Source of the DNA: Magnetospirillum moscoviense
GTDB lineage: Bacteria; Pseudomonadota; Alphaproteobacteria; Rhodospirillales; Magnetospirillaceae
Assembly: GCF_001650635.1 (NCBI RefSeq)
Contig: NZ_LWQU01000139.1
Location: forward strand, 1 to 37,352
DNA length: 37,352 bases
Reading direction: 5' to 3'
Shown here: in pieces, positions 1 through 37,352 of the stretch
Position numbering within the stretch: position 1 is the first letter of the stretch
Layout: every line of letters starts with the position of its first letter
Notes under the pieces: model-generated
What the model was told of the DNA's origin: nothing
Seen by the model: the letters and a program-made list of their open reading frames with translations, nothing else
The model's database searches: none
Position numbers and translations under genes: made by a program

Positions 1-41
1 CCTTCCGATCCATCGCGCAAAACCTCCCGCGTTTCCGCCAT
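1..41 (-). CDS. 5' end of an unidentified gene (partial)
   Basis: An ATG at 41-39 opens a frame reading MAETREVLRDGSE before the window edge. It lies downstream of rpmA on the same strand, beyond a terminator hairpin. Alphaproteobacteria often have an acetyltransferase or obgE after rpmA, and an N-terminal 'LRDGS' would suit a GNAT protein, but thirteen residues cannot identify it. There is no strong Shine-Dalgarno sequence. Confidence 0.3.
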   Translation of the reverse strand, partial: MAETREVLRDGSE

Positions 42-109
42 TCTACACGATATCAATACGAATTGCGAATAGAGCCTTGTTTTAACCTTGTCCGACTCGC
101 AAACGCGAA

Positions 110-135
110 AAGGGGAACGGCGGACCGTTCCCCTT
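110..135 (-). terminator. Rho-independent terminator of rplU-rpmA
   Basis: A perfect 11-bp stem (AAGGGGAACGG / CCGTTCCCCTT) closes a 4-nt loop about 30 nt past the rpmA stop. Read on the minus strand the stem runs into TTTTCGCG, a short U tract. This separates the ribosomal protein operon from the next gene. Confidence 0.8.
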
Positions 136-164
136 CGCGCAATCCATAACCGGGAAACGGCTGA

Positions 165-431
165 TTATTCAGCGGCTTCCGGCAGCGGAGCGATATCGAT
201 GAAGGTGCGCTCGCCGCGATGGCGGAAGGTCACCTTGCCGACGCCGGTCGCGAACAAGGTGTGATCCTTGCCGATGCCGACATTGACGCCCGGATAGAAC
301 TTGGTGCCGCGCTGACGGACGATGATGTTGCCCGGCACGACGATCTCGCCGCCGAACTTCTTGACGCCCAGTCGCTGGCCCGCGGAATCGCGGCCGTTGC
401 GGGACGAACCACCAGCCTTTTTATGAGCCAT
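165..431 (-). CDS. rpmA: 50S ribosomal protein L27
   Basis: This 88-residue protein is L27 of the large ribosomal subunit, whose N-terminal tail reaches toward the peptidyl-transferase centre. It starts with the family hallmark [16 protein letters not shown], continues with [10 protein letters not shown], and has the usual length. The start is supported by an AAGGAG about 7 nt upstream. It follows rplU by 23 nt, the near-universal rplU-rpmA order, and is followed by a strong hairpin terminator. Expression should be from the promoter upstream of rplU. No anomaly is visible. Confidence 0.98.
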
Positions 432-454
432 GGGTCTTCTCCTTGCCTTACCGC

Positions 455-757
455 TTAACCGGCGGTGATGTCGGTGATGCGCAGGATGGTGATGTCCTGG
501 CGGTGGCCGTTCTTGCGGCGCGAGCTCTGACGGCGGCGCTTCTTGAAGACGATCAGCTTGGGGCCGCGCGCCTGGGCGACGACCTGGGCGGTGACGGTGG
601 CGCCGGCGACCAGCGGAGCGCCGATCTTGTCGCCCACCATGAGCACCTGGTCGAGCACCACCTGGGCACCCTCATCGCCAGCCAGCTTCTCGACGCGAAT
701 CACGTCGTCCTTGGCCACCTTGTACTGCTTACCGCCGGTCTGGATGACTGCGAACAT
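455..757 (-). CDS. rplU: 50S ribosomal protein L21
   Basis: This 100-residue protein matches L21 of the large ribosomal subunit, which binds 23S rRNA. It begins [14 protein letters not shown] and contains the basic segment [17 protein letters not shown] typical of the C-terminal RNA-binding part, with the final ITxI block. Length is normal for the family (about 100-105). It is the first gene of the rplU-rpmA operon and has a good sigma70-type promoter about 65 nt upstream, leaving a leader of roughly 55-60 nt. Confidence 0.98.
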
Positions 758-820
758 CGGTTTGTCCTACGCAAAAATGAACTTGCGCGCCAAGGGATGA
801 GCCCGGCGCGAGAGGGCGCA

Positions 821-848
821 ACTATACTCAGGCGCTTCCAAGAGTCAA
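821..848 (-). promoter_or_regulatory. Sigma70-type promoter of rplU-rpmA
   Basis: On the minus strand, TTGACT (848-843) and TATAGT (826-821) are separated by 16 nt, close to consensus at both boxes. It lies just beyond the stop of the upstream GAF-like gene and about 65 nt before the rplU ATG, so the ribosomal operon can be transcribed independently of its neighbours. Confidence 0.75.
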
Positions 849-851
849 GCG

Positions 852-1340
852 TCACAAATCCCGTTCCAATTCGCGCATCAGGAAGCGCGGCATGTCGGCG
901 ATGAAGGCGGTCAGACGAGTCACCACGTCGGGGGTGAAGAAGAACGCGGCGCGGGCATGGAAGAACACGAATCCCGATATTTGGTGGCCGCGGACCATCG
1001 GCACGGTCAGCGCCGACAGGTAGCCGGCGCCGCGCAACGCCCCCAGATAATCGGCGTCGGGATCGGAATAGTCGCGCAGGTCGCCGATGGTGCGGGCCTG
1101 GCCGTCACGGGCGGCCGCCGCCAGCAGCGGGGTGTCGCGCAAATCCCATTGGTAACGGTCCAGAATGTCGTGCGGCTCGCCAACCTGGGCGAAAGCGGCG
1201 ACCATTGACGTGCCGGAATCGTAGACTGCCATCGACACCCGGCACAAGGTGACGTCGCCGGTCAAACGCTGCGCCTGCGCCAGGGCCGCCTCCAGCAGCC
1301 AGGTCACGCGCGCCTCGCGCTTAGTCGTCGATTTAAGCAC
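852..1340 (-). CDS. Small GAF-like domain protein (paralogue 1)
   Basis: This 162-residue protein has the length and pattern of a lone GAF-type sensor domain: a helical N-terminus (TWLLEAALAQAQRLTG), a central strand (SMAVYDSG), and a later hydrophobic GYLSALTVPM followed by ISGFVFFHA, which resembles the GAF core. No output domain is present. The start is a GTG at 1340, supported by GAGGAG 4 nt upstream. The gene immediately upstream on the same strand is a paralogue, sharing the MAVYD / LLDxYQ-like / LxxAGxxSxLT blocks. Ligand and partner are unknown, and the GAF call rests on pattern recognition only. Confidence 0.7.
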   Translation of the reverse strand: MLKSTTKREARVTWLLEAALAQAQRLTGDVTLCRVSMAVYDSGTSMVAAFAQVGEPHDILDRYQWDLRDTPLLAAAARDGQARTIGDLRDYSDPDADYLGALRGAGYLSALTVPMVRGHQISGFVFFHARAAFFFTPDVVTRLTAFIADMPRFLMRELERDL

Positions 1341-1397
1341 ACCACTCCTCCACTGCCGCGTTACGCACAGATAGCAGCGCCGCCCCCGCGACGGAAC

Positions 1398-1420
1398 CCC
1401 TGACCAAAGTTTGGTCAGGG
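1398..1420. promoter_or_regulatory. Perfect 23-nt palindrome between the two GAF-like genes
   Basis: The sequence is a perfect palindrome: an 11-nt arm (CCCTGACCAAA), one central G, and the exact reverse complement. It overlaps the stop codon of the upstream paralogue (1415-1417) and sits about 58 nt before the GTG of the downstream one. There is no U tract, so a terminator is less likely than a dimeric repressor or activator site. The binding protein is not identifiable from the window. Confidence 0.5.
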
Positions 1421-1921
1421 CGCGGCCCGCGTCAATTCGCGGCCCAAATGTCCGGTCAGTTCGCCCAGCAGGGGAGACAGACGCTGAAGCGCGGCCTCGG
1501 TGAAGGCGCCTTCGGCCTTGGAATTGACGAACAGGAAGCCCGCCACCTCGTCCGCCCCGAAGACCGCTCCGGGGATCGACATGGTCAGGCTGCTGCGAAA
1601 CCCCGCCAGGCGCAAGGCCGAATGGTGGGGCGCCCTGTCGATGCCGAAGCGGGGAATGTCGTGGACGATCCGTTCGCCCGGCCCGGCGGCCAGCAGCACC
1701 AGACCCGGCATCGCCGCCAGCGGCTGCTGGTAGGTATCCAGCAAGGAATCACCCTCGCCGGCATGGGCCACGGCCGAGACCAGCCCGCTGATCGCGTCGT
1801 AATGGGCCACCGCCATCCGGCAGATGGATTGGCAATCGGCATGGCGCCGGATGCGCACCAGCGCCGAGTTCAAGATCCACGCCGTGCGGCTACGGCGTTG
1901 CCGCGAGGGGGTGATGATCAT
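1415..1921 (-). CDS. Small GAF-like domain protein (paralogue 2)
   Basis: This 168-residue protein is a single GAF-like domain related to the product of the adjacent 852-1340 gene. Both carry an N-terminal helix, an RMAVAHYD/SMAVYD strand, an LLDxYQ segment followed by a Leu/Ala-rich stretch, and an LRxAGxxSxLTMxxP core leading to a VAGFLFVNS or ISGFVFFHA strand. The ATG at 1921 has AAGGA upstream at short spacing. There is no DNA-binding or catalytic domain. Tandem arrangement on one strand suggests local duplication, and the proteins might form homo- or heterodimers. Function is unknown. Confidence 0.7.
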   Translation of the reverse strand: MIITPSRQRRSRTAWILNSALVRIRRHADCQSICRMAVAHYDAISGLVSAVAHAGEGDSLLDTYQQPLAAMPGLVLLAAGPGERIVHDIPRFGIDRAPHHSALRLAGFRSSLTMSIPGAVFGADEVAGFLFVNSKAEGAFTEAALQRLSPLLGELTGHLGRELTRAAP

Positions 1922-1988
1922 GGCATCCTTCGATCAAATACGAAGGACATATATCATATAGCCAGGGATTTGGAAGTCCCGTAGGTGA

Positions 1989-2519
1989 TCAACCGCTGAA
2001 TTCGGCGGTGCAGTTGGGCGTTTCCCACACCTTGACCGAAACCAGCCGGGCCTGGCCGTCGGAACGGCGCCCGACCGGCTCGGCCAGCCGGGTGAACCAG
2101 TGGCGCGCCAGGCATTCGGCGGTCGGCTGGAACGGCACCACCGTCAGCTTGGTCCCTAGGCGGGTGTCGGTGGTGGTGGCCTCGCCGTGGGCACGCACCT
2201 GGGCGTCCAGGCCCGCCAGCCAGCCATCGACATCGCGCCCCATCGGGCAGAACATGGTCAGCAGCTCGCGGTCGGCCAGGGCGGCGATGAAACCGTGATC
2301 GCACGGGCCGTCGATGGCCGTCAGCATCTCGTCCTTCAGGAAGCCGAAATCCAGCACCATGTCGGTCTGCTCGCCGCCATGATGCAGGTCGGCCGCCTCG
2401 CATACCGCCTCGATGGCATAGCGATGGCCGTGCAGGTGCCGGCACTTCGAGCCATGGGTCATGATGCGGTGGCCGGCATCGATCTCGATGCGGCGGGTGA
2501 TGCGGTAGGGCGCATTCAT
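1989..2519 (-). CDS. queD: 6-carboxy-5,6,7,8-tetrahydropterin synthase (QueD)
   Basis: QueD converts 7,8-dihydroneopterin triphosphate to 6-carboxytetrahydropterin in the queuosine/preQ0 pathway. The 176-residue protein shows the PTPS-family zinc ligands His17, His30 and His32, with the catalytic Cys26 in the C-x3-HGH motif (CRHLHGH). Later it has DFGFLKDEM and the C-terminal SVKVWETPNCTAEF, where the Glu is a family-conserved substrate anchor. It is slightly longer than the common 120-140-residue bacterial QueD. It starts 2 nt after queE ends, so translation is probably coupled. The pairing with queE favours QueD over a biopterin-type PTPS. Confidence 0.92.
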   Translation of the reverse strand: MNAPYRITRRIEIDAGHRIMTHGSKCRHLHGHRYAIEAVCEAADLHHGGEQTDMVLDFGFLKDEMLTAIDGPCDHGFIAALADRELLTMFCPMGRDVDGWLAGLDAQVRAHGEATTTDTRLGTKLTVVPFQPTAECLARHWFTRLAEPVGRRSDGQARLVSVKVWETPNCTAEFSG

Positions 2520-2521
2520 GG

Positions 2522-3130
2522 TCAGGGAATTCCCAGCAACTTATGGGTCTGCAGGCTGAGCCGCCAGCCCGGATGCGTCAAGCAATAGGATACGCATTCC
2601 TGCACCGAGCCGGCGACGCCGTCCCGGGGCTGCAGGAAGAAATGGCGAAACGGCAGGCGCAGCAGGGCGTCGGGGTCGATGCCGTCTTGCGGCCACACCA
2701 GCTTGATCTCCTCGCCGGCTGCGACCTTCAATTCGGTGCCGGCCTTGGGGCTGACGCAGACCCAGTCCAGACCCGCCGGCAAGGCGATGGTGCCGTTGGT
2801 CTCGACCGCCACCTCGAAGCCGTGATCGTGCAAGGCGCGAACCAGGGCATCGTCCAGTTGCAGGCCGGGCTCGCCGCCGGTGACCACCGCCAGCGGAAAA
2901 CCGCCGCCCGGCCACAAATCCGCCGCCGCTCGCGCCAAGGCGACGGCGTCGCCATAACGCTCGCCGCCGACGAAATCGGTGTCGCAGAATCGGCAGGCGG
3001 CCGCGTCGCGGTCTTCCTCGCGCCCCGACCACAGATTGCAGCCGGCCAGGCGGATGAAAATTGCGGCGCGGCCCGCCTGGCCGCCCTCGCCCTGCAGGGT
3101 GTAGAACAGTTCCTTGACCGTATAGGCCAA
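2522..3130 (-). CDS. queE: 7-carboxy-7-deazaguanine synthase (QueE, radical SAM)
   Basis: QueE is the radical SAM enzyme that turns 6-carboxytetrahydropterin into 7-carboxy-7-deazaguanine. The cluster motif here is Cys31-x14-Cys46-x2-Cys49 rather than the usual CxxxCxxC, a variant known in some proteobacterial QueE. TLQGEG near the N-terminus and VVTGGEP, the SAM-binding GGE motif, follow. No ATG fits: the best start is a TTG at 3130, just after the DUF1178 stop, giving 202 residues beginning at AYTVKELFYTLQGEG. An upstream extension would overlap the DUF1178 gene with low-complexity sequence and was rejected. queD follows after 2 nt. Confidence 0.9.
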   Translation of the reverse strand: MAYTVKELFYTLQGEGGQAGRAAIFIRLAGCNLWSGREEDRDAAACRFCDTDFVGGERYGDAVALARAAADLWPGGGFPLAVVTGGEPGLQLDDALVRALHDHGFEVAVETNGTIALPAGLDWVCVSPKAGTELKVAAGEEIKLVWPQDGIDPDALLRLPFRHFFLQPRDGVAGSVQECVSYCLTHPGWRLSLQTHKLLGIP

Positions 3131-3131
3131 A

Positions 3132-3383
3132 TCAGTGCTGGCCGGCGAAGGCGCAGCCGCCGCAGCCGCCACCCATCGGGTTGGACGGGCAGGCGGCCAT
3201 CGGCGCAGCAGCAGCAGCCGTCTTGGCGACGTTAGGCGCCATGATCGCCTTGCCGACATGGGTGTCGCCGCATTCCGGGCAGACCAGCGCGCCGTCCTGC
3301 TTCTTGGCATCGTAATCGCCGGAATTGTCGAACCATTGTTCGAAATGGTGGTCCTTCGAGCAGCGCAGCGTATAGAGAATCAT
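3132..3383 (-). CDS. DUF1178-family small protein
   Basis: The 83-residue product begins MILYTLRCSKDHHFEQWFDNSGDYD and carries CPECG, then KAIMAPNVA, matching the N-terminal part of the DUF1178 family as I know it. Members are usually about 140 residues; this one is short and ends in an Ala-rich stretch and a Gly/Cys tail (GGGCGGCAFAGQH) in place of the family C-terminus. The four N-terminal Cys/His positions could bind one metal. It precedes queE with only 1 nt between its stop and the proposed queE TTG, so it is probably co-transcribed with the queuosine genes. Function is unknown. Confidence 0.8.
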   Translation of the reverse strand: MILYTLRCSKDHHFEQWFDNSGDYDAKKQDGALVCPECGDTHVGKAIMAPNVAKTAAAAAPMAACPSNPMGGGCGGCAFAGQH

Positions 3384-3468
3384 CGGTTCGTCCCGTCGGT
3401 TGGGCCAAGTCTTGCCGGGTTATATGGGAGAGCGCGGGCGGAAGTCAAAAGAACCCGCCGCCCCCCCC

Positions 3469-4155
3469 TTAACCAAACGACAGCCGGCAGGTGCCCCAAT
3501 TCATCAACAGCAGGTCCTGAGTGCGGCCGGGCGGCCCCACCCGCTGGCGGGTGGTGAACAGGGCCAGATGCAGAATCATCGGCGGAAAGCTGGCCAGGGC
3601 GCGGCCGCTGATGCTTTTGACCGTGGCGGCGTGCCCGCCGGGAACCGGGTCGAAGCCGCCGCCGGCCCGGGGCGCGGCGATGGCGGTGTCGTGGGCGGGA
3701 GTCTCGGCGGCCAGCCGGCGCAGCAGGGCCGGATATTCATCGCCGATCGGACGGGCAAAGGCGGCCAGCCCGGCCTCGCCCCGGTAAAGCCGCGGCGTGC
3801 GGCCCATCGGCACGTCATCGGGCGCATGGGCCATGAAATCGCCGGCACTGCCCCACAGCGCGTCGCGCCCCAGCCGCGTCAACCCCAGATTGACATCGTC
3901 GGTCAGGAACAGGGCGATGGCGGGCTGGCTGTCGGGGCCGTGATAGGTGACGGTGAACGGCGCGCGGGCCAGGCGGATCATGCCGACGGTCTCGGCGATG
4001 TCTTGCCCGTCCTGGGCAAAGCGCAGCGCGTCGCAGCGGGTCGGATAGGTGATCTGGGCCGACGGGCGATCGGGCGGCGGCGGCGGCGCTTCGGCACACC
4101 CCGCCAACAAGGGCGTGATGACAAGGAACGCGGCGAAAAGGCGCATGCGAGACAT
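3469..4155 (-). CDS. Putative lipoprotein of unknown function
   Basis: The 228-residue product starts with a lipoprotein signal: MRLFAAFLVITPLLAGC, lipobox LAGC, followed by a Pro-rich linker (APPPPPDRP). This predicts anchoring in an envelope membrane by an N-terminal lipid. The mature part has no motif I recognise. Either ATG at 4155 (MSRMRL) or 4146 (MRLF) could start it, the second giving the more standard signal peptide. It stands alone between DUF1178 and the BI-1 gene, all on the minus strand. Real coding is supported by the intact signal peptide and by codon bias. Confidence 0.7.
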   Translation of the reverse strand: MSRMRLFAAFLVITPLLAGCAEAPPPPPDRPSAQITYPTRCDALRFAQDGQDIAETVGMIRLARAPFTVTYHGPDSQPAIALFLTDDVNLGLTRLGRDALWGSAGDFMAHAPDDVPMGRTPRLYRGEAGLAAFARPIGDEYPALLRRLAAETPAHDTAIAAPRAGGGFDPVPGGHAATVKSISGRALASFPPMILHLALFTTRQRVGPPGRTQDLLLMNWGTCRLSFG

Positions 4156-4185
4156 CCAACAAAGGGTCAGGGCCGAAAAAGGTTT

Positions 4186-4213
4186 GGGCCGCGAAGGTTA
4201 CCCCCCGCGGCCC
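4186..4213 (-). terminator. GC-rich hairpin after the BI-1 gene
   Basis: An 8-bp perfect stem (GGGCCGCG / CGCGGCCC) with a 12-nt loop lies 25-50 nt past the stop of the BI-1 gene. On the minus strand a TTTTT run follows about 5 nt after the stem, so it may be a weak intrinsic terminator. Confidence 0.4.
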
Positions 4214-4238
4214 AGCCCTAGCCTTGACGATGGTCTGG

Positions 4239-4964
4239 TTATTCCTCGCCGCGGGTCACGCCCATGAAGCGGAGCAGGAACAAGAACAGGTTGATGAAGT
4301 CCATATAAAGCGTCAGCGCGCCCATCACCGACTTCTTGGCGGCGATCTCGTGACCGTCGCCTTCCCAGTACATTTCCTTGATCTTCTGAGTGTCATAGGC
4401 GGTCAGGCCCGCGAAGATCAGCACACCGGCGGCCGAGATGACGAACTCCATCATCGAGCTTTGCAGGAAGATGTTGACCAGCGAGGCGATGATCAGGCCG
4501 AACAGTCCCATGATCAGGAATGTGCCGAAGCCGGACAGGTCCTTCTTGGTGGTATAGCCCCAAAGCGACAGGCCGGCGAAGGCGGCGGCCGAGACGAAGA
4601 AGGTGCGCGCGATCGAGGTGCCGGTATAGGCGACGAAGATTGACGCCAGCGACAGCCCCATCAACGCGGCGTAGACCCAGAACACCACCTTGGCGGTCGA
4701 GGCCTGCATGGCGTGGATGCGGAACGCCAGGAAAAACACCAGCCCGACCGGGGCCAGCAGCACCACCCACTTCAAGGGGGTGCCGAAAATCATCTGCAAG
4801 GCAGCGGGGCTGGACGCGACCAGCAGGGCGATGATGCCGGTCAGGGCCACGCCCGAGGCCATGTAATTGTAAACCCCCAGCATGTACTTGCGCAGGCCGA
4901 CATCGATCTCGGCGGCCTCTGCTTGCGCGGGGGTCATATATTTGCGATCGGAACCGAAGGCCAT
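4239..4964 (-). CDS. Bax inhibitor-1/YccA family membrane protein
   Basis: This 241-residue polytopic protein has about seven hydrophobic segments and belongs to the BI-1 (UPF0005) family, multi-pass inner-membrane proteins, some of which act as pH-sensitive calcium leak channels. Diagnostic pieces are the N-terminal RKYMLGVYNYMASGVALTG, the central FVAYTGTSIARTFFVSAAAF, and the C-terminal GLTAYDTQKIKEMY with two Asp-containing helices, ending LYMDFINLFLFLLRFMG. Length is typical. It is divergent from the helicase gene at 5088. The physiological role is not deducible. Confidence 0.92.
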   Translation of the reverse strand: MAFGSDRKYMTPAQAEAAEIDVGLRKYMLGVYNYMASGVALTGIIALLVASSPAALQMIFGTPLKWVVLLAPVGLVFFLAFRIHAMQASTAKVVFWVYAALMGLSLASIFVAYTGTSIARTFFVSAAAFAGLSLWGYTTKKDLSGFGTFLIMGLFGLIIASLVNIFLQSSMMEFVISAAGVLIFAGLTAYDTQKIKEMYWEGDGHEIAAKKSVMGALTLYMDFINLFLFLLRFMGVTRGEE

Positions 4965-5087
4965 AGCAATCCTCTGGGGTTCGGGTTGTCATCAGATGCA
5001 CCCAATATGGCGCGTTATACGGGCAAATCAAGCAAAGCAAGCCGGCTCTTGCCAAAGGGCGGGAATCCTTGCCACCCTGGGCGGGCA

Positions 5088-7526
5088 ATGACCATTCCTT
5101 CGGGCCGGGTGCTGGCCGTCCTGGGCCCCACCAACACCGGCAAGACCCATTTCGCCCTGGACCGCATGCTGGGTCACGCCAGCGGCATGATCGGCTTTCC
5201 GCTGAGATTGCTGGCGCGCGAGAATTACGACCGCATCGCCAAGGCCAAGGGGGCCGCCAGCGTCGCCTTGATCACCGGCGAGGAAAAAATCATTCCGCCC
5301 CGGCCGCGCTGGTTCGTCTGCACCGTCGAATCGATGCCGCTGGACCGCCCCGTCGCCTTCCTGGCCATCGACGAGATCCAATTGTGCGCCGACGCGGATC
5401 GCGGCCACATCTTCACCGACCGGCTGTTGCATGCCCGCGGCTCGGAGGAAACATTGTTCCTGGGCGCCGAGACCATCAAGCCGCTGATCCGCAAGCTGGT
5501 GCCGGGGATCGAGTTCCAGACCAGGCCGCGCCTGTCCTGCCTGACCCATGCCGGCCATACCAAGCTGAACCGATTGCCGCCCCGGTCGGCGGTGGTGGCC
5601 TTCTCGGCCGCCGAGGTCTATGCCACCGCCGAGTATGTCCGCCGCCAGAAGGGCGGCGCCGCCGTGGTGCTGGGCGCGCTCAGCCCCCGCACCCGCAACG
5701 CCCAGGTCGGCATGTACCAGGCCGGTGAAGTGGATTTCATCATCGCCACCGACGCCATCGGCATGGGGCTGAACATGGATGTCGACCATGTCGCCTTCGC
5801 CCAGTTGCGCAAGTTCGACGGCCGCAGCCCCCGCGACCTGGAACCGGCCGAGATCGCCCAGATCGCCGGCCGCGCCGGGCGGCACATGAATGACGGCACC
5901 TTCGGCACCACCGCCGACATCGCCGCCCTGCCCGACGAACTGGCCCAGGCGGTCGAGGCCCACCGCTTCCCGGCGCTTCGCGCATTGTCGTGGCGCAATT
6001 CCGATTTGCGCTTCGCCTCGGTGGCGGCGCTGCTGGCCTCGCTGGACAAGGCCCCGCCCGGCCCCGGCCTGATCCGCGCGCGTGAGGCCGATGACCATCT
6101 GGCCCTGGCGCAACTGGCCCATGATTCCGAGCTGATGGCCAAGGTCAATCACCCCGAGCGGGTCAAGCTGCTGTGGGATGTCTGCCAGGTCCCCGACTTC
6201 CGCAAGGTGATGACCGAGAATCACAGCCGGCTGCTGGCCCAGTTGTTTCGCCACCTGATCGGGCCGGGCCGCAAGATTCCCACCGACTGGCTGGCCGGCC
6301 AGGTGGCGCGGCTGGACCGCACCGACGGCGAGTTGGACACCATCGTCGCCCGCATCGCCGCCATCCGCACCTGGACCTATGTCGCCCACCGCCCCGGCTG
6401 GGTGCACGACCCGGTCCATTGGCAAGAGCAGACCCGGGCCATCGAGGACCGATTATCCGACGCCTTGCACCATTGCCTGACCCAGCGCTTCGTCGATCGC
6501 CGGACCGCGGTGCTGGTGCGCGCCATGCAGGCCGAGGGCGATCTGCTGTCGGCGGTGGCCCGCTCGGGCGAGGTGCTGGTGGAAGGCCAGCATGTCGGCC
6601 ACCTGGCCGGCTTTCGCTTCGTCCCCGACCAGACCGAGGGCACGCTGGCGGCCAAGGCGGTGCTGGCCTCGGCGGCGCGCGCGCTGAAGTCCGAGATCCG
6701 CAACCGGCTCGAGGAACTGTGCCGCGACGGCGACGAGGCCTTCCAGATGGCCGAGGACGCGACCTTGCTGTGGCGCGGCCAACCGGTGGCGCGGATGATC
6801 GCCGGCCCGGAAATGTTAAGGCCGCAGGTCGAGCCGCTGGTCTCGGACCTGCTCGAGCCGGCCATGCGCGAGCGCCTGAAGAAGCGCCTGTCAGCCTGGT
6901 TGACGGCCAGCCTGGCCCTGGCCTTCAGGCCGCTGCTGGCCGCCCAGGCGGCGCCGCTGTCGGGGCATGCGCGCGGGCTGGTCCACCATCTGGCGGAAGG
7001 CTTGGGCAGTGCGCCCCTGGTCAGCGCCCGCGACATGGTCCGGGCGCTGACCGAGTCGGACCGTCAGGCCTTGGCCCGGCTGGGCATCCGGCTGGGCCAT
7101 GATTGGGCCTTCATGCCGGCCCTGCTGAAAGGTCCGTTGCAGGGTTTGCGGGCCAGGCTGTGGGCGGCCTCAACCGGTTTGCCCCTTCCCGCCCTTCCCG
7201 GCGGCCGGGTGTCGGTGCCGATTGCGGCCCCGCCGGACTTCTACGGCGCCATCGGTTATGCGGTGCTTGGGCCGGTGGCCATCCGGGTCGATCTGCTGGA
7301 ACGCTTCACCGCCCAATTGCGCGCCAAGGGCAGCGAGCCGATCCGCCTGACCGGCGAGTTGACCGCGCCCCTGGGGCTGAAGGCTGACGAGGCGGCGGCG
7401 GTGCTGCAGGCCTTGGGCTATCGGCAGGAAGCCGATTTGTGGGTGGCAGGCGCGCGGCCGAAACCCCGCAGCCGCCAGCGCGCCCGCCCCGATTCCCCCT
7501 TCGCGGTGCTGAAGAACCGGGCTTAA
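5088..7526 (+). CDS. Suv3-like ATP-dependent RNA helicase
   Basis: The 812-residue protein is a superfamily 2 helicase close to the mitochondrial Suv3 family. Motif I is GPTNTGKT (residues 13-20), motif II is DEIQ (95-98) in AIDEIQLCADADRGHIFTDRLL, and motif VI is QIAGRAGR. A long C-terminal region follows. ATG 5088 was chosen because it places the Walker A loop close to the N-terminus, as in the family; the open frame extends to 4713 but that would run antisense through the BI-1 start. Suv3 proteins unwind RNA for exoribonuclease decay; the bacterial role is inferred. The 3' end overlaps the convergent SDR gene by 4 nt. Confidence 0.88.
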   Translation: MTIPSGRVLAVLGPTNTGKTHFALDRMLGHASGMIGFPLRLLARENYDRIAKAKGAASVALITGEEKIIPPRPRWFVCTVESMPLDRPVAFLAIDEIQLCADADRGHIFTDRLLHARGSEETLFLGAETIKPLIRKLVPGIEFQTRPRLSCLTHAGHTKLNRLPPRSAVVAFSAAEVYATAEYVRRQKGGAAVVLGALSPRTRNAQVGMYQAGEVDFIIATDAIGMGLNMDVDHVAFAQLRKFDGRSPRDLEPAEIAQIAGRAGRHMNDGTFGTTADIAALPDELAQAVEAHRFPALRALSWRNSDLRFASVAALLASLDKAPPGPGLIRAREADDHLALAQLAHDSELMAKVNHPERVKLLWDVCQVPDFRKVMTENHSRLLAQLFRHLIGPGRKIPTDWLAGQVARLDRTDGELDTIVARIAAIRTWTYVAHRPGWVHDPVHWQEQTRAIEDRLSDALHHCLTQRFVDRRTAVLVRAMQAEGDLLSAVARSGEVLVEGQHVGHLAGFRFVPDQTEGTLAAKAVLASAARALKSEIRNRLEELCRDGDEAFQMAEDATLLWRGQPVARMIAGPEMLRPQVEPLVSDLLEPAMRERLKKRLSAWLTASLALAFRPLLAAQAAPLSGHARGLVHHLAEGLGSAPLVSARDMVRALTESDRQALARLGIRLGHDWAFMPALLKGPLQGLRARLWAASTGLPLPALPGGRVSVPIAAPPDFYGAIGYAVLGPVAIRVDLLERFTAQLRAKGSEPIRLTGELTAPLGLKADEAAAVLQALGYRQEADLWVAGARPKPRSRQRARPDSPFAVLKNRA

Positions 7527-8284
7527 CCCGGCGGCATCCGGACCGCGCCGTCCAGGCGGATGGTGGTGCCGTTCAGCATGGCGTTGTCGACGATGGCCAT
7601 CACCATCTTGGCATATTCGGCCGGATCGCCCAGGCGGTGCGGGAACAGGGTCGAGGCGACCAGGCCCTCGATGATTTCGGTCGGCATGCCCAGCACCATC
7701 GGCGTGCCGAAATAACCCGGCGCCACCGCCACCACGCGGATGCCGGCGGGGGCGAACTCGCGCGCCGCCGGCAAGGACAGCGAGGCGACGCCCCCCTTCG
7801 ACGCCGCATAGGCGCATTGGCCGATCTGGCCGTCGAAGGCGGCGATCGAGGCGGTGTTGACCACCACGCCGCGCTCGCCGTTTTCCAGCGGGTCCAGCGT
7901 CAGCATGTCGGCAGCCGCCAGCCGCATGACGTTGAAGGTGCCGATCAGGTTGATCTGCACCACGCGGGCGAAATTCTCCAGGGCCAGCGGCCCCTTGCGG
8001 CCGACCACCTTGCCGGGCGTCGCCACACCGGCGCAATTGACGCAGATGCGGGCCACGCCGTGGGCGGCGCGGGCCTGGGCGATGGCCGCCTCGACCGAGG
8101 CCGGGTCGGTGACGTCGCATGAAATGGCGATGCCGCCGATCTGCTCGGCGGTGGCCTTGGCGGTGTCCATGTTGACGTCCAGCACCGCGACCTTGGCGCC
8201 CTTGGCGGCCAGGGCGTGGGCGGTGGCGGCCCCCAGGCCGGAACCGCCGCCGGTGACGATGGCGGCAAGGCTTGTCGGATTCAT
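7523..8284 (-). CDS. Short-chain 3-hydroxyacyl-CoA dehydrogenase (HSD17B10-like)
   Basis: This 253-residue classical SDR has the nucleotide-binding TGGGSGLG (11-18), NCAG, and the catalytic Ser146, Tyr159 and Lys163 (YAASK). The pattern VNTASIAAFDGQIGQCAYAASKGG and the ending NGTTIRLDGAVRMPP resemble the 17-beta-HSD10 / 2-methyl-3-hydroxybutyryl-CoA dehydrogenase group, which oxidises 3-hydroxyacyl-CoAs with NAD+ in isoleucine and fatty acid breakdown. It follows the 3-hydroxyisobutyryl-CoA hydrolase gene by 13 nt, consistent with branched-chain acyl-CoA metabolism. Exact substrate is inferred. Confidence 0.88.
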   Translation of the reverse strand: MNPTSLAAIVTGGGSGLGAATAHALAAKGAKVAVLDVNMDTAKATAEQIGGIAISCDVTDPASVEAAIAQARAAHGVARICVNCAGVATPGKVVGRKGPLALENFARVVQINLIGTFNVMRLAAADMLTLDPLENGERGVVVNTASIAAFDGQIGQCAYAASKGGVASLSLPAAREFAPAGIRVVAVAPGYFGTPMVLGMPTEIIEGLVASTLFPHRLGDPAEYAKMVMAIVDNAMLNGTTIRLDGAVRMPPG

Positions 8285-8297
8285 CTGCTTCTCCCGG

Positions 8298-9320
8298 TCA
8301 ATCGAAGGTCAGGTCGCCGCAGGCGGCGGGAGTGTCGAACCAGGCGGCCAGGTCCGCGGGCGGCGGTCCCCAGGCCGGCTTGTTGTCGCGATCGACCAGC
8401 AGGGCGCGGATGCCCTCGGCGAAGTCGGGGGCCAGGGCCACATGCAGGGCCAGGCGGAATTCCATCTTCATGCAGCCGTCGAAATCCAGGGCAGCGCCCC
8501 GCTTGATCTGCTCGAACGCCACCGCCAGGGCGGTCGGCGATTTCGACCGGATCAAGGCCAAGGTCTCGGCCGCCCACGGATCACGATGGGCGTCCAGGCG
8601 GGCCAGGATGGCCTCCAGGCTGTCGGCGGCGAAGCAGGTGTCGATGATGTCTTGCTTGTCGGCCAAGGGCGCCGGGCCGGAATCTTGGTGGAAGCCGGCC
8701 AGCACCGCCGCCACCTCGCCGCCTTCGGCCAGGGCTGCCCGCAATTCATCCAGCCGGGCCGAAGGCACGTAATGGGTGGCGATGCCGGCCCAAAGGGTGT
8801 CGGCCGCCTTCAGGCGCGCCCCGGTCAGGCCCAGATACATGCCGATGGCACCCGGCAGGCGGGGCAGGAAGTACGAGCCGCCGACATCGGGGAAGAAGCC
8901 GATGCCGGTTTCCGGCATGGCGAACAAGGTCCGTTCGGTCGCCACCCGGGCCGCGCCATGCACCGACACCCCGACGCCGCCGCCCATGACGATGCCGTCG
9001 ATCAAGGCGACATAAGGCTTGGGAAGGCTCTTGATGCGGCGGTTCAGGCGGTATTCGTCGCGATAGAAGGCCTCGACGAAGGGGTGATCCTCGGCCTTGC
9101 AGGCATCGTGCAGGGCGCGGATGTCGCCGCCGGCACAGAAAGCCTTGTCGCCGGCTCCTTCGATGACGATGGCCCCGACCATGGAATCGGCGGCCCATTC
9201 GGCCAATCGGGGATGGATGGCATGGACCTGATCCAAGGTCAGGGCGTTCAGCGCCTTGGGCCGGTCCAGCACGATGCGGCCCAGGCGGCCCAGGCGTTCA
9301 AAATGGATTTCATTGTTCAC
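8298..9320 (-). CDS. 3-hydroxyisobutyryl-CoA hydrolase / enoyl-CoA hydratase-isomerase family
   Basis: The 340-residue crotonase-fold protein matches HIBCH, which hydrolyses 3-hydroxyisobutyryl-CoA in valine degradation. Seen are AFCAGGDIRAL (oxyanion hole), DGIVMGGGVGVSVHG, and the HIBCH-type ATERTLFAMPETGIGFFPDVGGSYFL carrying the catalytic Glu and Asp, plus an extended C-terminus. Start is a GTG at 9320 with GGAG 7 nt upstream. The longer in-frame ATG at 9374 translates a dispersed palindromic repeat (RFWIPACAGMT) and was rejected. It sits between matB and the SDR, and its product is the substrate of the mmsB-type dehydrogenase at 13168. Confidence 0.9.
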   Translation of the reverse strand: MNNEIHFERLGRLGRIVLDRPKALNALTLDQVHAIHPRLAEWAADSMVGAIVIEGAGDKAFCAGGDIRALHDACKAEDHPFVEAFYRDEYRLNRRIKSLPKPYVALIDGIVMGGGVGVSVHGAARVATERTLFAMPETGIGFFPDVGGSYFLPRLPGAIGMYLGLTGARLKAADTLWAGIATHYVPSARLDELRAALAEGGEVAAVLAGFHQDSGPAPLADKQDIIDTCFAADSLEAILARLDAHRDPWAAETLALIRSKSPTALAVAFEQIKRGAALDFDGCMKMEFRLALHVALAPDFAEGIRALLVDRDNKPAWGPPPADLAAWFDTPAACGDLTFD

Positions 9321-9338
9321 CCGTCGTCTCCTCTCGGT

Positions 9339-9424
9339 CGTCATCCCCGCGCAGGCGGGGATCCAGAATCGCACGGGAAATGATCGGAGGTGCCCCCTGG
9401 ATGCCCGCCTGCGCGGGCATGACG
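9339..9424. repeat. Inverted pair of REP-like palindromic repeats
   Basis: Two 28-nt copies (9339-9366 and 9397-9424) lie in opposite orientation, differing at two positions; each is itself palindromic around CCCGC-GCAGG-CGGG. The 30-nt spacer and head-to-head layout look like a BIME/REPIN-type unit. They fill most of the matB to HIBCH gap and could form an RNA hairpin that modulates transcript stability. This type of repeat is widespread in GC-rich proteobacteria. Confidence 0.8.
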
Positions 9425-9440
9425 GGGAAGCGAGCGCTGC

Positions 9441-10979
9441 TCACGACGCTTTCTCCTGCTGGGCGGCCCACTGATCCTTATACGACTCGCGCAGCACGTT
9501 CTTTTGCACCTTGCCCATGGCGTTGCGCGGCAAATCGGGCACGAACACCACCTGCTTGGGCACCTTGTAATTGGCCAACCGGCCTTTCAGGTCCTTGATC
9601 ACCGCCTCGGGCGTCAGGGCGCAATCCTTGGCGCCGACGATGATGGCCAGGCCGGCCTCGCCGAAATCGGGGTGCGGCATGCCGACCACCGCCGATTCCA
9701 CCACGCCGGCCATGCGGTCGATGGCGTCCTCGACTTCCTTCGGATAGACGTTGTAGCCGCCCGAGATGATCAGATCCTTGGCGCGCCCGACGATCGAGAC
9801 ATAACCATCGGCATCGATGAAGCCGACATCGCCGGTCTTGAAGAAGCCGTCGGGGGTGAATTCCGCCTTGGTCTTCTCGGGCATGTTCCAATAGCCCTGG
9901 AAGACGTTGGGGCCCTTGACCTCGATGATGCCGACCTCGCCCTGGGGCAATATTCCGCCTTGTTCGTCGGCGACGCGGATGTCCATGTCGGGCAGGGCCG
10001 GTCCGACGGTGCCGGGCTTACGCTCGCCCACCAGCGGGTTCGAGGTGAACATGCCGCCCTCGGTCATGCCGTAGCGTTCCAGGATGGTGTGACCCGCCTT
10101 TTCCTTGAAGGCGGTGAAGGTCTCGACCAGCAGCGGCGCCGAGCCCGAGATGAACAACCGCATGTTCCGGCACAGATCGGGGGTCAGGCGCGGGCTGGCG
10201 ACCAGGCGGGTATAGAAGGTCGGCACCCCCATGAACACCGTGGCCCGGGGCAGCAGATCCAGCACCTGATCGGCATCGAACTTGGGGCAGAAGATCATCT
10301 TGGTGCCGTTCAGCAGCACGCAATTGGTGGCGACGAACAATCCGTGGGTGTGAAAGATCGGCAGCGCGTGCAGCAGCACGTCGCCCGGCAGGAAGCCCCA
10401 AAGCTTATGCAAGGTGGTGGCGTTGGCCCCCAGATTGGTGTGGCTCATCATCGCGCCCTTGGGCCGCCCGGTGGTGCCGGACGAATAAAGGATGGCGGCG
10501 ATGTCGTCGCCCGCGCGGGCGCAGGTGGCGAAGCTGCCCGGCTGGTCCGAGGCGGCCTCGGTCAGGCTGCCGGTACCGTCGGCGCCCAGGGTCAGCACCG
10601 TGGCCTCGATGCCGGCCTCGCCCACCAGCCTTTGCAGTTCGGGCAGGCGGGCCGGCTGGCACACCACCACGCGAGGGGCGGCGTCCTTCAGGAAATAGGC
10701 CAGCTCGTCCGACTGATAGGCGGTATTCAGCGGCAACAGCACCGCACCGGCCCGCAGGCAGGCCAGGTACAAGAAGATCGCTTCCGGCGACTTGTCGACC
10801 TGGACGGCGACGCGGTCGCCCGGCTCGGTGCCGGCGGCGACCAGGGCATGGGCGTAACGCGCCGACAGCGCCTCGAGTTGGCCGTAGGACCAGATCGGCC
10901 CGTCCGGGACCTCGATGAACGGCAGGGTGCGGTCGGCGGGGAAGCGGCTGTGAAACAGCTCGTAGAGGTTGGCCCCCAT
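9441..10979 (-). CDS. matB: Malonyl-CoA/methylmalonyl-CoA synthetase (MatB)
   Basis: The 512-residue AMP-forming ligase closely resembles MatB, which activates malonate and often methylmalonate to the CoA thioester. The AMP loop SSGTTGRPKG is at 166-175, YGMTEGG follows, then GGYNVYPKEVEDAID, and the catalytic C-terminal lysine is in NAMGKVQKN (Lys490). Long stretches such as HALPIFHTHGLFVATN, VFMGVPTFYTRL and LFISGSAPLL are the MatB pattern as I recall it from Rhodopseudomonas. It follows a GntR regulator, an arrangement like matR-matB. A strong inverted repeat lies upstream. No malonyl-CoA decarboxylase or malonate carrier is visible here. Confidence 0.9.
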   Translation of the reverse strand: MGANLYELFHSRFPADRTLPFIEVPDGPIWSYGQLEALSARYAHALVAAGTEPGDRVAVQVDKSPEAIFLYLACLRAGAVLLPLNTAYQSDELAYFLKDAAPRVVVCQPARLPELQRLVGEAGIEATVLTLGADGTGSLTEAASDQPGSFATCARAGDDIAAILYSSGTTGRPKGAMMSHTNLGANATTLHKLWGFLPGDVLLHALPIFHTHGLFVATNCVLLNGTKMIFCPKFDADQVLDLLPRATVFMGVPTFYTRLVASPRLTPDLCRNMRLFISGSAPLLVETFTAFKEKAGHTILERYGMTEGGMFTSNPLVGERKPGTVGPALPDMDIRVADEQGGILPQGEVGIIEVKGPNVFQGYWNMPEKTKAEFTPDGFFKTGDVGFIDADGYVSIVGRAKDLIISGGYNVYPKEVEDAIDRMAGVVESAVVGMPHPDFGEAGLAIIVGAKDCALTPEAVIKDLKGRLANYKVPKQVVFVPDLPRNAMGKVQKNVLRESYKDQWAAQQEKAS

Positions 10980-11050
10980 CGCAGGTCATCCTTGGACGTG
11001 AAAGCAGGTCGCGTCAGCGATAACACAGCGATGTCCGGACCACCAGCCCT

Positions 11051-11082
11051 TTGTATCCAAGAATTGGTCTATTTGGATACAA
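11051..11082. promoter_or_regulatory. Inverted repeat upstream of matB, candidate GntR operator
   Basis: A perfect 10-bp inverted repeat, TTGTATCCAA and TTGGATACAA, is separated by 12 nt and sits between the gntR stop (11084) and the matB start (10979). The half-site GTATCC/GGATAC resembles FadR-subfamily GntR operators, which often contain GTATAC-like cores. It has no U tract, so regulation of matB is more likely than termination. The gntR product is the obvious candidate to bind it. Confidence 0.6.
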
Positions 11083-11083
11083 G

Positions 11084-11785
11084 CTACCGCATGATCGAGA
11101 CGAATTCCGAGAAGATATCGGCCTGGATGGTGACATGCTTGCGCATGGCGGCATGGGCCCGGTCGGGGTCGGCGGCCAGGATGGCATCCAGGACCTCGCC
11201 ATGTTCGCGGAAGGATTCATCGACCCGGGCCGGGTGGTTCAGCTGATAGCGGCGATAGGGGGCCAGGCGGGCGAACAGCGAATGGGCCATCTCGTTCAGC
11301 ACCTCGTTGTGGCTGCCGGAATAGATGGCTTCGTGGAAGGAATGGTTGACGGCGTAATACTCGTCCAGGCGGCGGGCCTGGCACATCTCGCGCGAGGTGT
11401 CGTGCAGGCCCTGCAGGGCCTCGCGCTCGGACCCAGACATCCGCCGGGCGGCGTAGCGGGCGCACAAACCCTCGACTTCGCTCATCACCTCGAACATCTG
11501 GACCATGCGGTGCAGGTCCAGCGGCGCGACCACCGCGCCCTGGCGCGGCTTCTTGACCACCAGGCCGGAATAGACCAGCTGCAAGATGGCTTCGCGGACC
11601 GGCGTGCGCGACAGATTGAAGCGCGCCGCCAGGCTTTCCTCGTCCAGTTTGGTGCCGGGGCGCAGCTCGCCCGAGAAGATGTCGGACTCGATGGCCTGGC
11701 GGATTTCGTCGGCCCGCGTCGCCGCCTGTCGCTTCTTGCTCACCTGTTTCGCCCCCGCCACTGCATGCCCATTTCGTGACACCAT
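11084..11785 (-). CDS. GntR-family (FCD/FadR subgroup) transcriptional regulator
   Basis: The 233-residue protein has an N-terminal winged helix (RADEIRQAIESDIFSGELRPGTKLDEESLAARF, then NLSRTPVREAILQL) typical of GntR proteins, and a C-terminal all-helical FCD domain with metal-ligand-like HSFHEAIYSGSHN and FREHGEVLDAI. The ATG at 11785 is chosen; a much longer open frame upstream is antisense to the acyl-CoA dehydrogenase gene. Next to matB it probably acts like MatR, sensing malonate/methylmalonate or a CoA ester, but the effector is inferred. It is divergent from the 12008 gene and may control both directions. Confidence 0.88.
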   Translation of the reverse strand: MVSRNGHAVAGAKQVSKKRQAATRADEIRQAIESDIFSGELRPGTKLDEESLAARFNLSRTPVREAILQLVYSGLVVKKPRQGAVVAPLDLHRMVQMFEVMSEVEGLCARYAARRMSGSEREALQGLHDTSREMCQARRLDEYYAVNHSFHEAIYSGSHNEVLNEMAHSLFARLAPYRRYQLNHPARVDESFREHGEVLDAILAADPDRAHAAMRKHVTIQADIFSEFVSIMR

Positions 11786-12007
11786 CGTGACCGGCACTAT
11801 AGCCATTCTTCGGACACAAAAATACCGAATTTCGTATACAGACGCTGGACGGGTGGAATGCGATATGCTACCCCTGAACGACCAATCAACCGGGCCGCGA
11901 GAGCCTGGGATGGGGAAATGGCTGAAACGTCCGGAAAAACCGCCGACGGCGCTTCCCCAAAAAAGAAACGTGTGTTCGTTTTGTGCATTGCACCATGACG
12001 AGGAACC
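11786..12007. promoter_or_regulatory. Divergent gntR / acyl-CoA dehydrogenase intergenic region
   Basis: The 222-nt gap must carry promoters for both directions. An AT-rich segment at about 11815-11842 contains an imperfect palindrome and GTATAC, the core also found in the repeat upstream of matB, so the same GntR protein may bind here. I see no convincing -35/-10 pair in either direction. A TGGGGAA ... TTCCCCA pair (11911-11917 and 11953-11959) could form a long-loop hairpin in the plus-strand leader. Confidence 0.4.
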
Positions 12008-13147
12008 ATGCAGTTCGGTCTGACCGAGGATCAGGAAGCGTTTCGTCAGGCGGCGCGTGATTTCGCCGAAGGCGAGATGGCGCCCCATGCCGCCCATTGG
12101 GACGAGCACGAGATTTTCCCGGCCGACACCCTGCGCGCCGCCGCCGAGTTGGGTTTTGCCGGCATCTATGTCGGCGACGATGTCGGCGGCTCGGCCCTGG
12201 GCCGGCTGGACGCGGCGCTGATCTTCGAGGAACTGGCCGCCGCCTGCCCCTCGACCGCCGCCTATATCTCGATCCACAACATGGCGGCGTGGATGATCGA
12301 CCGCTTCGGCTCGGACGACCAACGCCGCCGCTGGCTGCCCGATCTGACCAAGATGCGCACCTTCGCCAGCTATTGCCTGACCGAGCCGGGCGCGGGGTCC
12401 GATGCAGCAAGCTTGCGCACCCGGGCCGAGAAGGATGGCGACCATTATGTGCTGAACGGATCGAAGGCCTTCATCTCGAGTGGCGGCGTGTCGGACGTCT
12501 ATGTGGTGATGGCCCGCACCAATGGCCCCGGCCCCAAGGGCATTTCCTGCCTGGTGGTGGAAAAGGGCACGCCCGGCCTGTCGTTCGGCAAGCAGGAAAA
12601 GAAGCTGGGCTGGAAGTCCCAGCCGACCGCCGCCCTGATCTTCGAGGATTGCAAGGTGCCGGCCGCCAACCTGATCGGCGCCGAAGGCGACGGCTTCAAG
12701 ATCGCCATGAAGGGCCTGGATGGCGGACGCCTGAATATCGGCGCCTGTTCCTTGGGCGGCGCCCGACGCTGCCTGGAACTGGCCATCGATTATACCGGCC
12801 AACGCAGCCAGTTCGGCCAGACCATCGCCAGCTTCCAGAACACCCAGTTCCAACTGGCCGACATGGCCACCGAGTTGGAAGCGGCGCGGCTGTTGCTGCA
12901 CCGCGCCGCCAGCCTGCTGGATGCCGGCTCGCCCGACGCCACGGTGCAATGCGCCATGGCCAAGCGCCTGGCCACCGACACCGGTTTTTCGGTGGTGGAT
13001 CGGGCGCTGCAGTTGTTCGGCGGCTACGGCTACATCAAGGAATATCCCATCGAGCGGTTCTTACGCGACCTGCGCGTCCACCGCATTCTCGAGGGCACCA
13101 ACGAAATCATGCGCGTCATCGTCGGCCGGGCCTTGACCAAGGCCTGA
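12008..13147 (+). CDS. Acyl-CoA dehydrogenase, isobutyryl-CoA dehydrogenase-like
   Basis: This 379-residue flavoprotein oxidises an acyl-CoA to the 2-enoyl-CoA, passing electrons to ETF. Motifs include [16 protein letters not shown] (FAD/substrate contact), [18 protein letters not shown], and the catalytic Glu362 in [10 protein letters not shown]. The pattern resembles ACAD8 (isobutyryl-CoA dehydrogenase). It is the first gene of the long plus-strand array, 20 nt before a 3-hydroxyisobutyrate dehydrogenase gene, which supports valine-type chemistry. ATG 12008 is preceded by GAGGAACC. The long upstream frame and the 653-residue overlapping frame are shadows. Confidence 0.92.
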
Positions 13148-13167
13148 CCAGCAAGGGGAGAAGACTT

Positions 13168-14058
13168 ATGGCGAAGATCGGTTTCATCGGCCTGGGCAAC
13201 ATGGGCGCCCCGATGATGAAGAACCTGCTGAAGGCCGGCCATCAGGTCGCCGCCTTCGACGTGGTCCCGGCCGCCCGCGAGGCCGCCGCCGCCGGTGGCG
13301 CCACCGCTTGCGCCAGCGCCGCCGAGGTGGCCCGGGACGCCGAGATCGTCGTCACCATGCTGCCGGCCGGCGAGCATGTGAAGGCGGTGATGCTGGGCGA
13401 GGCTGGCCTGCTGGCCGCGGCGCCCAAGGGTTGCCTGTTCATCGACAGCTCGACCATCGACGTGGCCAGCGCCCGCGAGGTGGCCGCCGCCGCCGAAGCC
13501 TCCGGCCATCTGATGGTCGATGCGCCGGTCTCGGGCGGCGTCGGCGGGGCCGAGGCCGGCACCTTGACCTTCATGGTCGGCGGTTCCGACGCTTCGTTTG
13601 CCAAGGCTTTGCCGATCCTGGAAGCCATGGGCAAGAACATCGTCCATGCCGGCGGGCCGGGCAACGGCCAGGCCGCCAAGATCTGCAACAACATGCTGCT
13701 GGGCATTTCGATGATCGGCACCTGCGAGGCCTTCGCGCTGGCCGAGAAGCTGGGTCTGGACGCCCAGAAATTGTTCGACATCGCCTCGAAATCCTCGGGC
13801 CAGTGCTGGTCGATGACCTCGTATTGCCCGGTGCCCGGCCCGGTGCCGACCTCTCCGGCCAACCGCGACTACAAGGCCGGCTTCACCGCCGCCATGATGT
13901 TGAAGGATCTGAAGCTGGCGGTGGAAGCGGCCTCGAAGGCCGGCGCCGCCGTGCCGCTGGGGGCCGAAGCGGCCCAGCTTTACACCCTGTTCGCCGCCGC
14001 CGGCTCGGCCGGGGTCGATTTCTCCGGCATCATCCGCATGCTGAAGGGTGACAAGTGA
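13168..14058 (+). CDS. mmsB: 3-hydroxyisobutyrate dehydrogenase
   Basis: The 296-residue protein oxidises 3-hydroxyisobutyrate to methylmalonate semialdehyde with NAD+. It shows the N-terminal Rossmann motif GFIGLGNMGAPM, the substrate-binding DAPVSGGVGGAEAGTL, and GNGQAAKICNNMLL with the catalytic Lys of the beta-hydroxyacid dehydrogenase family. Start ATG 13168 has GGGGAG upstream. With the ACAD at 12008 and the HIBCH at 8298 it covers three valine-pathway steps. Its stop overlaps the livG ATG by one base, so it is translationally coupled to the transporter. Confidence 0.93.
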   Translation: MAKIGFIGLGNMGAPMMKNLLKAGHQVAAFDVVPAAREAAAAGGATACASAAEVARDAEIVVTMLPAGEHVKAVMLGEAGLLAAAPKGCLFIDSSTIDVASAREVAAAAEASGHLMVDAPVSGGVGGAEAGTLTFMVGGSDASFAKALPILEAMGKNIVHAGGPGNGQAAKICNNMLLGISMIGTCEAFALAEKLGLDAQKLFDIASKSSGQCWSMTSYCPVPGPVPTSPANRDYKAGFTAAMMLKDLKLAVEAASKAGAAVPLGAEAAQLYTLFAAAGSAGVDFSGIIRMLKGDK

Positions 14059-14852
14059 TGAACGCCGCCACCTCCCCGGTGCTGGAAGTCCGCGACGTCA
14101 GCTTGGGCTTCGGCGGCGTGCGCGCCCTGACCGAGGTCAGCTTCCACGTCAACAAGGGCGAATTGTTCTCGATCATCGGCCCCAACGGCGCCGGCAAGAC
14201 CTCGATGCTGAACTGCATCTCGGGCCGCTACACCCCGACCGCCGGCCGGGTGTTCCTGGAAGGCCGCGACGTCACGGGCTTAAGCCCCAATCACCGCGCC
14301 ACCCTTGGCATCGGCCGCACCTTCCAGAACCTGGCCCTGTTCGGCCACATGACCGTGCTGGAAAACATCATGGTCGGCCGCCATCACCTGTTGAAGAACA
14401 ACTTCCTGAGCGGGGCACTGTACTGGGGGGGCGCCCAGAAAGAGGAACTGGCCCACAGGCGCAAGGTCGAGGACATCATCGACTTCCTGGAAATCACCCA
14501 TATCCGGAAAGCGCACGCCGGCACCCTGCCCTATGGCTTGCGCAAGCGGGTCGAACTGGCGCGCGCCATGGCGGTCGAGCCCAAGATCATCCTGCTGGAC
14601 GAGCCGATGGCCGGCATGAACCTCGAGGAAAAAGAGGACATGGCCCGCTACATCGTCGACCTCAACGAGGAATGGGGCATGACGGTGGTGATGATCGAAC
14701 ACGACATGGGCGTGGTGATGGACATCTCGAACCGGGTCATCGTGCTGGAATTCGGCCGCAAGATCGCCGACGGCCTGCCCGACGAGGTGATGAACAACGA
14801 ACGAGTCAAGGTCGCCTATCTGGGCGTCGATGACGACGAAGACGCGGCCTAG
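14058..14852 (+). CDS. livG: Liv-type ABC transporter ATP-binding protein (LivG)
   Basis: This 264-residue ATPase energises uptake by a branched-chain-amino-acid-type ABC importer. Walker A is GPNGAGKT (41-48), Walker B is IILLDEP, and the signature is the LivG-like LPYGLRKRVELARAM. The BCA-type C-terminal tail is present. I chose ATG 14058 (the preceding GTG is possible). The gene shares one base with mmsB and is followed 9 nt later by an acyl-CoA ligase gene, unusual inside an amino acid transporter operon and suggestive of an organic acid substrate. Confidence 0.93.
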   Translation: MNAATSPVLEVRDVSLGFGGVRALTEVSFHVNKGELFSIIGPNGAGKTSMLNCISGRYTPTAGRVFLEGRDVTGLSPNHRATLGIGRTFQNLALFGHMTVLENIMVGRHHLLKNNFLSGALYWGGAQKEELAHRRKVEDIIDFLEITHIRKAHAGTLPYGLRKRVELARAMAVEPKIILLDEPMAGMNLEEKEDMARYIVDLNEEWGMTVVMIEHDMGVVMDISNRVIVLEFGRKIADGLPDEVMNNERVKVAYLGVDDDEDAA

Positions 14853-14861
14853 GGGTTGGAT

Positions 14862-16793
14862 ATGAGCGAGAGCTGGAACGACGTCGATACCTTCGACACC
14901 TTTCCCAAGCTGCTGGTGGAAAACGCCCGGCGCTTCCCCGCCGACGTCGCCATCCGCGAAAAGGAATTCGGCATCTGGAACCTGTTCACCTGGGCCGACA
15001 GCCTGGACCGGGTCAAGAGCCTGGCCTTGGGCCTGGCCGCCATCGGCGTCCAAAAGGGCGACGTGGTGGCGCTGTTGGGCAAGAACCGGCCGGAATGGCT
15101 GTGGGGCGAGCTGGCCGCCCATTCGGTCGGCGCGCTGTCCATGGGCGTCTATCAGGATTCGATGAATGCCGAGGTGGCCTATCTGCTGACCTACACCCAG
15201 GCCGCCGTGGTGCTGGCCGAGGACGAGGAGCAGGTCGACAAGCTGCTGGAAATCGCCGATCAGGTGCCGTCGCTGAAGCACATCGTCTATTTCGATCCGC
15301 GCGGCATGAGGAAATACAGCGATCCCAAACTGATTTCCGCCACCGACCTGCGCGCCCGGGGCGCCGCCCTTGAAGCCAGCGAACCCGGCCGGTTCGAACG
15401 CATGGTTGCCGAAGGCAAGGGCACCGACGTCGCCGTCCTGGTCACCACCTCGGGCACCACCTCCAACCCCAAGCTGGCGATGCTGGAGCCCGGCCCGTTC
15501 CTGCGCCATTGCAAGGCGTACCTGCGCGCCGACCCCAAGATGGCCGGCGACAATTACGTCTCGATGCTGCCGATGCCGTGGATCATGGAACAGATCTATG
15601 CCGTCGGTCAGCCGCTGATCTGCCGCAACATCGTCAATTTCGTCGAGGAACCCGAGACGATGATGGCCGATATGCGGGAAATCGGCCCGCATTTCGTGCT
15701 GCTGGCGCCGCGCACCTGGGAAGCCATCGCGGCGGAAGTGCGCTCGCGCATGATGGATTCGACCCGCTTCAAACGCTTCATGTTCGATCTGGGCATGAAG
15801 CTGGGCATGCAGGCGCTGGACCAGGGCAAGCGGTCGTGGCTGGCCGACCTGATCCTGTTCAAGGCCCTGAAGGACCGCATCGGATTTTCCTATCTGAAGT
15901 CGGCCGCCACCGGCGGTGCCGCCCTGGGGCCGGACACCTTCCGCTTCTTCCTGGCCATGGGGGTGCCGCTCAGGCAGATCTATGGCCAGACCGAGCTGGC
16001 CGGCGCCTATACCGTCCATCGCGGTGACGACATCGATTTCGATTCGGTCGGCATTCCGTTCGACGACGCCGAATACCGCATCGACAATGCCGACGCCAAC
16101 GGGGTGGGCGAGATCGTCGCCAAGACCGACGGCATGTTCGCCGGCTATTACAAGAACCCCGAGGCCTCGGTGGCCGACATGGAAGACGGCTGGCTGAAGA
16201 CCGGCGACGCCGGCTTCGTCAAGAAAGAGAACGGCCATCTGGTGGTGATCGACCGCATCAAGGATCTGGCCACCACCTCGAACGGCGTGCGCTTCTCGCC
16301 GCAATTCATCGAGAACAAGCTGAAATTCTCGCCCTTCATCGCCGAGGCGGTGACGCTGGGCGCCGACAAGCCCACTCTGGCGGCGCTTTTGTGCATCCGC
16401 TACTCGATCGTGTCGAAATGGGCCGAGCAGAAGGGCATCGCCTTCACCAGCTATACCAGCCTGTCGGCCCAGCCGCAGGTCTATGAGCTGCTGCGGGCCG
16501 AGGTCGAGAAGGTCAACGCCACCCTGCCCGAGCCGCAGCGCATCCGCAAATTCCTGCTGCTCTATAAGGAACTCGACGCCGATGACGGCGAGCTGACCCG
16601 CACCCGCAAGGTGCGGCGCGGCGTCATCAACGACAAGTACGGCGACATCATCGACGCCATGTATGGCGGCCGCGAGATGGTGCCGGTGGATGCGATCATC
16701 ACCTTCCAGGACGGCACCACCACCCGGGTCAAGACCGAGCTGGCGGTGGTCACCTTGTTGCCCGATCCCACCGTCGCCCAAGCCGCCCAATAG
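14862..16793 (+). CDS. AMP-dependent acyl-CoA ligase (long-chain FACS type)
   Basis: The 643-residue ligase activates a carboxylic acid to its CoA thioester via an acyl-adenylate. The AMP loop is TSGTTSNPK (196-204), followed by YGQTELAGAY and TGDAGF, and near the C-terminus by DRIKDLATTSNGVRFSPQFIE and LTRTRKVRR. Length and pattern match the FadD15/long-chain group rather than PaaK. ATG 14862 has AGGGG upstream; a TTG 6 nt earlier is possible. It is embedded between livG and livH, so it probably acts on the acid imported by the transporter. The substrate cannot be read from sequence. Confidence 0.88.
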   Translation: MSESWNDVDTFDTFPKLLVENARRFPADVAIREKEFGIWNLFTWADSLDRVKSLALGLAAIGVQKGDVVALLGKNRPEWLWGELAAHSVGALSMGVYQDSMNAEVAYLLTYTQAAVVLAEDEEQVDKLLEIADQVPSLKHIVYFDPRGMRKYSDPKLISATDLRARGAALEASEPGRFERMVAEGKGTDVAVLVTTSGTTSNPKLAMLEPGPFLRHCKAYLRADPKMAGDNYVSMLPMPWIMEQIYAVGQPLICRNIVNFVEEPETMMADMREIGPHFVLLAPRTWEAIAAEVRSRMMDSTRFKRFMFDLGMKLGMQALDQGKRSWLADLILFKALKDRIGFSYLKSAATGGAALGPDTFRFFLAMGVPLRQIYGQTELAGAYTVHRGDDIDFDSVGIPFDDAEYRIDNADANGVGEIVAKTDGMFAGYYKNPEASVADMEDGWLKTGDAGFVKKENGHLVVIDRIKDLATTSNGVRFSPQFIENKLKFSPFIAEAVTLGADKPTLAALLCIRYSIVSKWAEQKGIAFTSYTSLSAQPQVYELLRAEVEKVNATLPEPQRIRKFLLLYKELDADDGELTRTRKVRRGVINDKYGDIIDAMYGGREMVPVDAIITFQDGTTTRVKTELAVVTLLPDPTVAQAAQ

Positions 16794-16804
16794 GAGACGC
16801 CCCC

Positions 16805-17698
16805 ATGACCAGCAACCTTCTGGTGCAACTGCTCATCAACGGGCTGATCGTCGGCACGCTGTACGGCGTCGTCGCCATGTGCTTCGTGCTGATCTACAAA
16901 TCGACCCAGGTGGTCAATTTCGCCCAGGGCGAGTTCCTGCTGATCGGCGCCTGGGCCTGCTGGTGGATGGTGGTCGAGGCGGCCTTGCCCTTCTGGCTGG
17001 CCTTCCCGCTGACCTTCGCCTTCATGATGGCCTTCGGGGTGATCTTGCAGATGGTGGTGCTGCGCCCCCTGATCGGCGAGCCGATCATCTCGGTGATCAT
17101 GGTCACCATCGGGCTGTCGATCTTCTTCCAGGCGGTGACCAAGTGGATCTTCGGCGCCGACGTCCAACCCTTCCCGGAAATCTTCCCGGTCAAGTCGGTG
17201 GACGTGTTCGGCCTGCAGGTCCAGCCGGCCTATCTGATGAGCCTGGTGGTGTCGCTGCTGATCATGGCCGGCTTCGCCTGGTTCTTCAAATATTCGCGCA
17301 TGGGTCTGGCCATGCGGGCCACCGCCTTCAACCAGCAGGTGGCGCAAAGCCTGGGCATCTCGGTCAAGGCGGTGTTCGCCATGGCCTGGGCCATTTCCGC
17401 CATGGTCTCGGCCCTGGCCGGCGTGGTGGTCGGCATCGTCAACGGCGTGTCGGGCGCGCTTTCCTTCTTCGGCATCAAGGTGTTCCCGGCGGTGATCGTC
17501 GGCGGCCTTGATTCGGTGATCGGCGCCATCGTCGGCGGCCTGATCATCGGCGTCTTGGAAAACATGGCCGAATATGTCGACGGCCAGTGGCTGCAACTGG
17601 GCAACCTTTATTCCGTCGCGCCGTTCTACGTGCTGATCGTCATCTTGATGATCAAGCCGTACGGCCTGTTCGGCACCAAGAACATCGAAAGGGTCTAG
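16805..17698 (+). CDS. livH: Liv-type ABC transporter permease (LivH)
   Basis: The 297-residue integral membrane protein is the LivH permease: it begins QLLINGLIVGTLYGVVAMCFVLIYKSTQVVNFAQGEF, the family hallmark, and has about eight hydrophobic segments. GLAMRATAFNQQVAQSLGIS is the conserved cytoplasmic loop contacting the ATPases. It partners with LivM, the two ATPases and the periplasmic binding protein of the same operon. Spacing to the preceding ligase gene is 11 nt and to livM 4 nt, so all are one transcript. Confidence 0.94.
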   Translation: MTSNLLVQLLINGLIVGTLYGVVAMCFVLIYKSTQVVNFAQGEFLLIGAWACWWMVVEAALPFWLAFPLTFAFMMAFGVILQMVVLRPLIGEPIISVIMVTIGLSIFFQAVTKWIFGADVQPFPEIFPVKSVDVFGLQVQPAYLMSLVVSLLIMAGFAWFFKYSRMGLAMRATAFNQQVAQSLGISVKAVFAMAWAISAMVSALAGVVVGIVNGVSGALSFFGIKVFPAVIVGGLDSVIGAIVGGLIIGVLENMAEYVDGQWLQLGNLYSVAPFYVLIVILMIKPYGLFGTKNIERV

Positions 17699-17702
17699 GC
17701 CG

Positions 17703-18776
17703 ATGATTTCCACCAGCCTTATCCCCTGCGGCCAGTACAAGACGTCGTACGCCAAGGACACCACGCTTTTCGACACGCCGGTCACCCGTGCCTTCTGCGT
17801 CGTCGGCGTGCTGGTGCTGCTGACGCTGCCGCAGTTGGGTATCAGCAATTATCACCTGACCTTGCTGATCCAGATCGGCTATCTGTCGATCGCGGCGCTG
17901 GGCCTCAACATCCTGGTCGGCAGCACCGGCCAGATCAGCCTGGGCCATGCCGGCTTCTTCGGCTTCGGGGCGTTTGCCAGCGCCTGGCTGCACAACAAGT
18001 TCGGCATTCCGGTGCTGCTGGCGATGCCGCTGGCCGCCGTCATGACCACCCTGTTGGGCCTGTTGTTCGGCATTCCGGCCGGGCGCCTGAAGGGGCTTTA
18101 CCTGGCCATCGCCACCTTCGCCTCGCAATTCATCCTGGAAGATTTCTTCGCCCGCGCCGACTGGTTCTCGGGCGGCTCGGCCGGCGCCATGGCCGGCACC
18201 GCCAGCCTGTTCGGCTTCGATCTGACCGGCGACCGCAGCTATTTCTATCTGGTGCTGTTCTGGCTGGTGACCATGGTGCTGTTGGCGTCGAACCTGTTGC
18301 GTTCGCGCGACGGCCGCGCCTTCGTCGCCGTGCGCGACCATTATCTGTCGGCCGAGGTGATGGGCATCAACCTCACCAAGTACCGCATCTTGTCGTTCGG
18401 CATCTCGTCCTTCTATGCCGGCCTTGGCGGCGCCCTTTACGGCCACTATCTGGGCTTCGTCTCGGCCGAGGGCTTCACCATCCTGCTGTCGATCCAGTTC
18501 CTTGGCATGATCATCATCGGCGGCATGGGCAGCGTGATGGGCACCTTGATGGGCACCGCCTTCATGGTGCTGCTGCCGGAAGTGCTGGAAATCGGCTTCG
18601 GCGCGCTTCGCGGCATCGCCGGCGACGTCGCCTGGGTGACCTCGGGCCTGGCCTATGCCAAGCAGGCCTCGATCGGCCTGGCCATCATCTTGTTCCTGAT
18701 CTTCGAGCCCGATGGCTTGGTCCATCGCTGGAAGCTGATCAAGTCCTATTGGAAGCTTTACCCGTTCTCGTACTGA
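17703..18776 (+). CDS. livM: Liv-type ABC transporter permease (LivM)
   Basis: This 357-residue permease has the LivM pattern SIAALGLNILVGSTGQISLGHAGFFGFGAFASA, and the coupling-loop segment RDGRAFVAVRDHYLSAEVMGIN. The N-terminal 30 residues before the first membrane segment are longer than usual. About nine to ten membrane segments can be traced. It forms the heterodimeric channel with LivH. The following gene encodes the binding protein, 65 nt downstream, with its own strong ribosome binding site. Confidence 0.94.
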   Translation: MISTSLIPCGQYKTSYAKDTTLFDTPVTRAFCVVGVLVLLTLPQLGISNYHLTLLIQIGYLSIAALGLNILVGSTGQISLGHAGFFGFGAFASAWLHNKFGIPVLLAMPLAAVMTTLLGLLFGIPAGRLKGLYLAIATFASQFILEDFFARADWFSGGSAGAMAGTASLFGFDLTGDRSYFYLVLFWLVTMVLLASNLLRSRDGRAFVAVRDHYLSAEVMGINLTKYRILSFGISSFYAGLGGALYGHYLGFVSAEGFTILLSIQFLGMIIIGGMGSVMGTLMGTAFMVLLPEVLEIGFGALRGIAGDVAWVTSGLAYAKQASIGLAIILFLIFEPDGLVHRWKLIKSYWKLYPFSY

Positions 18777-18841
18777 CAACAACAAGGGCCGCCAACGGTC
18801 CATCGCCCCATATGAAAAGTTCAACACTGGGAGGAGACACC

Positions 18842-20071
18842 ATGAAGAAGTCCTTGCTGGCCAGCGCCGCCATCCTGCTGGCGTCCACCATGGCCCATGC
18901 CGCCGATCCGATTCCGGTCGGCCATATCGCCGACTTGACCGGCGCCACCGGTTCGGTGGGCAAGCCCTATGCCCAGGGCATCGCCGACGCCATGAAGTAC
19001 ATCAATTCCAAGGGCGGCGTCGGCGGCCGCACCCTGGCGTTCGAGACCACCGATTACGCCTATGAAGTGCCGCGCGCCATGGCCCACTACAAGAAGCTGT
19101 TGGACCAGAAGGTGGTGGCGATCCAGGGCTGGGGCACCGGCGACACCGAGGCCCTGGTCTCGTTCGTGGCCAAGGACACCATTCCCTATTTCTCGGCCTC
19201 TTATTCCGGCCATCTGACCGACCCCCAGGGCAAGACCTCGGCCAAGGCCTCGCCCTACAATTTCTTCTACGGTCCCAGCTATTCCGACGGTTGCCGCGCC
19301 CTGGTCGAATGGGCCGCCGACGATTGGAAGAAGAAGGGCGGCACGGCCAAGGCCAAGTTCGTCCATATGGGCGACAACCACCCCTATCCGAACGCGCCCA
19401 AGGATGCCTGCGGCGCCTATGCCAAGGAAAAGGGCCTGGAAATCCTGAACCCGATCCAGTACTCGCTGAAGCCCGGCGATTTCAAGGCCCAGTGCCTGTC
19501 CTTGAAGGAATCGGGGGCCAACTACGCCTATCTGGCCAACACTTCGGGCTCGACCATCGCGCTGCTGAAGAGCTGCGAAACGGTCGGCGCCAAGCCCCAA
19601 TACATGGGTAACGTCTGGGGCATGGACGAAGCCTCGCTGAAGGCCGCCGGCGAGGCCGCCAACGGCATGGTGTGGGTGGTCGGCGCCGCCACCTGGGCCG
19701 ACAATAATGCCGGCATGAACCTGGTGCGCGAAATCTCGAAGATGAGCGATCCGTCGGGCACCGAGCCCCGCCCGGGCCACTACATCCGCGCCGTCTGCTC
19801 GGCCTTCTACATGAAGGAAGCGATGGATGCCGCGTCGGCCATGCCCGGCGGCGTCACCGGCCCCAACATCAAGAAGGCCATGTACACCAAGAAGGATTGG
19901 GTGCCGGCCGGTCTGGACGGTGTCTGCCTGCCGTCGACCTGGAAGGAAGACGATCATCGCGGCACCACCTCGGTCATGGTCTACCAGGCCTCGGTCAAGG
20001 GCACCGATATCGGCATGAAGAAGATCTTCACCGCCAATATCCCGCGCCGCACCGAGTGGCTGGGCTGGTAA
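18842..20071 (+). CDS. ABC transporter periplasmic substrate-binding protein (Liv/type I fold)
   Basis: This 409-residue protein has a Sec signal peptide (MKKSLLASAAILLASTMAHA, probable cut AHA-AD) and a type I periplasmic binding fold (PF13458-like): PIPVGHIADLTGATGSVGKPYAQGIADAMKYIN, then NSKGGVGGRTL. It would capture the solute in the periplasm and deliver it to LivHM. The strong GGAGGAG upstream of ATG 18842 fits the high expression expected of a binding protein. A stem-loop follows the gene. The ligand is unknown; acyl-CoA ligases in the operon favour an aromatic or branched carboxylate over an amino acid. Confidence 0.93.
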   Translation: MKKSLLASAAILLASTMAHAADPIPVGHIADLTGATGSVGKPYAQGIADAMKYINSKGGVGGRTLAFETTDYAYEVPRAMAHYKKLLDQKVVAIQGWGTGDTEALVSFVAKDTIPYFSASYSGHLTDPQGKTSAKASPYNFFYGPSYSDGCRALVEWAADDWKKKGGTAKAKFVHMGDNHPYPNAPKDACGAYAKEKGLEILNPIQYSLKPGDFKAQCLSLKESGANYAYLANTSGSTIALLKSCETVGAKPQYMGNVWGMDEASLKAAGEAANGMVWVVGAATWADNNAGMNLVREISKMSDPSGTEPRPGHYIRAVCSAFYMKEAMDAASAMPGGVTGPNIKKAMYTKKDWVPAGLDGVCLPSTWKEDDHRGTTSVMVYQASVKGTDIGMKKIFTANIPRRTEWLGW

Positions 20072-20085
20072 TCGGGTTTGTCACC

Positions 20086-20110
20086 GGGCGGCCTCTGTCG
20101 GGGGCCGCCC
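20086..20110 (+). terminator. Intercistronic hairpin between binding protein and livF
   Basis: GGGCGGCC and GGCCGCCC form an 8-bp perfect stem with a 9-nt loop, followed by a pyrimidine run CTCCTTTCTT. It sits 15 nt after the binding-protein stop and 28 nt before the livF start. Such hairpins can stabilise the upstream message or cause partial termination, which would explain more binding protein than ATPase. Confidence 0.5.
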
Positions 20111-20138
20111 CTCCTTTCTTGATCAGGATGGTCGCACC

Positions 20139-20962
<824 letters not shown>

Positions 20963-20963
<1 letters not shown>

Positions 20964-22186
20964 TGAGCGATTTCTACGACCAGTTGGAAACCCGCTCGGC
21001 CGACCAGCGCGAAGCCGATCTGTTCGGCCGCCTGCCGGCCCAGATCGCGCATGCCAAGGCCCGCGCCCCCTTCTTCGCCCGCCTGCTGGCCGACATCGAT
21101 GCCGATGCGGTGACCGGGCGCGCCCAACTGGCCAAGCTGCCGGTGACCCGGAAGTCGGACCTGACCGACCACCAGAATACCCAGCCCCCGTTCGGCGGCC
21201 TGACCGCCACGCCTGCCGGCGAGCTGTACCGGGTGTTCGCCTCGCCCGGGCCGATCTACGACCCCGAGGGCAAGGGCAAGGATTGGTGGCGCATCGCGCG
21301 TGCGCTCTATGCCGCGGGGTTCCGCAAGGGCGAGCTGTTGCACAATTGCTTTTCCTACCATTTCACCCCCGGCGGCGTGATGTTCGAGACCGCCGCCCAC
21401 GCGCTGGGCTGCCCGGTCTTCCCGGCCGGTGTCGGCAATACCGAGCTGCAGGCCCGCGCCGTCGCCGACCTGAAGCCGGCCGGCTATTCCGGCACGCCGT
21501 CCTTCCTGAAGACCATCCTGGAAAAGGCCGATGAAATGGGCTGGGACCATTCCAGCCTGACCAAGGCCTGCGTCTCGGGCGAGGCCTTGCTGCCGCCCTT
21601 GCGCGGCTCCTTGAAGGATCTGGGCGTCGATGTGCTGCAGGCCTATGCCTCCGCCGATCTGGGCCTGATCGCCTATGAGACCAAGGCGATGGCGGGATTG
21701 GTGGTCGATGAGGGCGTCATCGTCGAGATCGTGCGCCCCGGTACCGGCGATCCGGTCCCGGCCGGCGAGGTCGGCGAGGTGCTGGTCACCAGCTTCAATC
21801 CCGATTACCCGGTCATCCGCTTCGCCACCGGCGATCTGTCGGCGGTGCTGGCCGGCCAAAGCCCGTGCGGGCGCACCAACATCCGCCTGAAGGGCTGGAT
21901 GGGCCGGGCCGACCAGACCACCAAGATTAAGGGCATGTTCGTCCACCCCCGCCAGGTCGCCGACGTGGTGGGGCGCCATCCCGGCATCATCCGCGCCCGG
22001 CTGGTGGTGGAAAAGGAAGCCGATGCCGACGTCATGACCCTGCATGTCGAAGCCGACGGCGCGGGTGACGGCCAGGCCATCGCCGACACCATCCAGTCGG
22101 TGTGCAAATTGAAGGGCCGGGTGCAGTTCCATCCGCCCGGCGCCCTGCCCAATGACGGCAAGGTCATCGAAGACAAGCGAGCCTAA
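20963..22186 (+). CDS. PaaK-like (phenylacetate-CoA ligase family) protein with altered AMP loop
   Basis: This 407-residue protein has the PaaK fold and order: an N-terminal helix with a QIAHAKARAPFF segment, GYSGTPSFLKTILEKADE, VSGEALLPPLR, a YASADLGLIAYE region, and the C-terminal FVHPRQVADVV segment. The usual PaaK AMP loop (SSGTTGxP) is replaced by ASPGPIYDPEGKG (93-105), so adenylation of phenylacetate by the standard mechanism is doubtful. It is coupled to livF and followed by an aldehyde dehydrogenase gene. It may be a divergent CoA ligase or a non-ligase relative. Family membership is firm, activity is not. Confidence 0.8.
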
Positions 22187-22198
22187 AAGGAATCCACA

Positions 22199-23695
22199 AT
22201 GACCCTCGACCTGACCCCCAATCTCGATCCCTTCGCCCTGGCTCGCGCGCTGTCGGGCAAGCATTTCTATGACGGCGCCTTCCAGGCCGGCCGTTCGGGC
22301 AAGACCTTCCCGGTCAACAACCCGGCCACCGGGGCCGAGATCGGCACCGCCCCCTTCGGCGACGAAGCCGACGTCAACGCCGCCGTCGCCGCCGCCAAGG
22401 CGGCGCAGAAGGGCTGGGCCAAGCTGCCGGCCCGCCAGCGCGGCAAGCTGGTGGCCGAATGCGGCCGGGTGCTGGTCAACCATGTCGAGGAGCTGGGCCG
22501 CCTGATCGCGCTCGAGACCGGCAAGGCGCTCAGGACCGAAAGCCGGGTCGAGGCCGGGGTGCTGGCCGACATGTTCACCTTCTTCGGCGGTCTGGGCAGC
22601 GAACTGAAGGGCGAGACCGTGCCCTTCCATCCCGACATGATGACCATGACCGTGCGCGAGCCGGTCGGCGTGGTCGCCGCCATCATCCCGTGGAACGTGC
22701 CACTGCTGCTGATGGCCATGAAGGCGGCGGCCGCCCTGGTCGCCGGCAATTCGGTGGTGGTCAAGTCGGCCGAGGAATCGCCGCTGACCGTGCTGCGTGT
22801 GACCCAGATCATGAATTCGGTGCTGCCGGCCGGCGTGTTCAACATCCTGTCCGGCTTCGGCCCGGAATGCGGCGCCCCCTTGGTGGCGCACCCCGACGTC
22901 AAGAAGGTCAGCTTCACCGGCTCGGTCGAGACCGGCCGCATCGTCTATAAGGCGGCGGCCGAGAAGCTGATCCCGGTGACCCTGGAACTGGGCGGCAAGA
23001 GCCCGATGATCGTCTGCGCCGACGCCGATACCGACAAGGCGCTGGCAGGGGCCATCGCCGGCATGCGCTTCACCCGCCAGGGCCAAAGCTGCACCGCCGC
23101 GTCGCGCATCTTCGTCCATGAAGACATCCACGATGCCTTCGTCGCCGCCCTGAAGGCCAAGGTCGATGCCATGGTGATGGGCGACCCGCTGGACGAGAAG
23201 ACCGATATCGGCACCATCATTTCCGGCGGCCAGTTCGACCGGGTCCAGTCCTATATCGCTTTGGGCCGCGAGACGGCGGGTGCGACCGAGCTGGCCTGTT
23301 CTTCCATGCCGACCGATCCCAAGCTGGCCAAGGGCCTGTTCGTCCAGCCGCGCATCTTCACCGGGGTGACCAACAATGACCGCATCGCCCGGGAAGAAAT
23401 CTTCGGGCCGGTCTGCTGCGTCATCAAGTGGAAGGACTTCGACAGCGTCATCGAACAGGCCAACGACAGCGAATACGGCCTGGCCGCCACCATCTGGACC
23501 CGCGACCTGAAGACCGCCATGGACGCCACCCGGCGCCTGGAAGCCGGCTTCGTCCAGGTGAACCAGAACCTGGTGGTCCAGCCCAACCTGTCCTATGGCG
23601 GGGTCAAGACCTCGGGCCTGGGGCGCGAGGCGTCGCTGGAATCCATGCTGGAACACTTCACCCACAAGAAGACCATCATCATCAACATGGCTTAA
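22199..23695 (+). CDS. NAD(P)+-dependent aldehyde dehydrogenase
   Basis: The 498-residue enzyme oxidises an aldehyde to the acid. Seen are Asn166 (PWN), the general base Glu263 (LELGGK) and the nucleophile Cys298 (GQSCTA), all in the normal spacing, and EEIFGPV before the C-terminal domain. It is a generic ALDH; the sequence does not match CoA-acylating MmsA as I know it. Candidate substrates from context are methylmalonate semialdehyde or phenylacetaldehyde. Its stop codon overlaps the stop of the convergent hepT-like gene by three bases. Confidence 0.92.
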   Translation: MTLDLTPNLDPFALARALSGKHFYDGAFQAGRSGKTFPVNNPATGAEIGTAPFGDEADVNAAVAAAKAAQKGWAKLPARQRGKLVAECGRVLVNHVEELGRLIALETGKALRTESRVEAGVLADMFTFFGGLGSELKGETVPFHPDMMTMTVREPVGVVAAIIPWNVPLLLMAMKAAAALVAGNSVVVKSAEESPLTVLRVTQIMNSVLPAGVFNILSGFGPECGAPLVAHPDVKKVSFTGSVETGRIVYKAAAEKLIPVTLELGGKSPMIVCADADTDKALAGAIAGMRFTRQGQSCTAASRIFVHEDIHDAFVAALKAKVDAMVMGDPLDEKTDIGTIISGGQFDRVQSYIALGRETAGATELACSSMPTDPKLAKGLFVQPRIFTGVTNNDRIAREEIFGPVCCVIKWKDFDSVIEQANDSEYGLAATIWTRDLKTAMDATRRLEAGFVQVNQNLVVQPNLSYGGVKTSGLGREASLESMLEHFTHKKTIIINMA

Positions 23696-24054
23696 AGGGA
23701 GACGAGCCACTCGCGCTCGGCAATCATGGCAGCACGCACGACATCCAGTTCGGCCGTCGCGACGACCCACACCAGGTGTGGGTCGATGCTGCCGTATTCG
23801 TGCGCCAGGATATTGCGCATCGCCCAAATCCGACGCCAGGGAACCTCGGGACGGCGCTCCTCGAGGCCGGGGGCCAGGGCCTTGCTGGCCTCGGCGATGA
23901 TGATGATCTGGAAGCACAGCGCCCCGACCGACCAATCGTCGGCCAGGAAAGTCTCATGCTCGGTTTTCGCCAGATACGCCCCGACCCGCTCAACGACATC
24001 CAGAATGTCGTCGCAACGGCCCAGCCAGGCCTCGATCCTAGGCCGGGAATACAT
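23692..24054 (-). CDS. hepT: HEPN-domain toxin, HepT-like
   Basis: This 120-residue helical protein carries the HEPN RNase motif R-x4-H-x-Y (Arg80, His85, Tyr87 in RNILAHEY). In characterised HEPN-MNT modules the HEPN protein is an RNase toxin and this Tyr is AMPylated by the partner. The ATG at 24054 overlaps the end of the mntA-like gene by 17 nt, the normal coupled order antidote-toxin. It is on the strand opposite the surrounding catabolic genes and ends by overlapping the ALDH stop. An upstream ATG at 24084 is possible but deeper in the partner gene. Confidence 0.88.
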   Translation of the reverse strand: MYSRPRIEAWLGRCDDILDVVERVGAYLAKTEHETFLADDWSVGALCFQIIIIAEASKALAPGLEERRPEVPWRRIWAMRNILAHEYGSIDPHLVWVVATAELDVVRAAMIAEREWLVSL

Positions 24055-24352
24055 CGACGCCGTCTCGTTCCACGAAAGCCGCAAAGCGGCTCTTCAAGGC
24101 CCGCCGACTGACAACATCAACCTTACGGCCCAGCCAGGACGTGGCGTTCATCTGCACGTCGGCCAAGGTCAGCAGGGAAAAACGGCTGTCGGAATCGTAA
24201 TCAATCACCAGGTCGATGTCGCTGTCCTCGGTGGCATCGCCACGCGCGACCGACCCGAAGACGGTCAACCGCGTCACGCCGCAGGCCCTGAAGTCCGTCT
24301 CGTGATCCTTGAGGACTCGAACAATGTCGTCGAGGGAAGGAATGCCCGGCAT
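24038..24352 (-). CDS. mntA: MNT-type minimal nucleotidyltransferase antitoxin, MntA-like
   Basis: The 104-residue protein has the nucleotidyltransferase signature G-S-x10-D-x-D (Gly33, Ser34, Asp45, Asp47) of the MNT family. Characterised relatives neutralise HepT by transferring AMP to the toxin Tyr rather than by simple binding. It is upstream of hepT with a 17-nt overlap. A weak TTTAAC-N18-TAGAAT promoter on the minus strand can be read upstream, in the 68-nt gap shared with the thiolase gene. The pair interrupts an otherwise unidirectional catabolic array, so it was probably inserted. Confidence 0.9.
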   Translation of the reverse strand: MPGIPSLDDIVRVLKDHETDFRACGVTRLTVFGSVARGDATEDSDIDLVIDYDSDSRFSLLTLADVQMNATSWLGRKVDVVSRRALKSRFAAFVERDGVDVFPA

Positions 24353-24420
24353 GGTCGTGTTCCACCGCTATTCGTCCCATTCTACACTCAACTGGTTTCC
24401 GCGTTAAAGGACCTCACGCC

Positions 24421-25608
24421 ATGACCCATGATCCCATCGTCATCGCTGGCTACGCCCGCACCCCCATGGGCGGCTTCCAGGGCGAGCTGGCCGGCCTGAC
24501 CGCCAGCCAGCTGGGAGCAACCGCCATCAAGGCGGCGCTGGAACGGGCCGGCGTTCAGCCCGACGCGGTCGACGAGGTGATCATGGGCTGCGTCCTGCCG
24601 GCCGGCCAGGGCCAGGCTCCGGCGCGCCAAGCCTCGCGCGGTGCCGGCATCCCCGACGCCGCCGGAGCCACCACCATCAACAAGATGTGCGGGTCGGGCA
24701 TGAAGGCGGCGATGTTCGCTCACGATCTGCTGGTGGCCGGCTCGGCCGCCTGCGTGGTGGCCGGCGGTCAGGAAAGCATGTCCAACGCGCCCTATCTGCT
24801 GGACAAGGCGCGCGGCGGCTATCGCATGGGCCACGGCAAGGTGCTGGACCACATGTTCCTGGACGGGCTGGAAGACGCCTATGACAAGGGCCGGCTGATG
24901 GGCACCTTCGCCGAGGAATGCGCCCAATCCTATCAATTCACCCGCGAGGCCCAGGACGCCTTCGCCATCGCCTCGCTGAACCGTGCGCTGGCGGCGATGA
25001 CGGAAGGCCGCTTTGCGGCAGAGATCGCCCCCGTCGCCATCAAGTCCCGCAAGGGCGACACCATCATCGCCGAGGACGAGCAGCCCAAGTCGGCCCGGCC
25101 CGACAAGATCCCCACCTTGAAGCCGGCCTTCCGGGACGGCGGCACGGTGACTGCGGCCAATTCCTCGTCGATTTCCGACGGCGCCGCCGCCCTGGTGATG
25201 ATGCGCATGAGCCAGGCCGAGAAGCTGGGCGCCACTCCGCTGGCCATGGTGTGCGGGCACGCCACCTTCGCCCACGCCCCCAATCTGTTCACCACCGCCC
25301 CGGTCTTCGCCATCCAACGCCTGCTGGACAAGCTGTCCTGGTCGGCTGGCTCGGTCGATCTTTACGAGATCAACGAGGCCTTCGCGGTGGTGACCATGGC
25401 CGCCATGCGCGACCTGGACCTGCCCCACGACAAGGTCAACGTCAATGGCGGCGCCTGCGCTCTGGGCCATCCCATCGGGGCCTCGGGCGCCCGCGTCATT
25501 GTGACCTTGCTGGCCGCCCTGAAGACTGCCGGCCAAAAGCGCGGCATCGCCAGTTTGTGCATCGGCGGCGGCGAGGCCACCGCCATCGGCCTGGAGCTGG
25601 TTGCATGA
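24421..25608 (+). CDS. Acetyl-CoA acetyltransferase / 3-ketoacyl-CoA thiolase
   Basis: This 395-residue thiolase cleaves 3-ketoacyl-CoA with CoA, or condenses acetyl-CoA. The nucleophile is Cys90 (NKMCGSG), the catalytic bases His350 (GHPIG) and Cys380 (CIGGG), matching biosynthetic/degradative thiolases of the PhaA type in position. It resumes the plus-strand array after the MNT-HEPN pair and probably needs its own promoter in the 68-nt gap. It overlaps the next acyl-CoA dehydrogenase by ATGA. With the 2-methyl acyl-CoA enzymes nearby it could supply the last isoleucine-pathway step. Confidence 0.94.
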
Positions 25609-26744
25609 TCCTGACCGAGGAACAGGCGCTGATCCGCGAGACGGCGCGCGCCTTCGCAAGCGAGCGACTGGCCCCCGGCGCCGCGGCCCGCGACCGCGAG
25701 CATCGCTTCCCGGCCGAGGAATTGGCCGAGTTGGGCAAATTGGGCTTCCTGGGCATGGTGGTGCCGCCCGAATGGGACGGCGCCGGCACCGATTACGTCT
25801 CCTATGCCGCCGCCATCATGGAAGTGGCGGCCGGCGACGGCCCCATCTCGACCATCATGAGCGTGCACAATTCGGTCTGCTGCAAGCCGATCCTGGATTA
25901 CGGCACCGATGAACAGAAGGACCGGTTCCTGCGGCCCATGGCCAGGGGCGAGGCCATCGGCTGCTTCTGCCTGACCGAGCCGGAAGCCGGCTCGGACGCC
26001 GCTTCCATCAAGACCCGCGCCGTCAAGGACGGCAATGCCCATTACGTGCTGAACGGCGCCAAGCAATTCATCACCTCGGGCAAGAACGCGAAGGTGGCGA
26101 TCGTCTTCGCCGTCACCGACCCCAGCGCCGGCAAGAAGGGCCTGTCGGCCTTCGTGGTGCCGACCGACACGCCCGGCTGGAACGTGGCGCGGATCGAGGA
26201 AAAGCTGGGCCAGCATTCGTCGGACACCTGCGCCATCACCTTCGACGACATGCGCATCCCGGCCGATTGCCTGTTGGGCCAGGAAGGCGAGGGCTTGAAG
26301 ATCGCCCTGGCCAACCTGGAAGGCGGACGCCTGGGCATCGCCGCCCAAAGCGTCGGCATGGCCCGTGCCGCCCTGGATCACGCGGTTTCATATTCCAAGG
26401 AACGGCGCCAGTTCGGCAAGCCGATCTGCGAGCATCAAGCGGTGGCCTTCCGCCTGGCCGACATGGCCATGCGGGTCGAGGCGGCCGAACAGATGGTGCT
26501 GCATGTGGCAACCCTGCGCGATGCCGGCATTCCTTGCCTGAAGGAAGCCTGCATGGCCAAGCTGCTGGCCAGCGAGACGGCCGAGGCCGTGTGCTCGGCC
26601 GCCATCCAGACCATGGGCGGCTATGGTTACCTGGCCGACTTCCCGGTCGAGCGGATTTATCGCGACGTGCGGGTCTGCCAGATCTATGAAGGGACCAGCG
26701 ACATCCAGCGCCTGGTGATTTCCCGCGCGCTGTTGGCGAATTAA
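25605..26744 (+). CDS. Short/branched-chain acyl-CoA dehydrogenase
   Basis: The 379-residue flavoenzyme has [16 protein letters not shown], the ETF/FAD-contact region, [19 protein letters not shown], and catalytic Glu362 in [10 protein letters not shown]. It differs clearly from the ACAD at 12008, resembling butyryl/2-methylbutyryl-CoA dehydrogenases. Its ATG overlaps the thiolase stop (ATGA), so the two are translationally coupled. Two ACADs in one array fit processing of more than one branched or straight short acyl-CoA. Confidence 0.93.
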
Positions 26745-26758
26745 GAGAGGGGCAAGCG

Positions 26759-27577
26759 ATGAAGGACATTCTGGTTCATCTGGACGGCGGCGAGCGCGAC
26801 CGCATCCTGATCGAGGTCGCGCGCGGCCTGGCCAAGCGTCACGGCGCCCGCCTGACCGCCCTGTTCGCCCGCAACGACCCGCAGCGGACCAGCGCCATGG
26901 CCCGCCAGGCCAGCGACCATCTGCGCCTGGCGCAAGAGACCGGGGCCAAGCTGTTCGCCCAATTGACCGACGGCGCCGGCGTGGAAACCCGCTGGTGGCA
27001 ATTGCCGCACGGCGAGGCCGGCATGGTCGAGGGCGAGACGGTGTTCTGCGCCCGCTATTTCGACCTGGTGGTGATGGGCCAGTACAATTCCTCGTCCAGC
27101 AATGTCGGCGACGATCTGGCGGAACAGGTCATCCTGCATGGCGGCCGCCCGGTGCTGGTGATCCCCTATGCCGGCGCCGTCGCCAGCGTCGCCGAACGCT
27201 GCGTGGTGGCATGGAACGCCGGCCGCGAGGCCACCCGCGCCATCCACGATTCCCTGACCCTGCTGCAGGCGGCCAAGTCGGTGACGGTGCTGTCGATGCG
27301 GCCAAAATCCGCCGATGCCGCCATGGACGCCCTGTCGGCCATGCCGGCGACCGACATCGTCGATCACCTGAAGGCCAACGGCATCAATGCCGAGGGCGAG
27401 CATCTGCCCGACGAAAATATCGGCAAGATGGACATGCTGCTGTCTCGGGCCTGCGACCTGGGCGCCGACCTGATGGTGATGGGCGCGCACGGCCAGTACG
27501 GCCTGTCGCGGCTGCGCGGCTCGGGGACGCGTTATGTGCTCAAGCACATGACCCTGCCGGTGCTGATGGGCAACTGA
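26759..27577 (+). CDS. Universal stress protein, tandem UspA domains
   Basis: The 272-residue protein has an N-terminal degenerate Usp domain (MKDILVHLDGG...) and a C-terminal one with DLMVMGAHGQYGLSRLRGSGTRYVL, which contains the ATP-binding G-x2-G-x9-G pattern followed by S/T-like residues. Such proteins bind ATP or act in stress signalling; no enzyme activity is predicted. It is 14 nt after the ACAD and 3 nt before the thioesterase, so it is co-transcribed with the catabolic genes, possibly responding to acyl-CoA or CoA stress. Confidence 0.88.
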   Translation: MKDILVHLDGGERDRILIEVARGLAKRHGARLTALFARNDPQRTSAMARQASDHLRLAQETGAKLFAQLTDGAGVETRWWQLPHGEAGMVEGETVFCARYFDLVVMGQYNSSSSNVGDDLAEQVILHGGRPVLVIPYAGAVASVAERCVVAWNAGREATRAIHDSLTLLQAAKSVTVLSMRPKSADAAMDALSAMPATDIVDHLKANGINAEGEHLPDENIGKMDMLLSRACDLGADLMVMGAHGQYGLSRLRGSGTRYVLKHMTLPVLMGN

Positions 27578-27580
27578 CAG

Positions 27581-28039
27581 ATGGCCGGCTTTAGCCCTAA
27601 GGACCCGGACTGGCGGGCGCGCTGCGAGGACAGCTTCGCCCGCCAGGCCCTGATGTCCACCATGGGCGCCGGAATCGACCGCCTGCAGCCCGGCCAGTGC
27701 ACCTTGTCGCTGGCCCATCGGCCCGATCTGTGCCAGCAGCACGGCTACCTGCATGCCGGCACCACCATGGCCCTGGCCGATACCGCCGCCGGATACGCAG
27801 CCTTCTCGCTGATGCCCAAGGGGGCCAGCGTGCTGACCACCGAGCTGAAGATCAACCTTCTGAACCCGGCTGCCGGCGAGCGGCTGGAGGCGGTGGCCGA
27901 GGTGGTCAAGCCCGGCCGCACCCTGTCGGTGGTCAAGGCCGACGTCTATGGAATCCAGGGCGGCAAGCGCGGCCATGTCGCCACGGTTCTCGCTACCATG
28001 ATGTGCCTGGCCGACACCCCCGACGACAAAGGACGCTGA
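27581..28039 (+). CDS. PaaI-type hotdog thioesterase
   Basis: This 152-residue single hotdog domain has the PaaI-like motif QQHGYLHAGTTMALADTAAGYAA, in which HG and the downstream Asp/Thr region form the active site of acyl-CoA thioesterases, followed by LLNPAAGERLEAVAEVVKPGRTLSVVKADVY. PaaI-type enzymes hydrolyse aromatic or short acyl-CoAs to relieve trapped CoA. It lies 1 nt before the AhpD-like gene and 3 nt after the Usp gene. Substrate is inferred only from family and context. Confidence 0.85.
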   Translation: MAGFSPKDPDWRARCEDSFARQALMSTMGAGIDRLQPGQCTLSLAHRPDLCQQHGYLHAGTTMALADTAAGYAAFSLMPKGASVLTTELKINLLNPAAGERLEAVAEVVKPGRTLSVVKADVYGIQGGKRGHVATVLATMMCLADTPDDKGR

Positions 28040-28040
28040 C

Positions 28041-28613
28041 ATGCCCCAACCCGACCATATCGTCCGCGTCGCCCTGCCCGACCCGGCCGCCTATGATGCC
28101 GACACCCAAAAATACTTCGCCAAGTGCGAGGAAAAGCTGGGCCTGGTTCCCAACGTGCTGACCGCCTTCACCGGTCGGCCGGCCAAGCTTGGCACCTTCT
28201 CGCGTTTCTATAACGAGCTGATGCTGGGCGAATCGGGCCTTAGCAAGCTGGACCGCGAGATGATCGCCGTAATCGTGTCGTCGGCCAACCGCTGCTATTA
28301 CTGCCTGGTGGCGCACGGCCAGGCGGTGCGCGCTTTGTCGGGCGACCCCGAACTGGGCGAGATGATGGTGATGAATTACCGCGTCGCCGAACTGGATGCC
28401 CGCACCCGCGCCATGCTGGATTTCGCCTGGAAACTGACCGAGACCCCGCGCGAGGTGGGCGAGCCCGACCGCGATGGCTTGCGGACGGTGGGATTTTCCG
28501 ACGACGACATCTTCGATATCTGCGACGTGGTCGGCTTCTTCAACTACACCAACCGCCTGGCCCACGGCCTGGACATGATCCCCAACCGCGAATACCACGC
28601 CAAGGATCGGTGA
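28041..28613 (+). CDS. AhpD-like peroxidase-related protein
   Basis: This 190-residue protein belongs to the carboxymuconolactone decarboxylase/AhpD superfamily. The redox motif CYYCLVAH (Cys-x2-Cys-x3-His) is intact, and SKLDREMIAVIVSSANRCYYC is the family core. Such proteins serve as alkylhydroperoxidase-like thiol peroxidases. It is the last gene of the plus-strand array; its TGA abuts the stop of the convergent DUF2478 gene directly (28613/28614). A role protecting flavoenzyme-rich metabolism from peroxide is inferred. Confidence 0.88.
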   Translation: MPQPDHIVRVALPDPAAYDADTQKYFAKCEEKLGLVPNVLTAFTGRPAKLGTFSRFYNELMLGESGLSKLDREMIAVIVSSANRCYYCLVAHGQAVRALSGDPELGEMMVMNYRVAELDARTRAMLDFAWKLTETPREVGEPDRDGLRTVGFSDDDIFDICDVVGFFNYTNRLAHGLDMIPNREYHAKDR

Positions 28614-29090
28614 TCAGTCGCCCAGGCCGGCCCACCACGCCTGGACCGAGGCCCGCTCGGGGGCCAGCACCGTGCCCAGACCGCCGGTGAAATCCAGCCA
28701 GCGGGCCAGGTTGGCCAGGTCCAGCAGGGTCAACAGGGGTATACCCGCCGCCATCACCGCCAGCATTTCGGCGGCCAGGCCTTGGCCGTGCGCCTCCAGC
28801 TTGCCGAAGCGGTTGACCACCACCAGATCGGCGCCTTGGGCAATGGCGGCGCGCAAGGTCTCGGACGCCTCGGCCACACCCCTGGGATCGACCCGGCAGG
28901 ATTTCGAGCCCGTGCCCAGATTCTGCAAGATGGGAAAGCTTTGACCGCTGGCCAGATCGATCAACCGGCCGCCCGGCTTCTGGATCAGGCCCCGGACCGC
29001 CACGCCGCGCCCCGCCAATTCATGGGCGAACGACGCCAACAGCGCCGCCGCCCCCGGTCCCTGGCGGATGGCGGCGATGGGCGCATTCAT
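28614..29090 (-). CDS. DUF2478 domain protein with degenerate P-loop
   Basis: The 158-residue protein resembles the DUF2478 family, which I recall near molybdate-transport and molybdoenzyme genes. It looks like a degenerate NTPase: QGPGAAALLASF (10-21) sits where a Walker A loop would be but lacks the Lys-Ser/Thr, and VVVNRFGKLEAHGQG (90-104) resembles the downstream THEP1-like nucleotide/metal segment. The start ATG 29090 lies 11 nt after the paaX stop, so the two are one transcript. The neighbouring molybdoenzyme operon suggests a role in its cofactor supply or maturation, which is inference. Confidence 0.8.
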   Translation of the reverse strand: MNAPIAAIRQGPGAAALLASFAHELAGRGVAVRGLIQKPGGRLIDLASGQSFPILQNLGTGSKSCRVDPRGVAEASETLRAAIAQGADLVVVNRFGKLEAHGQGLAAEMLAVMAAGIPLLTLLDLANLARWLDFTGGLGTVLAPERASVQAWWAGLGD

Positions 29091-29101
29091 GGCCCCGCCC
29101 C

Positions 29102-30022
29102 CTACAGGCCGCCGAAACGGGCGTAATAGCTGGGATGGGCCTCGGGAACCGGACCTTCGGCGGTTTCCAGCACCGCCATCAGGTGCTGTTCGGCCGGGGC
29201 CTGAACCAGACGGTAAAGATTGCGGCACAGCTGGCGGGCGGCGGTGCCGGGCCAGTCGGCCCCCAACAATTCGTCGGGCAGCATCGGATCGCGCAGCAAG
29301 GCGCGGCGATAGCCGTGCATCAGCAGCGTGCGCACCACGAAGCAGGTCTGCGGATCCAGGTCGGGATCGTCCTTCAGCGCCTGCCACACCGGCCGGAAGG
29401 TTTCCAGGAACTCGGTGTAGTCGGCGCCCAGGCGGTCCAGGTCCCAGCACGAGCGGATGATGTCGCCCAGGCCTTCCGACGCGGTCAAGGCCAAGGTTTC
29501 CGCCCGCATCACCACCGCGTTGCGGGCCGCCGGCGAATCCGCCAGCAACAGACGCAACGCCGTCTCGTCGGGATCGGGGTGGATCTTGATTCCGGGCGCC
29601 AGTTGGCCGAAGCCCAGCCAGCCCAGGTCACGGCGCAGCGCCTCGCGGTCCTCGCCGGGCGGCACCGCGCCCGAGGTGATCACCAGGGTCCAGCGGCCGT
29701 CCCACGGCCGGGTCGATGGGCGGTAAACGCGCTCGTGCGCGGCCTCGAACCGGCGCCGCCCGCTTTCGGTCAGGCGATAATAGGACCGCCGGCCCAGCTG
29801 GCTGGACACCAGCCATTCTTCCTTCGACAGCCGAAACACCGAGGTCCGCACGATGCGCTCGTTCAAGCCCAAGGGCTCGACCAAGGCGATGACGCTGCCC
29901 AGCCAGGCATTGCCGCCGTGATGGGCGATGGCGTCGCCATAGACGGTGACGATCAGCGACTTCGCCTTCGGCTTCAGGCGGTCGAGCAATCGGGCGACGA
30001 TGGCGGCTTGATCCTGGGTCAT
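29102..30022 (-). CDS. paaX: PaaX-family transcriptional regulator
   Basis: The 306-residue protein matches PaaX, the phenylacetyl-CoA-responsive repressor of phenylacetate catabolism. An N-terminal winged helix (about residues 10-90, with KSLIVTVYGDAI and RIVRTSVFRLSKEEWL) is followed by a PaaX central domain and a C-terminal part with RTLLMHGYRRALLRDPMLPDELLG, LPxELLG being a hallmark. Length is typical (about 300). It is divergent from padB, with a 318-nt gap carrying a perfect inverted repeat over the padB promoter. ATG 30022 was chosen over 30064, which adds unrelated residues. Effector phenylacetyl-CoA is inferred from the family. Confidence 0.92.
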   Translation of the reverse strand: MTQDQAAIVARLLDRLKPKAKSLIVTVYGDAIAHHGGNAWLGSVIALVEPLGLNERIVRTSVFRLSKEEWLVSSQLGRRSYYRLTESGRRRFEAAHERVYRPSTRPWDGRWTLVITSGAVPPGEDREALRRDLGWLGFGQLAPGIKIHPDPDETALRLLLADSPAARNAVVMRAETLALTASEGLGDIIRSCWDLDRLGADYTEFLETFRPVWQALKDDPDLDPQTCFVVRTLLMHGYRRALLRDPMLPDELLGADWPGTAARQLCRNLYRLVQAPAEQHLMAVLETAEGPVPEAHPSYYARFGGL

Positions 30023-30113
30023 CAATAGGCCGGATGGATGCGGGTCGGCGCACATCCTACCCACCGTTTCGCCCGGCGCAATCCCTCAAATTCCCGGCGG
30101 ATTCGTCATTGCG

Positions 30114-30154
30114 ATACAGAATGATTGACCAAAGACGTCATTCTGTATTATATT
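30114..30154 (+). promoter_or_regulatory. padB promoter overlapped by a perfect inverted repeat (PaaX operator candidate)
   Basis: ATACAGAATGA (30114-30124) and TCATTCTGTAT (30138-30148) form a perfect 11-bp inverted repeat with a 13-nt spacer. Between and across the arms lies a good sigma70-type promoter: TTGACC (30125-30130), 17 nt, TTATAT (30148-30153). Arms flank the -35 box and touch the -10 box, the layout of a repressor site. A TATAAT hexamer reads on the minus strand at 30152-30147, so one site could also control paaX; its -35 is poor. PaaX binding is inferred from position. Confidence 0.75.
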
Positions 30155-30340
30155 TCAGTCAATGGCGCGAACATGACGCCTGTGATAATGCGTCCGGGGA
30201 GGACGAAACGCCGTATTTCGTGGCGGTTACGCCGCACCGGCCATAAATCTCGACTTCCCGATACGTTTTCGACTCGTCTCTTGGGTCAGCAGCAACAAGA
30301 AGTGCGAAACCCCATGCCGCATTGCGGCGGGAGTCATCGG
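30155..30340 (+). other. Long untranslated leader of padB
   Basis: If transcription starts near 30160, padB has a leader of about 180 nt. The padB frame stays open through it with several ATGs (30173, 30188, 30314), but the encoded peptide has no resemblance to a molybdoenzyme N-terminus and none of these has as good a ribosome binding site as 30341 (GGGAG, 7-nt spacing). I see no known riboswitch. Confidence 0.4.
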
Positions 30341-33103
30341 ATGAGCTTGAAGCAGAAAGCCGTGCCGGAAGCGGTCACCTCGGTTCCCTCCTATTGCTAT
30401 AATTGCGTCTCGGGCCCCGATCTGATGACCGTCCGGGTCAAGGATGGAATCGCCACCGCCATCGCCCCCAACCACGACGCCATCGGCATCCACCCGGCGC
30501 ACGGGCGCCCCTGCGTCAAGGCCTATGGCCTGGTGCAGAAGACCTATAACCCCGACCGCGTCCTGACCCCGATGAAGCGGACCAACCCCAAGAAGGGCCG
30601 CCACGAGGACCCGGGCTTCGTCGCCATCTCGTGGGACGAGGCGCTGGACGCGGTGGCGGCCAAGCTTAAGGACATCGAGGCCACCGGCAAGCTGGACGAG
30701 AATTCCATGCCGCGCGTCGCCGCCACCTTCGGCCATGGCGGCACCCCGGCCAGCTACATGGGCACCTTTCCGGCCTTCCTGGCCGCCTGGGGCGCCATCG
30801 ATTTCAGCTTCGGCTCGGGCCAGGGCGTCAAATGCGTCCATTCCGAACATCTGTACGGCGAATTCTGGCATCGCGCCTTCACCGTCTGCGCCGACACCGT
30901 GCAGACCCGGCTGATCTTGTCGTTCGGCACCAATGTCGAGGTATCGGGCGGCCCGTGCGCGGTGCGCCGCCATGCCGACGCCCGCATCCGCGGCATCAAG
31001 CGCATCCAGATCGAGCCGCATCTGTCGCCGACCGGGGCCTGCTCGGCCGAATGGGTGCCGATCCGCCCCAAGACCGACGCCGCCTTCATGCTGGCGATGG
31101 TCCACGTCCTGCTGCACGAGGCCAGGCGCGACCAGTTGGACCTGGCCTTCCTGAAGGACCGCACGGCGTCACCCTATCTGGTCGGCCCCGACGGCTGGTA
31201 TCTGCGCGATCCCGACAGCGGCAAGCCGCTGGTGTGGGACGAGGTTTCCGAACGTGCCGTCCCCCACGACAGCCCCGGCATCCGCCCGGCGCTGGATGGC
31301 ACCTTCGAGGTGCGCAACGTCGCCGCCCACGGTCCCGACGACGAACGCATCGCTTACGACCATGTCGCCGCCCGCTCGGCCTTCCAGGTGATGGGCGACA
31401 CCATGCGCCCCTATACCCCGGAATGGGCTGCCGAGGTGTGCGACGTGCCGGCCGGCACCATCCGCCACGTCGCGACCGAGTTCCTGGACAATGCCTGCAT
31501 CGGCGAGACCATCGTGGTGGGCGGGCGCACCCTGCCGTTCCGCCCGGTGGCGATCACGCTGGGCAAGACCGTCAATAACGGCTGGGGCGCCTTTGAATGC
31601 TGCTGGGCGCGCACCATGCTGGCCTGCCTGGTCGGCGCCCTGGAAGTGCCCGGTGGAACGCTGGGCACCACGGTGCGGCTGAACCGCCCGCACGAGAATC
31701 GCCTGGCCTCGGTCAAGCCCGGCGAGGACGGTTTCATGGCCAACAAGCTGAACGCCACCGGCAAGGGCAAATGGGCCGACAAGCCGACCGGCAGAAACGC
31801 CCACAAGCCGCTGATCCCCATCGTCGGCGATTCCTCGTGGGCCCAGGCCTTGGGGCCGACCCACCTGGCCTGGATGTTCCTGAAGGACGCGCCGAAGGAA
31901 TGGGCCAAGCCCAACCCTCCCGATCTGTGGTTCGCCTTCCGCACCAATCCGGCCATCTCGTTCTGGGACACCGACCAGATCATCGAGAACATGGCCAAGA
32001 TGCCGTTCGTGGTGGCCTTCGCCTATACCATGGACGAAACCAACCACATGGCCGATATCTTGCTGCCCGACGCCACCGATCTGGAAAGCACCCAGATCAT
32101 CCGCGTCGGCGGCACCAAGTTCGTCGAGCAGCATTGGGAACATGCCGGCATCATCATCCGCCAGCCGGCGGTCGAACCCCAGGGCGAGGCCCGTGACTTC
32201 ACCTGGATCACCACCGAGATCTGCCGCCGCGCCGGCCTGCTCGAGGCCTATAACACCGCCATCAACCGGGGCGCCGCCCTGGTGCCCCTGAAGCGCGAGC
32301 ATTACGACTATTCCCTGGCCATCGATCAGGTGCACGACGTCGAGACCATCTGGGACGCGGTGTGTAAGGCCGCGACCCACGAGCTGACCGACGGCGCCGA
32401 CGTCAAGGATCTGGCCTGGCTGAAGACCAACGGCCTGTTCGTGGTGCCCTTCGAGAAGAAGGACTGGTACCTGCTGCCGACCATGGAAGACCAGGGCTTG
32501 CGCTTCGAGATGCCCTATCAGGAACGGCTGCTGAAGGCCGGCATCGAGCTGGGCCGGCGCCTGCACGAACACGACATCCACTGGTGGGACACCCAGCTCA
32601 AGGAATACCAGGCGCTGCCGACCTGGCACGACGTGCCGCACCATTGGCTGAAATCGACCCGCGACCTGGGCGGCCATCCCGACGATTACCCGTTCTGGGC
32701 GGTCACCACCAAGTCGATGCCTTATACCACCGGCAATAATGCCGGCATCCCCTTGATGAACGAGGTGGCGCAGAACCTGCGCGGCCACGGCTCGGTGGTG
32801 ATGAATGCCGGAGCCGCCAAGAAGCTGGGCATCAAGGCCGGCGACTGGGTCGAGGTGCGCTCGCCGATTTCCTTCACCCGTGGCAAGGCCGCCCTGGTCC
32901 AGGGCTGCCGCCCAGACACCATCGTCGTCCAGGGCCAGTACGCCCACTGGAAGACCCCGTACGCCAAGGACCTGAACTTCCCGTCGCTGAACAAGGTGAT
33001 CCCGCTGTCGATGGAACTGACCGACGCCACCGGATCGGGCGCCGATCTGGTCCGCGTCTCGGTGACCAAGGTCGATGGCCCGCTGGCGGAGGACGCCCGA
33101 TGA
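30341..33103 (+). CDS. padB: Molybdopterin oxidoreductase catalytic subunit, PadB-like phenylacetyl-CoA:acceptor oxidoreductase
   Basis: This 920-residue DMSO-reductase-family protein has an N-terminal cluster motif CYNC (Cys19, Cys22) and Cys58; the third cysteine (position 26) is Pro. The predicted Mo ligand is Cys165 in KCVHSEHLYGEF, which aligns with Cys-Mo enzymes such as NapA. A C-terminal molybdopterin dinucleotide-binding domain follows (NNAGIPLMNEVAQNLRGHGSVVMN). No twin-arginine signal is present, so the enzyme faces the cytoplasm, as a CoA-thioester oxidase requires. Size, subunit set and the divergent paaX support PadB, which oxidises phenylacetyl-CoA with loss of CoA to phenylglyoxylate. 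Phenylglyoxylate oxidoreductase genes are absent here. Alternatives are other CoA-ester or formate-type oxidoreductases. Confidence 0.75.
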   Translation: MSLKQKAVPEAVTSVPSYCYNCVSGPDLMTVRVKDGIATAIAPNHDAIGIHPAHGRPCVKAYGLVQKTYNPDRVLTPMKRTNPKKGRHEDPGFVAISWDEALDAVAAKLKDIEATGKLDENSMPRVAATFGHGGTPASYMGTFPAFLAAWGAIDFSFGSGQGVKCVHSEHLYGEFWHRAFTVCADTVQTRLILSFGTNVEVSGGPCAVRRHADARIRGIKRIQIEPHLSPTGACSAEWVPIRPKTDAAFMLAMVHVLLHEARRDQLDLAFLKDRTASPYLVGPDGWYLRDPDSGKPLVWDEVSERAVPHDSPGIRPALDGTFEVRNVAAHGPDDERIAYDHVAARSAFQVMGDTMRPYTPEWAAEVCDVPAGTIRHVATEFLDNACIGETIVVGGRTLPFRPVAITLGKTVNNGWGAFECCWARTMLACLVGALEVPGGTLGTTVRLNRPHENRLASVKPGEDGFMANKLNATGKGKWADKPTGRNAHKPLIPIVGDSSWAQALGPTHLAWMFLKDAPKEWAKPNPPDLWFAFRTNPAISFWDTDQIIENMAKMPFVVAFAYTMDETNHMADILLPDATDLESTQIIRVGGTKFVEQHWEHAGIIIRQPAVEPQGEARDFTWITTEICRRAGLLEAYNTAINRGAALVPLKREHYDYSLAIDQVHDVETIWDAVCKAATHELTDGADVKDLAWLKTNGLFVVPFEKKDWYLLPTMEDQGLRFEMPYQERLLKAGIELGRRLHEHDIHWWDTQLKEYQALPTWHDVPHHWLKSTRDLGGHPDDYPFWAVTTKSMPYTTGNNAGIPLMNEVAQNLRGHGSVVMNAGAAKKLGIKAGDWVEVRSPISFTRGKAALVQGCRPDTIVVQGQYAHWKTPYAKDLNFPSLNKVIPLSMELTDATGSGADLVRVSVTKVDGPLAEDAR

Positions 33104-33996
33104 TCAAGACCCGCATCGAGCGCCCCAGCCAGCCCCCCGCCCACGGACCCGAGCAGCCGGCCCCGACGCTGGCCTCGACCGATGTCGAGCGCTGGGCCGA
33201 CGGTCGCCTGGAAGCCTGCCAGGATTGGGTGGCCGAAGAGGTGCCGGTCAGCCTGGACTATAACGGCCTGTCCCACGCGGTGATGCTGGCCAGCCCGGCC
33301 GATCTCGAGGATTTCGCCATCGGCTTCTCGCTGACCGAGGGGCTGGTCGATCACCGCCGCGATATCACCGACATCGCCATCGACACCCTGGAGCGGGGCA
33401 TCCGCATCCGCCTGGACATCACCGGGCGCTGCTTCGCCCGGCTGAAGGAACGCCGCCGCTCGCTGGCCGGGCGCACCGGCTGCGGCCTGTGCGGCACCGA
33501 CAGCCTGGATCAGGTGTTCCGTGACATCCAACCGGTCGCCGCCGACACCTGCTTCCAGCCCGACCGGCTAGCGGTGGCGCTGAACCGGCTGGCCGCCCGC
33601 CAATCCCTGCAGGGCATGACCGGGGCGGCCCATGCCGCCGGCTGGATCGATGCCTTGGGCCAATTGCACCATGTGCGCGAGGATGTCGGCCGCCACAACG
33701 CCCTGGACAAACTGATCGGCGCCTTGGCCCAGGCTGGGCTGGATGCCGGCCAGGGCGCCATGCTGGTCACCAGCCGCGCCAGCTATGAGATGGTGCAAAA
33801 GGCCGCCGCCTCGGGGTGCGGCATGCTGGTGGCGGTGTCGGCCCCCACCGCCCTGGCCATCCGCACCGCGCACGACCTGAACGTCACGCTGGTCGGCTTC
33901 GCCCGCCAGGGCCGCCACACTGTCTATTCCCACGCCTGGCGGCTAGCCGCCGATGGTGACGCGCGCCTGCCGGCCGAACGGGGAGAAATTCGATGA
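33100..33996 (+). CDS. fdhD: FdhD sulfurtransferase for molybdoenzyme maturation
   Basis: The 298-residue protein is FdhD, which accepts persulfide sulfur and places it on Mo-bis-MGD before cofactor insertion. The essential CGLCG (Cys128, Cys131) is intact in a loop, with LASPADLEDFAIGFSLTEG and the cofactor-binding HHVREDVGRHNALDKLIG, TSRASYEMVQKAA and SAPTALAI. FdhD normally serves formate dehydrogenases; no formate dehydrogenase gene is in this window. It overlaps padB (ATGA) and padC (ATGA), so it is made with them, suggesting PadB is its client and carries a sulfido Mo ligand. Confidence 0.93.
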   Translation: MIKTRIERPSQPPAHGPEQPAPTLASTDVERWADGRLEACQDWVAEEVPVSLDYNGLSHAVMLASPADLEDFAIGFSLTEGLVDHRRDITDIAIDTLERGIRIRLDITGRCFARLKERRRSLAGRTGCGLCGTDSLDQVFRDIQPVAADTCFQPDRLAVALNRLAARQSLQGMTGAAHAAGWIDALGQLHHVREDVGRHNALDKLIGALAQAGLDAGQGAMLVTSRASYEMVQKAAASGCGMLVAVSAPTALAIRTAHDLNVTLVGFARQGRHTVYSHAWRLAADGDARLPAERGEIR

Positions 33997-34646
33997 CCCG
34001 CTATGTGATGGTCGCCGACCTGCGCCGGTGCGTCGGCTGCCAGACCTGCACCGCCGCCTGCAAGGAAAACAACGGCACGCCCGTAGGCGTGCAATGGCGC
34101 CGCGTGCTGGACATCGAGGCCGGCGAATATCCCGACGTCAGCCGCGTCTTCCTGCCGACGGGGTGCAATCACTGCGACAAGCCGCCCTGCATGGAGGTAT
34201 GCCCCTCGACCGCCACCGGCAAACGGGCCGACGGACTGGTCACCATCGATTACGACCTGTGTATCGGCTGTTCGTACTGCATCATGGCCTGCCCCTACGA
34301 CGCCCGCTTCAAGGTCGAGGATCTGGCCTATTCCTACGGCGAGGCCAACGCCGCCGACCAGGCCCGCAGCAATCCGGCCGAATTCGACGGCGTGGTGTCG
34401 AAATGCACCTTCTGCATCGACCGCATCGATGCAGGCCTGGCCAAGGGCCTGGTGCCCGGCCGCGACATGGAGGCGACACCCGCCTGCGTCCAGGGCTGCA
34501 TCTCGGGCGCGCTGCGCTTCGGCGATCTGCACGATCCCAACAGCGACGTGTCGCAGCTGATCAAGAACAACAAATATTTCCGCCAACACGAGGAAGAGGG
34601 CACCGGCCCCGGCTTCTATTATCTTTGGGACAAGGGGGCACCATGA
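33993..34646 (+). CDS. padC: 4Fe-4S ferredoxin subunit, PadC-like
   Basis: This 217-residue electron-transfer subunit carries four cysteine groups for four [4Fe-4S] clusters: CVGCQTCTAAC (13-23), CNHCDKPPCMEVC, CIGCSYCIMAC and a split pair CTFC ... CVQGC. This is the DmsB/PadC pattern of the wire between a Mo subunit and a membrane anchor. No Tat or Sec signal, consistent with a cytoplasmic face. It overlaps fdhD and padD by ATGA on each side, giving four coupled cistrons. Confidence 0.88.
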   Translation: MTRYVMVADLRRCVGCQTCTAACKENNGTPVGVQWRRVLDIEAGEYPDVSRVFLPTGCNHCDKPPCMEVCPSTATGKRADGLVTIDYDLCIGCSYCIMACPYDARFKVEDLAYSYGEANAADQARSNPAEFDGVVSKCTFCIDRIDAGLAKGLVPGRDMEATPACVQGCISGALRFGDLHDPNSDVSQLIKNNKYFRQHEEEGTGPGFYYLWDKGAP

Positions 34647-35485
34647 AGCAGATGATCACCGCCAGGCTGCAGAATTCCTGGGACCTGCGCGCCGCGGCCA
34701 ACTTCATCGGCGGCGGCACCGGCACCGGCCTGGTGGTCGCCTCGGGCCTGGGCTGGCTGCTGGGCCTGGACGTCACCCTGCCGCTGCTGGCCGGCCTGGC
34801 CTTTATCGGGCTGGGGCTGTCGATGGTGTGGCTGGAAATCGGCAAGCCGTGGCGGGCGCTGCATGTGTTCTTCCATCCCCAGACCTCGTGGATGACCCGT
34901 GAAGGCATCCTGGCGGCGCCGCTGATGGCGGCCGGCGCCGGCTTCTGGTGGTTCGGCCATCCCGCGCTTTTGGCGGTGGCGGTGTTCTTCTCTGTGGGCT
35001 TCATCTATTGCCAGGCCCGCATCCTGCGGGCCGCCAAGGCGATTCCGGCCTGGTCGCACATCCGCACCGTGCCGCTAATCATGATGACGGCGGCGGCCGA
35101 GGGCACCGGCCTGTTCCTGGTGCTGGGCGAGCCGGCGCCGATGATGGTGTCGGCGGCCCTGGCCATGGCCATGGCCCGCGAGGCCGCGCGTGAGGCCTAT
35201 CGCCTGGCCCTGAAGCGCGATAAGGCGCCCGAGGGCACGCTGGAATGGTTCGTCCGTCCCGAGGTCCGGGTGCTGCAGGCGATCCGCTGGGTGTCGATGG
35301 TGCTGCTGCTGGTCGGCGCCTTCGGCTCGGCCCCGGCGGCCATGGCCGGCGGCTTGCTGGCGGCGCTGACCGGCTGGGGCCTGAAGGTGGTCATGGTCAC
35401 CAAGGCGGCCTTCAATCGCGGTGCCCGTGTGCCGCGCACGCCGGTGCGCGGCCGCGATTCCAGCCGGATCGTACAGCCGCGCTGA
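34643..35485 (+). CDS. padD: Membrane anchor subunit, DmsC/PadD-like
   Basis: The 280-residue protein has about eight hydrophobic segments and resembles DmsC-type anchors, e.g. MVWLEIGKPWRALHVFFHPQTSWMTREG, in which the conserved pattern 'GRPxRxxHxxxNxxxSWLSREx' of DmsC is recognisable. It should anchor the PadB-PadC dimer to the inner membrane and pass electrons to quinone. The ATG at 34643 overlaps the padC stop; a longer frame upstream is antisense-free but unrelated, and rejected. The C-terminus is basic. A degenerate repeat and an IS element begin just downstream. Confidence 0.82.
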   Translation: MKQMITARLQNSWDLRAAANFIGGGTGTGLVVASGLGWLLGLDVTLPLLAGLAFIGLGLSMVWLEIGKPWRALHVFFHPQTSWMTREGILAAPLMAAGAGFWWFGHPALLAVAVFFSVGFIYCQARILRAAKAIPAWSHIRTVPLIMMTAAAEGTGLFLVLGEPAPMMVSAALAMAMAREAAREAYRLALKRDKAPEGTLEWFVRPEVRVLQAIRWVSMVLLLVGAFGSAPAAMAGGLLAALTGWGLKVVMVTKAAFNRGARVPRTPVRGRDSSRIVQPR

Positions 35486-35492
35486 GCTGGCT

Positions 35493-35577
35493 GCGCTTCG
35501 CGCATAAAGCCCGCGCGGCGTCTGAGCGAGCCCGGCTACGGGCCGCGCTTCGCGCCCAAAGCCCGCCCGGCGTCTGA
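35493..35577. repeat. Two-copy direct repeat after padD, period 52 bp
   Basis: Two 33-nt copies (35493-35525 and 35545-35577) differ at three positions; both read GCGCTTCGCGC, then AAAGCCCG, then CGGCGTCTGA. The spacer of 19 nt is unrelated. The second copy ends within the left terminal repeat of the IS630-type element. No coding function is evident. Confidence 0.75.
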
Positions 35578-35593
35578 TACGGAATCCGGTTAA

Positions 35594-36337
35594 TCAGTTC
35601 GGCCTGAAGGGCTGCGGCCACCGATGGAAGTCTGTGTGGGCGCGAATGGTTTCCCTGCCCAAGGCCAAGCACCTTTCTGCGATCACCGTGTCGAGTTCGG
35701 CCTGGGTTTGAAAATGCCTGTTGGCGACGGGTTCATCGACCAGGGGCCACAGGCATTCGGCGGGCTGGAGTTCCGGGCTGTAGGGCGGCAAAAAGACCAG
35801 GATGATGCCATCCGGGACGGCCAGGCCGGCGGGGCCATGCCATCCGGCGTTGTCGAGTACCAGGACGATGACGCGGTCGTGGCCGGCGCCGACGTCCTTG
35901 GCGAAGGTGTCGAGAACGGCTTCGAACAGAGGCTTGTTTACGGCATTGACGAGGTACCACACGGTTTCGCCGCCGGTCGGTTCGACGAAGGCGATGAGGT
36001 GAAGCCATTCGAAACGGTGATGGCCAAGGGCGATGGGACGCTCCCCCACCGGCGCCCAGGCCCGACGATGGACCGGCTTCAGCCCGAGGCGGTGCTCGTC
36101 TGTGGCCCAGACCTCGACCGGCTTGCCGGGGTGGCGGTCACGCGCTTCATTGATCGCCGCGTCGATGTTTTTTTGAGCGTCTCGTGCTCGTCGGCACCGG
36201 CCGCCCGCGGATGGCGCGGACGGGGAACCTGGATCGACCATTCGATCCTCTTCAAGGCATCCCAGCCCCGTTGCGGATGGACCTTGGTCAGGCCAAGCCG
36301 GGCCGCGATCCACGACGCCACCTTGGGACCCGTCCAT
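35594..36337 (-). CDS. IS630 transposase, downstream frame (catalytic DDE domain)
   Basis: This frame carries the three catalytic acids of an IS630 DDE transposase: Asp in VWATDEHRLGL, Asp in VLVLDNAGWHG, and Glu in LQPAECLWPL. It begins inside the first frame; the N-terminal residues before about DAQKNIDAAINEARD are shadow translation. It would be produced as the C-terminal half of a fusion of about 352 residues through -1 frameshifting at an A7 run. The stop at 35594 is next to the left terminal repeat. Confidence 0.85.
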   Translation of the reverse strand: MDGSQGGVVDRGPAWPDQGPSATGLGCLEEDRMVDPGSPSAPSAGGRCRRARDAQKNIDAAINEARDRHPGKPVEVWATDEHRLGLKPVHRRAWAPVGERPIALGHHRFEWLHLIAFVEPTGGETVWYLVNAVNKPLFEAVLDTFAKDVGAGHDRVIVLVLDNAGWHGPAGLAVPDGIILVFLPPYSPELQPAECLWPLVDEPVANRHFQTQAELDTVIAERCLALGRETIRAHTDFHRWPQPFRPN

Positions 36338-36654
36338 AAGCTGCCGTCATCGGGTGGCTCGCGCAGCCGATCCGCCAGCGCCATCAATACCTCGTCGGTC
36401 AGAATCCGCGCCGGACGGCCGTTGCCGCGTCGCAGGTCACCAAGAGACCCAGGGCCATCGACGTTGTAGCGCGCCACCAAAAGTTCAACCCAGCGGGGCG
36501 CGAACCCGAGAACCTCCGCCACCTCGCGGATGCCGCGCCCCTTCGCCAAAAGCCAGATTGCATGATAGTGGCTCTTCGCCACAGTCTCGCTCGAAGACCG
36601 ATAGCAAGCCTCCAACTCCGACACACTCAGATGATCCGCAACCGTAACCGCCAT
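36079..36654 (-). CDS. IS630 transposase, upstream frame (DNA-binding domain)
   Basis: The first frame starts at ATG 36654 with AGAGGAGG 6 nt upstream and encodes helix-turn-helix segments (AIWLLAKGRGIREVAEVLGFAPRWVELLVARYN, then a GRPARILTDEVLMALADRL helix) that bind the IS ends. The useful part runs to the A7 run at 36168-36174; beyond it the frame continues out of register to a stop at 36079. It requires frameshifting to join the catalytic domain. Confidence 0.85.
   Translation of the reverse strand: MAVTVADHLSVSELEACYRSSSETVAKSHYHAIWLLAKGRGIREVAEVLGFAPRWVELLVARYNVDGPGSLGDLRRGNGRPARILTDEVLMALADRLREPPDDGSLWTGPKVASWIAARLGLTKVHPQRGWDALKRIEWSIQVPRPRHPRAAGADEHETLKKTSTRRSMKRVTATPASRSRSGPQTSTASG
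36168..36174 (-). promoter_or_regulatory. Slippery A7 run, probable programmed -1 frameshift site
   Basis: On the coding (minus) strand CTC AAA AAA ACA carries seven A's. The upstream frame reads LKKT here, while the DDE frame reads QKN, which is one base back. IS630 elements are known to express their transposase through such slippage, so the split gene is more likely functional than broken. Confidence 0.65.
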
Positions 36655-36754
36655 GCTCAGCCTCCTCTGCCGAATCATGGCTTCCGATTCTAGATTCTTC
36701 CAACCCCGCCGGGAATCCCTCAAATCACGAATCAATCAACCGGAGTCCGCATCA

Positions 36755-37036
36755 GCCCTTTCTGGGCGAGAGAACGTGACCGACAGATTTAAGTTTTCTC
36801 GAGATAAGGGGGCGCTCAAAGACGCTCTCCTGGACCAGAAGTGGGATGCTTTGGAGCTGGCTGGGCTGATTTTCGAGCCAAACCTTCCCGAGGGGTCTTC
36901 AATTGTTCTGATCGACGACAAATATCAGTCTGGAGTGCCGATGCAGTTCGTCGCGTCCAGGCTTTATCTCGCCGGTGCATCGGAGGTGTTTGGGTTGAGC
37001 ATGGTCAAGACCTTGCGGGATACCGATAACCAATAG
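36755..37036 (+). pseudogene. 3' remnant of a phosphoribosyltransferase-like gene
   Basis: Directly after the IS630 end an open frame encodes about 93 residues ending VLIDDKYQSGVPMQFVASRLYLAGASEVFGLSMVKTLRDTDNQ. VLIDDKYQSG is the PRPP-binding loop pattern of type I phosphoribosyltransferases, nearest to ComF-like proteins. The N-terminal half is missing, its place taken by the insertion sequence. Base composition is visibly lower in GC than the host genes, suggesting foreign origin. A GTG at 36776 could start a shorter product but would lack the fold's first half. Confidence 0.6.
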
Positions 37037-37094
37037 GACCGGAGTGGTGGTATGTTTCCGAGGCTATGTTTCGTAAGGCGTGGTTGAGACGGAG

Positions 37095-37175
37095 ATGGCT
37101 TTCGATAGACCCGACATCGTGCAGTTAGCCCGTCCTATTCACCAGGGCGCTCAGAATTGTATGGCGGGCCAGTGA
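37095..37175 (+). pseudogene. Possible 5' fragment of a gene cut by the IS1380-type sequence
   Basis: ATG 37095, with GAGACGGAG just upstream, opens MAFDRPDIVQLARPIHQG before running into the transposase fragment and stopping at 37173. It lies 58 nt after the phosphoribosyltransferase remnant on the same strand, as a next cistron would. Identification is impossible from so few residues, and chance is not excluded. The rest of 37037-37150 shows no gene. Confidence 0.3.
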
Positions 37176-37352
37176 CGGCGGATACGCCGGACCAGACGAC
37201 GCAGATGACTGCGGACCTCGGTGCCGGTCGGCGTCTTGCCCGGCCGCAGGATCATCGCCACCGGCCGCCCCGACGCCGTGTCGTAGATGTGGATGGGCAG
37301 GAAGCAGCGCTCGTCGTAATGGGCGTTGAACAGCGACAACTGCTGGTGGCCG
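37151..37352 (-). mobile_element. Truncated IS1380-family transposase (partial, continues past window)
   Basis: The minus-strand frame runs from the window edge to a TGA at 37151 and reads LSLFNAHYDERCFLPIHIYD, then GRPVAMILRPGKTPTGTE and RRIRRHWPAI, a recognisable IS1380 DDE transposase core. In intact copies the chain continues after this point with about 200 further residues; here it ends at once, so the 3' part is deleted. It marks the second IS insertion into the same low-GC patch. Confidence 0.75.

Follow-up and report, generated by a model that had tools for sequence, protein, structure and literature searches.

An fdhD gene within a padBCD-like operon of Magnetospirillum moscoviense suggests a sulfur-loaded molybdenum cofactor in PadB

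FdhD has so far been treated as a formate dehydrogenase (FDH) factor. In Magnetospirillum moscoviense, its gene lies in an operon for a predicted phenylacetyl-CoA oxidoreductase, and this placement suggests that the catalytic subunit PadB also uses sulfur-loaded molybdenum. To address this question, we analysed a window of 37,352 nucleotides (contig NZ_LWQU01000139.1, positions 1 to 37,352), which contains the following features:

29102..30064, minus strand: paaX, phenylacetate-type repressor gene divergent from padB (TIGR02277, 308.6 bits, cut-off 264.55; PF07848, PF20803, PF08223)
30125..30154, plus strand: sigma-70-like promoter match 5' of padB, a consensus match only (TTGACC-18-TATATT, 10/12)
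30341..33103, plus strand: padB, catalytic Mo-bis-MGD subunit, 920 aa (PF00384 and PF01568)
30833..30835, plus strand: codon of PadB Cys165, the proposed Mo ligand (residues numbered from the ATG at 30341)
33100..33996, plus strand: fdhD, predicted sulfurtransferase for the bis-MGD cofactor, 298 aa (open reading frame, family profiles, 4pde alignment)
33481..33495, plus strand: CGLCG loop in FdhD, with Cys128 at the position of E. coli Cys121 in the alignment
33993..34646, plus strand: padC, ferredoxin-like electron-transfer subunit, 217 aa (Fer4 families)
34643..35485, plus strand: padD, presumed membrane anchor subunit, 280 aa (84% orthologue in the relative G079)

The operon unites genes for catalytic Mo, FeS and presumed membrane subunits, as is the case for PadBCD. 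Inspection of the gene borders agreed with the initial annotation that fdhD is sandwiched between padB and padC with ATGA overlaps on both sides; the same stop/start overlap joins padC and padD and is thus present at all three junctions. PadB is named by homology and predicted to oxidize phenylacetyl-CoA to phenylglyoxylate; phenylglyoxylate dehydrogenase, its partner in the pathway, is represented on another contig of the genome by PadI (849.4 bits, cut-off 700). Its start at 30341 is a chosen ATG in a longer open frame beginning at 30125, and inspection of the PadB N terminus by eye revealed no Tat motif. In profile searches, PadC resembles DsrO, TtrB and NrfC with scores below their cut-offs, while PadD has no Pfam match and owes its membrane role to orthology only. 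Scans of the operon region for promoters and terminators added little, the single promoter match comparing with 0.6 expected in shuffled sequences.

The fdhD product is a clear member of the FdhD/NarQ family. It exceeds the cut-offs of PF02634 (252.5 bits, cut-off 27.2) and TIGR00129 (232.1, cut-off 140.9) and remains below that of NF001943 (190, cut-off 269), and its residues 28-283 align with the E. coli FdhD structure 4pde with an E-value of 4.5e-72. The CGLCG motif is intact, as had been read from the sequence initially. Cys121, the E. coli counterpart of Cys128, is presented in a passage of PMC10609526 as the essential loop cysteine. Sulfur transfer to bis-MGD and delivery of the cofactor to a target enzyme are predicted functions of the operon-encoded protein.

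PadB itself scores below the cut-offs for FDH catalytic subunits (TIGR01591, 85.4 bits, cut-off 666; TIGR01553, 43.4, cut-off 814). The initial annotation had placed Cys165 of PadB at the Mo-ligand position. The cysteine is present and occupies this position in all 80 covering rows of an 81-row PadB alignment, row L010 being a gap due to a frame broken in extraction. Its role as Mo ligand is likely, with the qualification that the alignments agree only partly. Using what we take to be the Mo-ligand positions of NasA, FDH-N, ArrA and PsrA, hhalign pairs Cys165 with the Mo-Cys of NasA and the Mo-Sec of FDH-N, whereas phmmer puts the Mo-Cys of ArrA and PsrA on Ser159/Gly160, and the alignment with SoeA is also shifted at this site. 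A structure model (pTM 0.83) was rejected as proof of the ligand, as its pLDDT drops below 50 exactly at residues 158-166. Together with the invariance of Ser159, the shifted alignments and the uncertain model would fit a Mo atom held by a neighbour such as Ser159, in which case the cofactor would differ from that of FDH and FdhD would have another role. However, the hhalign result and the location of Cys165 at the start of helix 162-173 in the model argue for the cysteine, and we regard the Ser159 alternative as highly improbable.

Does fdhD accompany padB elsewhere? Among the best 80 of at least 580 padB loci found, a sample favouring near relatives, fdhD adjoins padB in 52, including 43 of the 58 loci whose sequence extends 2 kb or more upstream and 5 kb or more downstream. 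In these 52 linked loci (again from the best 80 of at least 580), fdhD is located upstream of padB in 29, between padB and padC in 11, after padC/D in two and divergently in one; in a further nine it follows padB with no padC seen, three of these being on short contig ends. The distance to padB is at most 261 bases in 50 of the 52 and 1.6 kb in the other two, while random placement of two FdhDs in 4.2 Mb would give a distance of up to ~2 kb from padB in only ~0.4% of cases. Linkage thus recurs widely and in several orders, but it is not constant, since fdhD is not adjacent in 28 of these best 80 of at least 580 loci. Cys165 is kept in all 28, and the constellation that the initial annotation had named as speaking against its proposal, absence of fdhD combined with a non-cysteine ligand, did not occur at any locus that was read. 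M. moscoviense is not alone in linking the two genes, as Aromatoleum evansii (L078) carries fdhD directly upstream of padB. The gene order Mo/FdhD/FeS/membrane protein is repeated at locus L148, where the Mo protein is only distantly PadB-like, and a plasmid collection yielded one distant match only (29%). None of the open-access full texts searched contained FdhD and PadB together as whole words, and the portions of those naming FdhD along with phenylacetyl-CoA draw no link between them.

The interpretation given in the initial annotation is supported in part. In the closest relative, G079 (PadB 87%, PadC 91% identical), padB and padC are joined by ATGA with no fdhD between them, and a 41% identical FdhD is encoded on another contig. 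Moreover, none of 19 PadB copies of the family with less than 65% identity has fdhD beside padB, albeit some of these may sit at contig ends. The congeners G079, G070, G072 and G077 have FdhDs that branch with FdsA-linked copies, separately from the M. moscoviense protein. In-frame TGA codons in the FdhDs of G070, G073 and G015 were considered as selenocysteine and rejected, as the TGA is at the protein end.

Phylogeny, on the other hand, sets the pad-linked FdhDs apart. The genomes behind the loci gave 90 FdhD matches; four of these, partial and located at contig ends, were left out. In a 110-row tree, from which repeated copies and one 83-aa fragment had been removed, pad-linked FdhDs cluster with six label changes as compared to 30.5 in shuffles (0/500 as low). 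A second tree including family relatives (15 upstream-type rows dropped, 13 added) gave 10 changes versus 34.1, and some FDH-linked FdhDs fall among the pad-linked ones in both trees. The two-cysteine loop is kept in all 54 pad-linked FdhDs of the tree, in 21 of 24 labelled NasA/NapA-like-linked, whose partners are FdsA-type in the five tested, and in none of 16 labelled FDH-N-like-linked, the partner labels being assigned by tblastn. The FdhDs of L098, L149, L153 and L163, which fell below the tblastn threshold and are absent from trees and counts, all have a single-cysteine loop, and none has PadB among its best matches. As to the labels, all seven 'NasA-like' proteins tested exceed the TIGR01591 FDH cut-off, so this name was rejected for them; five adjoin FdhD, L213 and L215 do not, and the remainder keep their tblastn label. 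NasA of M. moscoviense and the NasA-type protein of G127 do not reach this cut-off, and both have a BFD domain at the C terminus.

These loop counts also bear on the idea that FdhD is only a bis-MGD-binding insertion chaperone for PadB, replacing a TorD/NarJ-type protein, with no functional sulfido ligand on Mo. According to passages of PMC10609526, FdhD binds bis-MGD, the E. coli and R. capsulatus proteins replace TorD for TorA in vitro, and the cysteines are missing from some FdhDs; the same passages report, however, that cofactor insertion is unimpaired without FdhD. Retention of the two-cysteine loop by the pad-linked proteins likewise argues against a chaperone-only role, a point weakened by R. 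capsulatus. We consider this explanation unlikely.

A further explanation is that FdhD works for FDH alone, its placement being incidental or co-expression being useful as both enzymes are made under anoxia. The FdhD of the pad operon is the only one found in the M. moscoviense genome, which also encodes a selenocysteine FDH-N (TIGR01553, 943 bits, cut-off 814) and SelB. Hence, a role dedicated to PadB was rejected as stated, and the single FdhD probably also serves the selenocysteine FDH. The sister operon of G079, which manages without fdhD, would fit an FDH-only role as well. Against it stand the linkage in 52 of the best 80 of at least 580 loci, in at least four orders, and the clustering of pad-linked FdhDs apart from FDH-linked ones. 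In addition, the metagenome-assembled genomes G127 and G128 yielded a pad-linked FdhD and no other, and FDH was not found there, none of the four molybdopterin proteins in each passing as FDH. Service to FDH alone thus appears quite improbable.

Presence of FDH confounds all co-occurrence counts of FdhD and PadB. FdhD was detected in 75 of 77 genomes, covering 78 of the 80 loci (best 80 of at least 580; L059 and L066 are outside these counts), and was not found in G044 and G046, for which completeness is not stated. Within the family of the window, 22 of 23 PadB genomes but 19 of 32 others have FdhD (Fisher p 0.0036, ignoring kinship). In G098 (99% complete), padBCD and Cys165 are kept and no FdhD was found; since its FDH is also left without FdhD, this may be an assembly gap, and the genome was set aside as a clean test of the need for FdhD.

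Taken together, recurrence, clustering, loop conservation and the two metagenome-assembled genomes support FdhD serving PadB. We therefore favour, with reasonable though far from full confidence, that FdhD was recruited to sulfurate the PadB cofactor, is replaceable in trans and also serves the selenocysteine FDH here. FdhD would act as a working sulfurtransferase-chaperone: sulfur supplied by a cysteine desulfurase would be transferred to Mo-bis-MGD, and PadB, with Cys165 as the likely Mo ligand, would receive the cofactor from FdhD in its sulfurated form. The putative Mo=S group might accept the alpha-hydrogen of phenylacetyl-CoA as hydride, with water giving the oxygen, a role likened to that of Mo=S in FDH and xanthine oxidase. 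Co-location of fdhD may provide dosage and coupled synthesis as an option, and in operons lacking it another FdhD would act in trans. Still more tentatively, sulfuration by FdhD may extend to a broader set of Mo-bis-MGD enzymes, in which CoA-thioester C-H bonds are oxidized with water. Besides PadB, this set would comprise the form encoded by padB genes that lack padC and neighbour xanthine-oxidase-like genes, and more distant Mo/FeS/membrane complexes that have an fdhD of their own. In these enzymes, hydride would be accepted by Mo=S, whereas ethylbenzene dehydrogenase uses oxo chemistry, and recruitment of FdhD lineages to them would have happened several times.

Should PadBCD depend on FdhD as a client, the water-dependent oxidation of a C-H bond in an acyl-CoA would involve a sulfido ligand. 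Purification and production of PadBCD would change (FdhD co-expression, sensitivity to oxygen and cyanide), and other sulfurated enzymes could then be listed from their gene neighbourhoods. Passages of PMC12140954 describe the role of the sulfido ligand outside FDH as debated, and PMC10609526, in the relevant section, states the protein sulfurating the Nap cofactor to be unknown.

Among known systems, E. coli FdhD (4pde) shares the CxxC loop, the position of Cys128 on Cys121 and alignment over residues 28-283; it serves three FDHs according to a passage of PMC10609526, whereas the M. moscoviense gene lies between those of phenylacetyl-CoA oxidoreductase subunits. FdsC/FdhD of R. capsulatus is likewise an FdhD-family chaperone, but its partner is an FDH, which is catalytically incompetent when made without it and was resulfurated in vitro (described in part of PMC12140954). 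The ORM2a bam (benzoyl-CoA reductase) cluster provides a case in which FdhD is encoded and was detected with a non-FDH anaerobic aromatic enzyme, as a section of PMC13101534 reports. PadBCD phenylacetyl-CoA:acceptor oxidoreductase of Thauera aromatica/Aromatoleum resembles the present complex in its Mo, FeS and presumed membrane subunits and in a paaX-type regulator nearby; PadB of A. evansii (L078) is 66% identical, its fdhD lying directly upstream of padB rather than between padB and padC. XdhC, which is outside the FdhD family, binds Mo-MPT rather than bis-MGD. As a dedicated chaperone of xanthine dehydrogenase, it combines cofactor sulfuration with delivery (from a passage of PMC10609526), similar to the role proposed here for FdhD.

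In the window, four genes form a compact operon encoding FdhD and PadBCD, a putative phenylacetyl-CoA oxidoreductase:

30341-33103, plus strand: padB, Mo subunit (PF00384, PF01568; DMSO-reductase family)
33100-33996, plus strand: fdhD (PF02634 and TIGR00129, both above cut-off)
33993-34646, plus strand: padC, third gene of the operon
34643-35485, plus strand: padD, last gene of the operon
29102-30064, divergent and upstream of padB: paaX (TIGR02277 above cut-off)
On the far side of paaX from padB: a DUF2478 gene
35594-36735, minus strand: IS630-like transposase in two overlapping frames, immediately past padD

The ATGA overlaps that the initial annotation had described on both sides of fdhD are indeed present, and ATGA also forms the padC-padD junction. 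Likewise, the loop of FdhD is intact and reads CGLCG. In the profile search PadB stayed below the curated FDH cut-offs and is thus not classed as a formate dehydrogenase. The activity of PadBCD is assigned by homology only; the pathway assignment appears reasonable because PadI of phenylglyoxylate dehydrogenase is encoded elsewhere in the genome (849 bits, cut-off 700). At 14856-23695 the window also encodes two proteins resembling AMP-binding ligases, components of an ABC transporter, among them a branched-chain-type permease and a binding protein, and one aldehyde dehydrogenase; these plausibly serve aromatic acid uptake and activation.

One scan yielded at least 580 padB-like loci, of which the 80 best were surveyed for fdhD adjoining padB. 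The proposed linkage held for 52 of the 80 loci and failed for the other 28, which lack an adjacent fdhD. Of the 52 loci, 29 have fdhD upstream of padB, 11 have it between padB and padC, two have it after padC/padD and one has it in divergent orientation; in the remaining nine it follows padB with no padC seen (downstream sequence >9.8 kb in six, contig end within 2.8 kb in three). FdhD is at most 261 bases away from padB in 50/52. Adjacency amounts to 43/58 in loci with at least 2 kb upstream and 5 kb downstream of padB, and to 39/50 in those also containing padC; two FdhDs placed at random would be adjacent in ~0.4% of cases. FdhD was detected somewhere in 75 of the 77 genomes behind 78 of these loci (47/49 plus 28/28), the genome search finding none in G044 and G046. 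Four loci (L003, L041, L052, L077) encode a PadB homologue without padC/padD, followed by a divergent FdhD (36-39% identity), and nearby genes resemble, by eye, xanthine-oxidase-family subunits. Operons at L148:5296-10675 and L169:2610-7794 combine a Mo protein only distantly PadB-like with FdhD, an FeS protein and a probable membrane protein; the gene order at L148 is that of the window's pad operon.

A constant linkage is not borne out by the closest relatives. The nearest operon (genome G079) joins padB directly to padC via ATGA, and therefore fdhD is a cassette cleanly gained or lost at the pad operon. In the Magnetospirillaceae, PadB occurs in 23 of 55 genomes (44 copies), and FdhD in 22/23 of these versus 19/32 of the others (Fisher p 0.0036, uncorrected for kinship). 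FdhD adjoins 19/25 PadB copies of at least 65% identity versus 0/19 copies below 65%. A second PadB group (55-62% identity; L192-L194, L196, L198, L201, L203-L205), often in genomes also carrying the first type, has padC and padD in 8/9 loci and no adjacent FdhD in any of the nine. The initial annotation had set against its proposal homologues combining loss of fdhD with a non-Cys Mo ligand; the cysteine is kept in 28/28 loci without adjacent fdhD, and in 19/19 copies read from the family (nine with <65% identity). Adjacency is therefore dispensable for persistence of PadB, and we infer that FdhD supply in trans would explain most of these loci. Genome G098 carries padBCD and an FdsA-type FDH gene (contig C52; L215, L242), and no FdhD was found in its genome search, which is either odd for known biology or an assembly gap.

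The proposed Mo ligand, Cys165, is Cys in 80/80 rows covering it (81 aligned) and lies within the near-invariant motif GSGQGVKCxHSEH. By our reading of the hhalign alignments, it falls onto the Mo-Cys of NasA and the Mo-Sec of FDH-N, with a one-residue offset for a 704-aa protein and a shift for SoeA; by our reading of phmmer, the ligand of ArrA and PsrA aligns 5-6 residues before it. Overall, the PadB model is of good quality (pTM 0.83), although it scores <50 at residues 158-166; the folds closest to it are those of perchlorate reductase, arsenate reductase and ethylbenzene dehydrogenase. Cys165 is a likely Mo ligand. The N-terminal cluster motif (window 30395-30514) comprises Cys19, Cys22, Asp27 and Cys58; three cysteines together with an aspartate constant in 79/79 rows covering it suggest that the first Fe-S cluster may be Asp-ligated or otherwise unusual.

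In phylogenetic trees, pad-linked FdhDs are largely separated from FDH-linked ones. In a tree of 110 FdhDs (54 pad-linked, 40 FDH-linked), the pad label required 6 changes versus 30.5 in shuffles, 0/500 shuffles being as low; in a second tree, built faster from 108 rows including family relatives, it required 10 versus 34.1. The window FdhD clusters with pad-linked FdhDs from other bacteria (94/94, 110-row tree). In the 108-row tree, FdhDs of four congeners (G079, G070, G072, G077) fall with FdsA-linked copies, and the FdhD of another congener, G075, falls with FDH-N-linked copies. Since some FDH-linked FdhDs are placed among pad-linked ones, exchange of partners has taken place. A two-cysteine loop is present in 54/54 pad-linked FdhDs, 6/6 linked to other PadB-like proteins, 21/24 linked to NasA/NapA-like proteins (five partners tested are FdsA-type FDHs), 5/10 unlinked ones and 0/16 linked to FDH-N-like proteins; four further FdhDs, which fell below the threshold of this count, have a single-cysteine loop.

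Seven surveyed genomes whose one FdhD lies beside padB were screened for molybdopterin proteins (G127, G128, G020, G032, G037, G111 and, classified in part, G119). G127 encodes PadB plus NasA, NuoG and SoeA types, and G128 PadB plus NapA, NuoG and DmsA types; no FDH was seen among the four molybdopterin proteins of either metagenome assembly, for which completeness is not stated. FdsA-type FDHs occur in G020, G032 and G037, only that of G020 being assigned by curated cut-off, and TGA-containing proteins in G037 and G111. In the M. moscoviense genome, a whole-genome search found a single FdhD, the copy inside the pad operon. The molybdopterin proteins of this genome include PadB, NapA (above cut-off) and an FDH-N with an in-frame TGA within the motif IUHAP (TIGR01553, 943 bits versus 814), with SelB encoded on the same contig. 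NuoG, a 704-aa oxidoreductase, a SoeA-like protein and a NasA-type protein with BFD domain were assigned via motif and resemblance only, the 704-aa and SoeA-like proteins having no model match at the limit used. Given one FdhD, a selenocysteine FDH and SelB, it must be assumed that the pad-operon FdhD serves this FDH as well.

Taken together, these results are most simply explained by PadB being an additional FdhD client. On this reading, a known sulfurtransferase was recruited to a molybdoenzyme other than FDH and, judging by the several gene orders and the trees, more than once. No paper with FdhD and PadB together as whole words was found among open-access full texts. According to PMC12140954 and PMC10609526, hydride transfer in FDH requires the Mo=S group, which cyanide frees as thiocyanate and which is inserted with FdhD/FdsC; the review PMC10609526 also treats FdhD as a factor of FDHs and says that the protein sulfurating Nap is not known. 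PMC13101534 reports an FdhD in a benzoyl-CoA reductase cluster. The window FdhD can be aligned with the E. coli FdhD structure across residues 28-283. In Aromatoleum evansii (L078), which is of the upstream type with 44 bases from the end of the FdhD match to the padB match, fdhD lies 5' of padB, whereas the order in the window is padB-fdhD-padC.
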